Part shown: one piece after another, positions 1-55,359 of the stretch
Position numbering within the stretch: the first letter of the stretch is position 1
Layout: each line of letters opens with the position of its first letter
Source: a virus
Direction: 5' to 3' (one strand)
IMG/VR virus record: IMGVR_UViG_3300048580_000268
Coordinates: 1 to 55,359 of that record
Length of the DNA: 55,359 nucleotides
The notes under the pieces: model-generated
Told to the model about the DNA's origin: nothing
The model's input: only the letters and a program-made list of their open reading frames with translations
Databases searched by the model: none
Translations under genes and position numbers: made by a program

Positions 1-10
1 ATGAAGAGGG
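1..10. repeat. Terminal direct repeat, left copy
   Basis: The first 10 bases (ATGAAGAGGG) recur as the last 10 bases of the window. This is what an unclosed circular assembly or a cohesive-end overlap would give. The bases next to it are strongly G/C tracted, as is common around phage cos sites. The sequence alone cannot separate a physical end from an assembly overlap. Confidence 0.7.
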
Positions 11-44
11 GGGGTAGGACTTGCGCACCCCCTCCCCCCCTCTT
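4..44 (-). terminator. GC-tract hairpin at window end
   Basis: An 11-bp perfect stem (AAGA plus seven G, paired with seven C plus TCTT) with a 19-nt loop lies just downstream of the last leftward gene. It could end the whole leftward transcript. No U-tract follows inside the window, because the window ends, so it could instead be part of a packaging (cos-like) structure. Confidence 0.5.
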
Positions 45-57
45 TATATTTTTATAT

Positions 58-315
58 TTATTCTTCTACTTCTTTTGTAACCTTTATAAACATACCAGAT
101 ATGTTTTCAGAAACTATCTCATCAACAATCAGTTCTATAGCTTGTCTCTGATCTACTTCTGAAAGTTCTTCTGAAGAGAAGGTAAGTCTACCCAACAAAG
201 CACATGTGTTGTAGCCATGTGTTGTGTCATAAGTAAACCAGTTCCGGAAGTCATCGAAAGGATCATAAGGATTGTCTTTAGTTGTTACCATAGTTCTGAT
301 TACTTTATTACCCAT
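58..315 (-). CDS. Conserved small phage protein, 85 aa
   Basis: Acidic soluble protein of 85 residues. The N-terminal part (NPYDPFDDFRNWFTYD, then HGYNTCALLGR) and the C-terminal helix (ELSEVDQRQAIELIVDEIV) look like a small family I recall from many Gram-positive phages, but I cannot give it a function. The start has a good Shine-Dalgarno (GGAGG) 9 nt upstream. It is the last gene of the leftward transcript, 85 bp after the RNA polymerase-like gene, and is followed by a strong GC hairpin. Confidence 0.8.
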   Translation of the reverse strand: MGNKVIRTMVTTKDNPYDPFDDFRNWFTYDTTHGYNTCALLGRLTFSSEELSEVDQRQAIELIVDEIVSENISGMFIKVTKEVEE

Positions 316-400
316 CCTTAATCACCTCCAAGTAAAGTTTAAAGTTTTTGTTTAAGTTGTTTGTGTATACTTCTTTGAGTAGACTAAACCAAACCACTTA

Positions 401-3061
401 CTAACCACCTTGTAGTGATCTATCTAGTGTTGATGTTGAGACTCCAAGGCGAGCTGCTACCTCAGCTCTAGTATAGTCACCAGTACTAAGTAAGGCTTGA
501 GCTTGCTTAGTCTTGGCATCTGTCATTAATAGTTTAGCTCTTGGTGTGGCTAGCTCTCTGACTTTATCCATGTCTGAGTTGTCTAGTATTGACCTGAGTT
601 TAGTATCACTTACTGCTCCAGCTTGAATAGCTTCCCATTCTTTAGGCTCAATAACTATCTTCTCTTTCTTAGCGCCTACTCTATTGCGGGCCTCTGTTAA
701 TGCCTGGCCGTTTAACTTCTTTTCAGAAGCTCGATCCATATGTGGATTTGCTTGCTTCTTCTGCTCCATGATTTCATTAGCTAGAATCTGAGCCCGTCTT
801 TCACGAGGGGCGTTTTCTTTTGCTATGCGGAGTTTAACATCTAGAGAAGAAACTTCTTTCTCGTAAACTTTCTTTGCAGAGGGGGATGAGATAGCGCCTG
901 GGGTATTAATCATTTCAAGTCTTGCTTTGTTAGCCATAGCTTTTAGTCTGTTTGAATGATTAGCATACAGTCTTTCAACTGGTGTACCAGAAGAAAGATC
1001 ATGAGCATCTTTTGCTAATTCAAGTTCCTCAAACTTCCTTAAGCTTAACTCTCCCGTTTTACTATTTACCCTACCTGTTGGCTCCCAAACAAGCTCGCCA
1101 GTCTTTCGGTCTATTGGCCCACCGTTTCTTGCCCTACGTGGTATGACCTCAGGAACCCTTATGTCACGGCCAGCCCTAGAGATAATAGTAGAAGCTCCAC
1201 CGCTACCATCAGCTTTACGTTGATACTTTTCTTGCAGGGCCCTAATGCGGTTATCTTTCTCTGACTGCTTATAATTCAATCTGTGTTTTTCAGCGTCAAT
1301 AACAACCATTGAATGGCGAACTGCTGCAGCTAACTCAGTCTCAGAAGCCCCATGCAAAGTCATGTCTGTGATTAGGTTAGAGATAACACCCATCTGCTTT
1401 TGTGTGTCGCCCATAATTTTCATACCTGGGTATTCTCGGTATGTTTCTCTGGGGTTAAAGTTCTTTAAACCTTCTAAAGCAGGCGTTGATCTTATTCTAC
1501 CTTTATCATTTGGTATAACTAATACCGTGTCTCCATCAAAGTCCGCTCCAGACAAACGTTCCGCAACTTGTGCGTTTATTGCCACTGCATCTTTAGCGCC
1601 TTTAAGAAGTTTATTAGCTTCCCTGTTCTTGTTGTTAACAACGAGAAGTGGGATTTCGAAAGTTCCTCCATGCGGGTAGCGTATTAGAGATACTTTTGTG
1701 CCGTTATCATAATTAGGGGCGTAGACTTCTGTCGGTGATAATGAATTAATAGGTAGTATCGCATACCATGCTTGACCAGGAAGACTTGCTGCCTTTAGGT
1801 GAACGGACGCGGCATCAGTTCCATCTGCAAACTCTTGAAGAAGTTTAGATTTAACTGTTGGATTAGTTAACGCCATGATTTCATCAAGTTCAGCTTGCCG
1901 CTGTTTATAGGTGGTGTCTAAACGCTCTCTAATAAGTTTTGGTTCTTGTTTAGAAAGAACTTGCGAGGCTATGGATTTTGACCATGCTCCCCAATTACCC
2001 TCTTCATTGACAATGTTTACTGCTGACTTGTTAACTTCTAACCCAGTTTTTGGATCTTTCTCTGTTATTTGTCTACGAATTACAGCGCCAAAAGGATTAT
2101 CTGGATCATCGGTTAACTTCTTTAAAGCATCAAGTTTGTTGTTAGTTCTTTCTTTATTAGTATTAAATTGTATATCGACTCCTGCAGGCAGATCATCTTT
2201 ATACATAGCCATACCTTTTAGGTAGTGCTCTGGACCTACTTTAATACGGACTTGAGCGTAACGAGATCCTCCAAGATCTAAATCTTTAACTCCTGGACGG
2301 ATATACATTACTCCATCTAAAGCCGACCCTCCATCAGGCCCATAGACGACGTCAATTCTTTTTGGATTGATTGATATCGGTGGAAGAATCCCTAATGTAG
2401 ACTTTCCAGTATCGTCTAAACGCTCGTTAAGCATCCGTATTTTATTTCGGTTTTTAACGGCGTCGCCCCAACTTGTACCAGGTTTCGCAAGCACTCTAAG
2501 TTTTGTGTCATAAACTGTTCCAAGCTGAGGAACCGGAACGTTTGAGTGAACTTCGTAACCTTCTGCTTTCAACATAGACAAAGCGACTTTTAAACGCTCT
2601 TCACTCACATTCAAGTACATTTCTGTACCTATACCGACATCCAACCAATCAACTTTATTAACCTGATCTCTTAAAATATTAGTTACTGTTTCAATAACAT
2701 CATTTTTCATTTTAGCGGCTGGAGCAAGAAGAGTTCTAAATGTTGATTCTGGAATCCCCATTTGCTCGGATGCTGCTTTATCTGACATCTGCTTGGTGTA
2801 TTTAAGATATTCAGCAGTTTTTATTCGTTCTTGTTGTCTCTCATTTTTAGCAATAGTCTTAAACGCCCGAAGATCTGCTACAGACATTTCAAAACTTTTT
2901 GCAATTTCAGCTTCTGTAAATTTATCTTCTTTTCTCAGCTTTTCAACCATATCAAGAAAGGTTCGACTATTCTTGACATTTCCACCAGATCCCCAAGGGT
3001 ATCGACCAGATTTTCTGGGAGTACCATAATGTTCAAGATAAACGTCTTCATCAATGTACAT
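401..3061 (-). CDS. YonO-like single-chain RNA polymerase candidate
   Basis: A protein of 886 residues with the signature of the double-psi beta-barrel catalytic core of multisubunit-type RNA polymerases: ADFDGD at residues 506-511, inside AERLSGADFDGDTVLVIP, matching the metal-binding NADFDGD motif of beta-prime. The preceding segment (YPHGGTFEIP, 462-471, then a conserved VVNN) and the helical region after it fit a compact YonO/QDE-1-like enzyme. The N-terminus has HYGTPRKSGRYPWGSG (11-26), then helix-turn-helix-like segments (about 46-70 and 86-112). Another lies at the extreme C-terminus (AEVAARLGVSTSTLDRSL). The start has AAAGGGGG 6 nt upstream. Inference: it transcribes some phage genes, or enters with the virion. 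The DFDGD motif is seen; polymerase activity is inferred. These proteins are often annotated only as hypothetical or structural. Confidence 0.72.
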   Translation of the reverse strand: MYIDEDVYLEHYGTPRKSGRYPWGSGGNVKNSRTFLDMVEKLRKEDKFTEAEIAKSFEMSVADLRAFKTIAKNERQQERIKTAEYLKYTKQMSDKAASEQMGIPESTFRTLLAPAAKMKNDVIETVTNILRDQVNKVDWLDVGIGTEMYLNVSEERLKVALSMLKAEGYEVHSNVPVPQLGTVYDTKLRVLAKPGTSWGDAVKNRNKIRMLNERLDDTGKSTLGILPPISINPKRIDVVYGPDGGSALDGVMYIRPGVKDLDLGGSRYAQVRIKVGPEHYLKGMAMYKDDLPAGVDIQFNTNKERTNNKLDALKKLTDDPDNPFGAVIRRQITEKDPKTGLEVNKSAVNIVNEEGNWGAWSKSIASQVLSKQEPKLIRERLDTTYKQRQAELDEIMALTNPTVKSKLLQEFADGTDAASVHLKAASLPGQAWYAILPINSLSPTEVYAPNYDNGTKVSLIRYPHGGTFEIPLLVVNNKNREANKLLKGAKDAVAINAQVAERLSGADFDGDTVLVIPNDKGRIRSTPALEGLKNFNPRETYREYPGMKIMGDTQKQMGVISNLITDMTLHGASETELAAAVRHSMVVIDAEKHRLNYKQSEKDNRIRALQEKYQRKADGSGGASTIISRAGRDIRVPEVIPRRARNGGPIDRKTGELVWEPTGRVNSKTGELSLRKFEELELAKDAHDLSSGTPVERLYANHSNRLKAMANKARLEMINTPGAISSPSAKKVYEKEVSSLDVKLRIAKENAPRERRAQILANEIMEQKKQANPHMDRASEKKLNGQALTEARNRVGAKKEKIVIEPKEWEAIQAGAVSDTKLRSILDNSDMDKVRELATPRAKLLMTDAKTKQAQALLSTGDYTRAEVAARLGVSTSTLDRSLQGG

Positions 3062-3076
3062 TATTTACCCCCTTTT

Positions 3077-3637
3077 CTAAGAATAGTTGATTCGACGAAT
3101 TTCTTCAATATAACTGACGTGTTCCACAATAGTCCTCATGATGTTATCAATTGCTTCTGGAAAAGGTTCAAAAATGCGAATTTCATCTCTTTGATAGATT
3201 CTAAGTTCTATAGAAATGTCGTAAGGGCTTATCTCATACTCTAAACAAAATAGAGCAGCGTATACCTCAAGTTGTTTTTCGCTAGTTTTTGTAATGCCAG
3301 TTTTTAAATCATGAATTCTTAATTTGTTCCTCCGAAAACAAATAGCGTCTGCCGTGCCAAAACAATGTTCAGAGTAAAAAAGAGTTTGCTCAGAAGTCAT
3401 TTTGTAATTTATAGCGTCATTGACATAAGTTGCGAGCGCCATATTGGATCTCGACAATTTAACGCCTAACATTATAGCATTGTGAGCTAGTTTGTGTAAA
3501 TCGTCGCCGCGCCTAGCTGCTTGCGCAGAGCTGTATCTAGCTTCTAGTTTTTGTTCGTCATAATTTATCCAATGATAATTACTTGGACTTAGAAAGGCGT
3601 GTTTATCTTTTAAGTCCAAATGCTGATTGAAGCGCAT
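3077..3637 (-). CDS. Cas4/RecB-like PD-(D/E)XK exonuclease
   Basis: A 186-residue nuclease-like protein. In order it has a helical region with DLHKLAH (His 48), FGTADAI (Asp 97), IHDLKTG (Asp 110, Lys 112) and QLEVYAALF (Gln 122). This is the H-D-(D/E)xK-QxxxY layout of RecB-type and Cas4-like exonucleases. I see no cysteine set for a Cas4 iron-sulfur cluster. It overlaps the upstream nuclease gene by 35 nt and sits 15 bp before the RNA polymerase-like gene, so it belongs to the same operon. The likely role is processing of phage DNA ends in recombination or replication. Confidence 0.75.
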   Translation of the reverse strand: MRFNQHLDLKDKHAFLSPSNYHWINYDEQKLEARYSSAQAARRGDDLHKLAHNAIMLGVKLSRSNMALATYVNDAINYKMTSEQTLFYSEHCFGTADAICFRRNKLRIHDLKTGITKTSEKQLEVYAALFCLEYEISPYDISIELRIYQRDEIRIFEPFPEAIDNIMRTIVEHVSYIEEIRRINYS

Positions 3638-3899
3638 CTAATACCTCTTCTTCATTTTCTGGGTAAATAAACGCCGCAAAAGACATTTGGTTAAGCGTCT
3701 TGACATAATACTCTTGATTTGGTTGGGCGTCTTCATTGATAGAACGCTTAACTTCAAGCATAGCCCATCTATCTTCATATAAAACAAGTAAGTCTGGTAT
3801 ACCTTGAATCTTAGACGGATCATTCTTGATAATGAGACAGCCGGGCAAGCAGTCATAGATCTTTTTAATAAGATCATACTGATATTTAGACTCTCGCAT
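3603..3899 (-). CDS. VRR-NUC-type endonuclease
   Basis: A 98-residue protein with KNDP near residue 26, GIPDLL (Asp 36) and LEVKRS (Glu 49, Lys 51). This is the compact PD-(D/E)XK core of VRR-NUC/Holliday-junction-resolvase-like nucleases common in phage replication modules. I chose the ATG at 3899 because GGAGG lies 7 nt upstream; a longer reading frame upstream has no such support. It overlaps the following exonuclease gene by 35 nt, so the two are probably co-translated. Likely role: cleaving branched DNA during replication or packaging. Confidence 0.8.
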   Translation of the reverse strand: MRESKYQYDLIKKIYDCLPGCLIIKNDPSKIQGIPDLLVLYEDRWAMLEVKRSINEDAQPNQEYYVKTLNQMSFAAFIYPENEEEVLDALQSAFGLKR

Positions 3900-3985
3900 C
3901 GATTGTCCTCCAAAAAATGAAATAAATGTTTCTAATATACCTCTTCTCTCTATTACAATCGTTGTAAATACTAATACTGTATACG

Positions 3986-4507
3986 TCATGTAAAACAGTA
4001 GACACTTCTTGTCGGGTAGATGGCTACCCCTTGTAGGGCGGAGGTTAAAAGATCGTCAAACAACACACCTTCTTTGATACCGGCTTCTATTATCGAAGAA
4101 TAGACCTCTCCTGTTTGTAGGTTGAGTATTTGTTTTGAGTAATACTCAGATGGGTACACCGGTTTGAATTGCCTTGAATACTTCTGAGCAAACCAAGCAG
4201 GCCGCCAAGCCAAGTTACGATAATAAAGATTACTCTTATCGTTGTCTAACACAATAACTGTGTCTGGAATCGCCGACTTGTGGAACCCTGGTGAGATTGC
4301 TGGCTTAGCCACAAAGTGTTCGGCTACCAAAACTCTTACGGACCTGGTAAGTCTTACACCTCCTTCAGACAATGTGACCTTATAGTCACCTTGCATAGTT
4401 CTACTTTCAGACATGAGACGTTCTAGCCTTCTATTGTATACAGAGCCATAGTTATTTATGAGGTAATTACCCATACCTTTGATGGGTACCCACTCTTCAT
4501 CGGACAA
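3986..4507 (-). CDS. HNH homing endonuclease with NUMOD4 domain
   Basis: A 173-residue protein. The first 25 residues (EEWVPIKGMGNYLINNYGSV) match the NUMOD4 DNA-binding motif of phage homing endonucleases. Residues about 83-101 (VIVLDNDKSNLYYRNLAW) match the degenerate HNH core that usually follows it. The start is TTG, supported by AGGAG 6 nt upstream; starting later would remove the NUMOD4 motif. It stands between the helicase/small-protein pair and the nuclease pair, as expected for a free-standing mobile endonuclease. Confidence 0.82.
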   Translation of the reverse strand: MSDEEWVPIKGMGNYLINNYGSVYNRRLERLMSESRTMQGDYKVTLSEGGVRLTRSVRVLVAEHFVAKPAISPGFHKSAIPDTVIVLDNDKSNLYYRNLAWRPAWFAQKYSRQFKPVYPSEYYSKQILNLQTGEVYSSIIEAGIKEGVLFDDLLTSALQGVAIYPTRSVYCFT

Positions 4508-4597
4508 TTTTTACTCCTGCCTTGTAGGGGGGCGTCGTTTTTGACGAATTTCGGGGTTAAAAAAGTATTAGGGAAAATGTCATCCTTATACTACATA

Positions 4598-4795
4598 CTA
4601 CACCAAGATCAGTCGTATAAGGTATACTAAATCTATAGAACTTTTTGACAAAAATATATGACGCGAACGACGCCGCTCAAAATAGTGCCGTTTAAACGAC
4701 TTTCGTGTAGTTTCATACACTTTTCTACTTATTTTAACAGCTTTTTCGTCCTGAAAAGGCGTCATATTTGAACACGTTTTTTCAAAGTTTCTCAT
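4598..4795 (-). CDS. Small basic hypothetical protein, 65 aa
   Basis: A 65-residue Lys/Arg-rich frame. Its ATG overlaps the helicase stop codon (TGATG), an arrangement typical of translational coupling. The middle (KSFKRHYFERRRSRH) is strongly basic and could bind nucleic acid; the end is hydrophobic. I recognise no family. It has no Shine-Dalgarno of its own, so confidence that it is expressed is only moderate. Confidence 0.42.
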   Translation of the reverse strand: MRNFEKTCSNMTPFQDEKAVKISRKVYETTRKSFKRHYFERRRSRHIFLSKSSIDLVYLIRLILV

Positions 4796-6027
4796 CAACA
4801 CTGCTCAAGTTCGATAGAATCAATCAATTTATCATAGAATTTTCGCTCATTGAAGCTTTTTTTTGAGGCCAATGATTCCTTAATTCCTCGATCGATCACC
4901 GAATTCGACGCCAAGATATAGTAGTAAAGGACGTCAAATGGGGTATTCAGCCGGTCAATTCTACCCTGACATTGCTCAAAGTTCTTGTACGAATATGTCA
5001 TTGAGTACATGATCATAGCGTTCGTATCTACACAATTCCAACCTTCTGCTCCCGATGTGTACTGCACAAGATACACCCATTTATCAGTGTCTGGGATAGG
5101 CTGCTTACGATGCCCATTCCACTCCGCGACGGTGATGTCATCAGCAAGCGTCCTGAGAATCTCAAGCTCGAAGTTGAAGGTGTAGAAGATGATTAGTTTG
5201 TCATGACACGTCATCAGTTTGCGAACCATCTCAAGACGAGACGGGTGTTCGTTCACAACGCGTCTCATCAGTCTAAAGACTTCTGCGATGTCGCGGACGG
5301 GAGCATCATCGTAAGGATTCCACCGACGAACAAACACGGTGTTAAACAGATTATGGTTGTACTCAACATCGATGTAGTTGATCACCCGCGTGGTATGTCG
5401 CTCGTATGGCATCTCTACAAGAACATCGTTACGCAGTACTTCGAGCCTCTGCTCGTTGAGGTAACCTTTGATCTTTGGGTATTTTGAGAAGGCTTCGTAT
5501 ACTACGTGCTGCATTTTGAAGTCAGTGATGTTCTTGTAAAACCCGTTGGCTATAAAGACGGGGGCATAATCCAACCACGAGTCTCCTGGGGTAGCGCTGA
5601 GAAGAATCCATCTGTTGTTTCTGGAAATTTTGAGGAATGACTTAACCCAAGCTCCATTTCCAACCAATCTCTGCTCGTCAAAGATGAAGAACCGATCTTG
5701 TAGACCCTCAAACTTACTAATGTTGTTCCAGGACTCCACGATGAGAGCGCCGTCTGAAGTATACTCTTGAGCTGTTGAAATTCCAAACCTTGCTGCTTCT
5801 GTTTCCCAATCCATACTATCACGCTTCTTGGCGGTTGTGATGACGACGATGTCACGAGGTGACTCCTTTTCTTTGTAGTACGATAGTACTGTCCGGGTTT
5901 TACCGCTCCCAACACCGCCGTGTAAGATTTTACCGTTTCCTAGATTTTTTACTGCTTCTTCCTGATGCGGTTGTAACTCATGCATAGTCAGTACGTACTC
6001 ATCTACTTGTAGGGCTAAGTTATTCAT
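4795..6027 (-). CDS. SNF2/DEAD-like superfamily 2 helicase
   Basis: A 410-residue SF2 helicase or translocase. Visible motifs: Walker A GGVGSGKT (37-44), ITTAKKRDSMDWE (motif Ia region), Walker B IFDEQR (115-120, DEQR in place of DEAH), motif III LLSATPGDS (142-150), motif V region TSGAEGWNC and motif VI QCQGRIDR (352-359). This is the short helicase form common in phage replication modules. AGGATG lies 5 nt before the ATG. A terminator from the preceding cassette sits just upstream, but I see no clear promoter between them. It is first in the set helicase, nucleases, RNA polymerase-like gene. Confidence 0.9.
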   Translation of the reverse strand: MNNLALQVDEYVLTMHELQPHQEEAVKNLGNGKILHGGVGSGKTRTVLSYYKEKESPRDIVVITTAKKRDSMDWETEAARFGISTAQEYTSDGALIVESWNNISKFEGLQDRFFIFDEQRLVGNGAWVKSFLKISRNNRWILLSATPGDSWLDYAPVFIANGFYKNITDFKMQHVVYEAFSKYPKIKGYLNEQRLEVLRNDVLVEMPYERHTTRVINYIDVEYNHNLFNTVFVRRWNPYDDAPVRDIAEVFRLMRRVVNEHPSRLEMVRKLMTCHDKLIIFYTFNFELEILRTLADDITVAEWNGHRKQPIPDTDKWVYLVQYTSGAEGWNCVDTNAMIMYSMTYSYKNFEQCQGRIDRLNTPFDVLYYYILASNSVIDRGIKESLASKKSFNERKFYDKLIDSIELEQC

Positions 6028-6069
6028 AATTACATCCTTATACGACTAAAAAATAAAACCGTTGTGGAC

Positions 6070-6105
6070 AAAAAGGAAAGGGGCTGTATCAGCCCCCAAC
6101 CTTTT
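6070..6105 (-). terminator. Rho-independent terminator
   Basis: On the minus strand AAAAGG, a GGGGGCTG/CAGCCCC stem with ATAC loop, then CCTTTTTGT. It follows the 74-residue cassette gene and separates it from the helicase operon. Confidence 0.85.
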
Positions 6106-6119
6106 GAGTTCTCCTCAGG

Positions 6120-6344
6120 TCAGTCTTCAACCTTTTCGTAACCGAGCAGGGTTCCGGTCTCGTCCTCCACGAAGACGTAGTACCCGGGCTCCGTCAACGA
6201 TCCGTTCTTGATGTCTTGATCGATCCGCTCCGCGTATGGCGGGAACTTCTTGATCCAGGCTTCAGGAACGACCGAAATCGTTTCCAGGGACACGTGGTCC
6301 ACGCGGCACGAGCCGTCACTCCAGAATGAGGTTACTGCAAGCAT
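6120..6344 (-). CDS. Cassette protein, soluble, 74 aa
   Basis: A 74-residue protein beginning MLAVTSFWSDGSCRVDHVS, with no membrane segment and an acidic C-terminus (VFVEDETGTLLGYEKVED). It is the one cassette product that looks soluble. The start at 6344 is set by AAAGGAG 5 nt upstream. An in-frame ATG at 6371 is really the end of the -10 box (TATAATG) and is rejected. Codon use is GC-rich. It has its own promoter and terminator. No family recognised. Confidence 0.8.
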   Translation of the reverse strand: MLAVTSFWSDGSCRVDHVSLETISVVPEAWIKKFPPYAERIDQDIKNGSLTEPGYYVFVEDETGTLLGYEKVED

Positions 6345-6369
6345 GTTAACTCCTTTGTAGGTTTCTCTC

Positions 6370-6398
6370 ATTATAAGCGCTGTAAAAACTACGGTTTC
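6370..6398 (-). promoter_or_regulatory. Cassette promoter 1
   Basis: TATAAT at 6375-6370 preceded by the conserved spacer TTTTTACAGCGCT. The -35 position (GAAACC) is poor and overlaps the end of the upstream coding sequence. It drives the 74-residue gene with a leader of only about 20 nt. Confidence 0.75.
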
Positions 6399-6601
6399 AC
6401 GATGACCCGAGTCATTACTGCGTCATAGTTACCATCGGCAAGAATGATCCCCACCATTACAGTCGGTACAATCTCGAATGGAATATCAACGCCGTGGTAG
6501 ATGAAGCTATGATGTGTTTCTGAGTCTACCTCAGGCTTCACGCCTCCGTTGATAGCCGCGATGAGCGGAATGGTGTTCTCTTCAATCGGGATGATAATCA
6601 T
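6389..6601 (-). CDS. Hypothetical protein, 70 aa
   Basis: A 70-residue protein (MIIIPIEENTIPLIAAINGG...). It contains alternating hydrophobic stretches suggesting a small beta-rich fold. Its ATG overlaps the stop of the upstream 60-residue gene (TGATG), so the two are probably translationally coupled. No family recognised. Confidence 0.7.
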   Translation of the reverse strand: MIIIPIEENTIPLIAAINGGVKPEVDSETHHSFIYHGVDIPFEIVPTVMVGIILADGNYDAVMTRVIVKP

Positions 6602-6783
6602 CAGTTCTTCTTTGCTTCGAAGTAGTTCTTCAGTATGTCTGAAACGGTAGTGTCAGTAATCTTGCTGGCGGTTTCGGCCTTCTTCTCCATGAACTTAGCG
6701 TGGGAGAGAATTCCTGCCGCGTAAGCAGAGCCAAAACCAAAGACGGTCAAAGCTCCTAAGACATAACCTGCTGCGAACTTCAT
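6601..6783 (-). CDS. Small membrane or exported protein, 60 aa
   Basis: A 60-residue protein with an N-terminal hydrophobic segment (FAAGYVLGALTVFGFGSAYAAG) that reads as a signal anchor; AYAAG could be a signal peptidase site. The charged tail is KKAETASKITDTTVSD. AGGAGG lies 6 nt before the ATG. The gene starts just after the terminator of the upstream cassette, and no match to the repeated promoter lies between them. It may depend on readthrough. Confidence 0.75.
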   Translation of the reverse strand: MKFAAGYVLGALTVFGFGSAYAAGILSHAKFMEKKAETASKITDTTVSDILKNYFEAKKN

Positions 6784-6810
6784 TACTTTCCTCCTGTTGA
6801 TTGACAAATT

Positions 6811-6848
6811 AAAAAAGGAAAAGCACCGTGATTGGTGCTCGTCCTTTT
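6811..6848 (-). terminator. Rho-independent terminator
   Basis: On the minus strand AAAAGG, an AGCACC/GGTGCT stem, then CCTTTTTTT. It lies downstream of the 49-residue cassette gene and only about 25 nt before the start of the 60-residue gene. Confidence 0.85.
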
Positions 6849-6870
6849 GAGGTTGTTACCTCGGGTCTTC

Positions 6871-7020
6871 TCAGATGTCAGCGGTCAGCAGCCGCCGCAC
6901 ACCCTTCCGCACCGACGCATCGTGGTACCCGGCGATCCCCGCGTTGACAGCGTTGATGGCACCGAGTCCGGCGAAGACGGTGACGATGGTGTACAGGACG
7001 ACCTTGATGGCCTTCTTCAT
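6871..7020 (-). CDS. Cassette membrane miniprotein, 49 aa
   Basis: A 49-residue protein (MKKAIKVVLYTIVTVFAGLG...) with one membrane segment at about residues 6-29 and a basic tail (VRKGVRRLL). It is easily missed for its size but has its own promoter 29 nt upstream, AAAGGAG 6 nt before the ATG and a terminator after it. Codons end mostly in C or G, unlike the replication genes. No family recognised; the product should sit in the host membrane. Confidence 0.82.
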   Translation of the reverse strand: MKKAIKVVLYTIVTVFAGLGAINAVNAGIAGYHDASVRKGVRRLLTADI

Positions 7021-7048
7021 GGAAGTCTCCTTTGTAGGTGGTTATCTC

Positions 7049-7077
7049 ATTATAAGCGTTGTAATTTTTGTTGACAA
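7049..7077 (-). promoter_or_regulatory. Cassette promoter 2
   Basis: TTGTCA, a 17-bp spacer ending TTACAACGCT, then TATAAT. It is close to the consensus for a primary sigma factor and is fused to the U-tract of the preceding terminator. Confidence 0.9.
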
Positions 7078-7110
7078 GAAGAAAGCCCTTGTCAGGGGCT
7101 CGCTTCTTTT
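7075..7110 (-). terminator. Rho-independent terminator
   Basis: On the minus strand AAGAAG with an inner AGCCC/GGGCT stem and CTTCTTGTC. It ends the 58-residue gene, and its tail provides part of the next -35 box. Confidence 0.85.
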
Positions 7111-7123
7111 GATTACCTTTCAG

Positions 7124-7300
7124 TCAGTTCTTCATCCGACGCTTGACCTCCTTCTCCCAGGTCCGGGAGTTGCGCTCGTTGGTCGCCACCTCCACCGTCT
7201 TCAGGATCGTTCCTGCGATCCCGGCGACGACGGTGATGACGATGTACGGCTGCTCCTCCCAGACCTGCTTGGTCTTGGTCTTGAGCTGGTGGATGTTCAT
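7124..7300 (-). CDS. Cassette membrane miniprotein, 58 aa
   Basis: A 58-residue protein: basic amphipathic start (MNIHQLKTKTKQVWEEQ), one membrane segment (PYIVITVVAGIAGTILKTV) and a basic tail (KEVKRRMKN). The ATG at 7300 has AGGAGG 4 nt upstream. Longer upstream starts run into the -10 box and are rejected. GC-rich codons. It has its own promoter and terminator. No family recognised. Confidence 0.83.
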   Translation of the reverse strand: MNIHQLKTKTKQVWEEQPYIVITVVAGIAGTILKTVEVATNERNSRTWEKEVKRRMKN

Positions 7301-7322
7301 GATTCCTCCTGTTTGTTCTCTC

Positions 7323-7351
7323 ATTATAAGAGCTGTAAATAATGCGGACAA
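7323..7351 (-). promoter_or_regulatory. Cassette promoter 3
   Basis: TTGTCC, a 17-bp spacer ending TTTACAGCTCT, then TATAATGAGAG. Drives the 58-residue gene. Confidence 0.9.
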
Positions 7352-7397
7352 AAAAGAGAAATCCTTGTAGGTTTTACGCTACAAGGACTATCTCTTT
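7351..7397 (-). terminator. Rho-independent terminator
   Basis: On the minus strand AAAGAGA and TCCTTGTAG pair with CTACAAGGA and TCTCTTTTTT. Strong stem with U-tract after the 44-residue gene. Confidence 0.88.
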
Positions 7398-7407
7398 CGA
7401 GACTGCT

Positions 7408-7542
7408 CTAGCTGAACAGTCGTCCGATCACGTTGGCGGCCCCCCGGATCACCCTGCGCATGAACAGCCCGGTCATCGTGATGATGATCAGGCAGCCCAA
7501 CAGGATGGTGCCGAGGAACGCGTTGACGGTGGATGCGAACAT
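7408..7542 (-). CDS. Cassette membrane miniprotein, 44 aa
   Basis: A 44-residue protein (MFASTVNAFLGTILLGCL...) that is almost all one membrane helix (residues about 8-28), followed by a short basic tail (MRRVIRGAANVIGRLFS). AAAGGAG lies 5 nt before the ATG. It has its own promoter and terminator and GC-rich codons. No family recognised; size and shape resemble small holin-like or exclusion-type proteins, but this is not evidence of such a role. Confidence 0.8.
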   Translation of the reverse strand: MFASTVNAFLGTILLGCLIIITMTGLFMRRVIRGAANVIGRLFS

Positions 7543-7568
7543 GGTGCTCCTTTAGTAGGTTGTCTCTC

Positions 7569-7597
7569 ATTATAGGAGCTGTAATTTTTGTGCTATC
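7569..7597 (-). promoter_or_regulatory. Cassette promoter 4
   Basis: TATAATGAGAG preceded by TTACAGCTCC. The -35 position (GATAGC) is weak and overlaps the end of the upstream 63-residue gene. Confidence 0.75.
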
Positions 7598-7784
7598 CTT
7601 CGTCTAAATCTTCTGTAAGAAAATTAAACATGTGGTCCACGCGTTCTTGATACAATCCATCTATCAATCCTTGAAGAACACCTTCTAGCTCGTCGAAATT
7701 TCTCTGTAGGATTCGTGCTCTGAATTCAACATAGGCGATTGCTGCTACACCAATACCTATAGGAAAGACAAATTTATTAAACAT
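7593..7784 (-). CDS. Small membrane-anchored protein, 63 aa
   Basis: A 63-residue protein with an N-terminal hydrophobic segment (FVFPIGIGVAAIAYVEF) and an acidic, helical C-terminus (FDELEGVLQGLIDGL). AAAAGGAG lies 5 nt before the ATG. Codon use is AT-rich, unlike the cassette genes around it. It starts directly after a terminator with no promoter copy of its own, so it looks like an older resident gene between inserted cassettes. Confidence 0.78.
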   Translation of the reverse strand: MFNKFVFPIGIGVAAIAYVEFRARILQRNFDELEGVLQGLIDGLYQERVDHMFNFLTEDLDEG

Positions 7785-7798
7785 AGTAACTCCTTTTC

Positions 7799-7837
7799 AA
7801 AAAGGAAAAGCACCGCAATAGTGATGCTAATCCTTTA
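7799..7837 (-). terminator. Rho-independent terminator
   Basis: On the minus strand AAAGGATT, an AGCATC/GGTGCT stem, then CCTTTTTG. It sits between the 55-residue cassette gene and the 63-residue gene, and ends a few bases before the latter's ribosome binding site. Confidence 0.8.
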
Positions 7838-7852
7838 ACCTGTTAAGGTCAG

Positions 7853-8020
7853 TTAGTTGAGGCTGTTGGCGTAGAACGTCCTCAGACCTTCGAGTTCTTC
7901 GTGCGCTTCGTCAAGCTCGTCCAACACCTGGATGTGCTCCTGGTAGAGGTGGTACAAGTTCCACGAAAGCACCGCGAGCGCGATGATCTGGATAAGTGCA
8001 ATCAACAGTACGAACAACAT
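7853..8020 (-). CDS. Cassette membrane miniprotein, 55 aa
   Basis: A 55-residue protein starting MLFVLLIALIQIIALAVLSW: an N-terminal membrane helix with no charged lead, then a long acidic amphipathic helix (VLDELDEAHEELEGLRTFY). The leader GGAGACAGAAATGTTGTT is also found at the cassette gene at 8548, suggesting cassette duplication. It has its own promoter; the next terminator is at 7799-7837. No family recognised. Confidence 0.82.
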   Translation of the reverse strand: MLFVLLIALIQIIALAVLSWNLYHLYQEHIQVLDELDEAHEELEGLRTFYANSLN

Positions 8021-8045
8021 TTCTGTCTCCTTCTGTGGTTATCTC

Positions 8046-8074
8046 ATTATACGCGCTGTAAATAATGTGGACAA
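8046..8074 (-). promoter_or_regulatory. Cassette promoter 5
   Basis: TTGTCC, a 17-bp spacer ending TTTACAGCGCG, then TATAATGAGA. Drives the 55-residue gene at 8020. Confidence 0.9.
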
Positions 8075-8112
8075 AAATAAGAAGCCTTGTCAAGACTAGA
8101 CTTCTTATTTTG
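8073..8112 (-). terminator. Rho-independent terminator
   Basis: On the minus strand AAAATAAGAAG pairs with CTTCTTATTTT, an 11-bp stem ending in a U-tract that runs into TTGTCC of the next promoter. Confidence 0.88.
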
Positions 8113-8141
8113 AGGTTACTACCTCGTGGGGTGTTATGGGT

Positions 8142-8285
8142 TCACTTCTTCGCCTTGGTGGCGAGGAGAGCGGCCAGACCAGTGAGCAGCATGGTGACCG
8201 CCCGCGTACGGGCCTTCTCCTTGCGGCGCTGTTCTGATCGCTGTCGGTTCGCTTCGACCAAGTCGAAGAAACGTGTTCCAGCCAT
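8142..8285 (-). CDS. Cassette miniprotein, 47 aa
   Basis: A 47-residue protein (MAGTRFFDLVEANRQRSEQR...), very basic in the middle (RRKEKARTRA), with a short hydrophobic C-terminal helix (VTMLLTGLAALLATKAKK). It may be tail-anchored in the membrane or bind nucleic acid. AAGGAG lies 5 nt before the ATG. GC-rich codons, own promoter and terminator. No family recognised. Confidence 0.8.
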   Translation of the reverse strand: MAGTRFFDLVEANRQRSEQRRKEKARTRAVTMLLTGLAALLATKAKK

Positions 8286-8312
8286 GTCAACTCCTTGTTG
8301 TAGGTTTCTCTC

Positions 8313-8341
8313 ATTATAAGCGTTGTAAATAATGCGGACAA
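8313..8341 (-). promoter_or_regulatory. Cassette promoter 6
   Basis: TTGTCC, a 17-bp spacer ending TTTACAACGCT, then TATAATGAGAG. Drives the 47-residue gene. Confidence 0.9.
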
Positions 8342-8373
8342 GAAGAAAGCCCTTGTCGGGGGCTCCCTTCTAT
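8339..8373 (-). terminator. Rho-independent terminator
   Basis: On the minus strand AGAAGGGAGCCC, a short loop, GGGCTTTCTTCTTGTCC. Close relative of the terminator at 7075-7110. Confidence 0.85.
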
Positions 8374-8380
8374 TGATAAC

Positions 8381-8548
8381 TCAGGTGTTGATGTGTCGGT
8401 CGTTGCCGGCCAAACCAGTCTGCTCATCCTTCAAGGCCTCGATCGTGCGCGTCATCACCAACATCTTCTGATGCTGGCGATAGATCACATAAGCGAGGAC
8501 CATGACGATGGTTCCCATGGTGTAGCTGTAAAGCGTCCAAAACAACAT
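8381..8548 (-). CDS. Cassette membrane miniprotein, 55 aa
   Basis: A 55-residue protein (MLFWTLYSYTMGTIVMVLAY...) with one N-terminal membrane helix and a charged tail (RQHQKMLVMTRTIEALKDEQ). The leader and first codons (AAAGGAGACAGAAATGTTGTT-type) match the cassette gene at 8020. Longer frames start in the promoter and are rejected. Own promoter and terminator. No family recognised. Confidence 0.82.
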   Translation of the reverse strand: MLFWTLYSYTMGTIVMVLAYVIYRQHQKMLVMTRTIEALKDEQTGLAGNDRHINT

Positions 8549-8570
8549 TTCTGTCTCCTTTGTTTCTCTC

Positions 8571-8599
8571 ATTATAGGAGCTGTAAAAAATGTGGACAA
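8571..8599 (-). promoter_or_regulatory. Cassette promoter 7
   Basis: TTGTCC, a 17-bp spacer ending TTTACAGCTCC, then TATAATGAGAG. Drives the 55-residue gene at 8548. Confidence 0.9.
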
Positions 8600-8632
8600 A
8601 AAGGTTAGGGGTGTTGCCACCCCTTTCCTTTT
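8597..8632 (-). terminator. Rho-independent terminator
   Basis: On the minus strand AAAAGGAAAGGGGTG, GCAA loop, CACCCCTAACCTTTTTGT. It ends the 68-residue gene. Confidence 0.88.
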
Positions 8633-8838
8633 CAGTTGTTGAGCTCTTCCCAGTGCTCGGGGCTGTAGAACTCCATCGGGTCGATGTCACGCTCGCCCAA
8701 GAACTCGTAGAACTGCCTGATGTTGCGCTGCTGGATGGCGATCGCCGTCATAGCGATGGCCCCCCAGACGTACGCAGACTTCTTCTCTTCGTAGTGGTTC
8801 TTGAGCTTGGTAACACCAGCCTTGATCTTGTCCTTCAT
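8632..8838 (-). CDS. Cassette protein with weak membrane segment, 68 aa
   Basis: A 68-residue protein (MKDKIKAGVTKLKNHYEEKK...) with a basic amphipathic start, a moderately hydrophobic segment (AYVWGAIAMTAIAIQQ) and an acidic tail (DPMEFYSPEHWEELNN). CGGAGG lies 5 nt before the ATG. GC-rich codons, own promoter and terminator. No family recognised. Confidence 0.82.
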   Translation of the reverse strand: MKDKIKAGVTKLKNHYEEKKSAYVWGAIAMTAIAIQQRNIRQFYEFLGERDIDPMEFYSPEHWEELNN

Positions 8839-8866
8839 GGTTCCTCCGTTGGTAGGTGGTTGTCTC

Positions 8867-8895
8867 ATTATAAGCGTTGTAAATAATGTGGACAA
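8867..8895 (-). promoter_or_regulatory. Cassette promoter 8
   Basis: TTGTCC, a 17-bp spacer ending TTTACAACGCT, then TATAATGAGA. Drives the 68-residue gene. Confidence 0.9.
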
Positions 8896-8936
8896 AAAAG
8901 AGAAGCCCCGTAGTTTTTACGCTACGAGACTTCTCT
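8894..8936 (-). terminator. Rho-independent terminator
   Basis: On the minus strand GAGAGAAG and CTCGTAG pair with CTACGGG and CTTCTCTTTTTT. It ends the 79-residue gene. Confidence 0.88.
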
Positions 8937-8943
8937 CCGTGAG

Positions 8944-9183
8944 TTACTTCGCCTTCTTGGCGGCGTCGTCGAGGATCTTCTCGTTGATCTTCTCGATCTT
9001 CTTCTCCCGGCGGTCCGCGACGCGGTTGCCGATGGCGGTCTTCGCCTTGTCCCAGTTGCGCGCGGCGACGGTACCCAGCAGGGCACCAGCGCCGAACACG
9101 ACTGCGGTGGCGAGGAACGCACCGGTCTCCGTGTCTTCGGTCTCGTCGTTGAAGTCGATCTCGTCGTTCACGATCTCGTCCAT
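8944..9183 (-). CDS. Cassette membrane miniprotein, 79 aa
   Basis: A 79-residue protein: acidic N-terminus (MDEIVNDEIDFNDETED), a glycine-rich membrane segment (GAFLATAVVFGAGALLGTVA), then a very basic tail (RREKKIEKINEK). The charge layout suggests single-pass insertion with the basic tail in the cytoplasm. CGGAGG precedes the ATG. Strongly GC-rich codons. Own promoter and terminator. No family recognised. Confidence 0.83.
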   Translation of the reverse strand: MDEIVNDEIDFNDETEDTETGAFLATAVVFGAGALLGTVAARNWDKAKTAIGNRVADRREKKIEKINEKILDDAAKKAK

Positions 9184-9216
9184 TTCAATTCCTCCGTTTG
9201 GTAGGGTGTTTCTCTC

Positions 9217-9245
9217 ATTATAAGAGCTGTAATTTTTGCGGTTTA
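9217..9245 (-). promoter_or_regulatory. Cassette promoter 9
   Basis: TATAATGAGAG preceded by TTACAGCTCT. The -35 position (TAAACC) is weak and overlaps the end of the upstream gene. Drives the 79-residue gene. Confidence 0.75.
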
Positions 9246-9423
9246 TTACTCTTCTAAGTATGGATAAACAATGAAACTTACAAGCCTTTGGTTTGGGCCA
9301 GCTTTGAACATGGGATTCATAACCAAAGCATAGGGATGCTTTTCGTATAAATTGAGCAGCTCATCTTCAAGATATACAAAACCGACAGTTTCACTATCAA
9401 TTAGTATTGGTACGCGTTTCATG
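9246..9423 (-). CDS. Hypothetical protein, 58 aa, starting inside a tRNA end
   Basis: A 58-residue protein (MKRVPILIDSETVGFVYLED...) with no membrane segment. Its ATG shares two bases with the CCA end of the tRNA-Leu gene, and the GGGGG of the tRNA acceptor stem is the only ribosome-binding candidate. A longer frame would read through the tRNA and is rejected. AT-rich codons. No family recognised. Confidence 0.65.
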
Positions 9424-9511
9424 GTGCCCCCAGTGGGATTCGAACCCACACGACTTTTTAAAGTCCTTCGGGTTTAAGCCGAATGCGTCTGCCTGATTTC
9501 GCCATGGGGGC
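9422..9511 (-). tRNA. tRNA-Leu (anticodon TAA), CCA encoded
   Basis: A 90-nt cloverleaf with a GCCCCCA/TGGGGGC acceptor stem, anticodon loop CTTAAAC in a TTCGG/CCGAA stem, a long variable arm (GACTT/AAGTC) as in class II tRNAs, T-arm with GGTTCGAATCC, discriminator A and a genomic CCA. It reads TTA (and TTG), codons that are rare in high-GC actinobacteria. Confidence 0.95.
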
Positions 9512-9517
9512 TGGTGG

Positions 9518-9868
9518 CTACACGTCTGTCAAGTCCTTCCAAGAAGTTGTCCTGAACAGTTCTCTACAGAGACCGTCGGACTCGTAGAAATCGACAAACC
9601 CAACCCAGTCATCAGGGAAAATCATCTCGTGTTCTTGATCGAGACTATCGCGGTCCTGGGCCCAGTTGACGTGCTCGTGAACGACGATCTCTGAATTGGT
9701 CATTGCTTCTACGACCCACAGGTCACCATGCTCGAACATGATCTCGAAGTAAATCGGGTACCAAGTACCATCGATGATCTTCGGGAAACCCTCAACTTGA
9801 ATATTGACTGCTGGAATAATCACACCATTAATCTTAACGCAATTATTGAGATCTTCCAAGACGTCCAT
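9518..9868 (-). CDS. Hypothetical acidic protein, 116 aa
   Basis: A 116-residue soluble acidic protein (MDVLEDLNNCVKINGVIIPA...) with alternating strands (IYFEIMFEHGDLWVVEAMTN) and aromatic C-terminus. AAGGAG lies 6 nt before the ATG. It sits 6 bp upstream of tRNA-Leu in the same transcript direction. No family recognised. Confidence 0.75.
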   Translation of the reverse strand: MDVLEDLNNCVKINGVIIPAVNIQVEGFPKIIDGTWYPIYFEIMFEHGDLWVVEAMTNSEIVVHEHVNWAQDRDSLDQEHEMIFPDDWVGFVDFYESDGLCRELFRTTSWKDLTDV

Positions 9869-9881
9869 TAATTACTCCTTA

Positions 9882-10118
9882 TTAATACGGATCGGCGTAC
9901 TTACCATGCCAAGGATCATTACACGGCTCTAGGTGTTTACCACCCAGATCATTATACATAATCAAGCGTCGAGTCTTTTGCCGGTCACTCTGGCAGGTTG
10001 GGCACGGATAAACTTCTTTATCCTTAGACTCCGCCCAAGACAACCAAACTAAAAGGCCTAAAACAAAAAGAAAGAGGCCCCAAAAATACCAAGTACCGAA
10101 CCACTCTAAAACTGTCAT
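9882..10118 (-). CDS. Membrane protein with zinc-ribbon-like tail, 78 aa
   Basis: A 78-residue protein: N-terminal membrane helix (WYFWGLFLFVLGLLVWLSW), then CPTC and, 30 residues on, CNDPWH, which could bind one metal ion. Start at 10118; an upstream in-frame start would translate the tRNA gene and is rejected. The ribosome binding site (AAAGGA) is rather far from the ATG. No family recognised. Confidence 0.7.
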   Translation of the reverse strand: MTVLEWFGTWYFWGLFLFVLGLLVWLSWAESKDKEVYPCPTCQSDRQKTRRLIMYNDLGGKHLEPCNDPWHGKYADPY

Positions 10119-10138
10119 TATCTGTCTTTTTCCTTTTG

Positions 10139-10211
10139 TGGGCTGGGAGGGAATTGAACCCCCGACCGAGTTATTATGAGTAACCTGCTCTAACCACTGA
10201 GCTACCAGCCC
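10139..10211 (-). tRNA. tRNA with CAT anticodon (Met or Ile2)
   Basis: A 73-nt cloverleaf: acceptor GGGCTGG/CCAGCCC, D-arm AGCTCAGTGGTTAGAGC, anticodon loop CTCATAA, T-arm GGGGGTTCAATTCCC, discriminator A, no genomic CCA. CAT could be elongator Met, or Ile for ATA if the C is converted to lysidine. I cannot tell which from sequence alone. Confidence 0.93.
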
Positions 10212-10218
10212 TAGAGCT

Positions 10219-10437
10219 TTATTCAACTACAATCGTGATTCCAAGAATTTTGTTATTGGCGAGATCAACAGCAGCTTCAGGAGGAAGTTGCAGCAAATAT
10301 GGGTCTTCTGATATCTCCTCAAATTGCTGAGATGTGATTCGAATCGTTTCGTTTTGAGCGATAAAGGTTTCTCCGTCCAAAAGACTAGTTGTTTTCAGAT
10401 CATGAACTGCGTCTATAAGATCTTTGAAGTTGGTCAT
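10219..10437 (-). CDS. Hypothetical protein, 72 aa
   Basis: A 72-residue acidic protein (MTNFKDLIDAVHDLKTTSLL...) with a helical N-terminus and a hydrophobic C-terminal strand (ILGITIVVE). AAGGA lies 5 nt before the ATG. It overlaps the upstream gene by 38 nt and ends 7 bp before the CAT tRNA. No family recognised. Confidence 0.7.
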   Translation of the reverse strand: MTNFKDLIDAVHDLKTTSLLDGETFIAQNETIRITSQQFEEISEDPYLLQLPPEAAVDLANNKILGITIVVE

Positions 10438-10627
10438 TTTTGTCCTTAGTTGTGTTAAATCGCCGAGGCTTTACGATGTTCGACCTCTTGACAGAAAATA
10501 CTGCCGCGTAGTCGTCTCGAAACCAAACATGAGTCTCGTCCTTGTCTATGACTTCAACAAGACCTTCGTCATGATCTCGGCCAAGATGCTCGTGGTAATA
10601 GGTCAACTCTACAAATTCTGGAACCAT
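10400..10627 (-). CDS. Hypothetical protein, 75 aa
   Basis: A 75-residue protein (MVPEFVELTYYHEHLGRDHD...): a strand-rich acidic first half (GLVEVIDKDETHVWF), possibly an SH3-like small barrel, and a basic tail (KPRRFNTTKDKNDQLQRSYRRS). AGGAGG lies 4 nt before the ATG. No family recognised. Confidence 0.7.
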   Translation of the reverse strand: MVPEFVELTYYHEHLGRDHDEGLVEVIDKDETHVWFRDDYAAVFSVKRSNIVKPRRFNTTKDKNDQLQRSYRRSS

Positions 10628-10663
10628 GTTTCCTCCTAATTAAAAATGGCTAATGAAAATGCC

Positions 10664-10732
10664 GGACACTAAGAACTATGCACGCAGTCGTCAATGAGTG
10701 GATAGTTTGTGGTTGGATAACCCTTAGTGCCC
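10664..10732 (-). ncRNA. Stem just 3' of tRNA-Lys
   Basis: GGACACTAAG (10664-10673) and CTTAGTGCCC (10723-10732) pair at nine of ten positions around a loop of about 49 nt. There is no reading frame here. It could be a processing or terminator element after tRNA-Lys, or a further domain of the large RNA with the tRNA embedded. Confidence 0.4.
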
Positions 10733-10739
10733 AGCACAG

Positions 10740-10813
10740 TGCACCCCCTGGGACTTGAACCCAGAACCAACGGATTAAAAGTCCGACGCTCTAACCAATT
10801 GAGCTAGAGGTGC
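10740..10813 (-). tRNA. tRNA-Lys (anticodon TTT)
   Basis: A 74-nt cloverleaf: acceptor GCACCTC/GGGGTGC with one wobble pair, D-arm AGCTCAATTGGTTAGAGC, anticodon loop CTTTTAA, T-arm CTGGGTTCAAGTCCCAG, discriminator A, no genomic CCA. It reads AAA. Its 5' end abuts the long structured RNA region, so RNase P cleavage here could also set the 3' end of that RNA. Confidence 0.95.
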
Positions 10814-11667
10814 GTGTACCCAGCCGGATCGCCAAAAACGGCCTTACTGTTTTGACCCCCAGGATCTTATCAGTGCACTGTCTCTCACGTAAACCCTTAA
10901 TTTTCTAAGGGCGGCTCGATGACAGTCTCCTCCGGGTCAGAGGAGATGAGAAAAGGAGCAGTTTTGACCAGGATGCTCGGCCTGGGAGAGACGCCCTACA
11001 GAGGCGAAATTAAGGCAACCACGGACATATAGTGTCATCATCGCAACGAGAAACCAAGATTGCGAGGTACATGCACAGCGCTAAAGGAGAGGAAGGGACT
11101 GTGCTACGTGGTCTTTACCGACACAAGGCCTTAGCGAAATTGCTGTAGAGGCTCCTGACTAAGCCAGGAATTAAGCGTTATTGGCGCGCCTAATCTCAAA
11201 TGAGCACCTCTACAGCGTCCTTAGCCTGTTTGTGTTGTACCCAACCTATCTACCCATTTGGGCGACTCGGTCCACAAACAAAACGCGCACCTGGTACGGG
11301 TGGCGTCACACTAAGCGGTTTTTTGTTTACCTGAACCACTGATGATCAGTCAATGGCGTTCTGTGTCACCTTCACAGTGTACGGGCCTCTCGGCCCCGCG
11401 CTGAGCCTAAACTCTATTTAACGTCGCTCAGCCGACGATCTATTAATATAAACGAACTATCGCCTCAGGGCGGTCCGACCAGGATATGGGCGAGCCTGCG
11501 GACTGTACAACTCTCTGGCGAGGTGAGGTTGTAGCGCCCTGGACGAATTGATAAAAATAAAAAATGAGAAGCTGGGGCTAACTAGCCAACGAAACTAGTT
11601 ATTAGCGATCTTTCTTCATCGCGCCAGGTAGGTGGGGTTTGCTCCCACTCATTACGTGTCTTACCTT
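10814..11667 (-). ncRNA. Large structured non-coding RNA candidate, about 850 nt
   Basis: An ORF-free stretch of about 850 nt between the cassette-type promoter at 11674-11702 and tRNA-Lys. Perfect helices paired by eye: 11142-11151/11207-11216 (10 bp); 11227-11234/11273-11280 (8 bp) enclosing CCC-ATTT-GGG; 10926-10932/10940-10946 and 10880-10886/10986-10992 (7 bp each); 10894-10899/10906-10911; 11041-11046/11060-11065; 11073-11078/11099-11104; 11506-11511/11528-11533; 11580-11585/11595-11600; 11383-11387/11392-11396, whose minus-strand loop GAGA is a GNRA tetraloop. Size, tRNA neighbour and phage setting recall the GOLLD and ROOL RNAs; membership in either family is inference. Confidence 0.72.
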
Positions 11668-11673
11668 CTTCTC

Positions 11674-11702
11674 ATTATAAGCCCTGTAATTTTTGCGGAT
11701 CA
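11674..11702 (-). promoter_or_regulatory. Promoter of the large RNA and tRNA region
   Basis: TATAATGAGA preceded by TTACAGGGCT, the conserved core of the cassette promoters. The -35 position is TGATCC and overlaps the end of the upstream gene. Nothing coding follows for about 1 kb, so its first product is RNA. Confidence 0.8.
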
Positions 11703-11963
11703 CTCTGGCGGGACAAGTTCAAACTGCTCGGTAAAAATCTTTGCCGAGTAGCATCGAATGTTATCTCCCATGCGGGTCATGTAAAACCCAGGGTAAACCC
11801 GGTAGACGTTCGGGATCAACCGGCGGTCGACCTGAATGTAAGAGGTTCCATCTTCCTTCTTTCGGACGGTCCCAACAAACTCTGCGACTTCGTTAATGTT
11901 TTCTTCTGTGATTTCCACAGCTTCAACGACAAAGGGCTTTCGAATATAAGTATTGAAATACAT
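11700..11963 (-). CDS. Conserved hypothetical phage protein, 87 aa
   Basis: An 87-residue protein (MYFNTYIRKPFVVEAVEITE...). The pattern of two-strand start (KPFVVEAVEIT), helix (ENINEVAEFVG) and VYPGFYMTRMGDNIRCYS is one I recall from many actinophage early regions, without an assigned role. AAAGGA precedes the ATG. Its stop lies in the -35 region of the RNA promoter. Confidence 0.8.
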   Translation of the reverse strand: MYFNTYIRKPFVVEAVEITEENINEVAEFVGTVRKKEDGTSYIQVDRRLIPNVYRVYPGFYMTRMGDNIRCYSAKIFTEQFELVPPE

Positions 11964-12001
11964 CTAATTTCCTTTTCAATTTAGGTAGTCTTTTGAATAA
12001 A

Positions 12002-12065
12002 TGGAAGGGCCCCCGCCTCTGGTAATATTGGGGGTTTATTACTTTCAGCGAGGACCCATCCTTTT
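12002..12065 (-). terminator. Probable terminator hairpin
   Basis: On the minus strand AAAAAGGATGGGTCCTCGCTG pairs imperfectly with CAGAGGCGGGGGCCCTTCC, with a further CCCCC/GGGGG pairing inside, followed by ATTTATT. It lies between the SSB-like gene and the 87-residue gene. Confidence 0.5.
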
Positions 12066-12077
12066 TGATATATTAAA

Positions 12078-12548
12078 CTACAATATATCAGAAGGGTGCG
12101 CAGCGTACTTACGCTCTAACTCATCCTCACGAATGGTGATGTAGAGCGACTGAAGATACGCTTTGATGCCGGTCTTTCCGTTTACGGCCCACTCATACCC
12201 GCGAGCAATGAGATCTGCAGTTTGTACATCTGCCCAATCAAGAACAGCAACGCTGTCCTCAGTAAGCTGGGTTCGAGCCGTAGAGGTGATCATGATGACC
12301 TTTGGCGGGCGAATGTTAAAGTTCACAGTCACCTGAATATATGGCGTAGGTGTATCACCTTCGTCCCTCGGCTCAAGGTAACGAACATTCCATCCGTCGT
12401 TCAACAGATTTACTGCGGACTCGTCGTCCAAAATGACCGAAAAGTTTCGGTCTCCTTCACGATTGTACTGACCCTCCTTACCAGAAAAGTTCCGGAAAAT
12501 AAGAGTCGCGTCCTCCACGATAAATGTCTTTGCTTCTTTACTTGTCAT
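12078..12548 (-). CDS. Single-stranded DNA-binding-like protein
   Basis: A 156-residue protein of a phage family usually placed as ssDNA-binding-like. It opens FIVEDATLIFRNFSGKEGQYN and NFSVIL, has an OB-fold-like run of strands in the middle (YIQVTVNFNIRPPKVIMIT), and ends NGKTGIKAYLQSLYITIRED with a charged tail. It lies 10 bp after the primase-helicase-polymerase gene, the expected place for a replication partner. AAGGAG lies 6 nt before the ATG. The ssDNA-binding role is family knowledge plus context; no motif proves it. Confidence 0.62.
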   Translation of the reverse strand: MTSKEAKTFIVEDATLIFRNFSGKEGQYNREGDRNFSVILDDESAVNLLNDGWNVRYLEPRDEGDTPTPYIQVTVNFNIRPPKVIMITSTARTQLTEDSVAVLDWADVQTADLIARGYEWAVNGKTGIKAYLQSLYITIREDELERKYAAHPSDIL

Positions 12549-12558
12549 AAATATCTCC

Positions 12559-15500
12559 TTAAGATATAAAGTCTTCGAAGTTACCGAATTTATTGATGCT
12601 CTCTTTGGCTTTGTCTACGAGCGTTATGAAATATGAATCATCAAGCTGGTAGTTTTGGTTGTCTTTTGCCACAGAAGCCTCAACCCATGAGTAATCTTTT
12701 GTTCCTGTTACGGCATAATGTTTATTGTCCTTTATTCTATAAAGCCGTCCTCCTCCTTCGACAACTGGCACAAATCGACCAGTTCGGCCAACGTGCCTCA
12801 TTTGCTCTATGATCTCACTACCTTCAAAGTCCAAATACATTACTCCTTGAGTAACGGTTTTGGCTTCACAAATATCATCAAAAGTGATCTCTTCGCCGCT
12901 GAACAACGTCTTGTAAACGTAAGGATGTTGGAACTGCGCGCCTACCGCTTCCCACTTATCACCGCTCTTAGCAATATAAACAGCGTCATTTACTAAACAG
13001 AACTTTTCGTAAGTTCCTTCATGCTCAAAATCGTATCCGTAGTCAGAGCCAAAGTCCTTGACAAACTGAATGATTTCGGGCGTTGCATTAGGGATCTTTA
13101 TTGAATCTGTTTTGATATGGGCGACGACAAAACCTTCATCTTGAACAGCGTGCTTGAGATCAATCATGAACAAAGCACCGCGTTTGGCTACGATGTTGTC
13201 TTTGTTACGGTAGTCCTTGAACGGGTTGTCGAATCTTGCGCTTGTGAGACCATAGACGATGTTAATGACAATCTTAAGAGCGTAGGACAGAGCGTCAAGC
13301 TCATCTTCAGAGCCTGAAACAAACTGTTCGAGTTTACCGTCCAGCAGAGTTTTGGCTCGATTGTAGTCCTTATGCTTAATCGCCATACGTGCTGTCTTGA
13401 GCTCACTGAATCGGTTTGTGTAAGGTCCGAACAAGTCAAGGCATTCGATAGACGTCGGATGCATACTCGCAACGTCAAGAAGTGCCACATCCGTATAGAT
13501 ACCTGGTTCAGCATAGACGTATCCTCCTTCACCAGTAACTTCACCCTTATAAAAACTCTCTTTACCATTAAATATATAACCAGGAAACTCTTCGCTGAGA
13601 TCACTGTAGACAAAAGAACTCTGTGGCTTTTTGTCGTCACCAAATATGATCTTAGCGGTATGATTCTGAGTTGTGTGGTTTACGGATAATCCAGAAAGCT
13701 CAGCAAGGATTTTTCTGGCGACGAAGTCTTGTCTGCGAGAATTGAAAACTGCTTCAGTAGCAACGACGTCGTTAACGCAATACTCTTCAACTTTTTTCCA
13801 CAAAGACTCATCCACGGGTTCATCCCATGGAATATCCAGTTCCATATGAAGAATCCCAAGTTCAATCTGGAACTTCTTTAGCCCTTGCTTTTTTGAACTG
13901 AAGTCGTAAATATCCGCGTATGACAGATTGTATGCCTCGCCAAATAAGACGTTACGCTCGTTTCCTCCATTGATGATCCTGCTACTTAAATTGTAGAGCT
14001 CTTCGTTAGAGTACCCTAAATAACGCGCGTAAAGAATATGATTGTCATAACGTCTATTGTTGAACCCCACCAATTTGTTACCAAGAAGCTCTTCGACCTC
14101 TTGCGGAGTTGGGTTAATCATTCTTGAAACGCCATCTGAGTTTTCAGACTTCCAACAGACAATAAACAGATTAGGATATACCTCTACGTCAAAGAACACT
14201 ATAGGTTTATCTTGCTCGTCGATGACCTCTGGCATCTCAGACTTACCAACAAAATCCATTTTTTGGACTAAACTGACACAATATGAAGACTGATGTGAGC
14301 TTCCTGCCGCAAAGGTTAGGATGTTTGACCGTAAATCCCGAACGTCATACGAAAGTCCTTCGTCATACGCATCTTTAAGAATCTTATGAATGAAATCTAT
14401 AGAAGGCTTTGTCCCAGGATGGATTTCCTTTTTGAGATTTCGAATAATTAATTCTCTGAGAGAACGTTCGCTTTTAATACTCTGAACGTCTAGCAACTTC
14501 TTTTCCTTTGTTGGAAGCCCATCATATAAAGGCGTAACGTTTATCTTATTACACTTAGTTAATTTTCGTCGAAGTGAAGAATTCCCAAGGAGTGTTTTAA
14601 TTTCGACTCCAACAGAATGTAGATTTGCTAGGCTTTCGACATCCCCATAATAGTTGTAATGAAGATGTAAACCATGCCCACTCTTACTAAGTTCAGCGTA
14701 GGTGACGGGCCAAGCGTTTGCTTTTTCAAGACATGCCTCTATGTTTTTTACACCGTCTTCGTCAGTAAGATCAAAATCGATCACAATATGCTCACGAGGA
14801 ACCTGAACGTAATGAAGTTTTGATGTGTCAATATCCTTCAGCGTTGTCGTGACATTTTCCCAGCGCTTCTCTGGTGTCCCGTCGTCCTTAGCATACTGAG
14901 CAGGCTGATTAGCGAATAGCTCGTCGAAGACAGAAAGCCCTTCTTCAAGCTCGATAGAATATGGACCATCGGTTTTGATAGGCATATCAGCCTTTGGAGG
15001 AGACTGGGCAAGATGTTTGAAACCTTTGTAATAACTGCGCACATCGGCTCCATCAATCTTGATTCTGTCGTGGAAGTCTTCGAAGTAGTCCTTGAGATGC
15101 TCTCGTAACTTGTATTGAGGAAGCATCTTGTCGATACCCGTCTCGCTACAGAACTCTTTGTAGAGAGTCCAAGCCCGACGCAATGTAACCCCGTCTTCAG
15201 CCTTGAAAATATCAAAGTTGGCTTCCACGAAATTATAGAAGACGTCGGTTTGGAGCATCATTTCAGTTGGGCGATATGAGCTATAATGATTTTTCCCAAG
15301 CGCAAGGTACTTCTGTAAACAAGAATATGCGATTGAACCAAGCTCAAAATCAATCTTTTCCATAAGAAAATGGTACGTATCGTGGTCAATTGTCCGTTGA
15401 GTAGGAACAACATCAATAAGACGACGAATAATACCAGACTTGGCGTCCGTGATCTTGACCGGGAGGTTTGTCCCCATAAATAAGAACGCGTTTGACTTCG

Positions 15501-16293
15501 TCTCAAAAGGCATACGGTACTTCTCATTTACCGTCATAGTCTCGTGAGCAACAATCGAGTTCAGCTTTGTGTTGTCGTAGATTCTGGAGAGGTCCCCGTC
15601 GTGCTGAATAGCGACGAGAGGGTTTGACTTGAACGCAGCGGTAGCAAAGGCGTTATTGTTACCAGCCAGCTCTCTTGCGTCGAAGACCGCCGTATATCCA
15701 TGGAATAATTTCTGGATGATATTAAGGATAGTAGACTTACCGCTTCCAGGCGGTCCGTAGAAGACAAGGAACTTCTGAATATGTTTTGAATCTCCAGAAG
15801 CAATTGCGCCGATAGCCCATTCAATCTTCTCACGCTCCTCTTCAGAATATAGAGTTCCGACAATAGTATCCCAAGCAGAGCATTCTCCTGGGTGTAATGA
15901 ATATGGAAGGCGTTTACTTACATAATCGGTTCGCTTAACTTCAGTGTTTGCGAAGGTTAAAACCTCGTCAAGATTGTGGCTGTTGTTACCACTATTCCGG
16001 ACAAACCGCTGAAACTCGTCCCACAACTTTGTTGAGTTGGATTCAAGAGAAGCTACGGTATGAATAATACCGCTTCTTTCCTGCATCTCTTTTTGGTTTT
16101 TGAAAAGGTCAGCATCAACAAGACGCTGAACATCGTAAATATCAGTAGACCAAAGACCTTTGTCCTCGTCCCAAATGGCGTAGAACGCACCACCGCGAGT
16201 CATTAGGTCTTTGGATCTACCAACCTTGAAATCAGGGCGGATCTGCAGTGTACCATCTTTTTTCTCCTTAACAATAATATTATAGAAGTCCAC
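12559..16293 (-). CDS. SF3 helicase - primase - family B DNA polymerase fusion
   Basis: One 1,244-residue chain. Helicase: Walker A GPPGSGKS (180-187), Walker B-like VAIQHDGDLS (227-236), sensor FLFMGTNLPVK (270-280) and IIRRLIDVVP (288-297), as in P4/D5 SF3 helicases. Primase-like: VIDFDLTDEDG (504-514, DxD) and SKSGHGLHLHY (536-546), as in archaeo-eukaryotic primases. Polymerase: Exo I FFDVEVYP (700-707), Exo II VGFNNRRYDN (742-751), Exo III YCVNDVVATEAV (838-849), motif A LLDVASMHPTS (938-948), motif B KIVINIVYG (1007-1015) and motif C KTDS (1061-1064) where most family members have DTDS. The start is GTG after AAAGGGGG. It should unwind, prime, copy and proofread phage DNA. The motifs are direct observations; activity of each domain is inferred. 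Confidence 0.9.
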   Translation of the reverse strand: MDFYNIIVKEKKDGTLQIRPDFKVGRSKDLMTRGGAFYAIWDEDKGLWSTDIYDVQRLVDADLFKNQKEMQERSGIIHTVASLESNSTKLWDEFQRFVRNSGNNSHNLDEVLTFANTEVKRTDYVSKRLPYSLHPGECSAWDTIVGTLYSEEEREKIEWAIGAIASGDSKHIQKFLVFYGPPGSGKSTILNIIQKLFHGYTAVFDARELAGNNNAFATAAFKSNPLVAIQHDGDLSRIYDNTKLNSIVAHETMTVNEKYRMPFETKSNAFLFMGTNLPVKITDAKSGIIRRLIDVVPTQRTIDHDTYHFLMEKIDFELGSIAYSCLQKYLALGKNHYSSYRPTEMMLQTDVFYNFVEANFDIFKAEDGVTLRRAWTLYKEFCSETGIDKMLPQYKLREHLKDYFEDFHDRIKIDGADVRSYYKGFKHLAQSPPKADMPIKTDGPYSIELEEGLSVFDELFANQPAQYAKDDGTPEKRWENVTTTLKDIDTSKLHYVQVPREHIVIDFDLTDEDGVKNIEACLEKANAWPVTYAELSKSGHGLHLHYNYYGDVESLANLHSVGVEIKTLLGNSSLRRKLTKCNKINVTPLYDGLPTKEKKLLDVQSIKSERSLRELIIRNLKKEIHPGTKPSIDFIHKILKDAYDEGLSYDVRDLRSNILTFAAGSSHQSSYCVSLVQKMDFVGKSEMPEVIDEQDKPIVFFDVEVYPNLFIVCWKSENSDGVSRMINPTPQEVEELLGNKLVGFNNRRYDNHILYARYLGYSNEELYNLSSRIINGGNERNVLFGEAYNLSYADIYDFSSKKQGLKKFQIELGILHMELDIPWDEPVDESLWKKVEEYCVNDVVATEAVFNSRRQDFVARKILAELSGLSVNHTTQNHTAKIIFGDDKKPQSSFVYSDLSEEFPGYIFNGKESFYKGEVTGEGGYVYAEPGIYTDVALLDVASMHPTSIECLDLFGPYTNRFSELKTARMAIKHKDYNRAKTLLDGKLEQFVSGSEDELDALSYALKIVINIVYGLTSARFDNPFKDYRNKDNIVAKRGALFMIDLKHAVQDEGFVVAHIKTDSIKIPNATPEIIQFVKDFGSDYGYDFEHEGTYEKFCLVNDAVYIAKSGDKWEAVGAQFQHPYVYKTLFSGEEITFDDICEAKTVTQGVMYLDFEGSEIIEQMRHVGRTGRFVPVVEGGGRLYRIKDNKHYAVTGTKDYSWVEASVAKDNQNYQLDDSYFITLVDKAKESINKFGNFEDFIS

Positions 16294-16305
16294 AGAACCC
16301 CCTTT

Positions 16306-16827
16306 CTAGAAAAACTGCTTTTCGACAAGATAAGCACAGAATTGATACCATATTTCGATATCTCTTTGATCTGTCTGTGCTCCATTCAGCGGGAACATAC
16401 CGCCTTCTCCGTTATAGCTGTAAGTCCTCCACACAAAATTACTAAGAATGTTGTCCACCTGCATTCTATTAAATCTTTCGTTGTAATATTGCGAAAGATT
16501 AAGCTCGCTCACGAACTCCCAAAACCATTCGTTAGCATTAATATCGGTTTGAAATTCCGCCCGTCTAGAAAAAGCAATCATCATTTCAAGAACGGAACAC
16601 CCCGACATAAAGCCAAAATCTGAAATTGAAATGCCTGTGTTCTGACAAAACTCACGTCTGAGCATGAGGCCGTCTTCGACCCGGTTGTCATCCCCCAAAA
16701 TTAACCAGATAAATTCTGTATCATACAACGTTTGAAGTAGATCAGAATATAACTCGGCTGGAGTATCGGACAACATCACTTTTGCGTAGAGCCAATCGAA
16801 ATATAGACTTTCTAATGGCTCGTTCAT
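16306..16827 (-). CDS. Conserved phage protein of unknown function, 173 aa
   Basis: A 173-residue helical protein: LYFDWLYAKVM, FIWLILGDDNRVEDGLMLRREF, GCSVLEMMIAFSRRAE, WFWEFVSELNLSQYYNERF, GGMFPLNGAQTDQRDIEIWYQFCAYL. I recall this pattern from many Gram-positive phages, always beside the next three genes, without a known role. It lies 12 bp before the polymerase gene and is abutted by the 266-residue gene. Confidence 0.85.
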   Translation of the reverse strand: MNEPLESLYFDWLYAKVMLSDTPAELYSDLLQTLYDTEFIWLILGDDNRVEDGLMLRREFCQNTGISISDFGFMSGCSVLEMMIAFSRRAEFQTDINANEWFWEFVSELNLSQYYNERFNRMQVDNILSNFVWRTYSYNGEGGMFPLNGAQTDQRDIEIWYQFCAYLVEKQFF

Positions 16828-16829
16828 AG

Positions 16830-17630
16830 TTAATCACCTGGTCTAAATTTAGTAATAGAGTGTTTAAGAGAAGCTCGCTCCTCTTCAGCCTCATACTCCA
16901 AACCAAGAACTTCGACTGAGTAGCTCCCTCGGTCTTTAAGAATTTCATACTCTGCTTTGAGTTTGTCGTTCCTAACATAAACCACGTTCTGATCCGATGA
17001 GCCATGGCCGAAGTTTAGAGTGCCAACTACTTCTTTGTAATTGTAAATTGGCACATCAGTCTGATCAACAAGAATATCATCACTGGCGTAGTATGTGAGC
17101 GTAGTCTGTTTGTAGTCTAACTCTTCGGCCCAGAATTCATCTTTGTTAAGAATATACGGAGAATCTTTAGTTCTCTTACTCTCTTCAGAATCCTGATCCC
17201 AATCGGCATTTACCTCGTTGAATACACTCACTACGTCTGATCCTTTATCCGATTCACTTTTAAAATACTCTTCGCGATAAAGGCGCATACCTTCTGTGAA
17301 TCCGTGCTCATTAATTAACATGTCTCGGCGTTCAATTGCATCAAAGTCTACTTTGATGTCTGCCGGGTCGTTGTTTGGCGGATCAATTACAATATCGGTT
17401 AAAGAGTCGAGTAAATCTTCTGTATGATCTTCCTCAGCAGAATCTTCGGCCCAAATAATATCTGGAAACTTAATGACGGTAGCTTCTTCATCAGGCTCAA
17501 TGATAATATCTGATCTTTTCATACGAACTAAGCCAAAACCGAGACCGAAGCCGCCGCAAAACACGGCGACCCCGATCCCGAAAGGCTTGGTGTTCGGATG
17601 ATGAATAAGTTTTTGTATTCTATCGATCAC
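16830..17630 (-). CDS. Conserved membrane-anchored phage protein, 266 aa
   Basis: A 266-residue protein with an N-terminal glycine-rich membrane segment (FGIGVAVFCGGFGLGFGLV), an acidic linker (about 40-115) and a conserved C-terminal domain (SPYILNKDEFWAE, TLTYYASDDILVD, GHGSSDQNVVYVRND, HSITKFRPGD). Start is GTG with AGGGG 6 nt upstream, overlapping the end of the 301-residue gene. It is a partner in a block seen in many phages; function unknown. The C-terminal domain is probably cytoplasmic. Confidence 0.83.
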   Translation of the reverse strand: MIDRIQKLIHHPNTKPFGIGVAVFCGGFGLGFGLVRMKRSDIIIEPDEEATVIKFPDIIWAEDSAEEDHTEDLLDSLTDIVIDPPNNDPADIKVDFDAIERRDMLINEHGFTEGMRLYREEYFKSESDKGSDVVSVFNEVNADWDQDSEESKRTKDSPYILNKDEFWAEELDYKQTTLTYYASDDILVDQTDVPIYNYKEVVGTLNFGHGSSDQNVVYVRNDKLKAEYEILKDRGSYSVEVLGLEYEAEEERASLKHSITKFRPGD

Positions 17631-18525
17631 CTCGCACCCCTATCTTGTCGTAAATGACTCCGTCGACGTTGAAGTCTAGAAGGATAGATCGCTCCCAACC
17701 GTTGACAAAATCTCGTTGATAAGCGTCAAATATCCCGAAGTCAATATAGTTGTCTCCTTCCGGGCCAAGAATCCAACCCACTACGGCGCCAGCACTAGAA
17801 TGCTCAATACCAAAATGGTCATAGATCTCATTCAAGAACACATGGCCTCTAATCTGAAGCTTGTTGTTGAAGAGGTTTTGAGCGGCTTGAACATACAGAC
17901 GATTTATCTCAGAATTCTTTTCCCAGTAAGGAGAAGCTTCGTCGAACCATCTAGCGTAAGGAGACCACCGATTAGGATCGGCAATCTTGATCACTTCTTT
18001 TGAGCCGTCTTCACGAGTGATTATTCGGTTTTCGATAGCATGATAAATATCAAGCTCTCTATCGGCACCAATTTCGCTTTTGACTCGAATGCGATACTCT
18101 TCGTACGCAGTTGAGACAGCAGCCACCGCCGCGGTAAGCGACGCATTACGACGTTTAAGAGTAACGTGCGACCCAGTAAGAGCTCCAATAGAGAGAGCTC
18201 CAACAATAATAGAGGGTCCGTACAGCTTAGCAATCTTTACCGTGTTCTTGCCGTACACATACCCTAGGTCTTTGTAGTACTCACGTTCGCTATAACTATC
18301 GTCGCTGCTGTTTAACCTACGCTCGCCCATAGCTTTAACGTCTTCGATTTCCTCCTGAAAATCGTCAACAGCATCGGGAAGACTTAGCGTTGCTCGACAA
18401 GCAAGAACAGTTCCTCCGAGAACACCGACTATACCGAAACCAAAGAACGTTTGAGGAGAGTTCTTCTTTGACTTGAGCGCTGACCTAACTATTGTTCTTG
18501 TTAATTTATTAGGAACAAACCGCAT
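17620..18525 (-). CDS. DUF6353-like membrane protein, 301 aa
   Basis: A 301-residue protein with a basic N-terminus, membrane segment 1 (FFGFGIVGVLGGTVLACRA) and segment 2 (YGPSIIVGALSIGALTGSHV), then LKRRNASLTAAVAAVSTAYEEYRIRV, the hallmark of a phage membrane family (DUF6353). The C-terminal part contains HVFLNEIYDHFGI and VVGWILGPEG. It is a paralogue of the gene at 19806-20540. Topology suggests a two-pass membrane protein with a large cytoplasmic domain. Function unknown. Confidence 0.83.
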   Translation of the reverse strand: MRFVPNKLTRTIVRSALKSKKNSPQTFFGFGIVGVLGGTVLACRATLSLPDAVDDFQEEIEDVKAMGERRLNSSDDSYSEREYYKDLGYVYGKNTVKIAKLYGPSIIVGALSIGALTGSHVTLKRRNASLTAAVAAVSTAYEEYRIRVKSEIGADRELDIYHAIENRIITREDGSKEVIKIADPNRWSPYARWFDEASPYWEKNSEINRLYVQAAQNLFNNKLQIRGHVFLNEIYDHFGIEHSSAGAVVGWILGPEGDNYIDFGIFDAYQRDFVNGWERSILLDFNVDGVIYDKIGVRGDR

Positions 18526-18543
18526 CTTTCTACCTAACTTTCT

Positions 18544-19158
18544 TTAAATGGCCTGAGCTGGCGGCAAGTTTAGTAAGAAGCCGTCACGAGTTTGCCTGAT
18601 TTCTGCAAACTGAAGATGCTCCCAACCCCATTTGTTGTCAATATAACTTCCGGGCAGCCCGACAATTGAGTTAAGATCCGCCATCGAAACAACCTGATAC
18701 AGGTCAATAATATCTTGAAGTCTCTCAAGCACAAGCTCGGCGTCACTCCGAGAATTGAAAATTATTTCCGTGTCGCTTTGCCTGGACCTGTTTGGTTGGT
18801 CTGGAAGATTTGCCCTAGGCGCGGAAGGCCGATTGATTGGGTTATTGTAGGTGACCCTCGGCCGGTACTCTGGCGTCCTAGTCCTCGAATGTGGGGAATC
18901 TCCATACACCATCTTTTCGATACCCTTTGTGGTCGCCTCGACCAACAGGTTACGAAATGCAGGAAGGAGCACCTCAGCACCAAGGTACTGCATTGCGGAA
19001 CTGAATTCCCCACCAAAGAAAACCATTTTTATGCGAGCACCAAGAGGCTTTTTACGAGAAATTACCTTACCGGATAGCTCAACTTTTTCGATTTTTTTGA
19101 CAGGCTCGATGCTTGTTTCGGCAGCTTTCTTCTTATTACTATTACCCTGATAATCCAT
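18544..19158 (-). CDS. Conserved phage protein with disordered middle, 204 aa
   Basis: A 204-residue protein: Lys-rich start (NSNKKKAAETSIEPVKKIEK), a central membrane-proximal helix (MQYLGAEVLLPAFRNLLVEA), a disordered Arg/Pro segment (about 90-130) and a C-terminal module (ELVLERLQDIIDLYQVVSMA, then KWGWEHLQFAEIR and GFLLNLPPAQAI). The end module resembles the ends of the membrane proteins of this block (compare ELGWDSDQLMELNFS in the 244-residue protein). Family known from many phages; function unknown. Confidence 0.83.
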   Translation of the reverse strand: MDYQGNSNKKKAAETSIEPVKKIEKVELSGKVISRKKPLGARIKMVFFGGEFSSAMQYLGAEVLLPAFRNLLVEATTKGIEKMVYGDSPHSRTRTPEYRPRVTYNNPINRPSAPRANLPDQPNRSRQSDTEIIFNSRSDAELVLERLQDIIDLYQVVSMADLNSIVGLPGSYIDNKWGWEHLQFAEIRQTRDGFLLNLPPAQAI

Positions 19159-19603
19159 TTGGGTCCTTGATAATGTTTTGAGGAATGAGGCTAGACGGAA
19201 TTGGCGGAGGCCCGGTAGGCTTGTCCTGATCAGCCTTTTCTACCAAATCAGAAGGGACAATACCGTTGATAAACGCTGCGGCAGAGTTGTCGTCTGTGGA
19301 CAACTCCATGTAAAGGGAAATATACGCGGCACTGTGAACAAACTCCTCACGAAGTTGATCACTCTTCATGAAAAACTTTCCATCTTCAGACTTAACACCA
19401 TAAGAAAGAAGAATAAGACGCTTAAATTCCTCGACAAGTCGCTTGTTGTCACCGGTCTCAATAATGCGCTGCATGGTAGCAGTGAAGCCGCCGTCCATGT
19501 TCACTTCCAACTCGACTAACTCAGGCTTGGAGAGGTTGAAGTAGAAAGTTTCAGTAATGGTATTACCATTAAAATCTTCGTAGGTAATTGGGCGCTTAAG
19601 CAT
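19142..19603 (-). CDS. Conserved phage protein, 153 aa
   Basis: A 153-residue acidic protein starting MLKRPITYEDFNGNTITETF, with FYFNLSKPELVELEV, RLILLSYGVKSEDGKFFMKS and a C-terminal AAAFINGIVPSDL. The pattern is widespread in Gram-positive phages and reminds me of tail-assembly-chaperone-like proteins, but it lies far from the tail genes here, so I leave the role open. Start at 19603 overlaps the end of the upstream gene by 8 nt. Confidence 0.8.
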   Translation of the reverse strand: MLKRPITYEDFNGNTITETFYFNLSKPELVELEVNMDGGFTATMQRIIETGDNKRLVEEFKRLILLSYGVKSEDGKFFMKSDQLREEFVHSAAYISLYMELSTDDNSAAAFINGIVPSDLVEKADQDKPTGPPPIPSSLIPQNIIKDPNGLSG

Positions 19604-19787
19604 TGTTACTCTTATCCTTTTCTGGTTTATCGTCGAGATCGAAATGGGTGTTGTAGGCCACCTCAATCAGCTTGGCTGCGACCCAACCACCAAGACTCGT
19701 AAGCAAAAGCTTAGCTACCTGATGAAACATTGGGTCTGTATCTTCTTTGTAAATATCAAATTCTAGTAGCTTTTTTGACTTGCTCAT
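19596..19787 (-). CDS. Small membrane-associated protein, 63 aa
   Basis: A 63-residue protein (MSKSKKLLEFDIYKEDTDPM...) with one moderately hydrophobic helix (VAKLLLTSLGGWVAAKLIEV) and a charged tail (DLDDKPEKDKSNNA). GGAGG lies 4 nt before the ATG. It is part of the membrane-protein block. No family recognised. Confidence 0.75.
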   Translation of the reverse strand: MSKSKKLLEFDIYKEDTDPMFHQVAKLLLTSLGGWVAAKLIEVAYNTHFDLDDKPEKDKSNNA

Positions 19788-19805
19788 TATTCCTCCGTTT
19801 GTGTT

Positions 19806-20540
19806 TTAGATAGGCTTGACGTAATTGTAGTTAAAAGCCAGGCAAGGTCGTCCATCCTCCGAAAGGACTGTCGAAAAGTTTAGTTCCATGAGCTGATCAG
19901 AATCCCATCCCAATTCGCTCGAAAGCGAAGTGTTAGGAAGGTTAATAAGGTCATAGAACTCATCTAAAGTCACATACAGCTCGTTCATTACTTTTGAGTT
20001 TATGTCGTTCTGAGCTTTTCGTAGAGTTTCCATATCTGACATGAAATATCGACGCGTGTAAAGCTCACAGCACATTACTTCACCCCGACCAGAGAGTACG
20101 ACCATGTCTGGTGATTTGTTGGAAACCACGTCCCGAGCAATATCGTCTTTGATTATTTGCTCTTTGTGCTTTCCGATTTCTTCAACTACCTTTGTTCGGT
20201 ATTCAGAAAATGCTCTTTCCGTAACAGTGTATGCGCTAATCGCCGCAGCGGTTCTCTGAGCACCAAGCTTACTACCGTAGGCAATGGCCCCGATTGTAAC
20301 CGCGCATGTAGTTATCGGTGGAATATAGAATTTCCAAACAAGATTTGCGTTTTCTTTAAGTTTAGTCGTTTTGTCTTCGGCGGTGCTACCTACTTGATCA
20401 ATAGTGCGAGCCGCTTTGAACGAGGCAGTTGCTGTCAAATATGCAGTTGTTACAACGCCAAAAATACTTAATCCGGTCAGTATTGGGCCTGTGTTTTTGT
20501 TGAGGAGTTTTGATGTATGACGAATGTAATTTTGAATCAT
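19806..20540 (-). CDS. DUF6353-like membrane protein, 244 aa
   Basis: A 244-residue protein with two membrane segments (ILTGLSIFGVVTTAYLTATA; FYIPPITTCAVTIGAIAYGS) then LGAQRTAAAISAYTVTERAF, which matches the family hallmark of its paralogue at 17620-18525. The C-terminal region has LYVTLDEFYDLINLPNTSLS and ELGWDSDQL. Its ATG overlaps the stop of the 38-residue gene, which sets the start; a longer frame would overlap that gene. Function unknown. Confidence 0.83.
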   Translation of the reverse strand: MIQNYIRHTSKLLNKNTGPILTGLSIFGVVTTAYLTATASFKAARTIDQVGSTAEDKTTKLKENANLVWKFYIPPITTCAVTIGAIAYGSKLGAQRTAAAISAYTVTERAFSEYRTKVVEEIGKHKEQIIKDDIARDVVSNKSPDMVVLSGRGEVMCCELYTRRYFMSDMETLRKAQNDINSKVMNELYVTLDEFYDLINLPNTSLSSELGWDSDQLMELNFSTVLSEDGRPCLAFNYNYVKPI

Positions 20541-20653
20541 CGACGGCGCATCTCCCTGACAAAAATCCAGATGAGCCAAAGCCCTCCGGTAATTAGAGTC
20601 AGAAGGATATCCATCACAAAACTTAAACAACCGTAGTTGTTGTTATTACTCAT
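20537..20653 (-). CDS. Small membrane protein, 38 aa
   Basis: A 38-residue protein (MSNNNNYGCLSFVMDILLTL...) with one membrane helix ending GGLWLIWIFVREMRRR, a pattern I recall from very small conserved phage membrane proteins. AGGAGAAG lies 8 nt before this ATG; an in-frame ATG 15 codons upstream is poorly spaced. Its TGA stop overlaps the next ATG, indicating coupled translation. First gene of the membrane block. Confidence 0.75.
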   Translation of the reverse strand: MSNNNNYGCLSFVMDILLTLITGGLWLIWIFVREMRRR

Positions 20654-20699
20654 GATGTATGCTTCTCCTATTGGTTGATAAATAGTTACGTGTTTCATT

Positions 20700-20815
20700 A
20701 CCCCTCCTCTAAATTAAAAAAATAAAAAAGAAGCATTTATGGAGGAGCTCGCCCTGGTTGGGAGAGCCCCTCCAACTGTTCCTTTTGGTAAGTTGTAATT
20801 TGGAAAAGCTTACGC
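20700..20815 (-). ncRNA. Short leader or small RNA with terminator-like hairpin
   Basis: A transcript from the promoter copy at 20821-20849 would contain no good reading frame. It would soon form a 10-bp hairpin (GGAGGGGCTC with GAGCTCCTCC) and then a run of T-rich sequence (CTTCTTTTTTATTTTTTT). This could be a small RNA, or an attenuator in front of the membrane block that follows. The rest of 20654-20983 holds a terminator (20916-20965) and no gene that I can see. Confidence 0.5.
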
Positions 20816-20820
20816 TCTCC

Positions 20821-20849
20821 ATTATAGGACCTGTAATTCTTGCGGATGG
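20821..20849 (-). promoter_or_regulatory. Cassette-type promoter 11
   Basis: TATAAT preceded by TTACAGGTCC, the conserved core. The -35 position (CCATCC) is weak. A further decayed look-alike (TTTTTACAACG followed by ATTTTTAT) lies about 80 bp upstream. Confidence 0.65.
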
Positions 20850-20915
20850 CCAATTTGAAACCGTTTGCCCAAAAATCCCCCCCGGGGAAAAAATAAAAAT
20901 CGTTGTAAAAATGAG

Positions 20916-20965
20916 AAACACAGAAGCCGTGCAAGACTGTTAAGTCTCACACAGCTTCTGTGTTT
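20916..20965 (-). terminator. Rho-independent terminator
   Basis: AAACACAGAAGC and GCTTCTGTGTTT pair in a 12-bp stem with a structured loop, then T-rich sequence on the minus strand. It follows the 96-residue cassette gene. Confidence 0.88.
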
Positions 20966-20983
20966 TTACCTCCGTAGTAGGGT

Positions 20984-21274
20984 CTAGTTCTTCGGTCGAA
21001 TGAACAGCGGCATGGCCTTGCTCGTGATCACGTGCTTCTCTTCGTATGCAACGATGATCAGGATGCCCAGAAGGTTACCCAGGACGACCATCACCGTATC
21101 CGGACTGATCCGTCGAGGCCGTGTATTGGCCTTCAACGCATTCAGTCTGTCAAGGTGGTTGATCAATCCCTGGTACTCTTCGGACTCCGGACCAAACATC
21201 TGCATGTCGTCGACAACACGTTCGATCAAGATGTCAAGGTACTTGGCGTCGTTTCGTTCGAAAACTCCGAACAT
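20984..21274 (-). CDS. Cassette-type membrane protein, 96 aa
   Basis: A 96-residue protein (MFGVFERNDAKYLDILIERV...): an acidic helical N-terminus, one membrane segment (TVMVVLGNLLGILIIVAYEE) and a short basic tail. It has the cassette promoter upstream, AAAGG before the ATG, a terminator after it and more GC-rich codons than its neighbours, so it belongs with the 6.1-9.2 kb cassettes though it lies 12 kb away, beside the holin genes. No family recognised. Confidence 0.82.
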   Translation of the reverse strand: MFGVFERNDAKYLDILIERVVDDMQMFGPESEEYQGLINHLDRLNALKANTRPRRISPDTVMVVLGNLLGILIIVAYEEKHVITSKAMPLFIRPKN

Positions 21275-21298
21275 AGTTTGCCTTTCTGTAGGTATCTC

Positions 21299-21327
21299 AT
21301 TATAAGCGCTGTATTTACTGCGGGCTT
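21299..21327 (-). promoter_or_regulatory. Cassette promoter 12
   Basis: TATAATGAGA preceded by ACAGCGCT. The -35 position (AAGCCC) is weak and overlaps the end of the upstream gene. Drives the 96-residue gene. Confidence 0.75.
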
Positions 21328-21527
21328 TTAGAAATCTTGAAAAATATGTAACGTCGCTTAAGTAACGACTCAAGTTCTTCCTCTAACTCTAGCACGTATT
21401 TGACATCGCCTTCTTTGTTTTCCCGCACATACATAGTTCCAGCTCTACGGTTCAGAATTATGAACACGGCAGAGCTAGAAGCTAAGACTCCAAATATAAA
21501 CGCCAGAATAACTTGTACAGAAATCAT
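21315..21527 (-). CDS. Small membrane protein, 70 aa
   Basis: A 70-residue protein: N-terminal membrane helix (VILAFIFGVLASSSAVFIIL), then a charged helical tail (VLELEEELESLLKRRY). It follows the two membrane proteins of the lysis region and may act with them, for example as a spanin- or holin-accessory factor, but nothing in the sequence proves that. Confidence 0.72.
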   Translation of the reverse strand: MISVQVILAFIFGVLASSSAVFIILNRRAGTMYVRENKEGDVKYVLELEEELESLLKRRYIFFKISKSPQ

Positions 21528-21530
21528 GAA

Positions 21531-21947
21531 TTAAGTCCGTTCTTTGTCTAGGACCTCAATTTTTTCCTTAACTTTTATTACCTCACTTCGGATCTCTTGT
21601 AAAGTTTTTACAATAGAATCCTCAGCAACTTTAGTTTCTTTGTGGGTTATTTTGTGAAGTTGGTCCCAAAATAAACGGTGCTGTTTGATTTCGACAGTAA
21701 CATCGTTTAATATGTCTTTTACGTCTTCTAACTCGGAAACTAAATGTGAAACTTTATCGTAAAGGCGCTGTTCTCCGCTTTCTACGTGATTAACCGCCGT
21801 ATTGACTTGTGATACCTGATCGTTTGTATCCTTCACGAGCTTTCCATTTTTTATAACGAAAACTAAAGCACCAATAGATGTAGCAATAAGTGCTATTAAG
21901 GCTAAAATAATTTCGTTATTGGATGTGGTCACCGCTTGCCCAATCAT
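21531..21947 (-). CDS. Membrane-anchored coiled-coil protein, 138 aa
   Basis: A 138-residue protein with one N-terminal membrane helix (IILALIALIATSIGALVFVI) and a long coiled coil (about residues 35-135, many heptad-spaced V/L/I with E/K). Its ATG overlaps the holin stop (ATGA). The size, topology and neighbour suggest a second lysis-region membrane protein; this type is often annotated as holin or tail-associated. Confidence 0.75.
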   Translation of the reverse strand: MIGQAVTTSNNEIILALIALIATSIGALVFVIKNGKLVKDTNDQVSQVNTAVNHVESGEQRLYDKVSHLVSELEDVKDILNDVTVEIKQHRLFWDQLHKITHKETKVAEDSIVKTLQEIRSEVIKVKEKIEVLDKERT

Positions 21948-22189
21948 ACTTCATCAAAAGATTCAGAAGAACTGAAAAGATTTTCAACCTCTTTGCTATA
22001 CTGCCTAGAGCTCAAGCCGATCAGCACGCCAATAAAAGTGGACACCGCTCCAAGAGTTATGATAACTTTGTCTGTGTTAGCCCACTCCCAGACCTGAGCT
22101 AAAGTCACATAGAGAGTGATAAACGCTGGAAGGGCTATGGATACCACCCATTTTAATGTATTGTAAACTTTATTTGACATGTGTAACAT
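21944..22189 (-). CDS. Holin, r1t-like
   Basis: An 81-residue protein with two membrane helices (WVVSIALPAFITLYVTLAQV; IITLGAVSTFIGVLIGLSSR) joined by a short loop and a charged C-terminus. The pattern KVYNTLKWVVSIALPAFITLY...TFIGVLIGLS is typical of r1t-type phage holins. It should form membrane lesions that release the endolysin. It directly follows the tail-tip gene. The endolysin is at the other end of the map (54356-55138), though transcribed the same way. Confidence 0.85.
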   Translation of the reverse strand: MLHMSNKVYNTLKWVVSIALPAFITLYVTLAQVWEWANTDKVIITLGAVSTFIGVLIGLSSRQYSKEVENLFSSSESFDEV

Positions 22190-22199
22190 CTTATACCCC

Positions 22200-23345
22200 T
22201 TAAGGTTCGGCCAGTGTTGGATACGCTGTGTATCCGTTTTCGTCTTCTATTTCTACGTGCTCGATCACTCGCATGACGCTTGACGAGTTGTAGTCACCAA
22301 TAATTCCGACCAGATCACCAAGGCGGTAATCCTCTCGGTATTTAAACCTAAACTGATCTTCTGATAATTTTGGGTCCGTTATCTCTACGAAAGACTTCTT
22401 TTTTAACATTATGTTTGCTCGTTGCCGCATACTTGCTCTAATTTTACTAGTTTGTGTGGTCGGCGGAGCATCATACTGCTCGTCAAGATCGGTTGCGTCA
22501 ATAATCGTAATTTTTCGGTTCACTCCAGTTTGTGACCCGTGAACCATTTCCATATAATAGTTACTAAAAACAAGGCACGATGTTTTTTCGTTCTTACTCG
22601 ACCAAAAATAGTTAGCAGTTTCTATTTCATCTAAAGAGTGATCAAACGCGACTGAACCAGACAAATCCACGCCTTGCGTAACGTAGAAACTAATACCTTC
22701 TGGGTCAAACTCAGCATTATTACCAAAGCCTTGAGCTGTGACTCGCCCAGTTGGTCGTATCGCGGAAAGTCCAAGATTATCTAATTGTAAGAGATCAATT
22801 ACAACATTATAGACAGGACCTTTTTCAAAAGTAGTATCCTCAGATTCCGTCATGCTCGTATCGTCAAAGGGAGAAATAAGAGCCACATTCACGTTCGTTA
22901 AAGCGTCAGCCGCTGTGTACTGAGCCTCTTCATAAATATGATGTCGAATCATATATAGGGCTTGAAGATACGAGTAAGCAAAATTAGATTCGTATGGAGT
23001 GTTTAACTGTGGGATTGCCGAAGCCCACTGTTTGTTGGCGCCAAGTATTCGGTGCTCAAGAAAAGAATCGAACCCGCGGCCGCTAACAGTAATTGTCCCA
23101 CCCTGATCATCTATTTCAATCTCGTGGTTTTCAACTATCATTACTTCGTCGGTGTCAATTCTTGAAACTAGAGTCCCAATGGGTAGCTTTTCTCTGAGCG
23201 CGGAGTCAAGTTCTCCAGATATTGAAAACTCAGAAATATCAGCAAACTTTTCAACCCATGTGCACCGGTCATATCCGTTGATTATTTCTCCAGAAGAAAG
23301 GTTAACGGAGGTTCCCGTGGGTAACGGGTATTTAAAAATATCCAT
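22200..23345 (-). CDS. Tail-tip protein, ReqiPepy6 Gp37-like
   Basis: A 381-residue protein. The start (MDIFKYPLPTGTSVNLSSGEIINGYDRCTWVEKF), VSRIDTDEVMIVENHEIEID, GRGFDSFLEHRI and the C-terminal YREDYRLGDLVGI fit the Gp37-like family of Gram-positive siphophage tail proteins. It follows the distal tail gene with an overlap (ATGA-type), as usual. Likely a baseplate-hub or tail-associated component between the tail tube end and the receptor-binding parts. Confidence 0.85.
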   Translation of the reverse strand: MDIFKYPLPTGTSVNLSSGEIINGYDRCTWVEKFADISEFSISGELDSALREKLPIGTLVSRIDTDEVMIVENHEIEIDDQGGTITVSGRGFDSFLEHRILGANKQWASAIPQLNTPYESNFAYSYLQALYMIRHHIYEEAQYTAADALTNVNVALISPFDDTSMTESEDTTFEKGPVYNVVIDLLQLDNLGLSAIRPTGRVTAQGFGNNAEFDPEGISFYVTQGVDLSGSVAFDHSLDEIETANYFWSSKNEKTSCLVFSNYYMEMVHGSQTGVNRKITIIDATDLDEQYDAPPTTQTSKIRASMRQRANIMLKKKSFVEITDPKLSEDQFRFKYREDYRLGDLVGIIGDYNSSSVMRVIEHVEIEDENGYTAYPTLAEP

Positions 23346-24199
23346 TAGAGCCCCCAGTAAGCAGACTTAAACTTTATTTGTGTGTAAGAAAACCCCTCTT
23401 TAATTCTAAAAGTTGTCAGCCCTGGAAACATGTAAGGCCAAACCGACCCTGCGTGAACTTTATGTGCTAAATGAATTACTTGTCCACTTCTTTCAACAGT
23501 TATGTACCGGTTATGATCTTCACTTGACAGACCTATAATGTCTCCAGAAATAAACCCAGTTACTCCACTTATAGTCCCAGGAGTAACATCAAAAGACCAA
23601 ATATGCGGGTCAGTGTCTGCAATTGTAAAAGTGTTTGTCGCTGATTGGCAAAACGCTATAATCTGTAATCCGTGTGGAGCGGTAGATAACGGATCGTCTA
23701 ACTCAGCATCTCTTGCGCTTGCAAACGAACCAATATCCACAATAGTTTCTTCGTAAGCTCGGATCAAAGGATCTCTTGAGCAATCAAGAGTTATTTGAAT
23801 TTCTGGAGTCTCAGAAAATAAACCAGCTTCAACTTTTTTGACAAATCCGTGAATTTCTCCTACTACAGCCTTATCAGATTTAAATCGAAGAGACATAGCT
23901 CCAGTTCTATTAGCTGTTATCGCTTTATAAACGTTTGATCGTAAAGACTCGGCTGTTTCCCCAAGCTGATAGTTTGGGTTCAGAGCTACTCGTAAAACGA
24001 CCTCACGTTTACCAAGACTCATTTTGTAGAACCTTGTGCCTACGGAATTGCTTTTTTGGTACTTAGTAACGATCTCGTCCAAGTCAAGTCCCAAGATGGC
24101 TCTTACAACATAAGACTTTCTTAGCCAAGGGTCTCGGAAACTCATACGTATAACTTCGTCAGAACACGCGCACATCAGATCAATTTCGTCAAAGTTCAT
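23345..24199 (-). CDS. Distal tail protein (Dit-like)
   Basis: A 284-residue protein directly after the tape measure, the position of the siphovirus distal tail protein. It has the N-terminal tail-tube-like part (DPWLRKSYVVRAILGLDLDE, KREVVLRVALNPN), a middle galectin-like strand region and IKEGFSYTQIKFKSAYWGL at the end. It should cap the tail tube and join it to the tail tip. Assignment is mainly by position and size. Confidence 0.8.
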   Translation of the reverse strand: MNFDEIDLMCACSDEVIRMSFRDPWLRKSYVVRAILGLDLDEIVTKYQKSNSVGTRFYKMSLGKREVVLRVALNPNYQLGETAESLRSNVYKAITANRTGAMSLRFKSDKAVVGEIHGFVKKVEAGLFSETPEIQITLDCSRDPLIRAYEETIVDIGSFASARDAELDDPLSTAPHGLQIIAFCQSATNTFTIADTDPHIWSFDVTPGTISGVTGFISGDIIGLSSEDHNRYITVERSGQVIHLAHKVHAGSVWPYMFPGLTTFRIKEGFSYTQIKFKSAYWGL

Positions 24200-27100
24200 A
24201 ATATACCTAATTCCTCCTTTGCCAAAGTGATCTGGCTTCGCGTGTTCCTGTAAATATCTTCTGTAGATAGAGCAACTGGAGAATTGATGATCTGCTCAAA
24301 CTTTATCTCTGTTGGGCCAGACGCGACGGAAGCTTCTTGAGAAGTTCTTGAGTTTGCCTGAGCCAGAGAAAGAGACCTAGCTTGGCCTGCGGACAGAGTT
24401 GCCGAAACAGAAGAAGAACCAAACGCTGTAGATATCCCTTGTGCGTCTTTATTCAAACGCGTTAGGTCAAGCACTGGGGTAATCGTCGGATTAAATTCTT
24501 CCATACTAGACAGGTCGTAACTGAGACCACTCATGGCCTCACCAAAAGCTTTAACTGTGGAACTAGCCAACCCTTTACTAGCCTTTACTGCTGAAGACCC
24601 GTCAGATAGACCAATAGAAAGACCTTCAACAGCGGACTCACCAAGAGAAATAAAAACTTTTGATGGAGAATTGACGTTGAAGAGTCCAAACGCTCGTTCA
24701 ATGACGCCCCCAGCAATTTCTGAAATTTTGTCATACGCTTCTTGCGCTTTGCTAGCCAGGCCTAAAGTCATACCATCGATAATAGCAAATCCAAGACGTT
24801 TAGCAGCGTTTCGAATAAGCGGACTGTATTTTTCAACCGCATCTGCTAAGCCATTGAGCAGAGTTACTAAAAGCTTTCCAAGATAAAAGGCGAATCTAAT
24901 AGCTCTGTTAGTCATATTAGTTAGGAACGTCTGTACAAATTCAATGGCGGCATCGACAATCCCTTGTTTTTCTTTACCATCACCGAAGAGTAGTTCGTTA
25001 AGAGAGTCAATAATTTGAACAACCATTATTCTAACTTGCTCTAACACATACTTAGTATTACCTGTGATCCCCTTAAGGAATGCCACAAGCGTGTTATAAC
25101 CAGTAAGCGCTATAAGTAAGGCGTTTTTTCCGACCTCTTCAATAAATGTTGTTATGACGTCTGTTACAGCCTTGGCTATGTCGGGAATCGCATCAGCTAT
25201 TCCGTCAAGAATGGACGTTAATACAAACACACCAGCGGCAATTAACAACCGAACATTCTTGACAAACTCTTCAACAATGACAACAATAAGGTTTCGAATA
25301 GACTCGCCTAGTTTAGGAATTCCTTCGACAAGGCCGTTTATGAAGTTAGTAAGAATTTCAAGACCAAGCGTAACAATCTGTTCAATATTGTCTCGAATCC
25401 CTGTGAGGAACGCAGTCAATATAGTTAAGCCAACCTCGATAAACCTGGGAACCTTTTCTTCTATAAGAGTTAAGAGGGTCTCAAGAAGTACCCCAATTAC
25501 TTCTCCTATAACCGGTATAATCTCCTGTAGCTTTTCCAATAGTTTAATTGCTAGGTCACCAATTGCGTCAGCAATTTCTCCAGCAGATTTAGCAATGACC
25601 TTAACAAACTCAACAAGGCCCTCAGCAAGAGCCGCGGCAAGTTTTGGAATGAGTTTGATTATTTCAAGAAAGACTTTGGCCAAGTTTTTTATTGCTTTTG
25701 GTCCGACCTTACCTAATAGCTGTAAACCATAAGCAGTAGCGAGAAGCCCAACGCCAAATAAAAGGAAGCCCGCACCTGTTACCACCATTGCGGTACCAAA
25801 AGCGTAAAGAATAGGAATAATTGGCTGCAGCAGTAACATAGAAACGCCAATAACAAGGAAAAGCCCAGCAATAGCGCCAAGAGCAAGAAGCACTTGTCCG
25901 ACGTCTAATTGCCCAAGTAGAGCAATGGCTGCGGCAAATATAACAACTGCTCCAGCAATAGCAAGCATCATAGTAACGCCATTGCCGCCAAATTTATCCA
26001 AGAGAATTGCGGCGCCGACAAGGAGCCCAAGCAACACAACTAGAGAAAGCACCCCCTGAAGCGCTCCAGCAAGACCCATCTTCCCAATTGTTTCGATTGC
26101 TTTTGCCATTATAAACAAAGCAGCAGACATTCCTAGAAGCGCAACTGTACTCGCTTTGGATTTGTCTTTGTCCGGCATAAGCAGCATAGTGCCGATAAGA
26201 ACACCGAGAACGACAACCATTGCGCCAAGGCCATTTCGAAGTTCTTCGAAAGGCATCTTACCAAACGTTGCAACAACTTTAGCAAGTGCGTTCAATGAAA
26301 ATGCCGCGAGCCCTAAGCCAACGCTAAACTTAACAATCGCAGTTCCATCCATAATATTACTGATTACGGCAAAAACGCCTAATATAGCAGCAACGGTAAA
26401 GCTCCCCTTCAATATCTCATCAAATGGAATTTTAGAATAGTATTTAATAGTTTGCGCAAACAAAATCAAAGACCCGGCAAATATACCAAGGCCAATAGCA
26501 GCTCGGATGAAACTTCCTTGCGCCTGACTTAGGGCCACAGCTAAAACAGCTAGAGTACCCAGTACAATACCAACCCGGATCATTCCTGTAGTAAATGTAT
26601 CTGGGTCCATCTTACTAAATACAAAGATTGCAGCCGCAAGAACAAGAACTGCTGCAGCGACTAGGTTTATAGCAATACCAATACCAATGACTTTTGCTGA
26701 AGTGGCATCCAGTTTTAGAAGAATAGCCATAGCTGCGACAATCGTACCAATTCCAGCCGCAACCGCGCCGAGAGAGACGGCAATGCGATCCGCATCAATA
26801 AAAGACAAAGCGATTATAGAAAGAGTAAGGACCCCCATCGCAACAGCGACTTTCATAAGGGTGTCAGCCCGCAAGTTGTTCTGGAAAGATTTAATTGCCC
26901 CGCCAACGTTATTTAAAATATCCTTAAAGTTTTGTATAATCCCACCGAAGTTGTCCAGCACATCAGTAATTGAGTCAACTAATCCACCTATACCAAAATC
27001 AAACTTTAACCCACCGAAAGCTATTCTGGCAAACGACGCAGTAATTATAGAAATAAGAACCGTTCCAATGTTTTTTGCGGTTAATTGGTCTTTGATTTTT

Positions 27101-29595
27101 TCTATGAAGTTATCTATCGCCTTGGATATGCCGTCGCCAACATTACCCAGTCCATCTAAAATAGACGAAAACGCATTTTTAAATACCTGTCCAATTGAGG
27201 AAAACCCACTAGCAAAAGCGGAGCCAATATTTCCAACAAATTTTCCTATTGACTCGCCAACGTTTTCTAGAGAAGACGTAATCCCCGGCCCTGCGCTCTT
27301 CGTGGTGTTAAAAATCGAAGAGAAAAAGCCACTAATAGAATTCTTTATTCCATCAAGAGCTTGCGACAAAGCGCCTAACCCAGAGACTCTAGCCCACAGA
27401 GAATCAAAGAACCCATTGATCTCAGCCAAAGCGCCCGAGGCAGCGCCACCAACGTCTACACCAGTAATAGTATTGTAGAGCGAAACGAAGAAGTTCTTTA
27501 TTGTGTTGAAAGTGTTTTCTACAGTGGCGCCAATATCAGTCCCCATAAATCCTTTATAAAGGGACGTAAAGAACCCACTAATACTATCTCCAACTTTACT
27601 TAAAACGCCAAAGAGCCCTCCGGCATTAGTAATTGCAGAATTGAGTTTGTAAAAGAATAGGCCAATGTTTTCAGAAACGTTTAGAAGAAATGGTATTGCC
27701 TTAGAGCCTATCTTAGAAATTATAGAAGTTATAAACGTGGTGAAAGAAAGAAGTGCGTCGGCAATACCACTAAAGACGGTAATGATCCCACCGCCCGCGG
27801 CGCCACCTGCGGCGCCACCAGCCCTGGTAATGATGCTAAAGAATTTACCAATCGCTGCACCGGCAGGTTTTAGCGCTTGTACAATTCCACCAAGAGACTG
27901 TCTAAGTACATCGAAAACTCCACCGAGTTGCTCAAAGACCTGCCCAAATTTTTCGCCGACGACTCCACCGGTGAAGAACTGAGTAAGATCACTTAATCGA
28001 TCTCTGATCCAAAGAATTCCATCGCCCAACTTTAAAAGCACCGAATTGACAAACCCAAACACTTTGGCTATCAATCCGCCGCCAACAAGTATGTCTGTGA
28101 TCTTTGAGATGAAGTCCCCAGAAGTTCCAGCCGCCCCAGCAAAAGCGCCGACCAAACTAAAGAACACTTTGACTAGAGTCGATGCAACACTGAACAGCCC
28201 TTTTAGGATTTCTACTCCTATTTTGAATATTGAAAATAACCCTTTAAAGACTTGTTTTACAGTCTTTGCTGTGGATTCTGATATGATCAAATTCCTTGTG
28301 AAATTAGAGAAATTGTGAGTCAACTGAGCTAAATCAAGGGCTGTTGTCCGAGGAAAGACTTCTCTGAACGCTTTTGCTATGGGTGACAGCGCTGCTTTAA
28401 GTGCAGCCAAAGCTTGGATAAACCCTATTAGAAGGACATCCCGGCCACCAATAAACTTCCACTCAGTAAGAAGTTTATTTCGAGCGTCTGCTGCCCCGCC
28501 AATAAAAGTCCCAAAGAAATCATTTAAACCAGTAAACAAAGTTTTTGCTTCTTTGAAGTCGCCAACAATCAGACGGAAGGTTTGAGACCAACCGGAAGCG
28601 ATTGACTCGTTTACCGTCGATGCCAACTGTGTAAGCGTTTTGACCTCGGTAGCGGCTGCAACGGCATTTTTACCAAGCGCGATCATGTCAACAACTTGAT
28701 CGTCAGTAAACCCCATCTTTGAAAGTTCAATGGCGTCGAGATCCCCAGATATAGCGCCAAGAGTGGTTGTCAGAACTTCAGCCGTAACCCAGCCGTCTTG
28801 AAGACTCTCTCTAAACGAGCCATTGGCAGCTTCCCACTCTTTGAACGACTGCCCAACCGGTTGTTTGGCGATAGTTCCTAGTGCTTGTCCTGTCTGGACC
28901 AGAGCATTTTTGAATACCTCGCCACCCATTCCGGCGTTGACAACTGAGTTCCAGTCCATGAGCTTAACGCTGCCCGCAGCAATAGCCTGAGAGAGCTGAT
29001 ACATGGCTGTAGAAGCCTGTTCAGAACTTGACCCAGAAACCGCGGCAAGGTTGGCAATACCTTTAATTGAATTAACTGAGGTTTCTAGATCAACGCCAGC
29101 AGCCGTGAAGGTACCAACGTTTCTAGCCATCTGACCGAAGTTATAAATGGTCTTGTCGGAGTACTCGTTCATCTGATCAAGTGCGCCATTTACTTGCTCA
29201 AGACTGGTACCTTTACTTGCCGTGTTGGCAAGAATAGTCTGAATCGAATTCATGTTGGTTTCGTATTCCTGGAAACCAGCCACAACAGGTTTAATAGTCA
29301 AAGCATTAGCCATCTGCAAACCAGCGTTAACCACTCGGTTTGTAAGGTTAAAGATTGCCGCCGTGGCTATTGCAGTAGACGCGACCACCCCCTGGTTGAC
29401 TTTGTCAATTGAGGTGGATACCGGCCTAAGATCAATTTTGCTGATGGCCGAAGTTAAATTCTTTACGCCATCGATACCTTTATTGAAATTAAGGCTGTTT
29501 TTAAGCTTTTCTAATGACGACATAGTCTCTGCCGTCTTCTTCTGGAAAGATGCGTTGTCAAACGTCATCTTAACTATTCGGTTATCAACACTCAT
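24196..29595 (-). CDS. Tape measure protein
   Basis: A 1,799-residue protein, by far the largest in the window. It has a TP901-type N-terminal region (DNRIVKMTFDNASFQKKTAE; TNMNSIQTILANT), Gly/Ala/Phe-rich helical repeats, a very hydrophobic middle with many membrane-like helices (about residues 850-1330) and a C-terminal region with NVNSPSKVFISLGESAVEGL. It sets tail length and is threaded through the tube; the hydrophobic part probably enters the host membrane. At the usual 0.15 nm per residue it predicts a tail of about 270 nm. Confidence 0.95.
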   Translation of the reverse strand: MSVDNRIVKMTFDNASFQKKTAETMSSLEKLKNSLNFNKGIDGVKNLTSAISKIDLRPVSTSIDKVNQGVVASTAIATAAIFNLTNRVVNAGLQMANALTIKPVVAGFQEYETNMNSIQTILANTASKGTSLEQVNGALDQMNEYSDKTIYNFGQMARNVGTFTAAGVDLETSVNSIKGIANLAAVSGSSSEQASTAMYQLSQAIAAGSVKLMDWNSVVNAGMGGEVFKNALVQTGQALGTIAKQPVGQSFKEWEAANGSFRESLQDGWVTAEVLTTTLGAISGDLDAIELSKMGFTDDQVVDMIALGKNAVAAATEVKTLTQLASTVNESIASGWSQTFRLIVGDFKEAKTLFTGLNDFFGTFIGGAADARNKLLTEWKFIGGRDVLLIGFIQALAALKAALSPIAKAFREVFPRTTALDLAQLTHNFSNFTRNLIISESTAKTVKQVFKGLFSIFKIGVEILKGLFSVASTLVKVFFSLVGAFAGAAGTSGDFISKITDILVGGGLIAKVFGFVNSVLLKLGDGILWIRDRLSDLTQFFTGGVVGEKFGQVFEQLGGVFDVLRQSLGGIVQALKPAGAAIGKFFSIITRAGGAAGGAAGGGIITVFSGIADALLSFTTFITSIISKIGSKAIPFLLNVSENIGLFFYKLNSAITNAGGLFGVLSKVGDSISGFFTSLYKGFMGTDIGATVENTFNTIKNFFVSLYNTITGVDVGGAASGALAEINGFFDSLWARVSGLGALSQALDGIKNSISGFFSSIFNTTKSAGPGITSSLENVGESIGKFVGNIGSAFASGFSSIGQVFKNAFSSILDGLGNVGDGISKAIDNFIEKIKDQLTAKNIGTVLISIITASFARIAFGGLKFDFGIGGLVDSITDVLDNFGGIIQNFKDILNNVGGAIKSFQNNLRADTLMKVAVAMGVLTLSIIALSFIDADRIAVSLGAVAAGIGTIVAAMAILLKLDATSAKVIGIGIAINLVAAAVLVLAAAIFVFSKMDPDTFTTGMIRVGIVLGTLAVLAVALSQAQGSFIRAAIGLGIFAGSLILFAQTIKYYSKIPFDEILKGSFTVAAILGVFAVISNIMDGTAIVKFSVGLGLAAFSLNALAKVVATFGKMPFEELRNGLGAMVVVLGVLIGTMLLMPDKDKSKASTVALLGMSAALFIMAKAIETIGKMGLAGALQGVLSLVVLLGLLVGAAILLDKFGGNGVTMMLAIAGAVVIFAAAIALLGQLDVGQVLLALGAIAGLFLVIGVSMLLLQPIIPILYAFGTAMVVTGAGFLLFGVGLLATAYGLQLLGKVGPKAIKNLAKVFLEIIKLIPKLAAALAEGLVEFVKVIAKSAGEIADAIGDLAIKLLEKLQEIIPVIGEVIGVLLETLLTLIEEKVPRFIEVGLTILTAFLTGIRDNIEQIVTLGLEILTNFINGLVEGIPKLGESIRNLIVVIVEEFVKNVRLLIAAGVFVLTSILDGIADAIPDIAKAVTDVITTFIEEVGKNALLIALTGYNTLVAFLKGITGNTKYVLEQVRIMVVQIIDSLNELLFGDGKEKQGIVDAAIEFVQTFLTNMTNRAIRFAFYLGKLLVTLLNGLADAVEKYSPLIRNAAKRLGFAIIDGMTLGLASKAQEAYDKISEIAGGVIERAFGLFNVNSPSKVFISLGESAVEGLSIGLSDGSSAVKASKGLASSTVKAFGEAMSGLSYDLSSMEEFNPTITPVLDLTRLNKDAQGISTAFGSSSVSATLSAGQARSLSLAQANSRTSQEASVASGPTEIKFEQIINSPVALSTEDIYRNTRSQITLAKEELGIL

Positions 29596-29969
29596 GATTT
29601 CACCTCTTCCCAGATGTCTTGTGAAAGCTTATCAAATATAGGTTTAATTGCAGGATTGATATAATCTTTTCCTTGCACGTAACCACCAGTACCAGTTCCG
29701 TGACCGTACTGAATTAATATAGCAACGTTTACTCCATCTTCAACATTATCATTATACCACTCTATTCCAGGATTAATTCGACTTTTTATAATTCGATATC
29801 CCCAAGAGTCCGCGGTTTTTCCACTATCTCTTGGCGTGGCTTTGGATAGAGCGTCTACTCCAATCTTACCATATCGATCGAGCCTACTAAATAGGTCTCC
29901 TCGTGACATTTTCAACAGAAATGTTTCTGTTTGTTTGAAGTCACCTGACGATGAAAATGAAATTGCCAC
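29592..29969 (-). CDS. HK97 gp10-like tail completion protein
   Basis: A 125-residue protein with DALSKATPRDSGKTADSWGY and a C-terminal IQYGHGTGTGGYVQGKDYIN, typical of HK97 gp10-like head-tail/minor tail proteins. Start is GTG with AAAGG 7 nt upstream; its end overlaps the tape measure start. Such genes usually stand with the head-tail connectors; here it is next to the tape measure. Confidence 0.8.
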   Translation of the reverse strand: MAISFSSSGDFKQTETFLLKMSRGDLFSRLDRYGKIGVDALSKATPRDSGKTADSWGYRIIKSRINPGIEWYNDNVEDGVNVAILIQYGHGTGTGGYVQGKDYINPAIKPIFDKLSQDIWEEVKS

Positions 29970-29994
29970 GAGGAGACCTTTCTAAACGATATGG

Positions 29995-30600
29995 TTACCA
30001 GCCAAATGCCATGTAGTTAATCCGAACATTACAACCACCAAGGGCAGCATCTTGATATGGCTGACCAAAACTGACTTGATCTCGCCCACCACTAATATAC
30101 GTCCGAACCTTAAAGTTATTCAATTGAAAATCATACGCGACCAAATTGACGTTGCCAATCCCCGTTGTACTATTAGGATAGTCGGCTCCATCCACGTGCG
30201 TGTATGAAACATCTACAGGTAATGATGTGTTATTAGCCACCTGAGCTACGACCGAGCTGAGACCACCACTAAAAGCCTGAGGAAACGTGATAGTTGCATC
30301 TCCAGCGGTGTTTGTAGTCACGACGGTTGATGAAGCGACCAGACGAAGAGGTTGAGCGTCCCCGCCTCCAGTAGCCGCGGTGCCAACTAACTGAGCCCCG
30401 GTTTTCCAAATAAGCTCGTTTACGGCGTCTACACCAGGTAGTCCGCGTGGACCTTGCTCGCCTCGAATATTACCGACGTTGATCTCTTCAAGGTTGTGCC
30501 GAACCAAAACCAGATTGTATGAAGTCAACCGAGCATCTACAATCGCCTGATCTTCAATTTCTTTCATTCGCGCTGCGGTATAACCAGTTACTGTAGGCAT
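29995..30600 (-). CDS. Minor tail protein with collagen-like segment
   Basis: A 201-residue protein: helical start (YTAARMKEIEDQAIVDARLT), a short Gly-X-Y stretch (GEQGPRGLPGVDA), then a beta-rich C-terminal domain ending INYMAFGW. This arrangement is common in small trimeric tail fibre or tail-tip proteins. It lies between the second giant tail-tube paralogue and the gp10-like gene. AGGAGG precedes the ATG. Confidence 0.75.
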   Translation of the reverse strand: MPTVTGYTAARMKEIEDQAIVDARLTSYNLVLVRHNLEEINVGNIRGEQGPRGLPGVDAVNELIWKTGAQLVGTAATGGGDAQPLRLVASSTVVTTNTAGDATITFPQAFSGGLSSVVAQVANNTSLPVDVSYTHVDGADYPNSTTGIGNVNLVAYDFQLNNFKVRTYISGGRDQVSFGQPYQDAALGGCNVRINYMAFGW

Positions 30601-30611
30601 AAGCCCTCCTG

Positions 30612-32543
30612 TTAAGTGTCAGAAATAGTATAAGTTTCGCCGTCAAGATATGTGGCATTAACATTTGCCAGAGTAAACTGGTCAATTCCTGGCGTATTTA
30701 AGTAAATATAATTAGGATCTTCTGTTGTCGCCGTCCAAGTACCATCTCCGTTGTCAATAATCTGGAACGAGAACCAGGTTTTGATGTAAGCGATTAGGTC
30801 TCTCATCGCCGGAAGCGATGGTTTTATAGTTGGGGTTCCATATAAGATTCGTTCAATCTGAACCAACAGAAGCGGGTTTATGTTTATTGTTCCTATGATC
30901 AACTTTGCCGCGGGCCGGTAGCCATCAATAAATGCTGGTAAAGCGGTCAAATCCCACTGGAACTCTGTGGCAGACGCCGTATCGCTGAGAGTTTCATACC
31001 CGACACTTGATGGCGTAGCAACAACATTATAAACAATATGAATTTTATAACCGACCGGTTCTCCAGTAAGATCATTTAAAATCCGTGTCCTGTAAGACAA
31101 ACCAAACGGCTTAGGCGGCTGCTCAGTAATAGAAAACCCGGGGGTCATTTGAGGAAGGCCCTGAAGGTCGTTGAGTTCATCAGGATACGTTATTGCTGTG
31201 AGAGATGCGTTGTAGTTACCCATAGTGACTACCTGAGATATTTTAGCTCCATCATAGCGAACCGGTTCTACCGAAACATTCGGGTTCTCTTTGACAGAGA
31301 CAAGACCGTTCCATGGAACAACTCGCCCATCCGGTAAATATAAAACACCACGATCTAAACCGTTCTGGTATTCTCGATCACCAACACCATCCCAAACAAG
31401 AGCAGTGGGCTCTGGCGCAGGCGGCGGAGGAGGCGGAGGAGGTGGTTCAGAAGAGCAACTAACGTCAATGGTGACAGATAGTTGATCAACCGCCCATGAT
31501 CTTTGGCCGACGTTTTCTATTTGACCAGTTGGGAGCCCGATTAGTATTTGCCAATCTGTTATATCAAGATCGTCACCACTAAGAGTCCGCGTGAAGGAAA
31601 GAGTTTTTGGACCGGCTTCGTCGCCGTCCATGAGCTGTAAGACATCAAACGTGTTGAACGGGTCAGATTTAGAAAGGCTTGTAAATACGGCGTAATCCTG
31701 AGTAGTGAACTGGTTTCCAAGATTTACCCCACTGCGACTGATCCTAACACTGGCCGTAAGCTCAATTTCCGCAGCATTAACAGGAAATGACAGAGGCACT
31801 GCCGCGTAACGTCCTCCAGTTGAATCGTTAAGCGACCCGTTTTCTAGCCAACCTGTAGTCCATGCTGCTGAGATGTTTCCAAGAGCCCCAGATCCAGGTG
31901 CTGAATTCGTGCCAAGAGCAAACGTTGTGTTATCTGGCTCTATAGTCCCAACGCCTGCTGGGTATGGGCCTTCAACGCATGGCGGAATGACTTCACCCTC
32001 GGTTAACACCCAAGCTATGTAGTTAGTGTTGTCGAGGTATAGATTACCAACAAAAGAGTCTGAGCCAGTAGGAGCCAATGGGTCATTCAAAATTATTGCA
32101 AAAAATAACAGGTCACAATTAACTTCACTTACAAATTCTACAGTAAATGAATACGAGCCTAACGGTGGAACTGGTAAATCTGGGAAAAAGAATGAAGTTG
32201 AACTTGAGTTTGGAAACGAAGTAAATGTCGGGGCAGCGCCAATTGGAGTAAAAGTGACATGATCAATATTAGAAGGTGACGTTCCTGTTGTAAAAATGCC
32301 GTCGTTATAACAAGTAGTCTCTTCTCCAATAGTAAAGTTGTCGTTAATAGATCCAAGTCCACAATACCAAAAAGAATCTAGACCATCTATAAAAGTAATT
32401 GTCCCAGAAAGAACTGGGTTGTTTCCTGTCCTATCTATTGGGTCAAGTTCAACTTCAACAAATCCGGTTTCTATTTCTTCGCCAAGGAAATCAAAATATG
32501 CTCCTTGCGCTTCCTCAGTTCCATTTAAAGTTAAGCTCGGCAT
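30612..32543 (-). CDS. Tail-tube paralogue with N-terminal extension, 643 aa
   Basis: A 643-residue protein. From about residue 380 to the end it is a full tail-tube-like domain (VWDGVGDREYQNGLDRGVLY, GLSYRTRILND, GYKIHIVYNV, EFQWDLTALP, RILYGTP) matching the main tail tube protein at 35464. It adds an end domain WTATTEDPNYIYL. About 365 N-terminal residues form beta-rich domains, joined by a linker of nine prolines. AAAGGAG precedes the ATG. I infer a decorated tube subunit or initiator ring displaying extra domains on the tail. Confidence 0.82.
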   Translation of the reverse strand: MPSLTLNGTEEAQGAYFDFLGEEIETGFVEVELDPIDRTGNNPVLSGTITFIDGLDSFWYCGLGSINDNFTIGEETTCYNDGIFTTGTSPSNIDHVTFTPIGAAPTFTSFPNSSSTSFFFPDLPVPPLGSYSFTVEFVSEVNCDLLFFAIILNDPLAPTGSDSFVGNLYLDNTNYIAWVLTEGEVIPPCVEGPYPAGVGTIEPDNTTFALGTNSAPGSGALGNISAAWTTGWLENGSLNDSTGGRYAAVPLSFPVNAAEIELTASVRISRSGVNLGNQFTTQDYAVFTSLSKSDPFNTFDVLQLMDGDEAGPKTLSFTRTLSGDDLDITDWQILIGLPTGQIENVGQRSWAVDQLSVTIDVSCSSEPPPPPPPPPAPEPTALVWDGVGDREYQNGLDRGVLYLPDGRVVPWNGLVSVKENPNVSVEPVRYDGAKISQVVTMGNYNASLTAITYPDELNDLQGLPQMTPGFSITEQPPKPFGLSYRTRILNDLTGEPVGYKIHIVYNVVATPSSVGYETLSDTASATEFQWDLTALPAFIDGYRPAAKLIIGTININPLLLVQIERILYGTPTIKPSLPAMRDLIAYIKTWFSFQIIDNGDGTWTATTEDPNYIYLNTPGIDQFTLANVNATYLDGETYTISDT

Positions 32544-32554
32544 GATGGCTCCTT

Positions 32555-34879
32555 TTATGTATCAGAAATAATATAGGTTTCGTCATCAAGAAATGTGGCA
32601 TTTACATCAACAATCATAAACTGATCTTCTTGAGGAACGTCGACAAATATGTATCCATCATTATCTGATGTTGCTGTCCAGGTTCCGTCACCATTATCAA
32701 TTATTTGAATTGTGTACCAGGTCCTGATGTATTCTAGAAGCTCTTGCATCGTCGGTAATGCTGGCTGAACAGTTGATGTTCCATAAAGAAGCTTTTCAAG
32801 TTCTATAAGTAAATCTGGGTTTATCTTTGTCGTGTCAACGACAAATTTTGCCGTTGGTCTAAAACCATCAATGAAGCCCGACAACGCAACTAAATCCCAT
32901 TGGAACTCCATTGCTGACGGATCATCGCTCAGAGTTTCGTATCCAATATCAGTTGGAACAGCTATAACGTTATAAACAATATGAATTTTGTAACCAATCG
33001 GTTCTTGTGAAATATCGTCCAAAATTCTAGTCCTGTAGGACAACCCAAAAGTTTTAAGAGGCTGATCAGTTAGGTAAACGTCTTCAACAAGCTGAGCAAC
33101 CCCTTGAAGATCGTCTAACTCGTCTGGATATGTTATGGCGGAAAGCTTTGCCGAGTAATCGCCCATGTTAACAATCTCAGAAATTTTTACACCGTCATAA
33201 AACACGCCCTGGGTTGAGGAGCCAGAATCTTCTTCAACCGACAATAGACCGTTCCAAACTACTGCGCGCCCATCTGGTAAATATAAAACGCCACGATCAA
33301 CTCCGTTTTCGTAAACTCGTTCTCCTATGACATCCCAAAAAAGTCTTTGATCTTTTTGTGGCGTTGGTGCGCACGTATCAATCGAAAAAGAAAAATCTGA
33401 GACGTTGATTCCTACCGCCGGAGTATTGCTGTTTGTAAGCTTAAGAACTCTAAAATAAACATAGAGCGTTTCCCCTAAGTAATCCGAAAGATCCGCCGTT
33501 GCTGTATTAAATCCCTCAATAGAGTTAAAATTACTTCCAATACTAAGTATTGCGTGCACTGACGGATTGTTTACCATATCATTTAATGTAGCAGTAGATG
33601 TATCTTTAAGTATATAAACGCTCAAATAAGCTTGATTTCCTTGGCGAAGAAAAAGAGACATATTAGCTCTTGCCGGGCCATCTGACGGAACACTAAAAGG
33701 GGCAATCGCGTGATGAATTTGATTTCCAGTACCAAAAGAACTTTTAGTCCATCCGTCTGGGTACGGCTCGGTGAGTTGATCTAAATCGGTTGCTTGAGAA
33801 TTACCATTTATCCCGGCAAGAGTAACAGGAGGCGCAGGCCCCCAATTTAAAGCAATTTCATTAGGGGTGTATCCTTCATTAGAACAAACGCCGCTAACAA
33901 CCGATGAAACTTCAAATTCTAGACCCCAAAACCGCCATTGTCCATTAAGAAGTATATATCCTGTAAATCCATTACTGAGGGGGTTTGTACGGCTTCGTTC
34001 CAGCTCAAAAAATTGCGGCTCAGTAGTATTTTGGTTGAATTGAAACTGTGATTCAAGACCACCGCCACCATCACCGTTTATTCCAATTTGTGCCTGAGCA
34101 ATGCCGGAGAGAGGACCTGATATTTTTTGTGCCCACCCTGAAAATTTTCCAATAGAAATAAAAGTATAGGCCGGAGTTCTACACGGCGCCATCTGTAGAG
34201 CTGCATAATTTGAGTTTGGTAAAGGATTAACGTCGCTATCTAAGAGAATACCTGGAGGTTCTTTAGATACTTCTTCATACTGAATAGCCGGATTATAAAA
34301 GGTCGTGCCAAGAATAGCAAGAGACGTTTTTTTTACAAGAGTATCTGAAGAACTAGGAAACCCAAAACAACTTGATTGATTAGATAAGGTGTAAGCAACC
34401 TCCTCTCTTACTGGTTGGCCAGTAAATATTTGATTTGGCTGATAAAAACCAAAAGCAAGGTATGTACCTAAAGAATCAAGGCTATGTCCATACCCTAGTT
34501 TAAAATTGTATGTGGACCCAGCAGGAATGTTTTGAGTGGAGTAGTAAGGTCCGTACCCGCCACCAAAACCTAGAGGACTTGCAGTTATTGCTGGTCCGCC
34601 ATTTGTTGGTTGCATAGGAACAAATGGAGTGCCCCCAATAACTTCATCATTTTGTGATACCGGTGGGATTAAATTAGCTGGACCTCCAGCGAGAAGCACT
34701 GTAAATAAACTGGTAAAAGCAGTTCTAGTTTCTGGAAAAGTTATACTTCCAGATACTTCTACTCTGCTATCAAGTATCTTTTTACCGGTAAACGTAACTA
34801 AAGAAATGGGAGACGGATTCCCATCGAGATCATAAGAAGCTGTTTTTAATTCACAAGTTGCTATCAACGGATCTGGCAT
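32555..34879 (-). CDS. Tail-tube paralogue with giant N-terminal extension, 774 aa
   Basis: A 774-residue protein. Residues 512-774 match the tail-tube domain (RLFWDVIGERVYENGVDRGV, GLSYRTRILDD, GYKIHIVYNV, EFQWDLVALS, LEKLLYGTS). The first about 510 residues are beta-rich and unlike the tube protein, with a segment (WRFWGLEFEV) after several low-complexity S/P/G strands. It is adjacent to the 643-residue paralogue, with which it shares domain order. AAAGGGGAG precedes the ATG. Likely a minority tube subunit displaying adhesin-like domains. Confidence 0.82.
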   Translation of the reverse strand: MPDPLIATCELKTASYDLDGNPSPISLVTFTGKKILDSRVEVSGSITFPETRTAFTSLFTVLLAGGPANLIPPVSQNDEVIGGTPFVPMQPTNGGPAITASPLGFGGGYGPYYSTQNIPAGSTYNFKLGYGHSLDSLGTYLAFGFYQPNQIFTGQPVREEVAYTLSNQSSCFGFPSSSDTLVKKTSLAILGTTFYNPAIQYEEVSKEPPGILLDSDVNPLPNSNYAALQMAPCRTPAYTFISIGKFSGWAQKISGPLSGIAQAQIGINGDGGGGLESQFQFNQNTTEPQFFELERSRTNPLSNGFTGYILLNGQWRFWGLEFEVSSVVSGVCSNEGYTPNEIALNWGPAPPVTLAGINGNSQATDLDQLTEPYPDGWTKSSFGTGNQIHHAIAPFSVPSDGPARANMSLFLRQGNQAYLSVYILKDTSTATLNDMVNNPSVHAILSIGSNFNSIEGFNTATADLSDYLGETLYVYFRVLKLTNSNTPAVGINVSDFSFSIDTCAPTPQKDQRLFWDVIGERVYENGVDRGVLYLPDGRAVVWNGLLSVEEDSGSSTQGVFYDGVKISEIVNMGDYSAKLSAITYPDELDDLQGVAQLVEDVYLTDQPLKTFGLSYRTRILDDISQEPIGYKIHIVYNVIAVPTDIGYETLSDDPSAMEFQWDLVALSGFIDGFRPTAKFVVDTTKINPDLLIELEKLLYGTSTVQPALPTMQELLEYIRTWYTIQIIDNGDGTWTATSDNDGYIFVDVPQEDQFMIVDVNATFLDDETYIISDT

Positions 34880-34890
34880 AATCTCCCCTT

Positions 34891-35439
34891 TTACCCTTTA
34901 GTCCCGAGTTCGGCTTTTCGCTTGGCATTAAGTTCTCTGTTTCGACTCGCCGCCTCGTGTCTGGACACCTTTTTCGGTGAAGAGTTTTTAATGTTACAAA
35001 TTCTGATTAATGAAAACAGTCGATTTAAATGCCATGACTCACATTCGAATGGGATGTTAAAAGCAACTAACCAATAATAAATTAACTCGGCAGTTATTAC
35101 TTCGTTACCGCGATAGCTTTTTTGACTTGGAAGTTCTCCAAAAGTTGTAGCCGACTGTGGCGATTCAACATAGGCGTTTATCTCTTCTAAGTTTTCCTGA
35201 GATAGTTGATTAATCTGTTCAAATCCAACAGAGTCATCCAGAGACATAAATTTTACATACGACAATATTTCTTCTGGAGATTTGTCGCTAGAGGAGAGAA
35301 ACGGTTTTTGGAATTTTGACTCCCATTTTGACAATGAGACTAAAGAGTGCTCAAGTTTTAATTCGAATCCACCAACAATAGTAAACTCGTTGGTTTCTTC
35401 ATTATAAAATTCATCACCATCAACATTAATACTAAGCAT
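34891..35439 (-). CDS. Tail assembly chaperone, 182 aa
   Basis: A 182-residue protein between the main tail tube and the tube paralogues, the place of the tail assembly chaperone. N-terminal strand part (FTIVGGFELKLEHSLVSLSK), helical middle (SPEEILSYVKFMSL), then VITAELIYYWLVAFNIPFEC, the core that in many phages is reached only by a programmed frameshift. Here both parts are in one frame, so no frameshift is needed. The basic end is KKVSRHEAASRNRELNAKRK. Confidence 0.8.
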   Translation of the reverse strand: MLSINVDGDEFYNEETNEFTIVGGFELKLEHSLVSLSKWESKFQKPFLSSSDKSPEEILSYVKFMSLDDSVGFEQINQLSQENLEEINAYVESPQSATTFGELPSQKSYRGNEVITAELIYYWLVAFNIPFECESWHLNRLFSLIRICNIKNSSPKKVSRHEAASRNRELNAKRKAELGTKG

Positions 35440-35463
35440 TCTTTAATCTCCGTTTCTAAACTA

Positions 35464-36354
35464 TTACGGATTCCGAGTGAACGACCAAGAGTCGTCGCTG
35501 TCCGGGTGGAGCAGGTAGGCCGTGCTCGAAGGCTCGGCCCTAATGATCCAAGTGGCTCCAGCAGTAGGAATCGTAACGGTACCGGTAACAGTTGCGTTGG
35601 TATCGGCGCGGAAGTAACGAACGCCAGTAACAACCGGGATAACGATGGCGCCAGTGGCCGCGGTAAACGTCGGGTTCTGTGCCATGACAGGAGTCTGAGG
35701 AGTCCCTGAGAAGATAGCAATCACTGCTTCGGGCAGAGGCAGGCTAGGGTCCTGCCCAGGAGTGCCCCAGAGGAGGTTCTCAAGCTCAAGAAGGTCTGCT
35801 GCCTGGACGGCTGTAGAGTCGATCGTGATGACCGAAGAGGGCCGCATACCCGGAACTGCCACGGGGATCGTAGTAAGCTCCCAGCTAAAGGTAATCGCTT
35901 CAGGCGAATCATTGATCGTAGTGTAAGCTTTCTCCGACGGGCTGGCGGAGCAGCCGTAAATCAAATGGAGCTTGTAGCCGTAATCGTCACCCTCAACGTC
36001 GTTACCGAGCTTCGTCCGGTAAGAAAGCCCAAAAGATTTACGCGCCTGCTGGCCGATAGCAACGCCGGGAGTGTCGACGTTGAGGCCATCAAAAGGAGCG
36101 AATTCATCGGGATACGTGAACGCTTCAATAGTTGCCCCAAACTCTTCTGCTGAGAAGAGATTCAGGTACTTAACGTTATCCGCGTACTGAGCATTTGCCT
36201 CAGCGCCAGTAGGAGCCTCTGAAACAGACACAAGTCCATTCCAAGCGACGCCATTATTGTAAACTCCGAACTGATTCGGAATGTAAAGGACACCACGGTC
36301 GACGCCGGTTTCATACTTCCGATCGCCAACTCCGTCCCATTCAAGAACTGCCAT
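35464..36354 (-). CDS. Major tail tube protein
   Basis: A 296-residue protein: tube domain (residues about 1-215; LEWDGVGDRKYETGVDRGVL, GLSYRTKLGND, GYKLHLIYGC, TFSWELTTIP, ENLLWGTPG) plus a C-terminal Ig-like domain (about 220-296) ending DDSWSFTRNP, similar to the capsid protein's end DDSWTFTRD. Codon use is GC-rich, like the capsid, as expected for a protein made in large amounts in a GC-rich host. AAGGAG precedes the ATG. Confidence 0.9.
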   Translation of the reverse strand: MAVLEWDGVGDRKYETGVDRGVLYIPNQFGVYNNGVAWNGLVSVSEAPTGAEANAQYADNVKYLNLFSAEEFGATIEAFTYPDEFAPFDGLNVDTPGVAIGQQARKSFGLSYRTKLGNDVEGDDYGYKLHLIYGCSASPSEKAYTTINDSPEAITFSWELTTIPVAVPGMRPSSVITIDSTAVQAADLLELENLLWGTPGQDPSLPLPEAVIAIFSGTPQTPVMAQNPTFTAATGAIVIPVVTGVRYFRADTNATVTGTVTIPTAGATWIIRAEPSSTAYLLHPDSDDSWSFTRNP

Positions 36355-36366
36355 TGCTATCTCCTT

Positions 36367-36672
36367 CTAGAAGAAAAGTTTGTATACGTCATGATTAAGT
36401 TTTTCGGCTGTGTAAAATCGATCATAGACACATAAAGGAAGTTCTGAAACTTTATCCGGAATTTCGCTGTCAGGATCACTATCGATTACGGTTATCTGAT
36501 ACCGTTTTTTTTTACTATAAGGCCGATTGTCTGCAAAATCTGTGTTTTCATCATCTCTTTTGTAGATGATACACGGATACTTCAGTTGCACCGTTGGCGG
36601 TGGCTGAAAATATACATTTTTACTGTCCAAGATTTCAACCAAGACTTCTTGGAGATCAAGGCGTTGGGCCAT
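36367..36672 (-). CDS. Tail terminator protein
   Basis: A 101-residue protein (MAQRLDLQEVLVEILDSKNV, YPCIIYKRDDENTDFADN, RYQITVIDSDPDSEIPDKVS) with the strand-helix order of siphovirus tail terminators. It lies between the head-tail stopper and the tail tube, the usual position. Start at 36672 with GGGAG 8 nt upstream; it overlaps the end of the stopper gene. Confidence 0.82.
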   Translation of the reverse strand: MAQRLDLQEVLVEILDSKNVYFQPPPTVQLKYPCIIYKRDDENTDFADNRPYSKKKRYQITVIDSDPDSEIPDKVSELPLCVYDRFYTAEKLNHDVYKLFF

Positions 36673-36985
36673 TATAGACACTCCCAAGACTAAGGATTAG
36701 GCGGGGGCTCTTGACTTCGACATCTGTCACAGTCCACAGAACCCCCGCCCATCGCACATACTTGATTTTCATGAAGTGTTCGACGGCGTATTCATTAGCT
36801 ATAATGCTAATGGAGTTTCCAACGGAAATATCATCATTAAGAGACTCTCCAGATTCTATTCGCCTTGTGTTTCGAATAACGTCTCCATAGTAAGAATATT
36901 CTATGATTCGATCCACATAAATGCCAGAATCTGGAGGATATTCTACGGAATTACCGTAGCCAATCTCTCCGTAAAACCTAGCCAT
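36656..36985 (-). CDS. Head-tail stopper protein
   Basis: A 109-residue beta-rich protein: KIKYVRWAGVLWTVTDVEVK and RLILSLGSVYNGPTP match the C-terminal pattern of siphovirus head-tail stopper/adaptor proteins. It follows the capsid gene and precedes the tail terminator. AAGGAG precedes the ATG. Confidence 0.82.
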   Translation of the reverse strand: MARFYGEIGYGNSVEYPPDSGIYVDRIIEYSYYGDVIRNTRRIESGESLNDDISVGNSISIIANEYAVEHFMKIKYVRWAGVLWTVTDVEVKSPRLILSLGSVYNGPTP

Positions 36986-37000
36986 CTTGACTCCTTAGAT

Positions 37001-39031
37001 TCAGTCGCGAGTGAACGTCCAGCTATCGTCTTCGCTCGTGGAGAAGTAGTAACCGGCCGCCGGGGTGGCGTCGATGGTGATCGAGGCACCCGAGGCGATT
37101 GCCGCGTACGGCGAACCTGCTGCGTTGACAACGGTAGCGCCGTTCTTGTAGACGACACCAGTCTGGTTGACAATGGTCAGAACGCCGGTCGTAGTATTGA
37201 AGGAAGGCTCGTTAGGAATAACCAGAATATCGGTTCCAGCAACCTTACGGACGACCATCGCGGCCTTCAGCTTGGTCAGCGCTCCAGAGAGGCGGGTCTC
37301 AATCAAGTACTTCTGACGGTTGTAGTCGATGTCGAAGTCGTCAAACATGCTGACCTCTCCACCTCGCGTGGAGCCAACCGTGTAATCGGTCGGGTTCACA
37401 AGGACGGCAACCAGCTCGGGCTCGTCTTCCATGACCTCAACCGAAACAACCTCAGTGACGCGCAGCTCAGCCGCAAGCTCCTCAAGGTTCTTGTAAATGC
37501 GACGACCAAGAGTGTCCTTCAGAAGAAGGAATTTAGCAATGTAGGTCTCGGTGGTGTACATGGTCGGGAGACCAGTGCCGCGAAGGTGACGACGATTCAT
37601 CACAATAGCGTCGACAATCTCCTGAACAGAGGAGTTGTTATCGTCGATGTTGACGTTGACCTGAGTAGTGTAAAGCTCGTGATCCGAAGCAATCGGGCGA
37701 ATACACTGGTCGTTGATCTTCTCTTCCGACGCGGGGTCGCGGCCATCGCCGATCAGAATTGCTCGCGCAATTTCTTCATCGAGCATCAGACGCATCTCAC
37801 CCTTGAGCCAGGCGACAACATCGAAGTCAGTGATGTCGATCATGTCGTCACGATCAAGCTGCTGCTTCTTGTAAATGGTGGTCGGGCTGGTGACTCGCCG
37901 AGCAACCGAGAAGAACTCGGTTTTCTTCAAATTGCCTTTGATGTAACCCTTGGCCCGAGCCTCTTCCTCGGTAATGTCAGCCATGAGGGTCTTGATCCGG
38001 CTGAACGGGCGCTTGCGAACACCCATCATCACCTTGTCAACCCAATCGGTCCGACGACCAAACCACTCGGGCGTGTCGGTTGCCGCCACTGCATCCGGGA
38101 ACAGGAGATCGATGTTGGTGATGCCGTGCTGGAGAGCGTAGCTTTCGACCGCGGTCCTCAGCGAGCCGCGAGCCGTGGCGTCAGCAACAATAGCTTCCAT
38201 ATCTGCGTGAGAGAGGATAAGCTCCTCTTTCGTGTCTTTCTTGTCTTCAAAAACATTCGTACGACTCATTTGATCGTCGCCTTTCTGATCTATGTTATCC
38301 TGGGCAAGGGTTTTGTCGGTATTAGTATTGTCTTCGGCTTCGGCAGTACTAAGCGCTTCGCCAATCATATAATGAAGAACATCTTTTTGCTTATCAGTCA
38401 TAGACTCATAAACATCAGCGATGGTTTCTTCTGAGTCGTCTGCCATCTTTTCTGCGTGAGAAATATTGTCTATAACTTCATCAGAATCTTCGGTAGACTC
38501 TTCAACATCATCTTCGTCATCATCTTCGTCATCATCTTCGTCACCATCTGACTCATTATCTTCAGTAGACGGAACGTCTACCTCTAGTCCAGTGTAAATA
38601 ATAGCTTCTTCGTCTAAGACCTCATCTTCAAAATCTGAGTGACGAATTGTAACGTTCTCAATGACAGCTCCTGGATTAGCTCCGCTGAGAACTAAACTGA
38701 CCTCACGAATTGCGCCATGAAGAACTCGACCCGAGCGCTCAATGAGCTCATTCGCCCAGATTGAAAGGCGGTTTATGTCTCCATGCTCTAAAAGTTCTCG
38801 CGTGTGAATAGCTTTTGGTGAGGAATTAAAGAATCCATATGCATAAACCCCGTCAGACCTTGCCTCTAAAAGGGCGTGACCAAGAACGTTTTCGGGATCG
38901 CTATGACCGTGCTGCCAAACCAAAGGAACCTTAACTTGATCCTGGTGTTTGAAGGCGTCCGGCATGATTGTTCTGCCATCAGAACATTTAAGCCCTGATT
39001 TAGTGGCATAACCGCTAAAATCTGCTTCCAT
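37001..39031 (-). CDS. Prohead protease fused to major capsid protein
   Basis: A 676-residue protein. Residues 1-120 are an HK97-type prohead protease: VWQHGHSDP (His 41 or 43) and EVSLVLSGANPGA (Ser 112 or 116). Residues 155-185 are a nearly pure Asp/Glu linker. Residues about 255-600 are the capsid protein (ending VAGTDILVIP), and 602-676 an Ig-like decoration domain ending DDSWTFTRD. An in-frame ATG at residue 255 (MSRTNVFED, 38269) has a possible SD (AAAGG) upstream and marks a switch from AT- to GC-rich codons, so separate capsid synthesis is possible. Protease in cis could mature the shell. Confidence 0.88.
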   Translation of the reverse strand: MEADFSGYATKSGLKCSDGRTIMPDAFKHQDQVKVPLVWQHGHSDPENVLGHALLEARSDGVYAYGFFNSSPKAIHTRELLEHGDINRLSIWANELIERSGRVLHGAIREVSLVLSGANPGAVIENVTIRHSDFEDEVLDEEAIIYTGLEVDVPSTEDNESDGDEDDDEDDDEDDVEESTEDSDEVIDNISHAEKMADDSEETIADVYESMTDKQKDVLHYMIGEALSTAEAEDNTNTDKTLAQDNIDQKGDDQMSRTNVFEDKKDTKEELILSHADMEAIVADATARGSLRTAVESYALQHGITNIDLLFPDAVAATDTPEWFGRRTDWVDKVMMGVRKRPFSRIKTLMADITEEEARAKGYIKGNLKKTEFFSVARRVTSPTTIYKKQQLDRDDMIDITDFDVVAWLKGEMRLMLDEEIARAILIGDGRDPASEEKINDQCIRPIASDHELYTTQVNVNIDDNNSSVQEIVDAIVMNRRHLRGTGLPTMYTTETYIAKFLLLKDTLGRRIYKNLEELAAELRVTEVVSVEVMEDEPELVAVLVNPTDYTVGSTRGGEVSMFDDFDIDYNRQKYLIETRLSGALTKLKAAMVVRKVAGTDILVIPNEPSFNTTTGVLTIVNQTGVVYKNGATVVNAAGSPYAAIASGASITIDATPAAGYYFSTSEDDSWTFTRD
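38506..38541. repeat. Three 12-bp tandem units in capsid linker
   Basis: Three perfect copies of CATCATCTTCGT. On the coding strand they give the repeating Asp-Glu-Asp-Asp of the acidic linker between protease and capsid. Copy number could change by slippage. Confidence 0.9.
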
Positions 39032-39134
39032 TTTGATTTCCTTTCAAATCAACTTGCCGTCTAGAGAAATTTTGGTTTTTGGCTTCATGTTTTGACCAAA
39101 GGCTCTTTCTAAGAGTTTCATAATCGTTTTTAAA

Positions 39135-40361
39135 TTACTCAACGGAGTCTGCCTCATTTAGATTATTGCTAGATTTCTCTAAAGGCATGTTGCTGTTATT
39201 AAGCTTATCAGCCTTCTCATCAGGAAACGGCTCAATTCCCATAAACCCACGGATTTCATTTGAGGTGAGAATTTCGTTTCTTGTAAACTTGTCGGCAATC
39301 TCAGCAATTTCGCTAACTGGAACAAGCTTGAACGGGTCTTTAAAGTAATAGACCCGCTCTCCTTTAGCTGTACCCATTGGGCCTAAGAATGAGCGTTGCA
39401 TGGCTTCTGTAATAGCCTGAAGGATTGGGTCTATAGACCGGTTATAATAGTTCAGCATAGTCTTTTCATCGGCAGTGCCATTCATTATGTCTTCAGTAAT
39501 ACCCAATTGACCATACAACATCTTAGTCAAATACTCAATTTGCTGTAAAAGATTATTCTCAGCAGGCCTATTTAGCTGAGTAATCTTTTCAGTTGAATCC
39601 GTGTAAGCAATTCCATACTGACTGTCTTTTAACTGCAGTTCAATAGATTCACGTCGAGCTTCTGCTTGCTTTTGTCTTGCCTCGGATTTAATAACATAAG
39701 GAAGTTGTATAATAAGGTCAAGTTTTCCAGAACCAGATTGTTCATCAACCGCATCTAAAAGAGTAAGTTTTCTAATAAGCCTTTGAAGCGTCCCGTTTTG
39801 CTGATTCATTACTGCATATAAAGGATTTTCGACAATAGCCACATAACGCTTTTCTAGGGTTATGTCTTCTCGAAGTCCGGTTGCTTCGTTGTAGAGATTG
39901 ACCTTTACGTGTTTTGGATACCAATCAATAATTTCGCCTACTCGAAGAGTATGAATATCAAATTGCTCATTTGTTGTTGGATCTTGCGTAGTATCGACTG
40001 GCACAATGGCTGCCGCGCCTTTATCAAACAACGTCATGGCAATATCTTGCCGAAATGCTCGTGGACCCTGATCTAGGTTAGGCTCTAAAGTCAGAGCTTT
40101 ACTCAAGCCGCTTTCTTTATCTTCTAAATAACGTTCTTCTTTATCTAGCTGAACGTGTTTGAACCCAACACCAGAAACATCTATACTCATTCTTGTATAA
40201 ATGGAAGTGACGATAGATCGTTCGTTGTAATAGCCTCGGAACCTACTTTGATCTGAGCGAGAAGAATATGACATCCCTCTTGGGGCGCCTACTGTTGACC
40301 ATACACGATCAGTATCTCGAAAAGCATTCCAAGCACTTCTAAGTTTTTCTAGCACTGCCAC
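39135..40361 (-). CDS. Portal protein
   Basis: A 408-residue HK97-type portal: VLEKLRSAWNAFRDTDRVWS, YNERSIVTSIYTRMSIDVS, then the helical core LTKMLYGQLGITEDIMNGTA and NYYNRSIDPILQAITEAMQR, GIEPFPDEKADKL near the end. It forms the 12-fold ring through which DNA enters. Start is GTG with a near-ideal Shine-Dalgarno (AGGAGGTGAT) 5 nt upstream. It sits between the head-decoration gene and the protease-capsid gene. Confidence 0.92.
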   Translation of the reverse strand: MAVLEKLRSAWNAFRDTDRVWSTVGAPRGMSYSSRSDQSRFRGYYNERSIVTSIYTRMSIDVSGVGFKHVQLDKEERYLEDKESGLSKALTLEPNLDQGPRAFRQDIAMTLFDKGAAAIVPVDTTQDPTTNEQFDIHTLRVGEIIDWYPKHVKVNLYNEATGLREDITLEKRYVAIVENPLYAVMNQQNGTLQRLIRKLTLLDAVDEQSGSGKLDLIIQLPYVIKSEARQKQAEARRESIELQLKDSQYGIAYTDSTEKITQLNRPAENNLLQQIEYLTKMLYGQLGITEDIMNGTADEKTMLNYYNRSIDPILQAITEAMQRSFLGPMGTAKGERVYYFKDPFKLVPVSEIAEIADKFTRNEILTSNEIRGFMGIEPFPDEKADKLNNSNMPLEKSSNNLNEADSVE

Positions 40362-40403
40362 TTAGCATCACCTCCTTTTTAAGTAAGTTTAGATGGTTTA
40401 TGA

Positions 40404-40802
40404 TCAGGAGTAAACTCCGAGCTGGTGAAGGATGGTTCCATCAAACCAAAACATAGCAACGCCGTTTGCCGCGAGAGTAATTTCGGCACCAGTCGGCGTG
40501 CTTCCACCAAGGTTGACCGCGCGAGCTGTTCCACCGTTAAACGAAACCGTCGGAGCAGCCGCAGTGTTTCCACTAGTAAACCTAATCGGGACCATAGTAT
40601 TCGCTGATGGTTCGGCTTCTGCAACGGTCTTAGCCGCAGTTCCAATTGCTCCGGCCGCGGTGTAAGCGCCAATCTTTGAATTTCGACCAGTAACAGGAGT
40701 TCCATCCGGATTGAACAGAGCAAAGCGTTCAATAGTCTGATGCTCTTTAAATGCGGCCTGAGTTGAAAGAATTGCCTGAGTAGTTTTCTGATGCTCTGAC
40801 AT
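40404..40802 (-). CDS. Head fibre or decoration-like protein, 132 aa
   Basis: A 132-residue protein: helical start (EHQKTTQAILSTQAAFKEHQ) and a beta-rich domain (PIRFTSGNTAAAPTVSFNGG, EITLAANGVAMFWFDG) ending LHQLGVYS. This resembles the head-fibre C-terminal domains of phages and their fibre-like decoration proteins. It stands next to the portal. AAAGGAG precedes the ATG. Confidence 0.65.
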   Translation of the reverse strand: MSEHQKTTQAILSTQAAFKEHQTIERFALFNPDGTPVTGRNSKIGAYTAAGAIGTAAKTVAEAEPSANTMVPIRFTSGNTAAAPTVSFNGGTARAVNLGGSTPTGAEITLAANGVAMFWFDGTILHQLGVYS

Positions 40803-40825
40803 TGAGCACTCCTTTTTTTGTGGTT

Positions 40826-41323
40826 TTATAGTCTAATATCGTCAAATAAAACTGGGCCTTGTTTAAGAGAAGCTTTAACAAACTTTTTCCCTTTAATAGC
40901 TGCAGTTTGTCCATCTTTGGTTACGTAAATGGTTTTTCTTGGTTTGGCCAGAGCATATTGAAAAGCGGCGTCTAGTTTTTTTTGATCTATTGTTGCTTGT
41001 TTTTTTCGACCACGACGAGTATTTAAGTTTCCGCTTTTTCCTTCAAGTTTACGAAGTGTTTTTTTTGCTGATCTGGCTCGTTGTCGCTTTGAGGCCCCCG
41101 CAGAAGCGTAATCTAAAGCTGCGTTTCTTACTGAATTCTTTTTCGGCTTTGACAGCATAGGAGTTCTGTTAGAAATATTAGTTTGTCTTTGAACTGGGTT
41201 TGCAAATCTTGGGTTTGCTGCTTTAGCATTTGCTATTGCGCTCCTATTTTGATTTTTGCGAACCCCCCACTTCATTCCTTTGACACCAAAGTGTTCAAGA
41301 AAGTCTTCTACTTCTTTATCCAT
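40826..41323 (-). CDS. Head-associated protein with HFGVKGMKWG motif, 165 aa
   Basis: A 165-residue very basic protein. It opens MDKEVEDFLEHFGVKGMKWG, the conserved motif of a group of phage head-associated proteins, then a Lys/Arg/Ala-rich helical body (ASKRQRARSAKKTLRKLEGK) and a short strand end (VLFDDIRL). Two further copies of the motif occur at 41371-41667 and 43433-44335. Highly basic: it may bind DNA in the head. Function unproven. Confidence 0.75.
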   Translation of the reverse strand: MDKEVEDFLEHFGVKGMKWGVRKNQNRSAIANAKAANPRFANPVQRQTNISNRTPMLSKPKKNSVRNAALDYASAGASKRQRARSAKKTLRKLEGKSGNLNTRRGRKKQATIDQKKLDAAFQYALAKPRKTIYVTKDGQTAAIKGKKFVKASLKQGPVLFDDIRL

Positions 41324-41370
41324 TTTAAAGCCTCAAGTCTTTAACTTTTACTCCTTGTTTTAAAAGCGCG

Positions 41371-41667
41371 TTAACTACTTAAAAGATACTCAGCAAATTT
41401 TTTTCCGGCGACTATTGCGGTAACCATAACCGCGTCTTCTAGTTTAATCTTTCGGTCCGATAGTCCCCATAGGTTTTTTTCTGAACCGGCAAGCTCGTTT
41501 TTGTATCTTTCACGAAAACTTTTATTAACGGCCGTTTGTTTGTTATTTGCCTTCGAATTTGTTCGAACGTTTTTATTAGAAACTGCAGCGCCTCGGTTTT
41601 GGCGAACTCCCCACTTCATTCCTTTGACACCAAAGTGTTCAAGGAAGTTTTCTGCATCTTCACTCAT
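41371..41667 (-). CDS. Head-associated protein with HFGVKGMKWG motif, 98 aa
   Basis: A 98-residue protein opening MSEDAENFLEHFGVKGMKWG, then a basic linker (RQNRGAAVSNKNVRTNSKAN) and a C-terminal helix (EDAVMVTAIVAGKKFAEYLL). Its ATG overlaps the terminase stop codon, so it is translated with it. Small sister of the 165-residue and 300-residue motif proteins. Role unknown; probably head-associated. Confidence 0.75.
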   Translation of the reverse strand: MSEDAENFLEHFGVKGMKWGVRQNRGAAVSNKNVRTNSKANNKQTAVNKSFRERYKNELAGSEKNLWGLSDRKIKLEDAVMVTAIVAGKKFAEYLLSS

Positions 41668-43409
41668 TCAAAAGCCTCCTTGTTCAGCTTATAGGCAATG
41701 TAGGCGTCCATTAGAGCAGAGACATTATCAATCTTTTCTTCAGCTCGCTTTTTTAGAAGCTTGCGGTTTCCATTGGTGTCTTCCAAAGTTATTGCGTTAC
41801 CCATAGCAAAAGACATAAGTGACTGATCAAAGAGTAGAACTCGCTGCTCAGCTAGAATTTTCAATTCGCCAAGAGGAACAGATTCCGTCTTTGCTCCCTG
41901 AATAACCTTTTCGATTCCATACGGACCATTCTCAGTTTCCCAACGCTCAACAAACTCTTTAGCATTGTACGGGTCGAAACCAAAAGCCCGGACGTCGTAC
42001 TCATTCTGCTCGATGAAGGCTTCTAAGTCATCATAAACTTCTGTCATGTCAAGGACGTTTCCGTCAAGAACTTGCAATGAGCCTTCATCCATAAACTCTT
42101 GATACTTTATGCGCATTGCTCCAGGCAGTTTCATCAGAGTCAGTGTCGTGATGTAACTTCGAGTCTTAACGCCAAAAGAACCATTTTGTAACGGAAAAAG
42201 GAAAGTGAACGCACAGAAGTCGTCGCCCTGTGAAAGGTCCGCGCCGAGAGCACATGGAACACTCCAGAACTCTCTAGTGCGATGAGGGATGGTTTCTTCG
42301 TATGTGAAGAAGTATGTGTATCCCTCCATAGGAATGCCAAACCGCTTAGCTAAAATATCGTTTCTAGATGCAGGAGCTTTCTCAGCTCTCTCAACATCTA
42401 GATGATACACGTCATAAGTTACGGTTTTACCAAGATTTGGTTGCGCTTTTAGCCACATAGATGGATCATTAACTTCTTCAAGATCATCTAATCGGTAATG
42501 CCAGATTGAAATATGAGGAGCTTGATACTCGCCTTTTAAGATGTTTGCCAACTCCATCTTGATGGTATCGCCAGAGCCATTTCGGACAGTTCCTTCAGAG
42601 CTAATAGCTACAATAAGAAAATCGTCCAGTTTGGATGCGCCCTGCTCGATGGCACCGACAACATCTTCTCGAATATCTCCAGATAACCACTCATCAACTG
42701 TAGAAATTTTAGGTCGAAGACCCTGAAGTTTATTGATCGCCATTGGACGAACTTCAAGCAAAGATCCAGTCAAGAAATTTTCTACACCTTTTTTAGTTGA
42801 TGCGAGCTTAACTCGCTCAACGGCAGATCCAGATGTATTTCGAATAGAGCCTTCGGTTAAAAATTTGAACAAAGGACCACGAGCTCTAGTAATTGCTGTA
42901 CGAAAAGGTGACATTACTTCGTCGGCCTGTTTCATTGTTGGAGCAGTTGTTATCTGATGCGTTGTGGCTGTATCAACATTCAAGAAATATGCTTGTATGC
43001 AAGCTGCATACATTGACTTGGCCGCGCCTCGGGCAACGATCAAATATTGCTTTGTAGTGAGGCGTTTCTTGATTAGTTTCTTAACATATTTACCAGCTTC
43101 GCCGTTAACCCCTGGTTGATACACGCTTCTTTCAACAAAGAAGTACCAGCCAAAGATTTGTTCGGCCCAAACCTTAAATGTTTCTAGTAAATATAAATCT
43201 CCACCATCAGTTAATGTAAGTTCCATCTCACAATATCTAATAAACCCTTCCACCGCATCATCGTCATAATATATGTTAGGGTTCGCTATAAGATCGTCAA
43301 TCCGATTCATTTCTAAAGAGACTTCCCTATTTACAGGTATGTCTCCTCTGAGAACAGAGTCTCGAAATTCCCCGTAATATCTAGGAACAGCGGTGTTCGA
43401 TAAAGCCAA
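41664..43409 (-). CDS. Terminase large subunit
   Basis: A 581-residue packaging ATPase-nuclease. ATPase: a Walker A-like YLIVARGAAKSM (122-133) and ISTVDEWL (235-242, Walker B plus Glu). Nuclease: GADLSQGDDFCAF (389-401, Asp 391) and FGFDPYNAKEF, with DNVSALMDAYIAY near the end. Start is TTG with AAAGGAGG 8 nt upstream. It cuts and pumps DNA into the head through the portal. Confidence 0.93.
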   Translation of the reverse strand: MALSNTAVPRYYGEFRDSVLRGDIPVNREVSLEMNRIDDLIANPNIYYDDDAVEGFIRYCEMELTLTDGGDLYLLETFKVWAEQIFGWYFFVERSVYQPGVNGEAGKYVKKLIKKRLTTKQYLIVARGAAKSMYAACIQAYFLNVDTATTHQITTAPTMKQADEVMSPFRTAITRARGPLFKFLTEGSIRNTSGSAVERVKLASTKKGVENFLTGSLLEVRPMAINKLQGLRPKISTVDEWLSGDIREDVVGAIEQGASKLDDFLIVAISSEGTVRNGSGDTIKMELANILKGEYQAPHISIWHYRLDDLEEVNDPSMWLKAQPNLGKTVTYDVYHLDVERAEKAPASRNDILAKRFGIPMEGYTYFFTYEETIPHRTREFWSVPCALGADLSQGDDFCAFTFLFPLQNGSFGVKTRSYITTLTLMKLPGAMRIKYQEFMDEGSLQVLDGNVLDMTEVYDDLEAFIEQNEYDVRAFGFDPYNAKEFVERWETENGPYGIEKVIQGAKTESVPLGELKILAEQRVLLFDQSLMSFAMGNAITLEDTNGNRKLLKKRAEEKIDNVSALMDAYIAYKLNKEAFE

Positions 43410-43432
43410 ATCAACCGCCTCCTTTTATAGCT

Positions 43433-44335
43433 TTACTTCTTAGGTTTTATTGACTTAGATAGTTTTTCTATTCTTTGTCGGTCTTTGTTTACTTTTATAA
43501 TATCTTCTCTTGAAATTTCTGATTTTGCTTTTTTGGCCTCTTTTTTAGCGTCTTTAACGGCTTTTTTAGTCTCATTAACCACATTTTTGGCAGATTCTTT
43601 ACCACTATTACCGACAGGTATATTGAGCATCTTTTGAACTTCATTTTTGATTACTGCTTTTGTTGCTTCTTTAGCAACTTCTTTTGTTGCCTGAACAAAA
43701 ATATCTTTTGAGGCCCTAGTAAACGCTTCGCCTTTTGTGAGTGGCACCGTTTCTCGGACAAGCTGCGAATACTGCTTTTCTAACTGCATTCTTGCAATCG
43801 CCGACTTGAGCTCATCATCAGTCATTTTTTTAGCTGAGGGTTTTGAGCTCGACGATTTAGTTTTTTCTTTAGCTTCCCGTTCTTTGTCTTTACGGGCTTT
43901 CCAATTTGAGGCCGACCTAGATTTATCTGGAGCTTTTCGAACGCCCCACTTCATTCCTTTGACGCCGAAGTGTTCAATAATATCTTCGGTAACGCCAGCC
44001 GCAAAAACTTCTCCTTGAGCCATAGAACGATTAAGCTCTTCTTGTCTTTTTTTAGCTTTAGCTGCAATGGCACGACCATCAGCTTCTTTTTTTGGAACCG
44101 GCTCTCCCCAAGCGGCAGCCGTTAAAGCAAACCGGGTCGGTTCACCTTTTTCGTCGACAAGTGGTGGATAGTCTTTCTGTCCATAAAATCGAAGTGCCCA
44201 GCTAATCCACCTTTTTTTATCGGCGGTACTAGCCTTAGTGTAATCTTTAACGCCCGGTTTTAAGTTTCCACCAAATTCTTTTCTTCCGGCTGCAGTTAAA
44301 CCACCTTTTGGGTCTTTAAGCGGTGGATTACTCAT
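43433..44335 (-). CDS. DUF6321-like protein with HFGVKGMKWG motif, 300 aa
   Basis: A 300-residue basic protein. Residues 1-90 are a DUF6321-type domain (PKGGLTAAGRKEFGGNLKPG; RWISWALRFYGQKDYPPL; RFALTAAAWGEPVPKKEADG). Then IIEHFGVKGMKWGVRK and a Lys-rich coiled-coil body. Seen in phages between connector and terminase. The motif is internal here but N-terminal in the two smaller sisters, so it behaves as a movable docking tag. Function unknown. Confidence 0.8.
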   Translation of the reverse strand: MSNPPLKDPKGGLTAAGRKEFGGNLKPGVKDYTKASTADKKRWISWALRFYGQKDYPPLVDEKGEPTRFALTAAAWGEPVPKKEADGRAIAAKAKKRQEELNRSMAQGEVFAAGVTEDIIEHFGVKGMKWGVRKAPDKSRSASNWKARKDKEREAKEKTKSSSSKPSAKKMTDDELKSAIARMQLEKQYSQLVRETVPLTKGEAFTRASKDIFVQATKEVAKEATKAVIKNEVQKMLNIPVGNSGKESAKNVVNETKKAVKDAKKEAKKAKSEISREDIIKVNKDRQRIEKLSKSIKPKK

Positions 44336-44676
44336 GTCAACTCCGTTTCTTTAAAAGTTCTTAAACGCCATTCATACTCTGAAATTTGTTCATCCATTGC
44401 GTTCATCAAAAATGACGTGGTTGGCGGGTCAAATAGTTTTCGAACTTTTAAGAAAATATAAGTCTTGACCAGACTCAACTCTGTATCTGGTAACTCTAAA
44501 TCTTCCCATATAGTTTCTTCATCTTCAACCAAAACTAAAGGTGTTGGGCCGATTCCTATCTGATTCAAAGTAGCTAAGGCTGAGTTGATGTGAGTTATGA
44601 TGTCTAAATCAAACGCTTCATAGCCTTCGCTAAGTCCTAGAATTTTTTTCGTGCTAACAAGTATACTAGAATCCAT
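44332..44676 (-). CDS. Head-tail connector (gp6-like), 114 aa
   Basis: A 114-residue all-helical protein: LVSTKKILGLSEGYEAFDLD, IITHINSALATLNQIGIGPT, LVKTYIFLKVRKLFDPPTTS, MDEQISEYEWRLR. This is the pattern of gp6-like head-tail connector proteins. Start at 44676 with AAAGGAGG 7 nt upstream, rather than a longer upstream frame. It overlaps the next gene start (ATGA). Confidence 0.82.
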   Translation of the reverse strand: MDSSILVSTKKILGLSEGYEAFDLDIITHINSALATLNQIGIGPTPLVLVEDEETIWEDLELPDTELSLVKTYIFLKVRKLFDPPTTSFLMNAMDEQISEYEWRLRTFKETELT

Positions 44677-44695
44677 TTGACAACCTCCTTTCGAG

Positions 44696-45106
44696 TTACC
44701 AGAGTTTTGTGTCACCGGGGCTTCTGTTTAAAACAACTGCAGCCAATAAGTTTTTATCCCCATAGTGAATCGCGTTATGCGTTTTGTGGGTCGTCGTTAT
44801 TAAAAATTCAGGGTCTGTTATCCATGATTCGTCATGAATTATGTCTTCTGTTGTCATTGGGTTAAGATGGTGAATTAAAAGATTACTGTGAATTTCATAA
44901 CCATCTATTCCAAGATCACATCCATTGTCCCTTAAAATTACATAATTTCGGACTTGTTTCCAGGCATTTGATTTATAAAAACTTTGATTTAGATAACGGT
45001 CAAACCCAAAAGTAGAGTGGCCAACACTTCCCTCAAGTTTAAGATACTCAAAACGATCTTCAAATGTTTTAAACGACTTAAGCTCAGAATATGTTTTAGT
45101 TTTCAT
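44696..45106 (-). CDS. HNH endonuclease, 136 aa
   Basis: A 136-residue HNH nuclease. Motif: YVILRDNGCDLGIDGYEI, LLIHHLNP (His 79, His 80, Asn 82) and FLITTTHKTHNAIHYG (102-116). This form, with the IHHLNP and HNAIHYG boxes, is found beside packaging genes in many phages, where an HNH nuclease helps the large terminase cut. Unlike the NUMOD4 gene at 3986 it has no homing domain. No clear ribosome binding site is visible. Confidence 0.85.
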   Translation of the reverse strand: MKTKTYSELKSFKTFEDRFEYLKLEGSVGHSTFGFDRYLNQSFYKSNAWKQVRNYVILRDNGCDLGIDGYEIHSNLLIHHLNPMTTEDIIHDESWITDPEFLITTTHKTHNAIHYGDKNLLAAVVLNRSPGDTKLW

Positions 45107-45125
45107 AAGATTATTATTTTATAAA

Positions 45126-45287
45126 TTAAATTGCGTTAAGTTGCGATATGGTAAGTTGAGTATCAATTATTTCCGACTCAATACTAAGTATTGACTCAAT
45201 ATCGCCTACTGATTCTGCAGCAATAAGTTGATTTTGAAGAAATATGAGTCTGGCCGATAGTAAGGTAACCAGTTTTGAAATATTCAT
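45126..45287 (-). CDS. Small helical protein, 53 aa
   Basis: A 53-residue amphipathic helical protein (MNISKLVTLLSARLIFLQNQ...) with many Leu/Ile and Glu/Ser, probably a small coiled coil. It lies directly between the large repeat protein and the HNH gene. Its Shine-Dalgarno is weak (GGAAAA). Confidence 0.6.
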   Translation of the reverse strand: MNISKLVTLLSARLIFLQNQLIAAESVGDIESILSIESEIIDTQLTISQLNAI

Positions 45288-45299
45288 TTTGTTTTCCAA

Positions 45300-47954
45300 T
45301 CACCAGTAGAGGAGGCAGCGGAAGCACTCGGCGAACGACGCCCTGTTGAGCCACAGGTACTTGAGGCCGTCTTTGGTGGTGACGATCTCCATGCGGTTGC
45401 CGATGATCGCTGTCGGTGCGACGTAGGGGTACATCGACCCGCCGTTGACGTTCGCTGTCACCACGTTGAGCGACATGACTCTCTGTGTGGCGTCCTTGTG
45501 GAAGTAGATCCGGTCCACGCCGTCGTAGGCCGTCATCGTGCCGGTCGTCAGTGTCTCGGTCGTGGGCGAAGTCGCGATCGGTGACATGCGGTCGGTGGTC
45601 AGGTCGAGCCGGTCGAAGCCCGCCAAGCCGCCGCCTCTGGTGGCGAACATGTACCGGCCACGAATGTTGACGTTCGTGGTGCCGAACGCCCAGTTGGCGT
45701 TGCAGCCCACAGCCTTCGCCACGCCCTCAAGGATCTGGAACCCGGTGACGTTGGTGGTCGGATTAGCGATCGTTGCGACAGTGAGCGTGTCGGCAGTGTT
45801 GCTGGAGATGGAGACTTCGATGGGTGTGGTGCCGGTCGTGAAGATACGGACACGTTTACCTGAGTAGATATTGACCGGCCAGTTTGCACCCGTCTGTGCG
45901 AGTGTGGTGGTGCTACCGCCAGAGGTAACACCAGCGTGAAGCACCCCCGGTCCACCAGCGGTGCAGATGCTGTAGCGGCTGACACCGTTGGTGGGGGCCG
46001 TGCCGAGACCAGAACCGACGATGGTTAGGGTGGTGGCGGTGTTAGCGGTAATGCGCCCGATCAGCGTCGTTGCGCCACCCGTCGTTCCGCCCGTCGCAGC
46101 AGTCTGAACGTACAGGAAGCGTCCTGCGTGCTCGTCGGTCTGCCACGCCTTCGTGGCGTCAACCAACGTTGTGACCGACTGGGCGGTACCGATTGCGGGC
46201 GAGCCAGAGCCAGCGAGGGAGTAGGTGAACGTCGTAGCCGAGGGCACCGTCGCGATGTTGAAGGTGCCGTTCAGCGCCGTGGTGGTCGTAATGCCAGCAA
46301 CGGTCACCGAGTTACCGACACGGAACTGGTGCGGATGAGAGGTAGTGACCGTTGCTACGTTTGTCGCCCATGTAGCCGAAGCGATCGACACCGGCTGATG
46401 CCCCGCCACGGTAGCGGAGGAACTGCGGGCGATACCCCAATCGACCTGCCGACCCAACGTGGTGACGGTCGACTCCAGATTCATGATCGGCAGGGCGGCG
46501 TTGCCGCCGTTCCACATGAACATCTTGTCGGGGTCACCCTGAATGACATACACGCTGTCGGTGCTTGGAGTAACATCCCATCTCCCGTAGATGCTCAGTA
46601 CTGTCGCCGTGTTGGAAGCGATCGTGCGAACCTGACCGGCACCCGTTCCGTGGAGGATACGAACGGCGTAGTTCTTCCAGCGGTTCTCCGCCCACGTCTT
46701 AGCCGCGTCGGTGAGCGACCCAAGCGTTAGTGGACCTGTCGACGGCTGAGCAGCGGCGGTTGCCGTCCCGGCGTCGAAACCGAGGATCATGTAACGGCTC
46801 GTAGCGTCCGGGTGGGTGGTCCACACCGGGTCGACCGTCAGGTCGGTGGCGGTGTTGGAGGCGATCTTGCGGATCTGGCCGACACCCGTGCCCGAGAAGA
46901 TGTACACCCAGTAGTTCTGCCACTGGTTGACTTGCCACGCCGGGTTGTCCACGCCGCGTGTGGCGTCGACCAGTGTGTGGTTCGTGCCGCCGGTCGCCCT
47001 GCCCCGCTCCCAGATCGAAGCGTTCTCCGACATGCGCTCAAGGCTCATGTCGGTCGCTGCGGCCAGCAGAACGTTCGTGCTGGCGGGCATGATGTACCAC
47101 GTGTCGGTGAGGATGTCGTACATTTGATGCACGAAGAACGGCGCAGCAGCCGTCGAGGTGACCATCGAGATCATGCCCGACTGGATGCGAAACACCGAAG
47201 CGTCGGTGGGCTGCACTCCCCACGCCGAGTCGACGGTGAGCACCTGTGACTCGATCGTGAACGACGCCTGCAAACCGTTGGTGATGACCGGAACGGGGGC
47301 GAAAATGCCGGGGTTGTTGTAGGGCTTGTTCTGCTGGGTCGTGTCACCGAAGGTCAGCACCGTCGCGGTGTTGGAAAGGATGCGGCGGTACTGGCCGACG
47401 CCGGTGCCCGACACGATGCGGGCGGTGTACCCGGCGTACTGGTTGACGCCCCACGCCCGCGCCGTGTCAGTGAACGACAGCGAACCTTGCGTGTTCGTGA
47501 CGGTCGTGACGACGCCAGTGTCATGCACGGTCGGCTCAGCCACACCCGTGATCGTGCGACGCTGACCGGCACCGGGACCGCTGACGATCACCACGTCGTA
47601 GCCGAGCATCGCTTGAGCGGACACTGCCGGGACCGTGAGCGTGTTCGCTCCTGCGGTAATCACATTGCCTTCCGGCCCCATACCACCCATCAGCTTCATC
47701 GATGAGTAGGTCGTCAAGGCAACCGGAGGCGAGGTCAACTGCTGGTACACGTCGGTGAAGGTGTCATAACGCCAGAAGTTCGTCGAGTTGAGCAGGTAGT
47801 AGATGTACCTGCCGTGCTCGGTGCTGAGGAAGTTGGGGTTGTCTGCCGAACAGGTGGACGAGATCGCCGACGACACTGCGGGGGCGAAGCGGGTCCACTC
47901 CCATGTCGGGAGGTCGACCTGTCGGGTAAGGGTGTTGGAGGTCAGGGTGGGCAT
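45300..47954 (-). CDS. GC-rich repeat-containing virion protein, 884 aa
   Basis: An 884-residue protein built from at least six related modules of about 65-70 residues. Consensus: W-x3-Y-x2-Y-x-V-x-I then G-T-G-x-G-Q-x-R-x-I-x-S-N-T-A-T-x-L-T, for example RIVSGTGVGQYRRILSNTAT and RILHGTGAGQVRTIASNTAT. Such beta-rich repeat proteins occur as virion or tail appendage proteins. The gene is much more GC-rich than its neighbours. TGAGGA precedes the ATG. Exact location in the virion is not known. Confidence 0.78.
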   Translation of the reverse strand: MPTLTSNTLTRQVDLPTWEWTRFAPAVSSAISSTCSADNPNFLSTEHGRYIYYLLNSTNFWRYDTFTDVYQQLTSPPVALTTYSSMKLMGGMGPEGNVITAGANTLTVPAVSAQAMLGYDVVIVSGPGAGQRRTITGVAEPTVHDTGVVTTVTNTQGSLSFTDTARAWGVNQYAGYTARIVSGTGVGQYRRILSNTATVLTFGDTTQQNKPYNNPGIFAPVPVITNGLQASFTIESQVLTVDSAWGVQPTDASVFRIQSGMISMVTSTAAAPFFVHQMYDILTDTWYIMPASTNVLLAAATDMSLERMSENASIWERGRATGGTNHTLVDATRGVDNPAWQVNQWQNYWVYIFSGTGVGQIRKIASNTATDLTVDPVWTTHPDATSRYMILGFDAGTATAAAQPSTGPLTLGSLTDAAKTWAENRWKNYAVRILHGTGAGQVRTIASNTATVLSIYGRWDVTPSTDSVYVIQGDPDKMFMWNGGNAALPIMNLESTVTTLGRQVDWGIARSSSATVAGHQPVSIASATWATNVATVTTSHPHQFRVGNSVTVAGITTTTALNGTFNIATVPSATTFTYSLAGSGSPAIGTAQSVTTLVDATKAWQTDEHAGRFLYVQTAATGGTTGGATTLIGRITANTATTLTIVGSGLGTAPTNGVSRYSICTAGGPGVLHAGVTSGGSTTTLAQTGANWPVNIYSGKRVRIFTTGTTPIEVSISSNTADTLTVATIANPTTNVTGFQILEGVAKAVGCNANWAFGTTNVNIRGRYMFATRGGGLAGFDRLDLTTDRMSPIATSPTTETLTTGTMTAYDGVDRIYFHKDATQRVMSLNVVTANVNGGSMYPYVAPTAIIGNRMEIVTTKDGLKYLWLNRASFAECFRCLLYW

Positions 47955-47964
47955 GATATGTTCC

Positions 47965-48393
47965 TCAGGTAAATTCTAAACGTGGGCGGATAGACATGGC
48001 GTAGGTCTGCTTGGCGACGTTGATGTACATCTCACGATCCATGCCAGCGAGAGCGGTCTGTGCGGCCACGTTCGTGACGCTGCTGACGGTGCTGACGGTG
48101 CTGACGGTGCTGATGGTGCCGAGCGTCAAGGAGGCGCTGATGGCGTCGAGCGTGACACGCTGGCGCTGCTGCCCGTCGACCACGGCGTTCGACTCCAATA
48201 ATTTTACAACCCTACTTAATAAAACAATAAGATTATCAGTACGATCCGCTTCGACTGGGATCTGACCTGACTCAAAGAAAATATCATTACCTGCCGCATC
48301 CACAAGCATGTGTTTGGGAGTATGCACATTATTACTCAGAACTGTAGCAACAGAAGTGTCTGCTCCAGTTCCGTCTTTGATTGATAAGGGCAT
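47965..48393 (-). CDS. Chimeric virion-linked protein, 142 aa
   Basis: A 142-residue protein starting MPLSIKDGTGADTSVATVL. The first about 65 residues (coded above 48195) use AT-rich codons; the rest is GC-rich like the following gene, including a TVS repeat (ISTVSTVSTVSS) and the end YINVAKQTYAMSIRPRLEFT. It looks like an adaptor joining tail or fibre parts. AAGGAG precedes the ATG. Confidence 0.78.
   Translation of the reverse strand: MPLSIKDGTGADTSVATVLSNNVHTPKHMLVDAAGNDIFFESGQIPVEADRTDNLIVLLSRVVKLLESNAVVDGQQRQRVTLDAISASLTLGTISTVSTVSTVSSVTNVAAQTALAGMDREMYINVAKQTYAMSIRPRLEFT
48082..48117. repeat. 9-bp tandem repeat (GCTGACGGT), four units
   Basis: Three perfect units and one with one mismatch. 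On the coding strand they give the repeated Thr-Val-Ser of the 142-residue protein. Confidence 0.88.
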
Positions 48394-48405
48394 GTTTTCA
48401 TCTCC

Positions 48406-50364
48406 TTAGAAAACGATAGGAATATACTGTGAATTGCGAGAATCACTGAAGTCAAGTGTTGGAATATAAACTGGTGGTGGAGGCTCTTCATCTCCAGTTA
48501 GACTAATATATAGTGTTACTATACTGTCTGTATTCAAAGATTTGAACCAGGGATTCGCCTCCTGCGCTGAGCTTCCATCACTATAATTTAGGTTTAGTAA
48601 TGTTTCTGATTTTTTTGGGTAAGCTAGAGCATTAAACCAGGATAATTGTTGTTGAATGTCATAAACACTATTTGCCAAATCGTGCGTGTTTGGCGTGACG
48701 AACTCAGAGTAGTTAACGCCTTTTGCAGTTAAAGCTGTTTTAAGCGCTGCTTCATGTTCCCAGTGAACTAAGTAATCTGCTGTTCCACGTTCATAAGCAA
48801 CTGGACACAGATTTGATAAAGAATTAAGATTTATATGATCGGCAATACTTTGTGTAGGGAACGTTGGTGAAGTTAAAGTACCGTTGGCATGTAGACCTTG
48901 AAACCAGCGATAAGCAAGACGGTTTATAACTGAACCAGCATCTGGGTGTGACGGGTCCCAAGACCTAGCTAAATCAAGATCAACTGGAGCGCAAAACACA
49001 TAAGCTCCAATAAAGTCTGGATCTTCTCCATTATAGCCGCTTCCCCAAGGTAGCTCGGCTAGAGTAGCCCCAAGTATTGTCATCTTGTTTCCAGCAGAGT
49101 CTGTCTCTAGGTTTTTTGTCATTGCCGCGGCTAAAGCTATATACCCGCCAGCAGAATAACCAGTGGCAAACATTTTATCTGGGTTAATTTTTAGACTCTC
49201 CGCGTTATCTCTCATATATGCTGCGGCTAATTTATAGTCTATAATAAAACTTGGGTATCTACCCCCGACATTGCCTGTTCCATAAGCTGTGTAAGGAGCA
49301 ACCACGCTATTTGAGTCTGTTTTCACATATTGAATAGATGCAATAGCATACCCAGCGTTAAGCATGTCTGTTTTCCAATTTTCTGGAAGAACACTTTTAT
49401 CTTTTTCAGAGAAGAATCCTGGGTGAGCCCAACAGACAACCGGCCATCCTCCAACCGGAGGGGTTGGCCCAGGTAGGTAAAGATCAAATTTTCTATTGTA
49501 GTTTAATGGACTAGACGCGTAAGATATGTTGAGAGTTTCTTGTGGGGTTCCAAATGGACTAGAGACGGTAGAACTAGTAGAAAAAGTTGCAGGATTTACG
49601 TTATAAGAACCTTTTGGTGATTCATCCCATGACGGCGCCCCAACAGCGGTTGTCGATGCTGGTGTTACCCCGTTTTGTGGATTAGAACGGAACTTACCGC
49701 CTAAATTATAGTCATTATGAATTTCCATTTGGGCAAAGTGAAATTGAACAGGCCAATAGCCAGCATTGAGATAACCAAACAGCATGTTATCCCAAGAAAC
49801 AGAAGAAACCGTTTCAGATACCCCGTTAATCGGAGTAAGATTGTCTTCTAAATATACTCTCCAAACAAGGTTATTTGTTCTGTTTGGGTCAGCTTGAATT
49901 TCAATTCTATAAGCCGATGTTGCATTTGGTAAAGAGACGCTACTTCCCGAAGCCGTTCTAATTATTCTATCCGGGCTGGCCGCTCTGGCATAACCTATGT
50001 TTGTTGTAGAGCCAGTTCTAAATGCCAAAAATGTAACCGCTGACGCTGGTGTTTGTGTCTTTATGTAGAATCGAGCAGACCATGGTCCGGTTACTGCGCT
50101 TGGAGTCGGAATGGGTTTGTCGCTTGGAAAGACTCTCCAGTAAAAGAGATCGCCACCGACGGCAGAGTCTAGCGCGTGAAGCGATTTTAAAACTCGACCA
50201 TTTGACATTGTAAAGGACGATGTTTCCAACCGAGGAACTGACGCTAAAGTACCTAAAGTAGAACCAGTAACTCCGGTACCAACATCATCAAACCCATTTG
50301 CCGTTGGGCCTGCGATTTGATTGTTGACTAATCCGTTTCCTTGCCACCTAAATATGCAAGCCAT
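48406..50364 (-). CDS. Tail-associated alpha/beta hydrolase (esterase), 652 aa
   Basis: A 652-residue protein. The N-terminal part (about 1-225) is beta-rich and lectin-like (SARFYIKTQT, YRIEIQADP, VWRVYLEDN). Residues about 290-585 form an alpha/beta hydrolase: oxyanion HPG (314-316), nucleophile GYSAGG (402-407, Ser 404), Asp 530 (GTADYLVH) and His 561 (TPNTHDL). The end is a linker (DEEPPPPVYIP) plus short tail. Placed among fibre genes it probably removes acyl groups from the host surface polymer. The triad is seen; the substrate is not known. Confidence 0.82.
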   Translation of the reverse strand: MACIFRWQGNGLVNNQIAGPTANGFDDVGTGVTGSTLGTLASVPRLETSSFTMSNGRVLKSLHALDSAVGGDLFYWRVFPSDKPIPTPSAVTGPWSARFYIKTQTPASAVTFLAFRTGSTTNIGYARAASPDRIIRTASGSSVSLPNATSAYRIEIQADPNRTNNLVWRVYLEDNLTPINGVSETVSSVSWDNMLFGYLNAGYWPVQFHFAQMEIHNDYNLGGKFRSNPQNGVTPASTTAVGAPSWDESPKGSYNVNPATFSTSSTVSSPFGTPQETLNISYASSPLNYNRKFDLYLPGPTPPVGGWPVVCWAHPGFFSEKDKSVLPENWKTDMLNAGYAIASIQYVKTDSNSVVAPYTAYGTGNVGGRYPSFIIDYKLAAAYMRDNAESLKINPDKMFATGYSAGGYIALAAAMTKNLETDSAGNKMTILGATLAELPWGSGYNGEDPDFIGAYVFCAPVDLDLARSWDPSHPDAGSVINRLAYRWFQGLHANGTLTSPTFPTQSIADHINLNSLSNLCPVAYERGTADYLVHWEHEAALKTALTAKGVNYSEFVTPNTHDLANSVYDIQQQLSWFNALAYPKKSETLLNLNYSDGSSAQEANPWFKSLNTDSIVTLYISLTGDEEPPPPVYIPTLDFSDSRNSQYIPIVF

Positions 50365-51215
50365 TACGTCACCGCAATGTATCGAACCATAGACCCAGCT
50401 TTTGATGTGATAGCTGAGTTGGCAACCTCAGAAGCAAACTGTGCGGTTAACGTTCCATCTGCAGTTGGACGGACAAACCCCTCAATTGTCGCAATGTTGC
50501 CAGCGACGTTGGCTGGAGTGGCGTTGGCTGATCCCGGTCCTTGATACGTACTAGCGAGTTCGTTAACGGTTCTCGTCGATCCTGTAAGTGAATAATCAGA
50601 GCGGTACGCCAACTCATCCTGAGTAGGACCGTTAATGGTAAAACGAGCGCCAGTGGTGGAAGCAGCGGATGTCCAGAAGATAAAGAACTCAAACCAATAA
50701 CGAGTTCCACTGACGACGGGAAAACTAAGACCAGTAATATCAGCAAGTGTGTTGAGTGTTGGGTTACTATTTACTACGTCGGAGCCAAGAACAACTGTCG
50801 ACCATCCTACAGCTTTTACATTTTGAGTCGCTGTAACTAGGGTTTTTAGAGATCCAGCAGCGTTATACGTTTGAAAACCATACCCCTCGCCGTACTCAAT
50901 GCGCTCTGCCGGGCCAAGGACAACCGAAATAATGTCAAAGTTTGTCGTCCCATCAAAAATATAAACTGTAACTGTATGAGTTATAGTATCAGTATTTAAG
51001 ATAGACGCAAAATCAATCACTCTTTGGCTGCTTGCTGCTGGGGCTGAGGCAATTTCAACACCAGTTGTACCGTTAGTGCTCGCGAGCGTAGTCCCAGGAG
51101 TAAACTCGGTAGTAGTTGTAGTTCTCCAACTAGTAACGCACCGCAAAGCAGTTGTTGTGTGCGCGGAAGATAACCGGACCCTTAAAGACTCATTGGTTGA
51201 ATCTAAAATTAACAT
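50364..51215 (-). CDS. Tail fibre-associated beta-rich protein, 283 aa
   Basis: A 283-residue beta-rich, Ser/Thr-rich protein (NESLRVRLSSAHTTTALRCV, TTLASTNGTTGVEIASAPAA, SSQRVIDFASILNTDTITHT, TVTVYIFDGTTNFDIISVVL). This is a domain found at the ends of many phage tail fibre operons. Its stop overlaps the esterase start (TAATG). Likely structural part of the receptor-binding apparatus. Confidence 0.78.
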   Translation of the reverse strand: MLILDSTNESLRVRLSSAHTTTALRCVTSWRTTTTTEFTPGTTLASTNGTTGVEIASAPAASSQRVIDFASILNTDTITHTVTVYIFDGTTNFDIISVVLGPAERIEYGEGYGFQTYNAAGSLKTLVTATQNVKAVGWSTVVLGSDVVNSNPTLNTLADITGLSFPVVSGTRYWFEFFIFWTSAASTTGARFTINGPTQDELAYRSDYSLTGSTRTVNELASTYQGPGSANATPANVAGNIATIEGFVRPTADGTLTAQFASEVANSAITSKAGSMVRYIAVT

Positions 51216-51652
51216 CTTAAAAAGCTCCTTGTTCTTGCTTGAGCATCTGAAATACGAATACCATCTCCAACTCGGGTATAGTGCCCAATATAACCAGTTG
51301 GGACTGGCGCAACTGCGCTCAAGTTTAAAACACCATCAAAGAAATATGTAGATGATGTTACCGCGGTTGCAACTAAGTTAAGATCGGTGATTCTATAGCT
51401 TTGATTCGCTACTAATCCACTAGAAGTCGCCGAAGATATAATCGATGCCAGTGTGTGAGTTGGTAATAAAGAACTACCCCCTCCGCCGCCTGTGGCTTTT
51501 ACTTCATTAATTGCCGCGACGACAGAAGTTTTATCAGTCGTAGTTAAACCAGAAAGTGTTCCAGTGCCAGAGCCCGTTATCAATGTGCGAATAGTTTTAA
51601 ATTCTGTAGCAACGCGAGTGGCTAAACTTGAGACCCCTGTTGCCAAACTCAT
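51209..51652 (-). CDS. Tail fibre protein, short paralogue, 147 aa
   Basis: A 147-residue protein. Residues 1-53 repeat the start of the next gene upstream (LATRVATEFKTIRTLITGSG; GLTTTDKTSVVAAINEVKA). A glycine hinge (TGGGGGSSL) follows, then PTHTLASIISSATSSGLVAN and an intramolecular strand domain. It looks like a duplicated base part with a different distal end. Confidence 0.78.
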   Translation of the reverse strand: MSLATGVSSLATRVATEFKTIRTLITGSGTGTLSGLTTTDKTSVVAAINEVKATGGGGGSSLLPTHTLASIISSATSSGLVANQSYRITDLNLVATAVTSSTYFFDGVLNLSAVAPVPTGYIGHYTRVGDGIRISDAQARTRSFLRC

Positions 51653-52479
51653 TACGCAAGACCTGTTTCAAAGACTGTAACAAAGTTTGTGGTGTGATCG
51701 CCTAAAGCTGTCGTGGTTGCCGTAGAGAGAGGTTTGTTAGCATCAGAAGTATTGTCAACGTTACCAAGCCCGACATCAGACTTGGTCAAAGTGACGGCGC
51801 CTGTCCTGCCCGCGACTGAAGTAACGTCTCCACCAGAACTCAACTGAACCCAGTTTGCTAATATAGTCGGATCGTCCACCGAAAGAACAAAGGTACGGTT
51901 GATGTCTGAGCGAACCGCAATATCACCTCGCTGAGCAGTCAAGGCCAACATAGCAGACTGACTGGCAACCACAAAAGTGTCGTTTATAGCTAGTGGAGGA
52001 AAGACCGAAGTAGGAAGAGTCCCTGTCGTTATGTCAGAAGCTGACCCACTTGTGGCGACAGCAGCGAGACCCAAAGAAGTTCTAGCCGCAGTAGCATCCG
52101 CAGAACCAAGAAGGGTTCGACCAAACACCCCCGAGGTGACGCCAGCTAATGTAGTTAAGTTTGCACTTAAAGGCTGCGCCCAAGCGGTAAGCCTCTGTGT
52201 TAACTTAAGAGGAGTAATTATTCGAGCGTCGTCCGTGCCTGTGGTTGTTTCGGCTTGCGTCGCAATCTCCGCAATACCTTTAACAGATTCTGACGCGTCT
52301 GCTGGAGAGCCCGAGTTGCCCGCTTTAACTTCATTGATCGCAGCTACAACTGAAGTTTTGTCAGTCGTAGTCAGACCGGATAGAGTCCCAGTTCCAGAAC
52401 CTGTAATTATGGTTCTGATGGTTTTGAATTCGGTAGCGACCCTAGTCGCTAAGTTACTAACGTTTGTTGCTAAAGACAT
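51652..52479 (-). CDS. Tail fibre protein, 275 aa
   Basis: A 275-residue protein: N-terminal coiled-coil base (as in the 147-residue paralogue), a KGIAEIATQAETTTGTDDAR unit typical of phage fibres with ITPLKLTQRL, a linker, VASQSAMLALTAQRGDIAVR, and SVAGRTGAVTLTKSDVGLGN with TTNFVTVFETGLA at the end. All are standard tail fibre building blocks. Trimeric fibre expected. Confidence 0.85.
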   Translation of the reverse strand: MSLATNVSNLATRVATEFKTIRTIITGSGTGTLSGLTTTDKTSVVAAINEVKAGNSGSPADASESVKGIAEIATQAETTTGTDDARIITPLKLTQRLTAWAQPLSANLTTLAGVTSGVFGRTLLGSADATAARTSLGLAAVATSGSASDITTGTLPTSVFPPLAINDTFVVASQSAMLALTAQRGDIAVRSDINRTFVLSVDDPTILANWVQLSSGGDVTSVAGRTGAVTLTKSDVGLGNVDNTSDANKPLSTATTTALGDHTTNFVTVFETGLA

Positions 52480-52712
52480 CAGATCAATCCATTCTCAAAC
52501 AGTAAAGACAAACTGGCTATATCATCATAGGCTGGGTGTGGAGTTGCCGAAGACAAATGATTTTGAAAGTCAGTTGCTAAAGAATAATCACCAGGTAATC
52601 CTACTGGCCCAACTGGACCCGCGTTTACAAGACTGACTACACCAGCTTTACTAACGAAAATCTTTTGCGTCGCGACTACGACTTGGATTTCGTTTTGAAA
52701 TGGATTGCTCAT
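52479..52712 (-). CDS. Small collagen-like tail protein, 77 aa
   Basis: A 77-residue protein (MSNPFQNEIQVVVATQKIFV...) with GPVGPVGLPGDYS, a short collagen-like stretch, then a helical end (SATPHPAYDDIASLSLLFEN). It is overlapped at both ends by its neighbours. Likely a small fibre-attachment part. Confidence 0.75.
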   Translation of the reverse strand: MSNPFQNEIQVVVATQKIFVSKAGVVSLVNAGPVGPVGLPGDYSLATDFQNHLSSATPHPAYDDIASLSLLFENGLI

Positions 52713-53029
52713 GAAGTAACCACCTTCTTAAACGCCACCTTGAGTGGCTCTTTAAAGACAGGTAGAAAAGCTCCAGAGCTTTCTCGCTTGAGATCCATAT
52801 AGCCGTACTTTTTTTGTACGTCTTCGATTTCAGACTCCGGTAAAATCAAAGTGAGCTCACCATCAACACCGTTTGTTGTAAAATTTACTGTCCAAGTAGA
52901 AAGTAAAGGTGAGGTGTGATCAATTTCTTCTCGTATCTCACTGGTTATTGTATCTTGAGAAACATCGAACCCAAGTCCAATAGAGACAATGTTTGTTCTA
53001 TTCTTGTAGATTATAAGTTCATTCTCCAT
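52709..53029 (-). CDS. Tail fibre-associated beta-strand protein, 106 aa
   Basis: A 106-residue protein starting MENELIIYKNRTNIVSIGLG, FDVSQDTITSEIREEIDHTS, TWTVNFTTNGVDGELTLILP, EPLKVAFKKVVTS. This single beta-sandwich is common in siphophage tail fibre operons. Start at 53029 chosen for GAGGAGGAG upstream. Confidence 0.78.
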   Translation of the reverse strand: MENELIIYKNRTNIVSIGLGFDVSQDTITSEIREEIDHTSPLLSTWTVNFTTNGVDGELTLILPESEIEDVQKKYGYMDLKRESSGAFLPVFKEPLKVAFKKVVTS

Positions 53030-53354
53030 AGGACTCCTCCTCAAACATCTCTTGCCCAGCATAAGATTTCATAGCCATAAGCGCCTGAGAATATAGCTCT
53101 TCAATCCGTTTAGCCGATGCCATCTGTTCCATCTTAGCCTCAAGAAGTCTGTTTTCTCCAGACAAACGCTCTTGTTCAAGTTTTTCTCTAGAAGATCCAA
53201 GCTTTAAGTAGTGCGTTATTACCTGAGAAGAAGCTGTTCCGTCAACTAATTGCTTTTCTGCCAAGTCCACAGCCAGAGAGATAAGCTGATTCTCTCGCCC
53301 TTTTTCTGTGTCTGCTGGGCGTTTTTTACGTCGTTCTTGTTTTTTTAACGCCAT
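53019..53354 (-). CDS. Terminase small subunit-like protein, 111 aa
   Basis: A 111-residue charged helical protein: basic start (ALKKQERRKKRPADTEKGRE), LAEKQLVDGTASSQVITHYL, KLGSSREKLEQERLSGENRL, then a coiled coil. The motif VITHYLKLGS-REKLEQERL is characteristic of a group often annotated as terminase small subunit in actinophages and others. It lies 9.6 kb from the large subunit. AGAGGAG precedes the ATG. Confidence 0.62.
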   Translation of the reverse strand: MALKKQERRKKRPADTEKGRENQLISLAVDLAEKQLVDGTASSQVITHYLKLGSSREKLEQERLSGENRLLEAKMEQMASAKRIEELYSQALMAMKSYAGQEMFEEESYGE

Positions 53355-53377
53355 ATATCTCTCCTCTCTGTAAACAT

Positions 53378-53436
53378 GTGACCCCGACTGAGGTTCAAGC
53401 GCCGGAGGACACGCGATCCAAATCAGTCGGGGTCAC
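53378..53436. repeat. 14-bp perfect inverted repeat
   Basis: GTGACCCCGACTGA (53378-53391) and TCAGTCGGGGTCAC (53423-53436) pair perfectly with a 31-nt loop. It stands alone between the 299-residue gene and the terminase-small-like gene. No U-tract follows on the minus strand, so it may be a processing, attenuation or DNA recognition element rather than a plain terminator. Confidence 0.85.
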
Positions 53437-53441
53437 GAATT

Positions 53442-54341
53442 TTAATAAACTAATCGTAAGTCGTTTAGGTTTATGGTGAATTCTTTAATGTTAGTGTTCT
53501 TTGCCCAGGTTCCTGCTTGCGTTAGTATAGCAGTACTATTACCGCGGTCAATGTGACGAACACCGTAAGTAACAAGAGCTTTTGCCCTAGCTTCACACTC
53601 TCCTCCTTTAGAAACCATAGACAAATAAGATTTAGAGTTCGGGTCTAATGAGTACCAGGCTCCACAATATGGAAGATTTAAAACGTCTTTAAAGTTTTGA
53701 GCAAATTCTTTTGACCCGTCTCCACCAATATAGTCTTTAGTTGTCAGTGCTTGAACATGTGGATTCTTATCTGAGTTTACTCCCCAAATATAGGCTGAGC
53801 CAGGAAGACCAGCAGCAGTAACTGCGACGCCATCTATAAGTCTTCCATTAAACCAGGCTCCGCGATTAAGTGCTTGTTGTGGAAATCCTGCTGGTAAGAT
53901 GCCCAGGTCTTGATCAAACTGTATCAACTCGTGTACGACTTTGTCCGGACTCATGATAATGCACCGTTTGTCGTATTGCGGCGTTGGATACGCAGTGATC
54001 CAATAGCGAGAACCAGCCAGAGGTAGCGGCAAATTTGATTTCCATTGATTATGCCGCCCATAACCACTACCCCAAGTGACTAACCGTGTCTGTTCTTTAC
54101 CTAGTTGCATGGGGGTTCCTGATCCAACCCCTTCGTGATTGACTCGCCCCGGGTCGGACTTAATAGTTTCTACCGAGTTTGTTCCCCAATTTATTGAAGT
54201 TCCTTGATTTAAAAGAACCTCTTCAACTTTTGATCGGTCTTTGTAACAATCTACAAACTCGCCAATTGGTTGTGAAAAGTTTTTCCACGCAGTGATGTTG
54301 TTAAAGAGTCTTTCTACCGAACTGATTCTTTTAACTGACAC
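53442..54341 (-). CDS. Unrecognised protein in the lysis region, 299 aa
   Basis: A 299-residue, mostly beta-rich protein that I do not recognise. Notable segments: WGTNSVETIKSDPGRVNHEG, GSRYWITAYPTPQYDKRC, PDKVVHELIQFDQDLGILP, GVAVTAAGLPGSAYIWGVNS. No signal peptide or membrane helix. Start GTG with a weak SD. Right after the endolysin in the same direction, so a second cell-wall or surface-acting protein, or a tail-tip protein, is possible. Confidence 0.72.
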   Translation of the reverse strand: MSVKRISSVERLFNNITAWKNFSQPIGEFVDCYKDRSKVEEVLLNQGTSINWGTNSVETIKSDPGRVNHEGVGSGTPMQLGKEQTRLVTWGSGYGRHNQWKSNLPLPLAGSRYWITAYPTPQYDKRCIIMSPDKVVHELIQFDQDLGILPAGFPQQALNRGAWFNGRLIDGVAVTAAGLPGSAYIWGVNSDKNPHVQALTTKDYIGGDGSKEFAQNFKDVLNLPYCGAWYSLDPNSKSYLSMVSKGGECEARAKALVTYGVRHIDRGNSTAILTQAGTWAKNTNIKEFTINLNDLRLVY

Positions 54342-54355
54342 GACGTATCTTCTTT

Positions 54356-55138
54356 CTAGGCTTCTCCATCACGAATTTTAGCTAGAGCAATACAGGTCCA
54401 CCACTTCGTTGAATCCCCAAAAATGCCTGCGGCGTCATTCACAGGAAGTTTCATCAACCGACATTTGTTCTGCCACTGAGAAACCGCTTTTGTTGTAGAA
54501 GGACCGTACGACCCGTCAGTAACTAGTTTGGAGTTTGTGATGAGGTTGAGCGCTTCCTGAATAGATTTAACATCTTCTTTGTTTGTGTTGTCTAACGGCA
54601 CTCTGGTTTTTACAGTAGAGATTTTGTTAAACACTAAACCTGCCATGTACCTACGAAAAGCGACCCAGTCAAACTTGGGCTTTGTTTCGATGTAGCCTAA
54701 AATACCAGACCGACGATAAAGTTCCCAAACTCCACCTCCAGTTCTTGAGCCACCAGAATTAGTGTTACCCTCGATGGTCCAGATACGCCCATCGTTTAAC
54801 TTGGCCTTGACAATACCAATGTGGTCCGGCCGATTAGTAAACTGAAAAATGATCATGTCCCCAGGCTTTGGGTTGTATGACCCCCTTGGCCGCCACTGAC
54901 CAGTCTTCTTAGCATGAGCAACCATGGTTGGAACGTAAGCGCATCCCTTAGAAGTCTGTAGAGGAGGAAAAGGACTTCCAGCTTTCCAGAATAACCATGA
55001 CATAAAGATGCAGCACCAAGCAACACCATTCCAACCGAACCAAACGCCATACTTTTGGCGGTTACTATTCCTTGGGTGTTCGACCGTGCCGACTTCTCTT
55101 TGCGCAATATCAAGAATTCCGTTTCCTACTTCAAACAT
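54356..55138 (-). CDS. Endolysin: CHAP-like amidase/peptidase plus peptidoglycan-binding domain
   Basis: A 260-residue endolysin. N-terminal CHAP/NlpC-like domain: VAWCCIFMSW (Cys 42), PGDMIIFQF, PDHIGIV (His 106), and WTIEGNT (122-126). A C-terminal peptidoglycan-binding domain (about 190-255: DVKSIQEALNLITNSKLVTD, SYGPSTTKAVSQWQNKCRL, FGDSTKWW). No signal sequence, so it should exit through the holin at 21944. Its ATG lies within the end of the small acidic gene. Confidence 0.9.
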   Translation of the reverse strand: MFEVGNGILDIAQREVGTVEHPRNSNRQKYGVWFGWNGVAWCCIFMSWLFWKAGSPFPPLQTSKGCAYVPTMVAHAKKTGQWRPRGSYNPKPGDMIIFQFTNRPDHIGIVKAKLNDGRIWTIEGNTNSGGSRTGGGVWELYRRSGILGYIETKPKFDWVAFRRYMAGLVFNKISTVKTRVPLDNTNKEDVKSIQEALNLITNSKLVTDGSYGPSTTKAVSQWQNKCRLMKLPVNDAAGIFGDSTKWWTCIALAKIRDGEA

Positions 55139-55283
55139 TGATGTCCTCCGTTACGTTCTGCACTGGTTGATCACCATCATCTTCCGTTGGGGACTTGTCG
55201 ATGTCGCTTGGAATCTCGTTTAGGATCTCCGCGGCAGCAAAAGTCTCTTCCGAGTCTTCATCAATAAACTCTATCTCGGTCAT
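55131..55283 (-). CDS. Small acidic protein, 50 aa
   Basis: A 50-residue highly acidic protein (MTEIEFIDEDSEETFAAAEI...; 16 Asp/Glu, few basic residues). AGGAGG lies close before the ATG. Its TGA stop overlaps the endolysin start codon region, so the two genes are translationally coupled. It is the first gene of the leftward transcript. No family recognised; acidity might suit an inhibitor or DNA mimic, but that is speculation. Confidence 0.75.
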   Translation of the reverse strand: MTEIEFIDEDSEETFAAAEILNEIPSDIDKSPTEDDGDQPVQNVTEDINV

Positions 55284-55316
55284 AAGTTCCTCCTGGTCTA
55301 AAAACATTGTGGGAAA

Positions 55317-55330
55317 AGTCCCCGCGGGGC
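55317..55330. repeat. GC-rich palindrome near window end
   Basis: CCCCGCGGGG forms a perfect palindrome near the end, next to the AT-rich AAAATATGAGGGG. It lies between the window end and the first gene, a plausible cos- or promoter-related site. Confidence 0.45.
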
Positions 55331-55349
55331 AAAATATGAGGGGCGGGCG

Positions 55350-55359
55350 ATGAAGAGGG
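55350..55359. repeat. Terminal direct repeat, right copy
   Basis: Last 10 bases (ATGAAGAGGG), identical to the first 10. See the left copy. Confidence 0.7.

Follow-up and report, generated by a model that had tools for sequence, protein, structure and literature searches.

Does the long open reading frame at the end of this virus record encode an RNA polymerase (RNAP) of the phage's own, and if it does, which promoters would that enzyme read, and at what stage of infection? A preliminary description, made from the letters of the DNA, had proposed a YonO-like RNAP with helix-turn-helix (HTH) ends. The window analysed here is the whole IMG/VR virus record, 55,359 bases in length, and nearly all of its genes are on the minus strand. 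The minus-strand run passes through endolysin, tail fibres, terminase, portal, capsid/protease and tail proteins (55 to 22 kb). It continues through replication and small early genes to a helicase, an HNH gene, a VRR-Nuc gene, an exonuclease and the RNAP gene, beyond which a single small reading frame lies at the end of the record. The gene order is comparable to that of Arthrobacter phage Arcadia, Streptomyces phage RosaAsantewaa, Rhodococcus phage ReqiPoco6 and Lactococcus phage 1706, and in ReqiPoco6 the RNAP gene is likewise followed by one small gene and then by the annotated cos end. The virus is a tailed double-stranded DNA phage of bacteria that encodes its own single-chain RNAP. The gene and its two conserved neighbours are as follows.

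401–3061, minus strand: single-chain two-barrel RNAP of the PHROG 4291 family, 886 aa, ATG start, reading frame exactly these limits (profile match and predicted structure)
3077–3637, minus strand: RecB-like exonuclease, PHROG 3953, the conserved upstream neighbour (PHROG match and conserved gene order)
3603–3989, minus strand: VRR-Nuc-type endonuclease, a conserved neighbour (profile match and gene order)

Two features of the structural region are recorded here in their own right. The PHROG 2645 major-tail-protein domain occurs on three reading frames between 30612 and 36354 (296, 774 and 643 aa) and sits C-terminally in the 774- and 643-aa products, which suggests duplicated, decorated tail-tube proteins. 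An 884-aa reading frame at 45300–47954 has internal repeats, a G+C content of 62% (44% for the genome) and no PHROG match; it probably encodes a fibre or surface protein of foreign origin.

The RNAP reading frame is not a product of chance, because the PHROG 4291 profile covers its full length (1203 bits), phage records match it, and a search of IMG/VR finds 219 loci with relatives. About 250 deposited phage records match the protein, 249 of them over at least 80% of its length. These are mainly phages of Arthrobacter, Gordonia and Streptomyces, and most are cultured. The preliminary description held that such proteins are often left as hypothetical. That name does occur, but depositors also use 'helix-turn-helix DNA-binding protein' or 'RNA-dependent RNA polymerase', the latter also being the name that PHROG 4291 and RefSeq give the family. 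A further 131 bacterial or metagenome-bin contigs, many from Lachnospiraceae and Oscillospiraceae, encode relatives. These are probably prophages, since some of them lie on long contigs of bacterial isolates. Relatives with 40–48% identity (L280–L359) are frequent in contigs of gut Firmicutes, with tagged genes just downstream, and the isolates include Hungatella, Blautia, Butyrivibrio and Faecalibacterium.

Neither phmmer against PDB sequences nor a profile search found an RNAP, so the relationship to known polymerases is visible at the level of the fold only. The full-length AlphaFold model (pLDDT 81.8) retrieves QDE-1 in a structure search (E 7e-9), with P74 gp62 and RDR2 next. When the core (residues 222–722) is refolded with gut relatives, pLDDT rises to 88.5, and the whole core aligns to RDR2 (Z 17.9, VIA), QDE-1 (16.7), P23-45 gp64 (13.6) and P74 gp62 (12.8), against a Z of about 10 for the barrel-A region of multisubunit enzymes. 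A Foldseek search with the core also finds the virion RNAPs P23-45 gp96 (E 3e-5) and crAss-like phi14:2 gp66 (E 1e-3). The predicted core holds two double-psi beta-barrels in one chain, and is flanked by helical regions.

2003–2266, minus strand: first barrel (DPBB-B like), residues 266–353, with K282 and K303 (predicted structure and conservation)
1502–1771, minus strand: second barrel (DPBB-A like), residues 431–520, with DFDGD at nt 1529–1543 (predicted structure and conservation)
2714–2965, minus strand: N-terminal helical region with a sigma-70 region 4-like HTH (residues 86–113) and an HTH-like segment (about residues 33–67) (Pfam and model)
404–514, minus strand: C-terminal HTH, residues 850–886 (Pfam match below cutoff, and model)

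The DFDGD signature noticed beforehand lies at residues 507–511 (within SGADFDGD) and supplies the DxDxD triad. Alignments of 45 relatives and of 48 sequences, gut prophages among them, show it to be invariant, and likewise K282 and K303. The companion barrel, on which the preliminary description had made its reading depend, is present in the model. The HTHs proposed for both ends are also borne out: Pfam Sigma70_r4_2 matches residues 86–113 above its cutoff, HTH_23 matches residues 856–881 at 0.3 bits below its cutoff, and a helical HTH-like segment is predicted at about residues 33–67. The N-terminal helical region would serve in promoter recognition. Judged from the model, the product of 401–3061 is very probably a catalytic two-barrel RNAP. 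Small separate regions matching the N-terminal HTH region of the RNAP (about residues 31–120) occur in related phages (G060:C1:27214-27378, G026:C1:6344-6574 and G077:C1:8998-9213), and Arthrobacter phage Qui has an HTH protein of 95 aa that matches the RNAP model structurally. Such solitary proteins could be regulators with the same DNA target as the N-terminal HTH of the RNAP.

Comparison with known enzymes places the protein among single-chain RNAPs while separating it from the one first named. YonO of SP-beta is also phage-encoded, consists of one chain of comparable length (839 aa) and carries a motif of the DxDGD type; its gene lies near an exonuclease gene, as here, and it is a proven DNA-dependent RNAP. 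However, it has no detectable homology to the window RNAP in a comparison made by sequence only: when the profile of 45 sequences is aligned to YonO with hhalign, the result is an unrelated 19-residue match with a probability of 7.8. Thus, of the phrase 'YonO-like RNAP', the single-chain RNAP fold stands and membership of the YonO family is left unsupported, the closest solved folds being QDE-1, RDR2 and gp64/gp62. The enzyme probably works like YonO and P23-45 gp64 in kind, although its sequence does not place it in the YonO family. The promoter of YonO, and its need for other factors, were stated by its authors as still to be determined (PMC5467207). P23-45 gp64 and P74 gp62 share the phage-encoded two-barrel single-chain core and DxDxD, but show only about 14–17% identity and their solved chains are of about 590 residues rather than 886. 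They have a promoter motif of their own, which is GC-rich, and were not found in virions (PMC10770324). P23-45 gp96 and phi14:2 gp66 are two-barrel virion RNAPs that form part of a giant virion protein, whereas the enzyme here is free-standing with a short N-terminal tag, and would be packaged by that means. The best structural matches over the core, QDE-1 and plant RDR2 (Z 15–18), differ in being eukaryotic RNA-silencing enzymes with other outer domains and about 13–14% identity.

The preliminary description had also noticed a distinct promoter family in the genome, and this is confirmed with sites drawn from other phages. No repeat family in the window is larger than the one of the form CCGCA-N5-TACA-N5-TATAATGAGA, most of whose sites stand before small early genes and are followed by a ribosome-binding site and an ATG. 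A matrix built from forty sites of relatives, with no window site among them, gives exactly 12 matches along the window, all on the minus strand and in the early region; at a score of 10 or more the same matrix finds none on the plus strand and none in the reversed sequence. Each of the 12 sites listed below is supported by both the repeat family and the relatives' matrix, and the last line gives a weak site found by the matrix.

6365–6396, minus strand: promoter-family site, score 25.7
7044–7075, minus strand: promoter-family site, score 17.7
7318–7349, minus strand: promoter-family site, score 30.1
7564–7595, minus strand: promoter-family site, score 28.0
8041–8072, minus strand: promoter-family site, score 21.7
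8308–8339, minus strand: promoter-family site, score 33.2
8566–8597, minus strand: promoter-family site, score 24.4
8862–8893, minus strand: promoter-family site, score 26.3
9212–9243, minus strand: promoter-family site, score 33.9
11669–11700, minus strand: promoter-family site, score 37.8
20816–20847, minus strand: promoter-family site, score 34.8
21294–21325, minus strand: promoter-family site, score 27.7
3947–3978, minus strand: degenerate site TTTACA-ACGAT-TGTAAT-AGAGAG, weak, score 1.0

The degenerate site precedes the RNAP start by about 900 bp, at a place where the motif is perfect in several relatives and stands ahead of a nuclease-RNAP mini-operon. With the relatives' matrix, no promoter-family site is found in the structural region of the window. 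Genes for tRNA-Leu, tRNA-Met and tRNA-Lys are present at 9422–10813, inside the early-gene cluster that carries promoter-family sites.

Across the lineage the consensus is CGC(A)-N4/5-TTACA-N5-TATAAT-RRR with fixed spacing. The forty relatives' sites, whose collection required TATAAT, follow TCGC(A)-N3-W-(T)TACA-NNNCN-TATAAT-RRR, the CGC being near invariant; a TTGACA-like -35 element is at chance level in these forty (2.75 of 6 positions, against 2.92 when shuffled). Ordinary host sigma-70 promoters were considered as the identity of the repeats and dropped because the relatives' logo shows no conserved -35. Loci that carry the RNAP contain 49 copies of TACA-N5-TATAAT on its strand against two on the opposite one, and the control spacings N3, N4, N6 and N7 yield 0–2 occurrences. 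Twenty-nine whole records contain 105 sites, on one strand only within each record, and where the position of the RNAP is known that strand is the RNAP strand. Lactococcus phage 1706 shares this arrangement but carries TATAGT uniformly in place of TATAAT. In gut prophage loci, few strict promoter sites lie in the 4 kb on either side of the RNAP.

The motif can also be used to find the enzyme. When viral contigs are scanned at the DNA level alone for CGCA-N5-TACA-N5-TATAAT-RRR, 33 of the 35 records of at least 40 kb, among the matches listed, encode the RNAP; some of the 35 appear to be known deposited phages, and not all are independent. A control scan with N6 spacing gives 24 single hits in all, none in a record with the RNAP. 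One of the two large motif-bearing records that lack it (G063) has the DNA polymerase of the lineage close to the end of its contig and is possibly truncated; the other (G003) has a marginal DNA polymerase match only. A sister group with the DNA polymerase of the lineage but without the RNAP was sought as a control, and no clear case was found. Full-length matches to the DNA polymerase occur in 252 records, essentially the RNAP set. RNAP, DNA polymerase and the tag described below thus mark one set of phages, and the promoter is tied to the lineage rather than strictly to the enzyme. The promoter family is real and shared across the lineage; that the RNAP reads it is probable, though well short of certain.

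How the enzyme might reach such promoters early in infection is suggested by its N-terminus. Residues 7–27 are the best-conserved segment of the RNAP (0.86, against 0.82 for the DFDGD barrel), and a comparable tag appears on proteins of the head module.

2981–3043, minus strand: N-terminal tag of the RNAP, residues 7–27 (VYLEHYGTPRKSGRYPWGSGG), predicted disordered (conservation and model)
43433–44335, minus strand: head-module protein directly upstream of terminase, with tag EHFGVKGMKWGVR (DUF7211) at nt 43943–43972 (Pfam)
41371–41667, minus strand: small protein with N-terminal DUF7211 tag, just after terminase (Pfam)
40826–41323, minus strand: small protein with N-terminal DUF7211 tag, between terminase and portal (Pfam)

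The three head-module proteins match Pfam DUF7211 (PF23847), a 25-residue profile, and the RNAP itself gives no match to that profile. Its tag nevertheless appears to be a related variant, because one reading frame (L092:6086-6559) matches both PHROG 4291 and PHROG 7021. It is one of two small basic reading frames with SGRYKWGSG that stand beside one with the canonical tag on a contig carrying a terminase, and at another locus (L090) a small reading frame with the RNAP-type tag directly precedes terminase. Among 80 gut loci the tag is present on 67 RNAPs, and all 64 canonical tags are on the RNAP strand. In phage 1706 the RNAP orthologue (orf75) is deposited under the database label 'structural protein', as is the only other tag-bearing reading frame found there (orf7), and just 11 of the 76 reading frames of that phage carry the label. 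The labelled set includes the small early-arm orf62 and orf71, which have no evident structural homology, and this suggests that the labels have a proteomic basis. The corresponding label in ReqiPoco6 was copied from 1706. A literature search returned nothing relevant on the GMKWG tag, on DUF7211 or on 1706 with an RNAP. The position of the RNAP gene in the early/replication arm rather than the head module counts against packaging. On balance the RNAP is likely to be carried in virions, and DUF7211 may be a general capsid-loading tag.

These observations can be assembled into a model to which we give a slightly better than even chance: an RNAP packaged in the virion transcribes the early genes, starting at the lineage promoter. 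The two barrels would form a Mg2+ active site with DFDGD on one and the lysines on the other, an arrangement like that of QDE-1 and P23-45 gp64 which is drawn from the predicted structure and the invariant residues. The enzyme would be DNA-dependent, and its HTH regions would take the place of a sigma factor in recognising CGC(A)-N4/5-TTACA-N5-TATAAT-RRR. The disordered N-terminal tag would load it into the capsid, from which it would be injected with the phage DNA to transcribe the cluster of small early genes. In relatives with their own promoter copy about 900 bp upstream of the RNAP mini-operon, new enzyme may be made from that copy, and would then serve later transcription and the next particles. 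The preliminary description had raised a possible switch to the phage's own transcription machinery; the early-gene promoters, the tag and the annotation of 1706 together suggest that the enzyme may instead come in with the virion and not seize transcription at a later stage.

The main rival to this model is that host RNAP, aided by a phage factor, reads these promoters in the style of T4 middle promoters while the phage RNAP serves another stage, which we consider somewhat unlikely. T4 middle promoters have a MotA box and TATAAT but no -35 element, and in the MotA/AsiA system a phage protein replaces -35 recognition while host sigma reads TATAAT. The sites described here resemble them in having a phage-specific upstream element, no -35 and a TATAAT block, but their sequence is different, here the phage encodes a complete RNAP, and no homologue of MotA or AsiA was noticed among its genes. 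A host enzyme is favoured by TATAAT, the exact sigma-A -10 consensus, in the relatives' sites (a match that their collection required), by TTGTCC or TTGTCA 17 bp upstream, at the -35 position, in six of the 12 window sites, possibly usable by host RNAP, and by the solitary small HTH proteins of related phages that resemble the N-terminal HTH of the RNAP. However, the sigma-A of Lactococcus, the host of 1706, prefers TATAAT, yet the sites of that phage are uniformly TATAGT. The relatives also lack a -35 signal, and the rigidly spaced promoter follows the phage lineage across Actinobacteria and Lactococcus, not the host.

Other readings concern the stage, the template and the tag. A non-virion late RNAP with a YonO-like role would be made early and would transcribe the structural operon from one or a few promoters of its own, leaving early genes to host RNAP. 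In its favour, the gene closes the early/replication arm beside the genome end after which the structural genes come, sigma70-like sites are no commoner than chance across the structural region, and YonO transcribes the late operon of SP-beta (PMC5467207). But the window has no promoter-family site in that region, and both the 1706 label and the tag at the N-terminus speak for a virion protein, which makes this reading distinctly unlikely. It is very improbable that the enzyme is an RNA-dependent RNAP making double-stranded RNA, as in RNA silencing. The nearest folds are QDE-1 and plant RDR2, and Pfam RdRP has a weak match in the window RNAP (E 0.05) and a better one in the 1706 orthologue (E 7e-5). 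Against this, the gene is carried by double-stranded DNA tailed phages in which no silencing machinery is seen, QDE-1 also copies DNA, and the phage enzymes with this fold that have been assayed, YonO and P23-45 gp64, depend on DNA (PMC5467207, PMC10770324). A different purpose for the tag, such as complex formation at a terminase or replication site, proteolysis or membrane contact, seems doubtful: DUF7211 is without known function and unnamed in the literature searched, and its virion role is our inference, but the tagged proteins of 1706 are deposited as structural and the tagged genes cluster with terminase and portal.

The virion-packaged reading thus remains the preferred one, and the preliminary description is supported in part. 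About 250 deposited phage genomes share a single-chain two-barrel RNAP, together with a candidate promoter that is sharply defined and common to the lineage and a tag that may serve in packaging. For so large a phage family, the names 'RNA-dependent RNA polymerase' and 'helix-turn-helix protein' are probably misleading. A broader reading, to which we give somewhat less than an even chance, is that these phages represent a widespread and unrecognised class of virion-packaged single-chain RNAPs with sigma-like HTHs, which would read CGC-TTACA-TATAAT unaided and be tag-loaded into siphovirus capsids. Actinobacteria and Firmicutes would host hundreds of such phages and prophages, and the tag would be common to other injected proteins. 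Promoter recognition by such an RNAP, and delivery of a virion RNAP in ordinary siphoviruses, would be directly testable in phages of Arthrobacter, Gordonia and Streptomyces.

Follow-up and report, generated by a model that had tools for sequence, protein, structure and literature searches.

A modular phage RNA with a Pistol self-cleaving ribozyme joined to a conserved structured core

A structured RNA feature on the minus strand of a phage genome contains a Pistol self-cleaving ribozyme that is joined, on its 3′ side, to a conserved core matching no known (Rfam) family, and comparison with other phages shows the same RNA, its parts variously exchanged, in about thirty related bacterial viruses. 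We consider it probable, at roughly 0.68, that these sequences constitute a new class of modular phage RNA in which the 5′ end is generated by Pistol self-cleavage and the core is probably a stand-alone RNA.

Results

The window and its non-coding region

The window, by which we mean the whole stretch of DNA analysed, is an IMG/VR virus record of 55,359 bases. Upstream of the RNA region it carries a gene for a single-strand-annealing protein (SSAP; 12078–12548) and one for a primase-polymerase (12559–16293, minus strand), the latter with about 60% identity to Gordonia phage counterparts. In agreement with a preliminary description that had taken the region to be non-coding, we found no ORF of at least 40 aa on the minus strand between 10640 and 11700 and just two, overlapping each other, on the plus strand (53 aa starting with TTG, and 44 aa with ATG). 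The minus strand folds better than its shuffled versions (z = −3.07; 0/20 shuffles as good), which bears out the earlier view that the region is structured, whereas the plus strand does barely better than shuffles (z = −1.21), and the RNA feature was therefore placed on the minus strand. It reads from a promoter-like sequence (11690–11671) to tRNA-Lys (10813–10739), with the following elements:

11671–11690, minus strand: promoter-like phage sequence ATTACAGGGCTTATAATGAG, with about ten near-identical copies in the window's early region
11553–11673, minus strand: separate small-RNA unit, in which 5′ GAGAAG pairs with 3′ CUUCUC, followed by terminator-like AUUUUUUAUUUUU
11468–11539, minus strand: domain X, a three-way junction (GGGCG/CGCCC; UACAA/UUGUA; GUCCG/CGGAC)
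11377–11437, minus strand: Pistol self-cleaving ribozyme (RF02679; 46.6 bits compared to a gathering cut-off of 34.5)
11361–11377, minus strand: core hairpin H1 (CUGUG-AAGGUGA-CACAG; consensus CUGUG-AAGGnnn-CACAG), from covariance model R1 and pair counts, its first C being shared with Pistol P2
11335–11357, minus strand: core hairpin H2, with loop CUGAUCA (holding the palindrome UGAUCA) and double changes at 7/7 modelled pairs
11316–11328, minus strand: near-invariant, A-rich single strand AAACAAAAAACCG, conserved in core alignments
11310–11315, minus strand: P4 5′ strand CUUAGU, partner of 11225–11220
11217–11225, minus strand: P4 3′ strand GCUAAG, then GAC, from P4 pair counts
11142–11216, minus strand: long terminal hairpin GCUGUAGAGG...CCUCUACAGC, fold −36.7 kcal/mol
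11012–11132, minus strand: domain Z, a probable pseudoknot (GUGUC/GACAC crossing ACCACG/CGUGGU) with C/U-rich loop UCCCUUCCUCUCCUU, from three sequences examined by eye
10956–10996, minus strand: possible H-type pseudoknot module (CCAGG/CCUGG crossing GAGCA/UGCUC), common to locus L004 only
10814–10955, minus strand: further structured stretch up to tRNA-Lys, with a stable fold and no relatives
10739–10813, minus strand: tRNA-Lys(UUU), abutting the end of the region, an adjacency that is not conserved

The preliminary description had placed a phage promoter at the start of the region and a tRNA at its end. The tRNA is where it was said to be, and the promoter-like sequence is present too but just beyond the limit then assigned to the region. 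The same description had envisaged a single RNA of about 850 nt; a large structured RNA indeed exists, but the first ~120 nt (11673–11553; fold −33.7 kcal/mol) are a unit of their own with a terminator-like end, kin to the promoter-RNA-terminator units of Gordonia phages (about 98 nt are similar to phages Hydrus, Zeph and Secretariat), so that the large RNA proper begins at about 11540. Promoter-small RNA-terminator units were also seen in loci L088 (3001–3250), L092 (3001–3140) and L094, with a closing helix such as GAGAGG/CCUCUC, and one of those in Hydrus holds a T-arm-like sequence.

The near-identical promoter-like copies (TTTACA or ATTACA, about 5 nt, and TATAATGAGA) lie between 6367 and 11690 on the minus strand, mostly directly 5′ of small genes and some preceded by hairpin and T-run terminators. 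Elements like those of the window also occur 5′ of the RNA in L004, L026 and L144. An 886-aa protein encoded at 401–3061 (minus strand) matches PHROG 4291 ('RNA-dependent RNA polymerase'); we take it to be a YonO-like single-chain RNA polymerase, which might be the reader of the repeated promoters.

The Pistol ribozyme

Pistol is the sole non-tRNA Rfam match at gathering over the whole window. It had escaped the preliminary description, which nonetheless singled out a helix with a GNRA loop, GGGCC-GAGA-GGCCC, that is real and corresponds to the P3 hairpin of the ribozyme. As in RF02679, we could identify P1 (CGUCG/CGACG), P3 with its GAGA loop, and a 6-bp pseudoknot of the P1 loop with the P2–P3 linker (GCUGAG/CUCAGC) that covaries over 31 members. 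The GU junction between P3 and P2 is intact, with the cut predicted from the Rfam alignment between G11382 and U11381. P2 (GAGU/ACAC) contains a single A-A mismatch, and its final C is common to core hairpin H1. The paper on the Pistol class (PMC4604425) portrays a small motif near phage genes, and its consensus section mentions no such core. In contrast to Pistol as described, a stand-alone motif of ~70 nt, the ribozyme is here joined without a linker to a conserved core, and its P3, a minimal stem in the window, L004, L024, L033 and L144, encloses whole domains of roughly 75–130 nt in most other members.

The conserved core

From the cleavage site, the core runs through H1, a short linker, H2 (whose loop is usually UGAUCA among members), the A-rich single strand, P4 with a variable multibranched region inside it, GAC and the long terminal hairpin, which was recognized by eye 3′ of GAC in nearly all members. 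Compensatory change is strong in both H1/H2 and P4. Covariance model R1, built from ten sequences and covering H1, H2 and the A-rich strand only, yielded 28 matches in 95 loci. In an alignment of 27 distinct rows, fitted to R1 and with a structure hand-written from folds and the alignment, 97.1% of H1/H2 cells were paired compared to 73.9 ± 1.6 upon shuffling, with 70 double changes compared to 18.8 ± 3.6; none of 500 shuffles reached the observed pairing or double changes, and the signal collapsed when the partner was slid by one column. The same signal was obtained, with a structure likewise hand-written, from a ten-sequence MAFFT alignment that pre-dates R1. For P4, where registers were picked by hand with the GAC motif as the anchor in most cases, 26 members yielded 120 of the 130 Watson-Crick pairs possible, compared to 58.8 ± 5.9 when 3′ strands were exchanged among members, and these 26 members display 20 distinct 5-bp helices. 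Covariation among relatives, the very check put forward in the preliminary description, thus backs its proposal of a large, conserved and structured phage RNA.

Exchangeable domains

Comparison of members shows that domains change place, lying within a ribozyme stem in some and outside it in others. Most members with domain X carry it within Pistol P3, whereas the window, L004 and L029 have it 5′ of the ribozyme; L011, a locus without Pistol, contains it too, and L145 has an X-like sequence on the 3′ side of the core. The helices of domain X covary in 14 members and are almost fully Watson-Crick paired (P3out, 70/70; helix b, 69/70, with a shuffle mean of 48.8; helix c, 65/70). Domain Z is 3′ of the terminal hairpin in the window, where L004 has only a few bases at the same point; L112 and L117 carry it within Pistol P3, and compensatory changes can be seen there by eye. 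These three sequences, read by eye, suggest a pseudoknot, and the C/U-rich loop is identical in two of them. A pattern search for domain Z returned one known member (L124); a further candidate, L155, was a false match in apparent coding sequence. We also noted tRNA-like inserts with T-arm-like GGGUUCGAUUCCC hairpins in Pistol P3 of L145 and L110 and in L154 (1336–1440); none of the tRNA-like inserts in L145, L153 and L154 was called by ARAGORN.

Distribution among phages

We gathered 80 phage loci via the upstream SSAP gene, and DNA patterns for the core block located further phage contigs independently of SSAP. Core sequences total 32, all on phage contigs, and in 31 of them an intact Pistol lies 60–172 nt upstream of the core, L011 having a core without Pistol. 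Among 50 related phage records, Pistol scored above the Rfam cut-off in 24 and at E 0.01 in 27. In the 21 SSAP-found loci matched by R1, the core is 1.0–5.1 kb downstream of SSAP on the same strand, which is to be read as a constant order and not as independent linkage, since these loci were chosen through SSAP. Some related phages lack the core, which is hence no requirement across the group.

No member of the RNA emerged from two pattern scans covering 84,980 genomes of bacteria and archaea; the two pattern matches that might have been bacterial or prophage copies look like coding sequence. BLAST of the region, its core and the L116 core against 50,697 phage records recovered nothing beyond the segment with Pistol, the promoter unit at the 5′ end and matches due to chance. 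Searches confined to open-access papers turned up no description of a Pistol-core RNA, and an earlier one elsewhere (most subscription papers, bioRxiv) is possible.

Pistol or a close match was found in cultured phages as well: Gordonia phages GTE7, Austin and GMA2, Curtobacterium phages, and Microbacterium phages Count and Camille. As in the window, structured RNA containing an A-run comes after Pistol in the Count/Camille, GTE7/GMA2 and Curtobacterium loci; unlike the core, those tested have no match to R1 (none in GTE7, Pippin15, Eevee, Count or Camille). Examined by eye, Count and Camille exhibit a core-like order of H1 hairpin, H2 and A-run with an exchangeable tRNA-like domain, and a possible 6-bp pairing of the H1 loop with one compensatory change between the two. 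Their RNAs are likely, but unproven, kin of the core. In Count, the annotated gene 88 (45 aa, hypothetical; L153, 1647–1784) overlies the structured RNA linked to Pistol and may not be a genuine gene. In GMA2 (L156, 724–983), a Pistol-like ribozyme is found in a tRNA array between tRNA-Trp and tRNA-Gln, ~6 nt past the former. In L097, L090, L091 and L089, Pistol precedes a different structured region, which in several has a GAUUGAAAAGCCCC-like motif and is possibly a second class.

Gene neighbourhood and alternative explanations

In many members the stop codon of the upstream ORF falls inside Pistol, which suggests co-transcription, with the qualification that some of these ORFs may be chance. 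Freeing the RNA from the preceding message would be a plausible job for the ribozyme. Downstream ORFs, whose choice was automatic so that some may be false, are unrelated in almost every case, with 23 loci giving 22 clusters; the RNA is thus not tied to one gene. Most members run directly into an ORF with a ribosome-binding site and without a clear terminator, and L118, with a weak Pistol match, is directly 5′ of an ORF without having the core. Both arrangements would suit the main rival to a stand-alone RNA, namely a cis-acting leader in which Pistol cleavage and a compact core insulate or stabilise the 5′ end of the downstream early mRNA. Ribozyme-hairpin insulators used in synthetic biology offer a likeness for such a leader which, serving any gene, would need no conserved downstream gene. 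Against this, hardly any two loci share their downstream gene, simple stabilisation would not require single strands that scarcely vary, helices that covary or domains that can be exchanged, and about 0.3 kb of other sequence plus tRNA-Lys precede the next gene in the window. We therefore regard a leader as possible but rather unlikely, and favour a core that acts on its own.

Only L031, among 25 relatives scanned, has a tRNA within ~0.4 kb downstream, so we rejected a conserved tRNA association (1/25). The preliminary description had invoked RNase P cleavage at tRNA-Lys to define the 3′ end; with the tRNA not a conserved neighbour, such trimming cannot be the general mechanism. Theta (HDV-like) ribozymes of gut phages, which like Pistol here are self-cleaving ribozymes in phage genomes and sometimes near tRNAs, cut at tRNA 3′ ends (PMC10879173). 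That Pistol similarly processes the tRNA-Lys precursor could draw on the presence of tRNA-Lys downstream in the same transcript and on the Pistol-like sequence ~6 nt after tRNA-Trp in GMA2, but is very improbable: the predicted cut is ~570 nt upstream of tRNA-Lys, the adjacency is absent in nearly all relatives, and the unrelated core to which the window Pistol is fused, unlike theta ribozymes, would be left unexplained. A role in initiating replication, played by an RNA in extrachromosomal mycobacterial prophages (PMC7157519), seems most unlikely as well; the region does adjoin replication and recombination genes (primase-polymerase, SSAP), but the phage encodes its own primase-polymerase, and the resemblance considered is one of genomic context.

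GOLLD and ROOL, phage RNAs of unknown function that form nanocages (PMC12286853), had been suggested in the preliminary description as the kind to which the region belongs, with HEARO named as a further model to search. None of the three was detected in the region at E ≤ 10 (cmscan, permissive filters), over the window at gathering, or, with cut-offs of E ≤ 0.5 or E ≤ 0.05, among 20 relatives and comparison loci. The window RNA resembles GOLLD and ROOL in being large (of similar size), phage-borne, structured and non-coding, with a conserved and a variable part, modular peripheral domains and an adjoining tRNA; it differs in lacking any sequence or covariance-model match, in its self-cleaving ribozyme, of a sort that the literature examined does not describe in these families, and in that the tRNA proximity typical of GOLLD, true in the window, does not extend to most relatives. 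Membership is refuted at the Rfam level, and even a distant relationship to GOLLD, ROOL or HEARO is scarcely tenable. The other option raised at the time, a new class, is the part of that interpretation that holds.

Discussion

For the new class of modular RNA that we favour, we envisage leftward transcription that starts at the phage promoter or reads through from the upstream gene, giving a precursor that Pistol would cut at G11382/U11381 to split the core from the upstream RNA and leave it with a 5′-OH. Bounded by this 5′-OH and the long 3′ hairpin, the core (H1, H2, A-rich strand, P4, GAC and terminal hairpin) would accumulate and function independently as an RNA in the course of infection, with X, Z and other exchangeable domains attached to it at a few places. 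Cleavage in vivo, release and stand-alone action are what we infer from the comparative data.

More speculatively, and in our judgement doubtful, the core freed by Pistol might assemble as a homo-oligomer via kissing H2 loops. Of the 32 members, 17 have a self-complementary H2 loop (UGAUCA; also UAGCUA and AUCGAU), compared to a mean of 2.6 and a maximum of 9 in 2000 shuffles, a count that overstates the support for kissing loops since most of the 17 share one motif, maybe by descent. In members with a UGAUCA loop, the motif is nowhere else in the stretch examined. Palindromic loops are only a hint of an oligomer but, if it does form, it would be a modular complex of RNA alone that processes itself and is independent of GOLLD, ROOL and OLE.

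We know of no explanation for the natural role of Pistol ribozymes. A Pistol locked to a conserved core in about thirty viruses would provide a testable one, the making of the 5′ end of a phage RNA, for which Count, Camille and GTE7 may serve as laboratory systems should their RNAs turn out to be related. The RNA described here would, moreover, add to the large structured RNAs of phages a class unrelated to GOLLD and ROOL.

Follow-up and report, generated by a model that had tools for sequence, protein, structure and literature searches.

The gene at positions 12559..16293 on the minus strand of the viral DNA analysed here (a stretch of 55,359 bases, the window) very probably specifies the phage's own replicase, which is related to GP55 of the lactococcal phage 1706 and belongs to the HelPrimPolB group, with its activities judged from homology. 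The architecture is not new: its name dates from 2020 and the demonstration of its activities, in a relative, from 2025. The copy in the window is a fairly distant member of the group.

The name HelPrimPolB was given to this architecture by Kazlauskas et al. (NAR 2020; PMC7544198). There, helicase first is the defining order of the group, motif C is described as differing from the usual one, and the group is placed in an EpsilonN-like clade near the crAss-like PolBs, with piPolB in a separate cluster; an earlier paper by Kazlauskas et al. from 2016, which they cite, first described the fusion. GP55 (YP_001828703.1) was purified by Zhang et al. (NAR 2025; PMC12205980), with more than 1,000 homologues reported, and has helicase, RNA primase, polymerase and 3'-5' exonuclease activities together with de novo DNA synthesis, by which it replicates M13 single strands. 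Its unwinding is powered by UTP or dTTP only, its strong priming site is 5'-CCAAC-3', and priming requires a helical domain known as the aHD. Mutations tie K189 to the helicase, D509 and the aHD residues Y655 and F667 to the primase, D712 and E714 to the exonuclease and D949 to the polymerase (PMC12205980). In solution GP55 is mainly a dimer, whereas SF3 helicases would be expected to form hexamers (PMC12205980), and at the fork it may act as either. The sequence-only reading had treated the helicase-first order as something rare, which does not hold for an order that defines a named group (PMC7544198) with a member already characterised (PMC12205980).

The open reading frame in the window runs for 1,244 residues on the minus strand, which the sequence-only reading had left unspecified, with no internal stop, while the same positions read on the plus strand contain many. 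It opens with a GTG start codon at 16293, with a likely ribosome-binding site read from the sequence, AAAGGGGG, at 16298..16305 (minus strand), 4 bases 5' of the GTG, and the alignment of relatives opens at the same (M/V/L)-D-F as the window protein. The gene is present once in the window. The match to phrog_4210 spans the entire protein (1,887 bits), and against GP55 488 of 1,190 aligned positions are identical (41%, 857 bits, residues 18-1174), with no alignment of the last 70 residues. A second contig (L003) carries residues 564-1244 at 100% identity, so the frame in that part is no one-off assembly error. A stop or frameshift splitting the gene, which the sequence-only reading had named as fatal to it, is not found in the translated frame, and its central claim of a single protein with an SF3 helicase, an AEP-like primase and a family B exonuclease-polymerase in that order is borne out by the frame, the profiles and the predicted folds.

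Relatives of the protein are widespread. Of the records in the phage collection, 328 match it, and 252 of these, many of them isolates, do so over 80% or more of its length, and therefore the match is not due to chance; the best identity there is 59.8%, to Gordonia phage Fazel. Among the matches listed, the shorter relatives are PolB-only or helicase-only, for example in Enterococcus, Listeria and Escherichia phages. The loci that were fetched are the best 80 of each scan (at least 573 confirmed in one and 131 in the other), a sample biased to full-length matches, and of the 177 with a match 162 hold a single intact reading frame, 13 run into the end of their contig (L003, L004, L046, L054, L084, L090, L122, L145, L148, L157, L162, L165 and L175) and 2 are interrupted, L169 by a stop in the frame close to residue 367 and L168 by a break of the frame around residue 953. 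The intact loci include two, L010 and L150, with weakly matching C-terminal ends. It could be argued from the two interrupted genes that faulty annotation or assembly has joined what are really separate genes, yet neither shows a gap between the parts, and the 252 full-length records hold the fusion in one place. The AEP domain alone as query matches 253 of 50,697 phage records, barely above the full-length count, and no free-standing AEP relative is seen among the 40 listed of these 253. An artefact is thus extremely improbable, the relatives refuting it. The survey for split relatives proposed by the sequence-only reading leaves the fusion standing, with no natural split version found among the 177 matching loci or in the AEP-alone search of the 50,697 records. 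A two-piece match in the Streptomyces phages Thiqqums and pSt2402 had the look of a split and was rejected, as both phages have a short additional gene beside the full fusion; this gene matches window residues ~140-341 at 27% and, as judged from its sequence, is a shrunken paralogue rather than part of a split.

Conservation was read from an alignment of 159 distinct rows, the window protein and 158 non-identical relatives, 2 rows being interrupted genes; counts below are of rows with a letter at the position where the total is smaller than 159. Across the 158 relatives the active sites of the three enzymes show essentially no variation in their key residues, which places all three under strong selection. 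The residues that mutation has linked to function in GP55, K189, D509, Y655, F667, D712, E714 and D949, fall on K186, D508, Y649, F661, D702, E704 and D940 of the window protein, identical in 7 of 7 cases. Six of the seven are near-universal across the family, and the position of Y655 is Tyr or Phe. Coordinates of the domains and motifs that follow are all on the minus strand.

The N-terminal region and SF3 helicase domain take up residues 1-430 (15004..16293). Pfam DUF5906 matches at residues 178-290 with 50.6 bits, its cut-off being 27.6, and there are weak Pfam matches to PPV_E1_C, from papillomavirus E1, and to the poxvirus D5 family Pox_D5 (residues 350-408). The profile of this region matches, among solved structures, the 'Primase' chains 6k9e and 6k9c and the DNA primase 7ola, primases with a helicase part, the first two of which we take to be the helicase part of the NrS-1 protein. 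The Walker A motif GPPGSGKST lies at residues 180-188 (15730..15756), with G180, G185, K186 and T188 in 159/159 rows, and a Walker B-type strand, LVAIQHDGD, at residues 226-234 (15592..15618), where D232 is present in 158 of 159 rows and replaced by Glu in the remaining one. The arginine finger pair R290-R291 (15421..15426) is found in every one of the 159 rows.

The AEP, or PriS-like, catalytic domain of the primase covers residues 451-597 (14503..14943) and is weak by sequence but clear by predicted structure. By PHROG profiles the matches are phrog_3022 at E=4e-4 and phrog_695 at E=8e-4, Pfam Prim-Pol in the window protein stays under the cut-off at E=0.1, and this same family (E up to 1) is matched by 46 of 70 aligned members with a best value of 0.0019; the AEP sequence profile searched against solved structures returned no primase, just unrelated weak matches. 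The AlphaFold2 model of residues 436-690 has a mean pLDDT of 89.7 and a pTM of 0.62, and within it residues 451-597 find their best solved match in the NrS-1 primase-polymerase (N300, 7rr4; Z 9.8, rmsd 3.4, 141 aligned, 13% identity), with Foldseek giving 6a9w at E=2.9e-6 and the next structural matches being pRN1 ORF904 and a CRISPR-associated Prim-Pol at Z 5-6.4. The authors of the GP55 study likewise compare GP55 to the NrS-1 primase-polymerase (PMC12205980). The sequence-only reading had staked its primase on a fold at residues 490-600 and had proposed comparing each domain with known folds; the predicted AEP fold does span 451-597, and the AEP and PolB folds are both found in the AlphaFold2 models.

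Motif I of the primase is D506-F-D508 (14770..14778), both Asp in 158/158 rows, motif II is SKSGHGLHLH at residues 536-545 (14659..14688), with S536 and H543 equally fixed (158/158), and motif III is E564-I-K566 (14596..14604), where a Glu replaces the usual Asp in all 158 rows and also in GP55. This replacement, along with the weak profile matches, might be taken to mean that the AEP-like middle domain has lost its catalytic activity and survives as a remnant for DNA binding, with priming left to a host primase or to the phage RNA polymerase. Such a remnant would lose D506, D508, H543 and E564, yet all four are kept in 158/158 rows, and GP55 has the same Glu and a PriS-like domain that makes primers, as the mutation of D509 shows (PMC12205980). 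A dead domain is therefore very unlikely, and a priming AEP domain is the preferred reading. Behind it, as in GP55, are four helices forming a domain at residues 605-680 (14254..14481), the counterpart of the aHD, which is seen in the secondary structure of the model (helices at positions 174-185, 197-209, 217-228 and 234-242 of the 436-690 model) and in the alignment, and which holds Y649 and F661.

The family B exonuclease and polymerase make up residues 697-1244 (12562..14205). AlphaFold2 of residues 686-1244 gives a mean pLDDT of 93.2 and a pTM of 0.87, Foldseek matches this model to the 9N polymerase (4k8x) at E=1.7e-17, and against Pol alpha (8g9l) it scores Z 16.5 over 446 aligned residues, rmsd 6.4. 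The ExoI motif is D702-V-E704 (14182..14190) and ExoIII is Y838-C-V-N-D842 (13768..13782), Y838 being kept in 158/158 rows, as are the exonuclease residues D702, E704, D750 and D842 and the polymerase residue D940. The last of these opens Pol motif A, DVASMHP, at residues 940-946 (13456..13476). Motif C at residues 1061-1064 (13102..13113) reads KTDS, without the first Asp of the DTDS motif, in 157/157 rows.

The motif C of piPolBs also reads KTDS, and it could thus be proposed that the PolB domain starts DNA without a primer in the manner of these enzymes; a literature search pairing piPolB with KTDS found no paper giving KTDS. GP55 has KTDS as well, but mutants of it that lack a working primase show no de novo synthesis (PMC12205980), and Kazlauskas et al. 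set HelPrimPolB in the EpsilonN-like clade, apart from the piPolB cluster (PMC7544198). Primer-free synthesis is for these reasons highly improbable, and a PolB domain that extends primers is preferred. As GP55 carries both KTDS and the motif III Glu, neither oddity prevents activity.

If the homology to GP55 is followed, the N-terminal SF3 helicase domain would help to open the duplex and give strand displacement, the PriS-like domain and the helical aHD would together make short primers of RNA at favoured sites of the template, and the PolB domain would extend these primers, with its exonuclease proofreading. One protein, probably as a dimer or a larger ring held through the helicase domains, would start and extend DNA on a single-stranded template, and the suggestion of the sequence-only reading that it could be an almost self-contained replisome holds to the extent that the likeness to GP55 does. 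At 41% identity the nucleotide preference of the helicase, the priming site and the oligomeric state may differ from those of GP55. Some phages of the group, that of the window included, have a second, separate helicase gene, and the replicase may therefore not act by itself.

The genes around the replicase are also shared with phage 1706: downstream, both have a single-strand annealing protein followed in turn by a helicase, an endonuclease, an exonuclease and an RNA polymerase. On the minus strand of the window the downstream neighbour at 12078..12548 is the single-strand annealing protein (phrog_4787), the counterpart of 1706 orf66 (tblastn 33%, E=9e-26), the separate helicase at 4795..6027 (phrog_62, weak Helicase_C/ResIII) is that of orf67 (40%, E=8e-95), and two small nuclease genes at 3077..3989, an endonuclease (3603-3989) and an exonuclease (3077-3637), are those of orf68/69. 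A single-chain RNA polymerase of the two-barrel type is encoded at 401-3061. Such a polymerase is found in 250 phage records against 253 with the AEP domain, compared as totals, and the genus totals are equal for both proteins in Arthrobacter (95), Gordonia (55), Streptomyces (54), Lactococcus (13), Siphovirus (12), Curtobacterium (7), Rhodococcus (4), Microbacterium (4) and Faecalibacterium (2). It is tempting, if rather unlikely, to see HelPrimPolB and the two-barrel-type RNA polymerase as a fixed pair, a two-protein core of replication and transcription that, instead of the replicase by itself, is inherited as a unit, and in which the replicase may depend on the polymerase for transcripts, for opening of the origin or for late transcription. 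This co-occurrence is a more interesting lead than the replicase itself.

The window protein leaves the published picture unchanged, whilst confirming a compact helicase-primase-polymerase as a standard solution among a large group of phages, those of Actinobacteria and Firmicutes among them. Its distance from GP55 reveals what is fixed, namely the three active sites, the Glu of AEP motif III and the KTDS of motif C.

Several known systems can be set beside it. The NrS-1 primase-polymerase has the primase first and the helicase second, and whilst its fold is that of the AEP domain described here, it lacks a PolB domain; the window protein, with its helicase at 1-430, its AEP domain at 451-597 and then PolB, does not have the layout of this PrimPol-helicase type. 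The helix-bundle domain of NrS-1 is also unlike the aHD of GP55 (PMC12205980). The actinophage proteins known as 'DNA primase/polymerase' (phrog_4210), such as those of Gordonia phage Fazel, Rhodococcus phage ReqiPoco6 and Arthrobacter phage Mudcat, match over the full length at up to 59.8% identity, and their records usually name the primase and polymerase but not the helicase, although that of ReqiPoco6 already annotates COG3378 at the N-terminus and PolB at the C-terminus. From HelPrimPolB no difference was found, the window protein having an N-terminal SF3 helicase, with DUF5906 above its cut-off, a PrimPol/AEP domain N-terminal to PolB, a C-terminal PolB and exonuclease on the same polypeptide, and a divergent motif C with KTDS replacing DTDS. 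GP55 is longer, at 1,317 residues against 1,244, and the C-terminal ends do not align, but the two proteins agree in their four domains and in the order of these, and they share the KTDS of motif C, the Glu of AEP motif III and the replication genes that lie downstream.

Among the relatives of the replicase, the single protein that joins an SF3 helicase, an AEP primase and a family B DNA polymerase, two Streptomyces phages carry an additional short gene that is related to the replicase helicase core, found at 3971-4468 of the fetched locus of Thiqqums (L007) and at 2504-2959 of that of pSt2402 (L008). It lies on the 5' side of the full-length replicase gene and has about 27% identity to the window replicase, with a Walker A-like loop present in both phages and the arginine finger pair absent, along with much else of the helicase core. 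This short gene might encode a partner or a regulator of the helicase. Two further relatives have an interrupted replicase gene, with an in-frame stop near residue 367 in a Eubacterium ramulus contig (L169) and a frame break near residue 953 in a Bacillales metagenome bin (L168), these being either sequencing errors or decayed prophage copies.

Upstream of the replicase are two genes on the minus strand, paralogues that both match phrog_2152 (17620-18525, which also matches Pfam DUF6353, and 19806-20630), and the gene is doubled in Gordonia phage Fazel too. Three minus-strand tRNA genes, Leu-taa, Met-cat and Lys-ttt (9422-10813), lie after the replicase gene and before the separate helicase gene downstream of it.

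The 676-aa protein encoded at 37001-39031 (minus strand) is possibly a fused protease and capsid protein, as a head maturation protease family matches most of its length and residues 355-585 match a major head protein family. At 46001-48000 GC rises to 62.5%, compared with roughly 37-50% in the remaining 2-kb steps, a rise that falls within an 884-aa ORF (45300-47954) and reflects either a repetitive structural protein or a recent import.

One gene is close to the replicase in its counts across phage records. The 886-aa protein encoded at 401-3061 (minus strand) matches phrog_4291, 'RNA-dependent RNA polymerase', and has relatives in 250 phage records, with the replicase AEP domain found in 253 and the counts per genus almost exactly equal, the relatives being annotated in many of these records only as 'helix-turn-helix protein'. 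It carries a DFDGD motif at residue 507 and is probably a single-chain, two-barrel RNA polymerase of the YonO-like type.

Follow-up and report, generated by a model that had tools for sequence, protein, structure and literature searches.

The open reading frame at 37001-39031 (minus strand) of the IMG/VR virus record IMGVR_UViG_3300048580_000268 very probably comprises two nested genes in a single frame, which would encode a 75-kDa protease-linker-capsid fusion and a 47-kDa capsid precursor starting at the internal ATG at 38269. The window analysed is the whole stretch of 55,359 nucleotides, positions 1 to 55,359 of that record. Judged from the comparison of gene sequences, the internal start, Met255 of the fused frame, is very likely a genuine initiation site under selection. 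Internal initiation had been put forward in the first-pass annotation. It receives strong comparative support from the start codon, conserved in 193 of 193 fused relatives, from the nucleotides of the ribosome-binding site, from a step in codon bias, from unrelated fusions and from relatives with split genes.

Organisation of the fused gene

The features of the fused gene and of the adjoining major tail gene are as follows.

39039-39045, minus strand: Shine-Dalgarno sequence GAAAGGA of the full-length start (from the sequence; dG -9.6)
37001-39031, minus strand: whole fused frame, protease, acidic linker and capsid, 676 aa, 75.2 kDa (PHROG 3270)
38639-39031, minus strand: prohead protease domain, residues 1-131 (Pfam PF04586; herpesvirus protease fold; invariant columns)
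38270-38638, minus strand: acidic linker, mostly disordered, residues 132-254 (41% D+E, net charge -45)
38444-38446, minus strand: Met196, where some relatives have a second internal start (without Shine-Dalgarno sequence, dG +0.1)
38330-38422, minus strand: two-helix module TIADVYESMTDKQKDVLHYMIGEAL, residues 204-234 (conserved, sometimes duplicated in relatives)
38280-38286, minus strand: internal Shine-Dalgarno sequence AGAAAGG, 10 nt before the ATG at 38269 (from the sequence; dG -8.9; kept in relatives)
37001-38269, minus strand: putative nested capsid frame from Met255, 422 aa, 47.0 kDa (comparative evidence)
38126-38209, minus strand: candidate delta-like (scaffold) segment opening the capsid product, helices 275-302 (AlphaFold)
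37241-38119, minus strand: HK97-fold major capsid core, residues 305-597 (Pfam PF05065; Foldseek and VIA-align)
37004-37240, minus strand: C-terminal beta domain, residues 598-676 (homologous to the end of the adjoining major tail protein)
35464-36354, minus strand: major tail protein (PHROG 2645; GC3 0.57)

The fused frame is uninterrupted over 676 codons, and the separate protease and capsid genes of an HK97-type head module are absent. In the whole record there is one match to the S78 protease family and one to the HK97-type capsid family, both in this frame. It is located between the portal gene (39135-40361) and the head-tail and major tail genes. The profile of PHROG 3270 ('head maturation protease') covers residues 2-631 with an E-value of 6e-231. 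Residues 1-140 alone clear the curated cut-off of Pfam Peptidase_S78 (PF04586; 26.9 versus 21 bits). NCBIfam TIGR01543 scores 31.7 on the protease half, under its own cut-off of 59. The protease half modelled alone has a mean pLDDT of 89, and its structural matches are herpesvirus assemblins with Z-scores of 7-9 (best 9.1). His41, Ser112 and His131 are invariant in the relatives. These residues fit the His-Ser-His triad of the assemblin fold and are predicted to be catalytic.

Pfam Phage_capsid (PF05065) is matched over its cut-off at residues 395-594. The capsid half aligns to the HK97 capsid (1ohg) with a Z-score of 15.9 over 262 residues and to RcGTA with 16.8, the range being about 15-17. 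When the complete protein is modelled with AlphaFold (mean pLDDT 77.7), a beta-rich part (residues 1-130) is followed by disorder (134-200), two helices (204-234), renewed disorder (234-267), helices at 275-302 and the capsid fold with its C-terminal beta domain. A sequence search against solved structures yielded chance matches only. The initial description of one frame joining prohead protease, acidic linker and major capsid is upheld.

The capsid's C-terminal beta domain is homologous, at 35% identity, to the C-terminus of the major tail protein (35470-35709, minus strand). The same domain sharing between capsid and major tail protein occurs in the relatives L022, L030, L031, L047 and L049.

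The internal start and its conservation

An AAAGG upstream of the ATG at 38269 had been recorded earlier, and the site is indeed present in the extended form AGAAAGG at the 10-nt spacing given above. AGAAAGG is a perfect 7-base match to the 3'-end tail of Gram-positive 16S rRNA, in the sequence that was assumed here for this tail. With this tail, the Met255 site has the best dG among the 16 in-frame ATGs of the frame. The RNA structure around the internal start is not unusual (z -0.3).

Among the fused relatives, an ATG, GTG or TTG was found at the aligned internal position without exception (191 genes by script; L119 and L162 by eye). To the 79 IMG/VR loci of the set, 12 annotated phage genes were added, and two further scans contributed another 101 loci. 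The non-redundant relatives (n=130) carry 117 ATG, 11 GTG and 2 TTG codons. Across the 79 IMG/VR loci, both the length and the sequence of the linker are hypervariable, and the start codon with its upstream site always precedes a conserved NVF(E/D). The Lactococcus phages 1706, P1046 and P078 have a TTG as internal start, after AAAGGAG or AAGGAG. A dG of -5 or lower was calculated for 90% of the capsid starts versus 20% of the other internal ATGs. Relative L018 has only a weak internal site.

Split forms within the family of the window gene were not detected among 102 further loci, of which 101 are fused and one (L116) is truncated. Streptococcus Javan phages have separate genes and are too distant for an alignment at the start. 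The full-length start has the stronger ribosome-binding site in 49 of 63 relatives, so that the strength of the sites does not account for few fusion and many free capsid molecules, the outcome envisaged in the first-pass annotation. A large excess of the latter would require another cause, for instance re-initiation or differences in mRNA accessibility.

Codon usage along the fused frame

The GC3 of the window gene is 0.39 in the protease, 0.32 in the linker and 0.67 in the capsid part. A change point is best placed at codon 283 (log-likelihood ratio 36.9, permutation maximum 8.0). The first-pass annotation had reported a switch to GC-rich codons that coincides with Met255. The switch itself is confirmed; the coincidence is not, as the step in the window gene is located 29 codons beyond Met255 and residues 255-283 still have a GC3 of 0.41. 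In the mean of the 130 non-redundant relatives, the step corrected for amino acid composition peaks at offset 0 from the internal start. Its size is 0.105 there, and 10 or more codons upstream it does not exceed 0.047. The GC3 of the capsid half exceeds that of the protease half in 126 of 129 relatives. Among the structural genes nearby, that of the major tail protein also has a raised GC3; those of portal (0.33) and terminase (0.37) resemble the protease half. The step and the major-tail-like codons of the capsid half suggest, as the simplest reading of the codon bias, a higher level of translation for the capsid half than for the protease half.

Alternatively, the step may only mark the place where protease and capsid genes of different origin were joined by recombination, in which case it would be uninformative on expression. 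The mosaic nature of phage genomes and the position of the step off Met255 in the window gene are in favour of such a joint, yet GC-rich and AT-rich relatives alike have the step at this position, although all relatives found are fused. The other nearby structural gene of high GC3 is that of the major tail protein, which also speaks against a joint. An origin of the step by recombination is considered unlikely.

Unrelated fusions and split relatives

Head protease-capsid fusions are also present in c2 (L5), PAJU2 (ORF3) and Pseudomonas phage MD8 (gp5), with capsids outside the family of the window gene. The ATG at the capsid start, where the N-terminal segment of the capsid begins, has the strongest in-frame site in seven unrelated fusions, ranking first among 13 in-frame ATGs in c2, 11 in PAJU2, 12 in Q54, 8 in Nocturne116, 6 in RRH1, 4 in Yasuo and 5 in Inspire2, the latter two from clusters EE and AN. 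The site is moderate in Q54 (-7.2) and Nocturne116 (-6.2). The domain boundary guided the choice of the ATG, hence this result is supportive and not a blind test. As in the window, the internal site at the capsid start is strong in c2 and PAJU2. The fusion of MD8 differs in its ClpP-type protease and in the lack of a strong site at the capsid boundary, and the nested-start rule is accordingly not claimed for MD8. In this protease-scaffold-capsid gene (L251, 4371-6452) codons 185 and 220 have the strongest internal sites, close to where the scaffold part begins and not at the capsid.

Five PAJU2-like loci in bacterial genomes are fused, and all five have kept the site. In two further PAJU2 relatives, L213 and L214, protease and capsid are separate genes in different frames, and the capsid gene, with a site of its own, starts at the homologue of PAJU2 Met197. 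According to the c2 record, the mature capsid starts at codon 206 of the fusion; the internal ATG, codon 131, is located upstream of it. An internally started precursor that has lost a 75-residue segment fits this position, as does a cleavage of the full fusion.

Nucleotide selection at the internal site

The glutamate codon of the xEGxxM block is GAA in 89 of 89 non-redundant cases. Nine conserved glutamate columns elsewhere in the same genes have mixed GAA and GAG, the major codon accounting for only 51-85%. In other E-G pairs of the fusion frames, GAA occurs 56 times and GAG 97 times (37% GAA). Where lysine replaces the glutamate, the codon is AAA (9/9), versus 32/300 (11%) in other K-G pairs. 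The hexamers GGAAGG or GAAAGG are present in 62 of 77 sequences; synonymous shuffles gave 18.3 +/- 3.4 with a maximum of 28. The ribosome-binding core occurs in all three codon phases, as AAA-GGA-G (KGD), GAA-GGA-G (EGE), GGA-GGA-G (GGE) and GAG-GAG-GA (EED).

Synonymous-shuffle tests of the site strength had mixed results. With the short anti-Shine-Dalgarno tail ACCUCCUUU the null was stronger than the observed value (-7.98 versus -7.06), and with the tail ACCUCCUUUCU no difference from the null was found. The observed pairing exceeded the null only for the CCUUUCU end (-7.14 versus -6.20, 0/300 shuffles), a tail picked after the result with the short tail was known. The internal site is not maximised for core anti-Shine-Dalgarno pairing. 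In view of the mixed outcome and the later choice of CCUUUCU, the argument relies on codon choice, codon phase and conservation of the start codon.

These observations bear on the possibility of a mere polyprotein, in which all capsid would arise from the 75-kDa fusion by self-cleavage and the internal methionine and the bases upstream of it would be incidental or a cleavage mark. The protease domain appears intact, the capsid of c2 is recorded from codon 206, and a maturation of the fused PAJU2 capsid by autocleavage of the fusion has been proposed (cited in PMC8306868). Self-cleavage leaves unexplained the invariant GAA codon, the binding core in differing codon phases, GTG and TTG as start codons, the step in codon bias at the start and the strongest in-frame site at this place in unrelated fusions. 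It would also bring about one protease per capsid subunit into the prohead. Production of the capsid by cleavage only is regarded as quite improbable.

The upstream block may otherwise be a protein motif, e.g. for recognition by the protease, of the form (K/Q)EGxxM[TS]xNVFE, with the likeness to a Shine-Dalgarno sequence as a by-product. NVF(E/D), often together with EG, is conserved on the amino acid level inside a variable linker. Against this stand the residues preceding the methionine, which vary (KGD, EGE, GGE, EED, EKE, EEG) as the bases remain AGGAG, GGAGG or GGAAGG, and the fixed synonymous positions. A protein motif as the sole cause has a very low probability. A separate transcript for the free capsid, from an internal promoter or a processed mRNA instead of a second start on the same mRNA, is the solution of herpesvirus UL26/UL26.5, where the nested product UL26.5 is made from its own transcript, yet for the window gene it is equally remote, since it would still need a start and a ribosome-binding site, and a consensus scan of the minus strand of the linker for sigma-70-like promoters gave no match.

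Linker, two-helix module and additional starts

The linker has a mean of 32% D+E across the family, a mean net charge of -29 and a length of 78-180 aa. A function of the acidic linker as scaffold, suggested at first, was rejected as its main role: the linker is disordered, hypervariable and would be missing from every internally started capsid subunit, and is thus a poor candidate for a scaffold of the shell. A built-in scaffold, if there is any, may more plausibly be sought in the modelled helices 275-302 following Met255.

An additional in-frame start with a strong site is located within the linker of 49 of 126 relatives, often just before the two-helix module. In total 53 such sites were observed, versus 36.7 +/- 4.8 in the synonymous null (maximum 49). 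The extra start precedes the module by at most 30 codons in 17 of the 31 AT-rich and in 19 of the 82 GC-rich relatives. These sequences suggest a third nested product from the linker start in some lineages. Met196 was considered as a second start in the phage of the window and rejected; it has no Shine-Dalgarno sequence and is probably unused there.

A strong second in-frame start ahead of the module was observed in L101, L105, L108, L112, L141, L199 and others. The two-helix module of the window gene (38330-38422, minus strand) weakly matches models of the YlxM/PRK00118 DNA-binding proteins (E 0.0018, under the family cut-off).

Relation to known systems and proposed mechanism

The fused protein is matched by 254 phage records, 244 of which cover at least 80% of its length. 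The fusion was published for the Arthrobacter clusters AM and AU as 'an unusual feature', and unrelated fusions were mentioned for cluster AN and phage RRH1 (Klyczek et al., 2017, PMC5513430). The published fusion shares with the window the gene, the domain order and a full-length homology at no more than 54% identity. It differs in that it is treated as one protein in the records and in the literature as far as covered. In the literature as far as searched, there is no mention of the internal capsid start, of its conservation or of the step in codon bias.

HK97 resembles the window in the S78 protease (gp4) beside an HK97-fold capsid (gp5) with its own N-terminal helical segment. These are two separate genes in HK97, whereas the window has one frame with the capsid start retained. 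The counterpart of the HK97 delta domain in the window would be the two helices 275-302, which follow Met255 in the AlphaFold model. Herpesvirus UL26/UL26.5 has the protease fold of the window at the N-terminus (Z 9.1 to pseudorabies pUL26N), and its C-terminal part is also produced alone, as proposed for the window gene. The inner product UL26.5 is a scaffold; that of the window is a capsid with a bacterial ribosome-binding site. In phage lambda, Nu3 is made from an internal in-frame start within the C gene, and the fold of the C protease differs from that of the S78-type protease. Lambda C, like the window gene, is a protease gene whose 3' part is a candidate for a separate in-frame product. 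The inner product of lambda is a scaffold and the capsid is encoded by a separate gene, in contrast to the whole HK97-fold major capsid of the window. The nested C/Nu3 gene was described by Shaw and Murialdo (1980; cited in PMC8508860).

The proposed mechanism involves two initiation events on the fused frame. Ribosomes starting at 39031 would yield the 75-kDa fusion. Other ribosomes would start at the ATG at 38269 by means of AGAAAGG and yield the 47-kDa capsid precursor, residues 255-676. The shell would consist mostly of internally started capsid, into which the 75-kDa fusion may co-assemble through its own capsid domain, placing the protease inside the prohead. Subsequently, the protease may release itself and trim the N-terminus of the capsid, with helices 275-302 as the delta-like segment. 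A wider rule is advanced tentatively, being rather less probable than not: S78-type fusions of tailed phages, with several independent origins, would be nested genes that have kept the ribosome-binding site of the capsid, with the fusion as the minor product by which the protease enters the prohead. As part of the same tentative rule, some lineages of the family of the window gene would make three nested products, namely protease-module-capsid, module-capsid and capsid.

Other genes of the window

A frame of 884 aa at 45300-47954 (minus strand) has a GC content of 63% and a GC3 of 0.81 in a phage of about 43% GC. No Pfam match and no significant NCBIfam match were found for it. A recent import is one possible explanation, a repeat-type protein of strong bias another. 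The DUF7211 motif EHFGVKGMKWGVRK is present in three frames on the minus strand around terminase and portal (40826-41323, 41371-41667 and 43433-44335), at the N-terminus in two of them and in the middle of the third. A protein of 652 aa encoded at 48406-50364 (minus strand) contains an alpha/beta-hydrolase (BD-FAE) domain, which is uncommon for a phage.

Implications for phages with fused capsid genes

The fusion itself has been described before. As far as the literature searched shows, the conservation of the nested start appears to be new, and so does its recurrence in unrelated fusions. About 250 sequenced phages carry the gene, and the records examined give one product only, a protease or a fusion. 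Should the capsid have a start of its own, the annotation of the major capsid protein in those phages is wrong and the true N-terminus of this protein becomes known; hundreds of phage capsid proteins annotated as 'fusion proteins' only are probably mis-annotated. Structural and proteomic work on those phages could then be designed correctly. The nested arrangement would also offer a simple delivery of the protease into the prohead in sub-stoichiometric amounts, via a minority of the shell subunits. It links the protease-capsid fusions of phages, lambda C/Nu3 and herpesvirus UL26/UL26.5 as one strategy, in which a protease and an assembly protein are nested.
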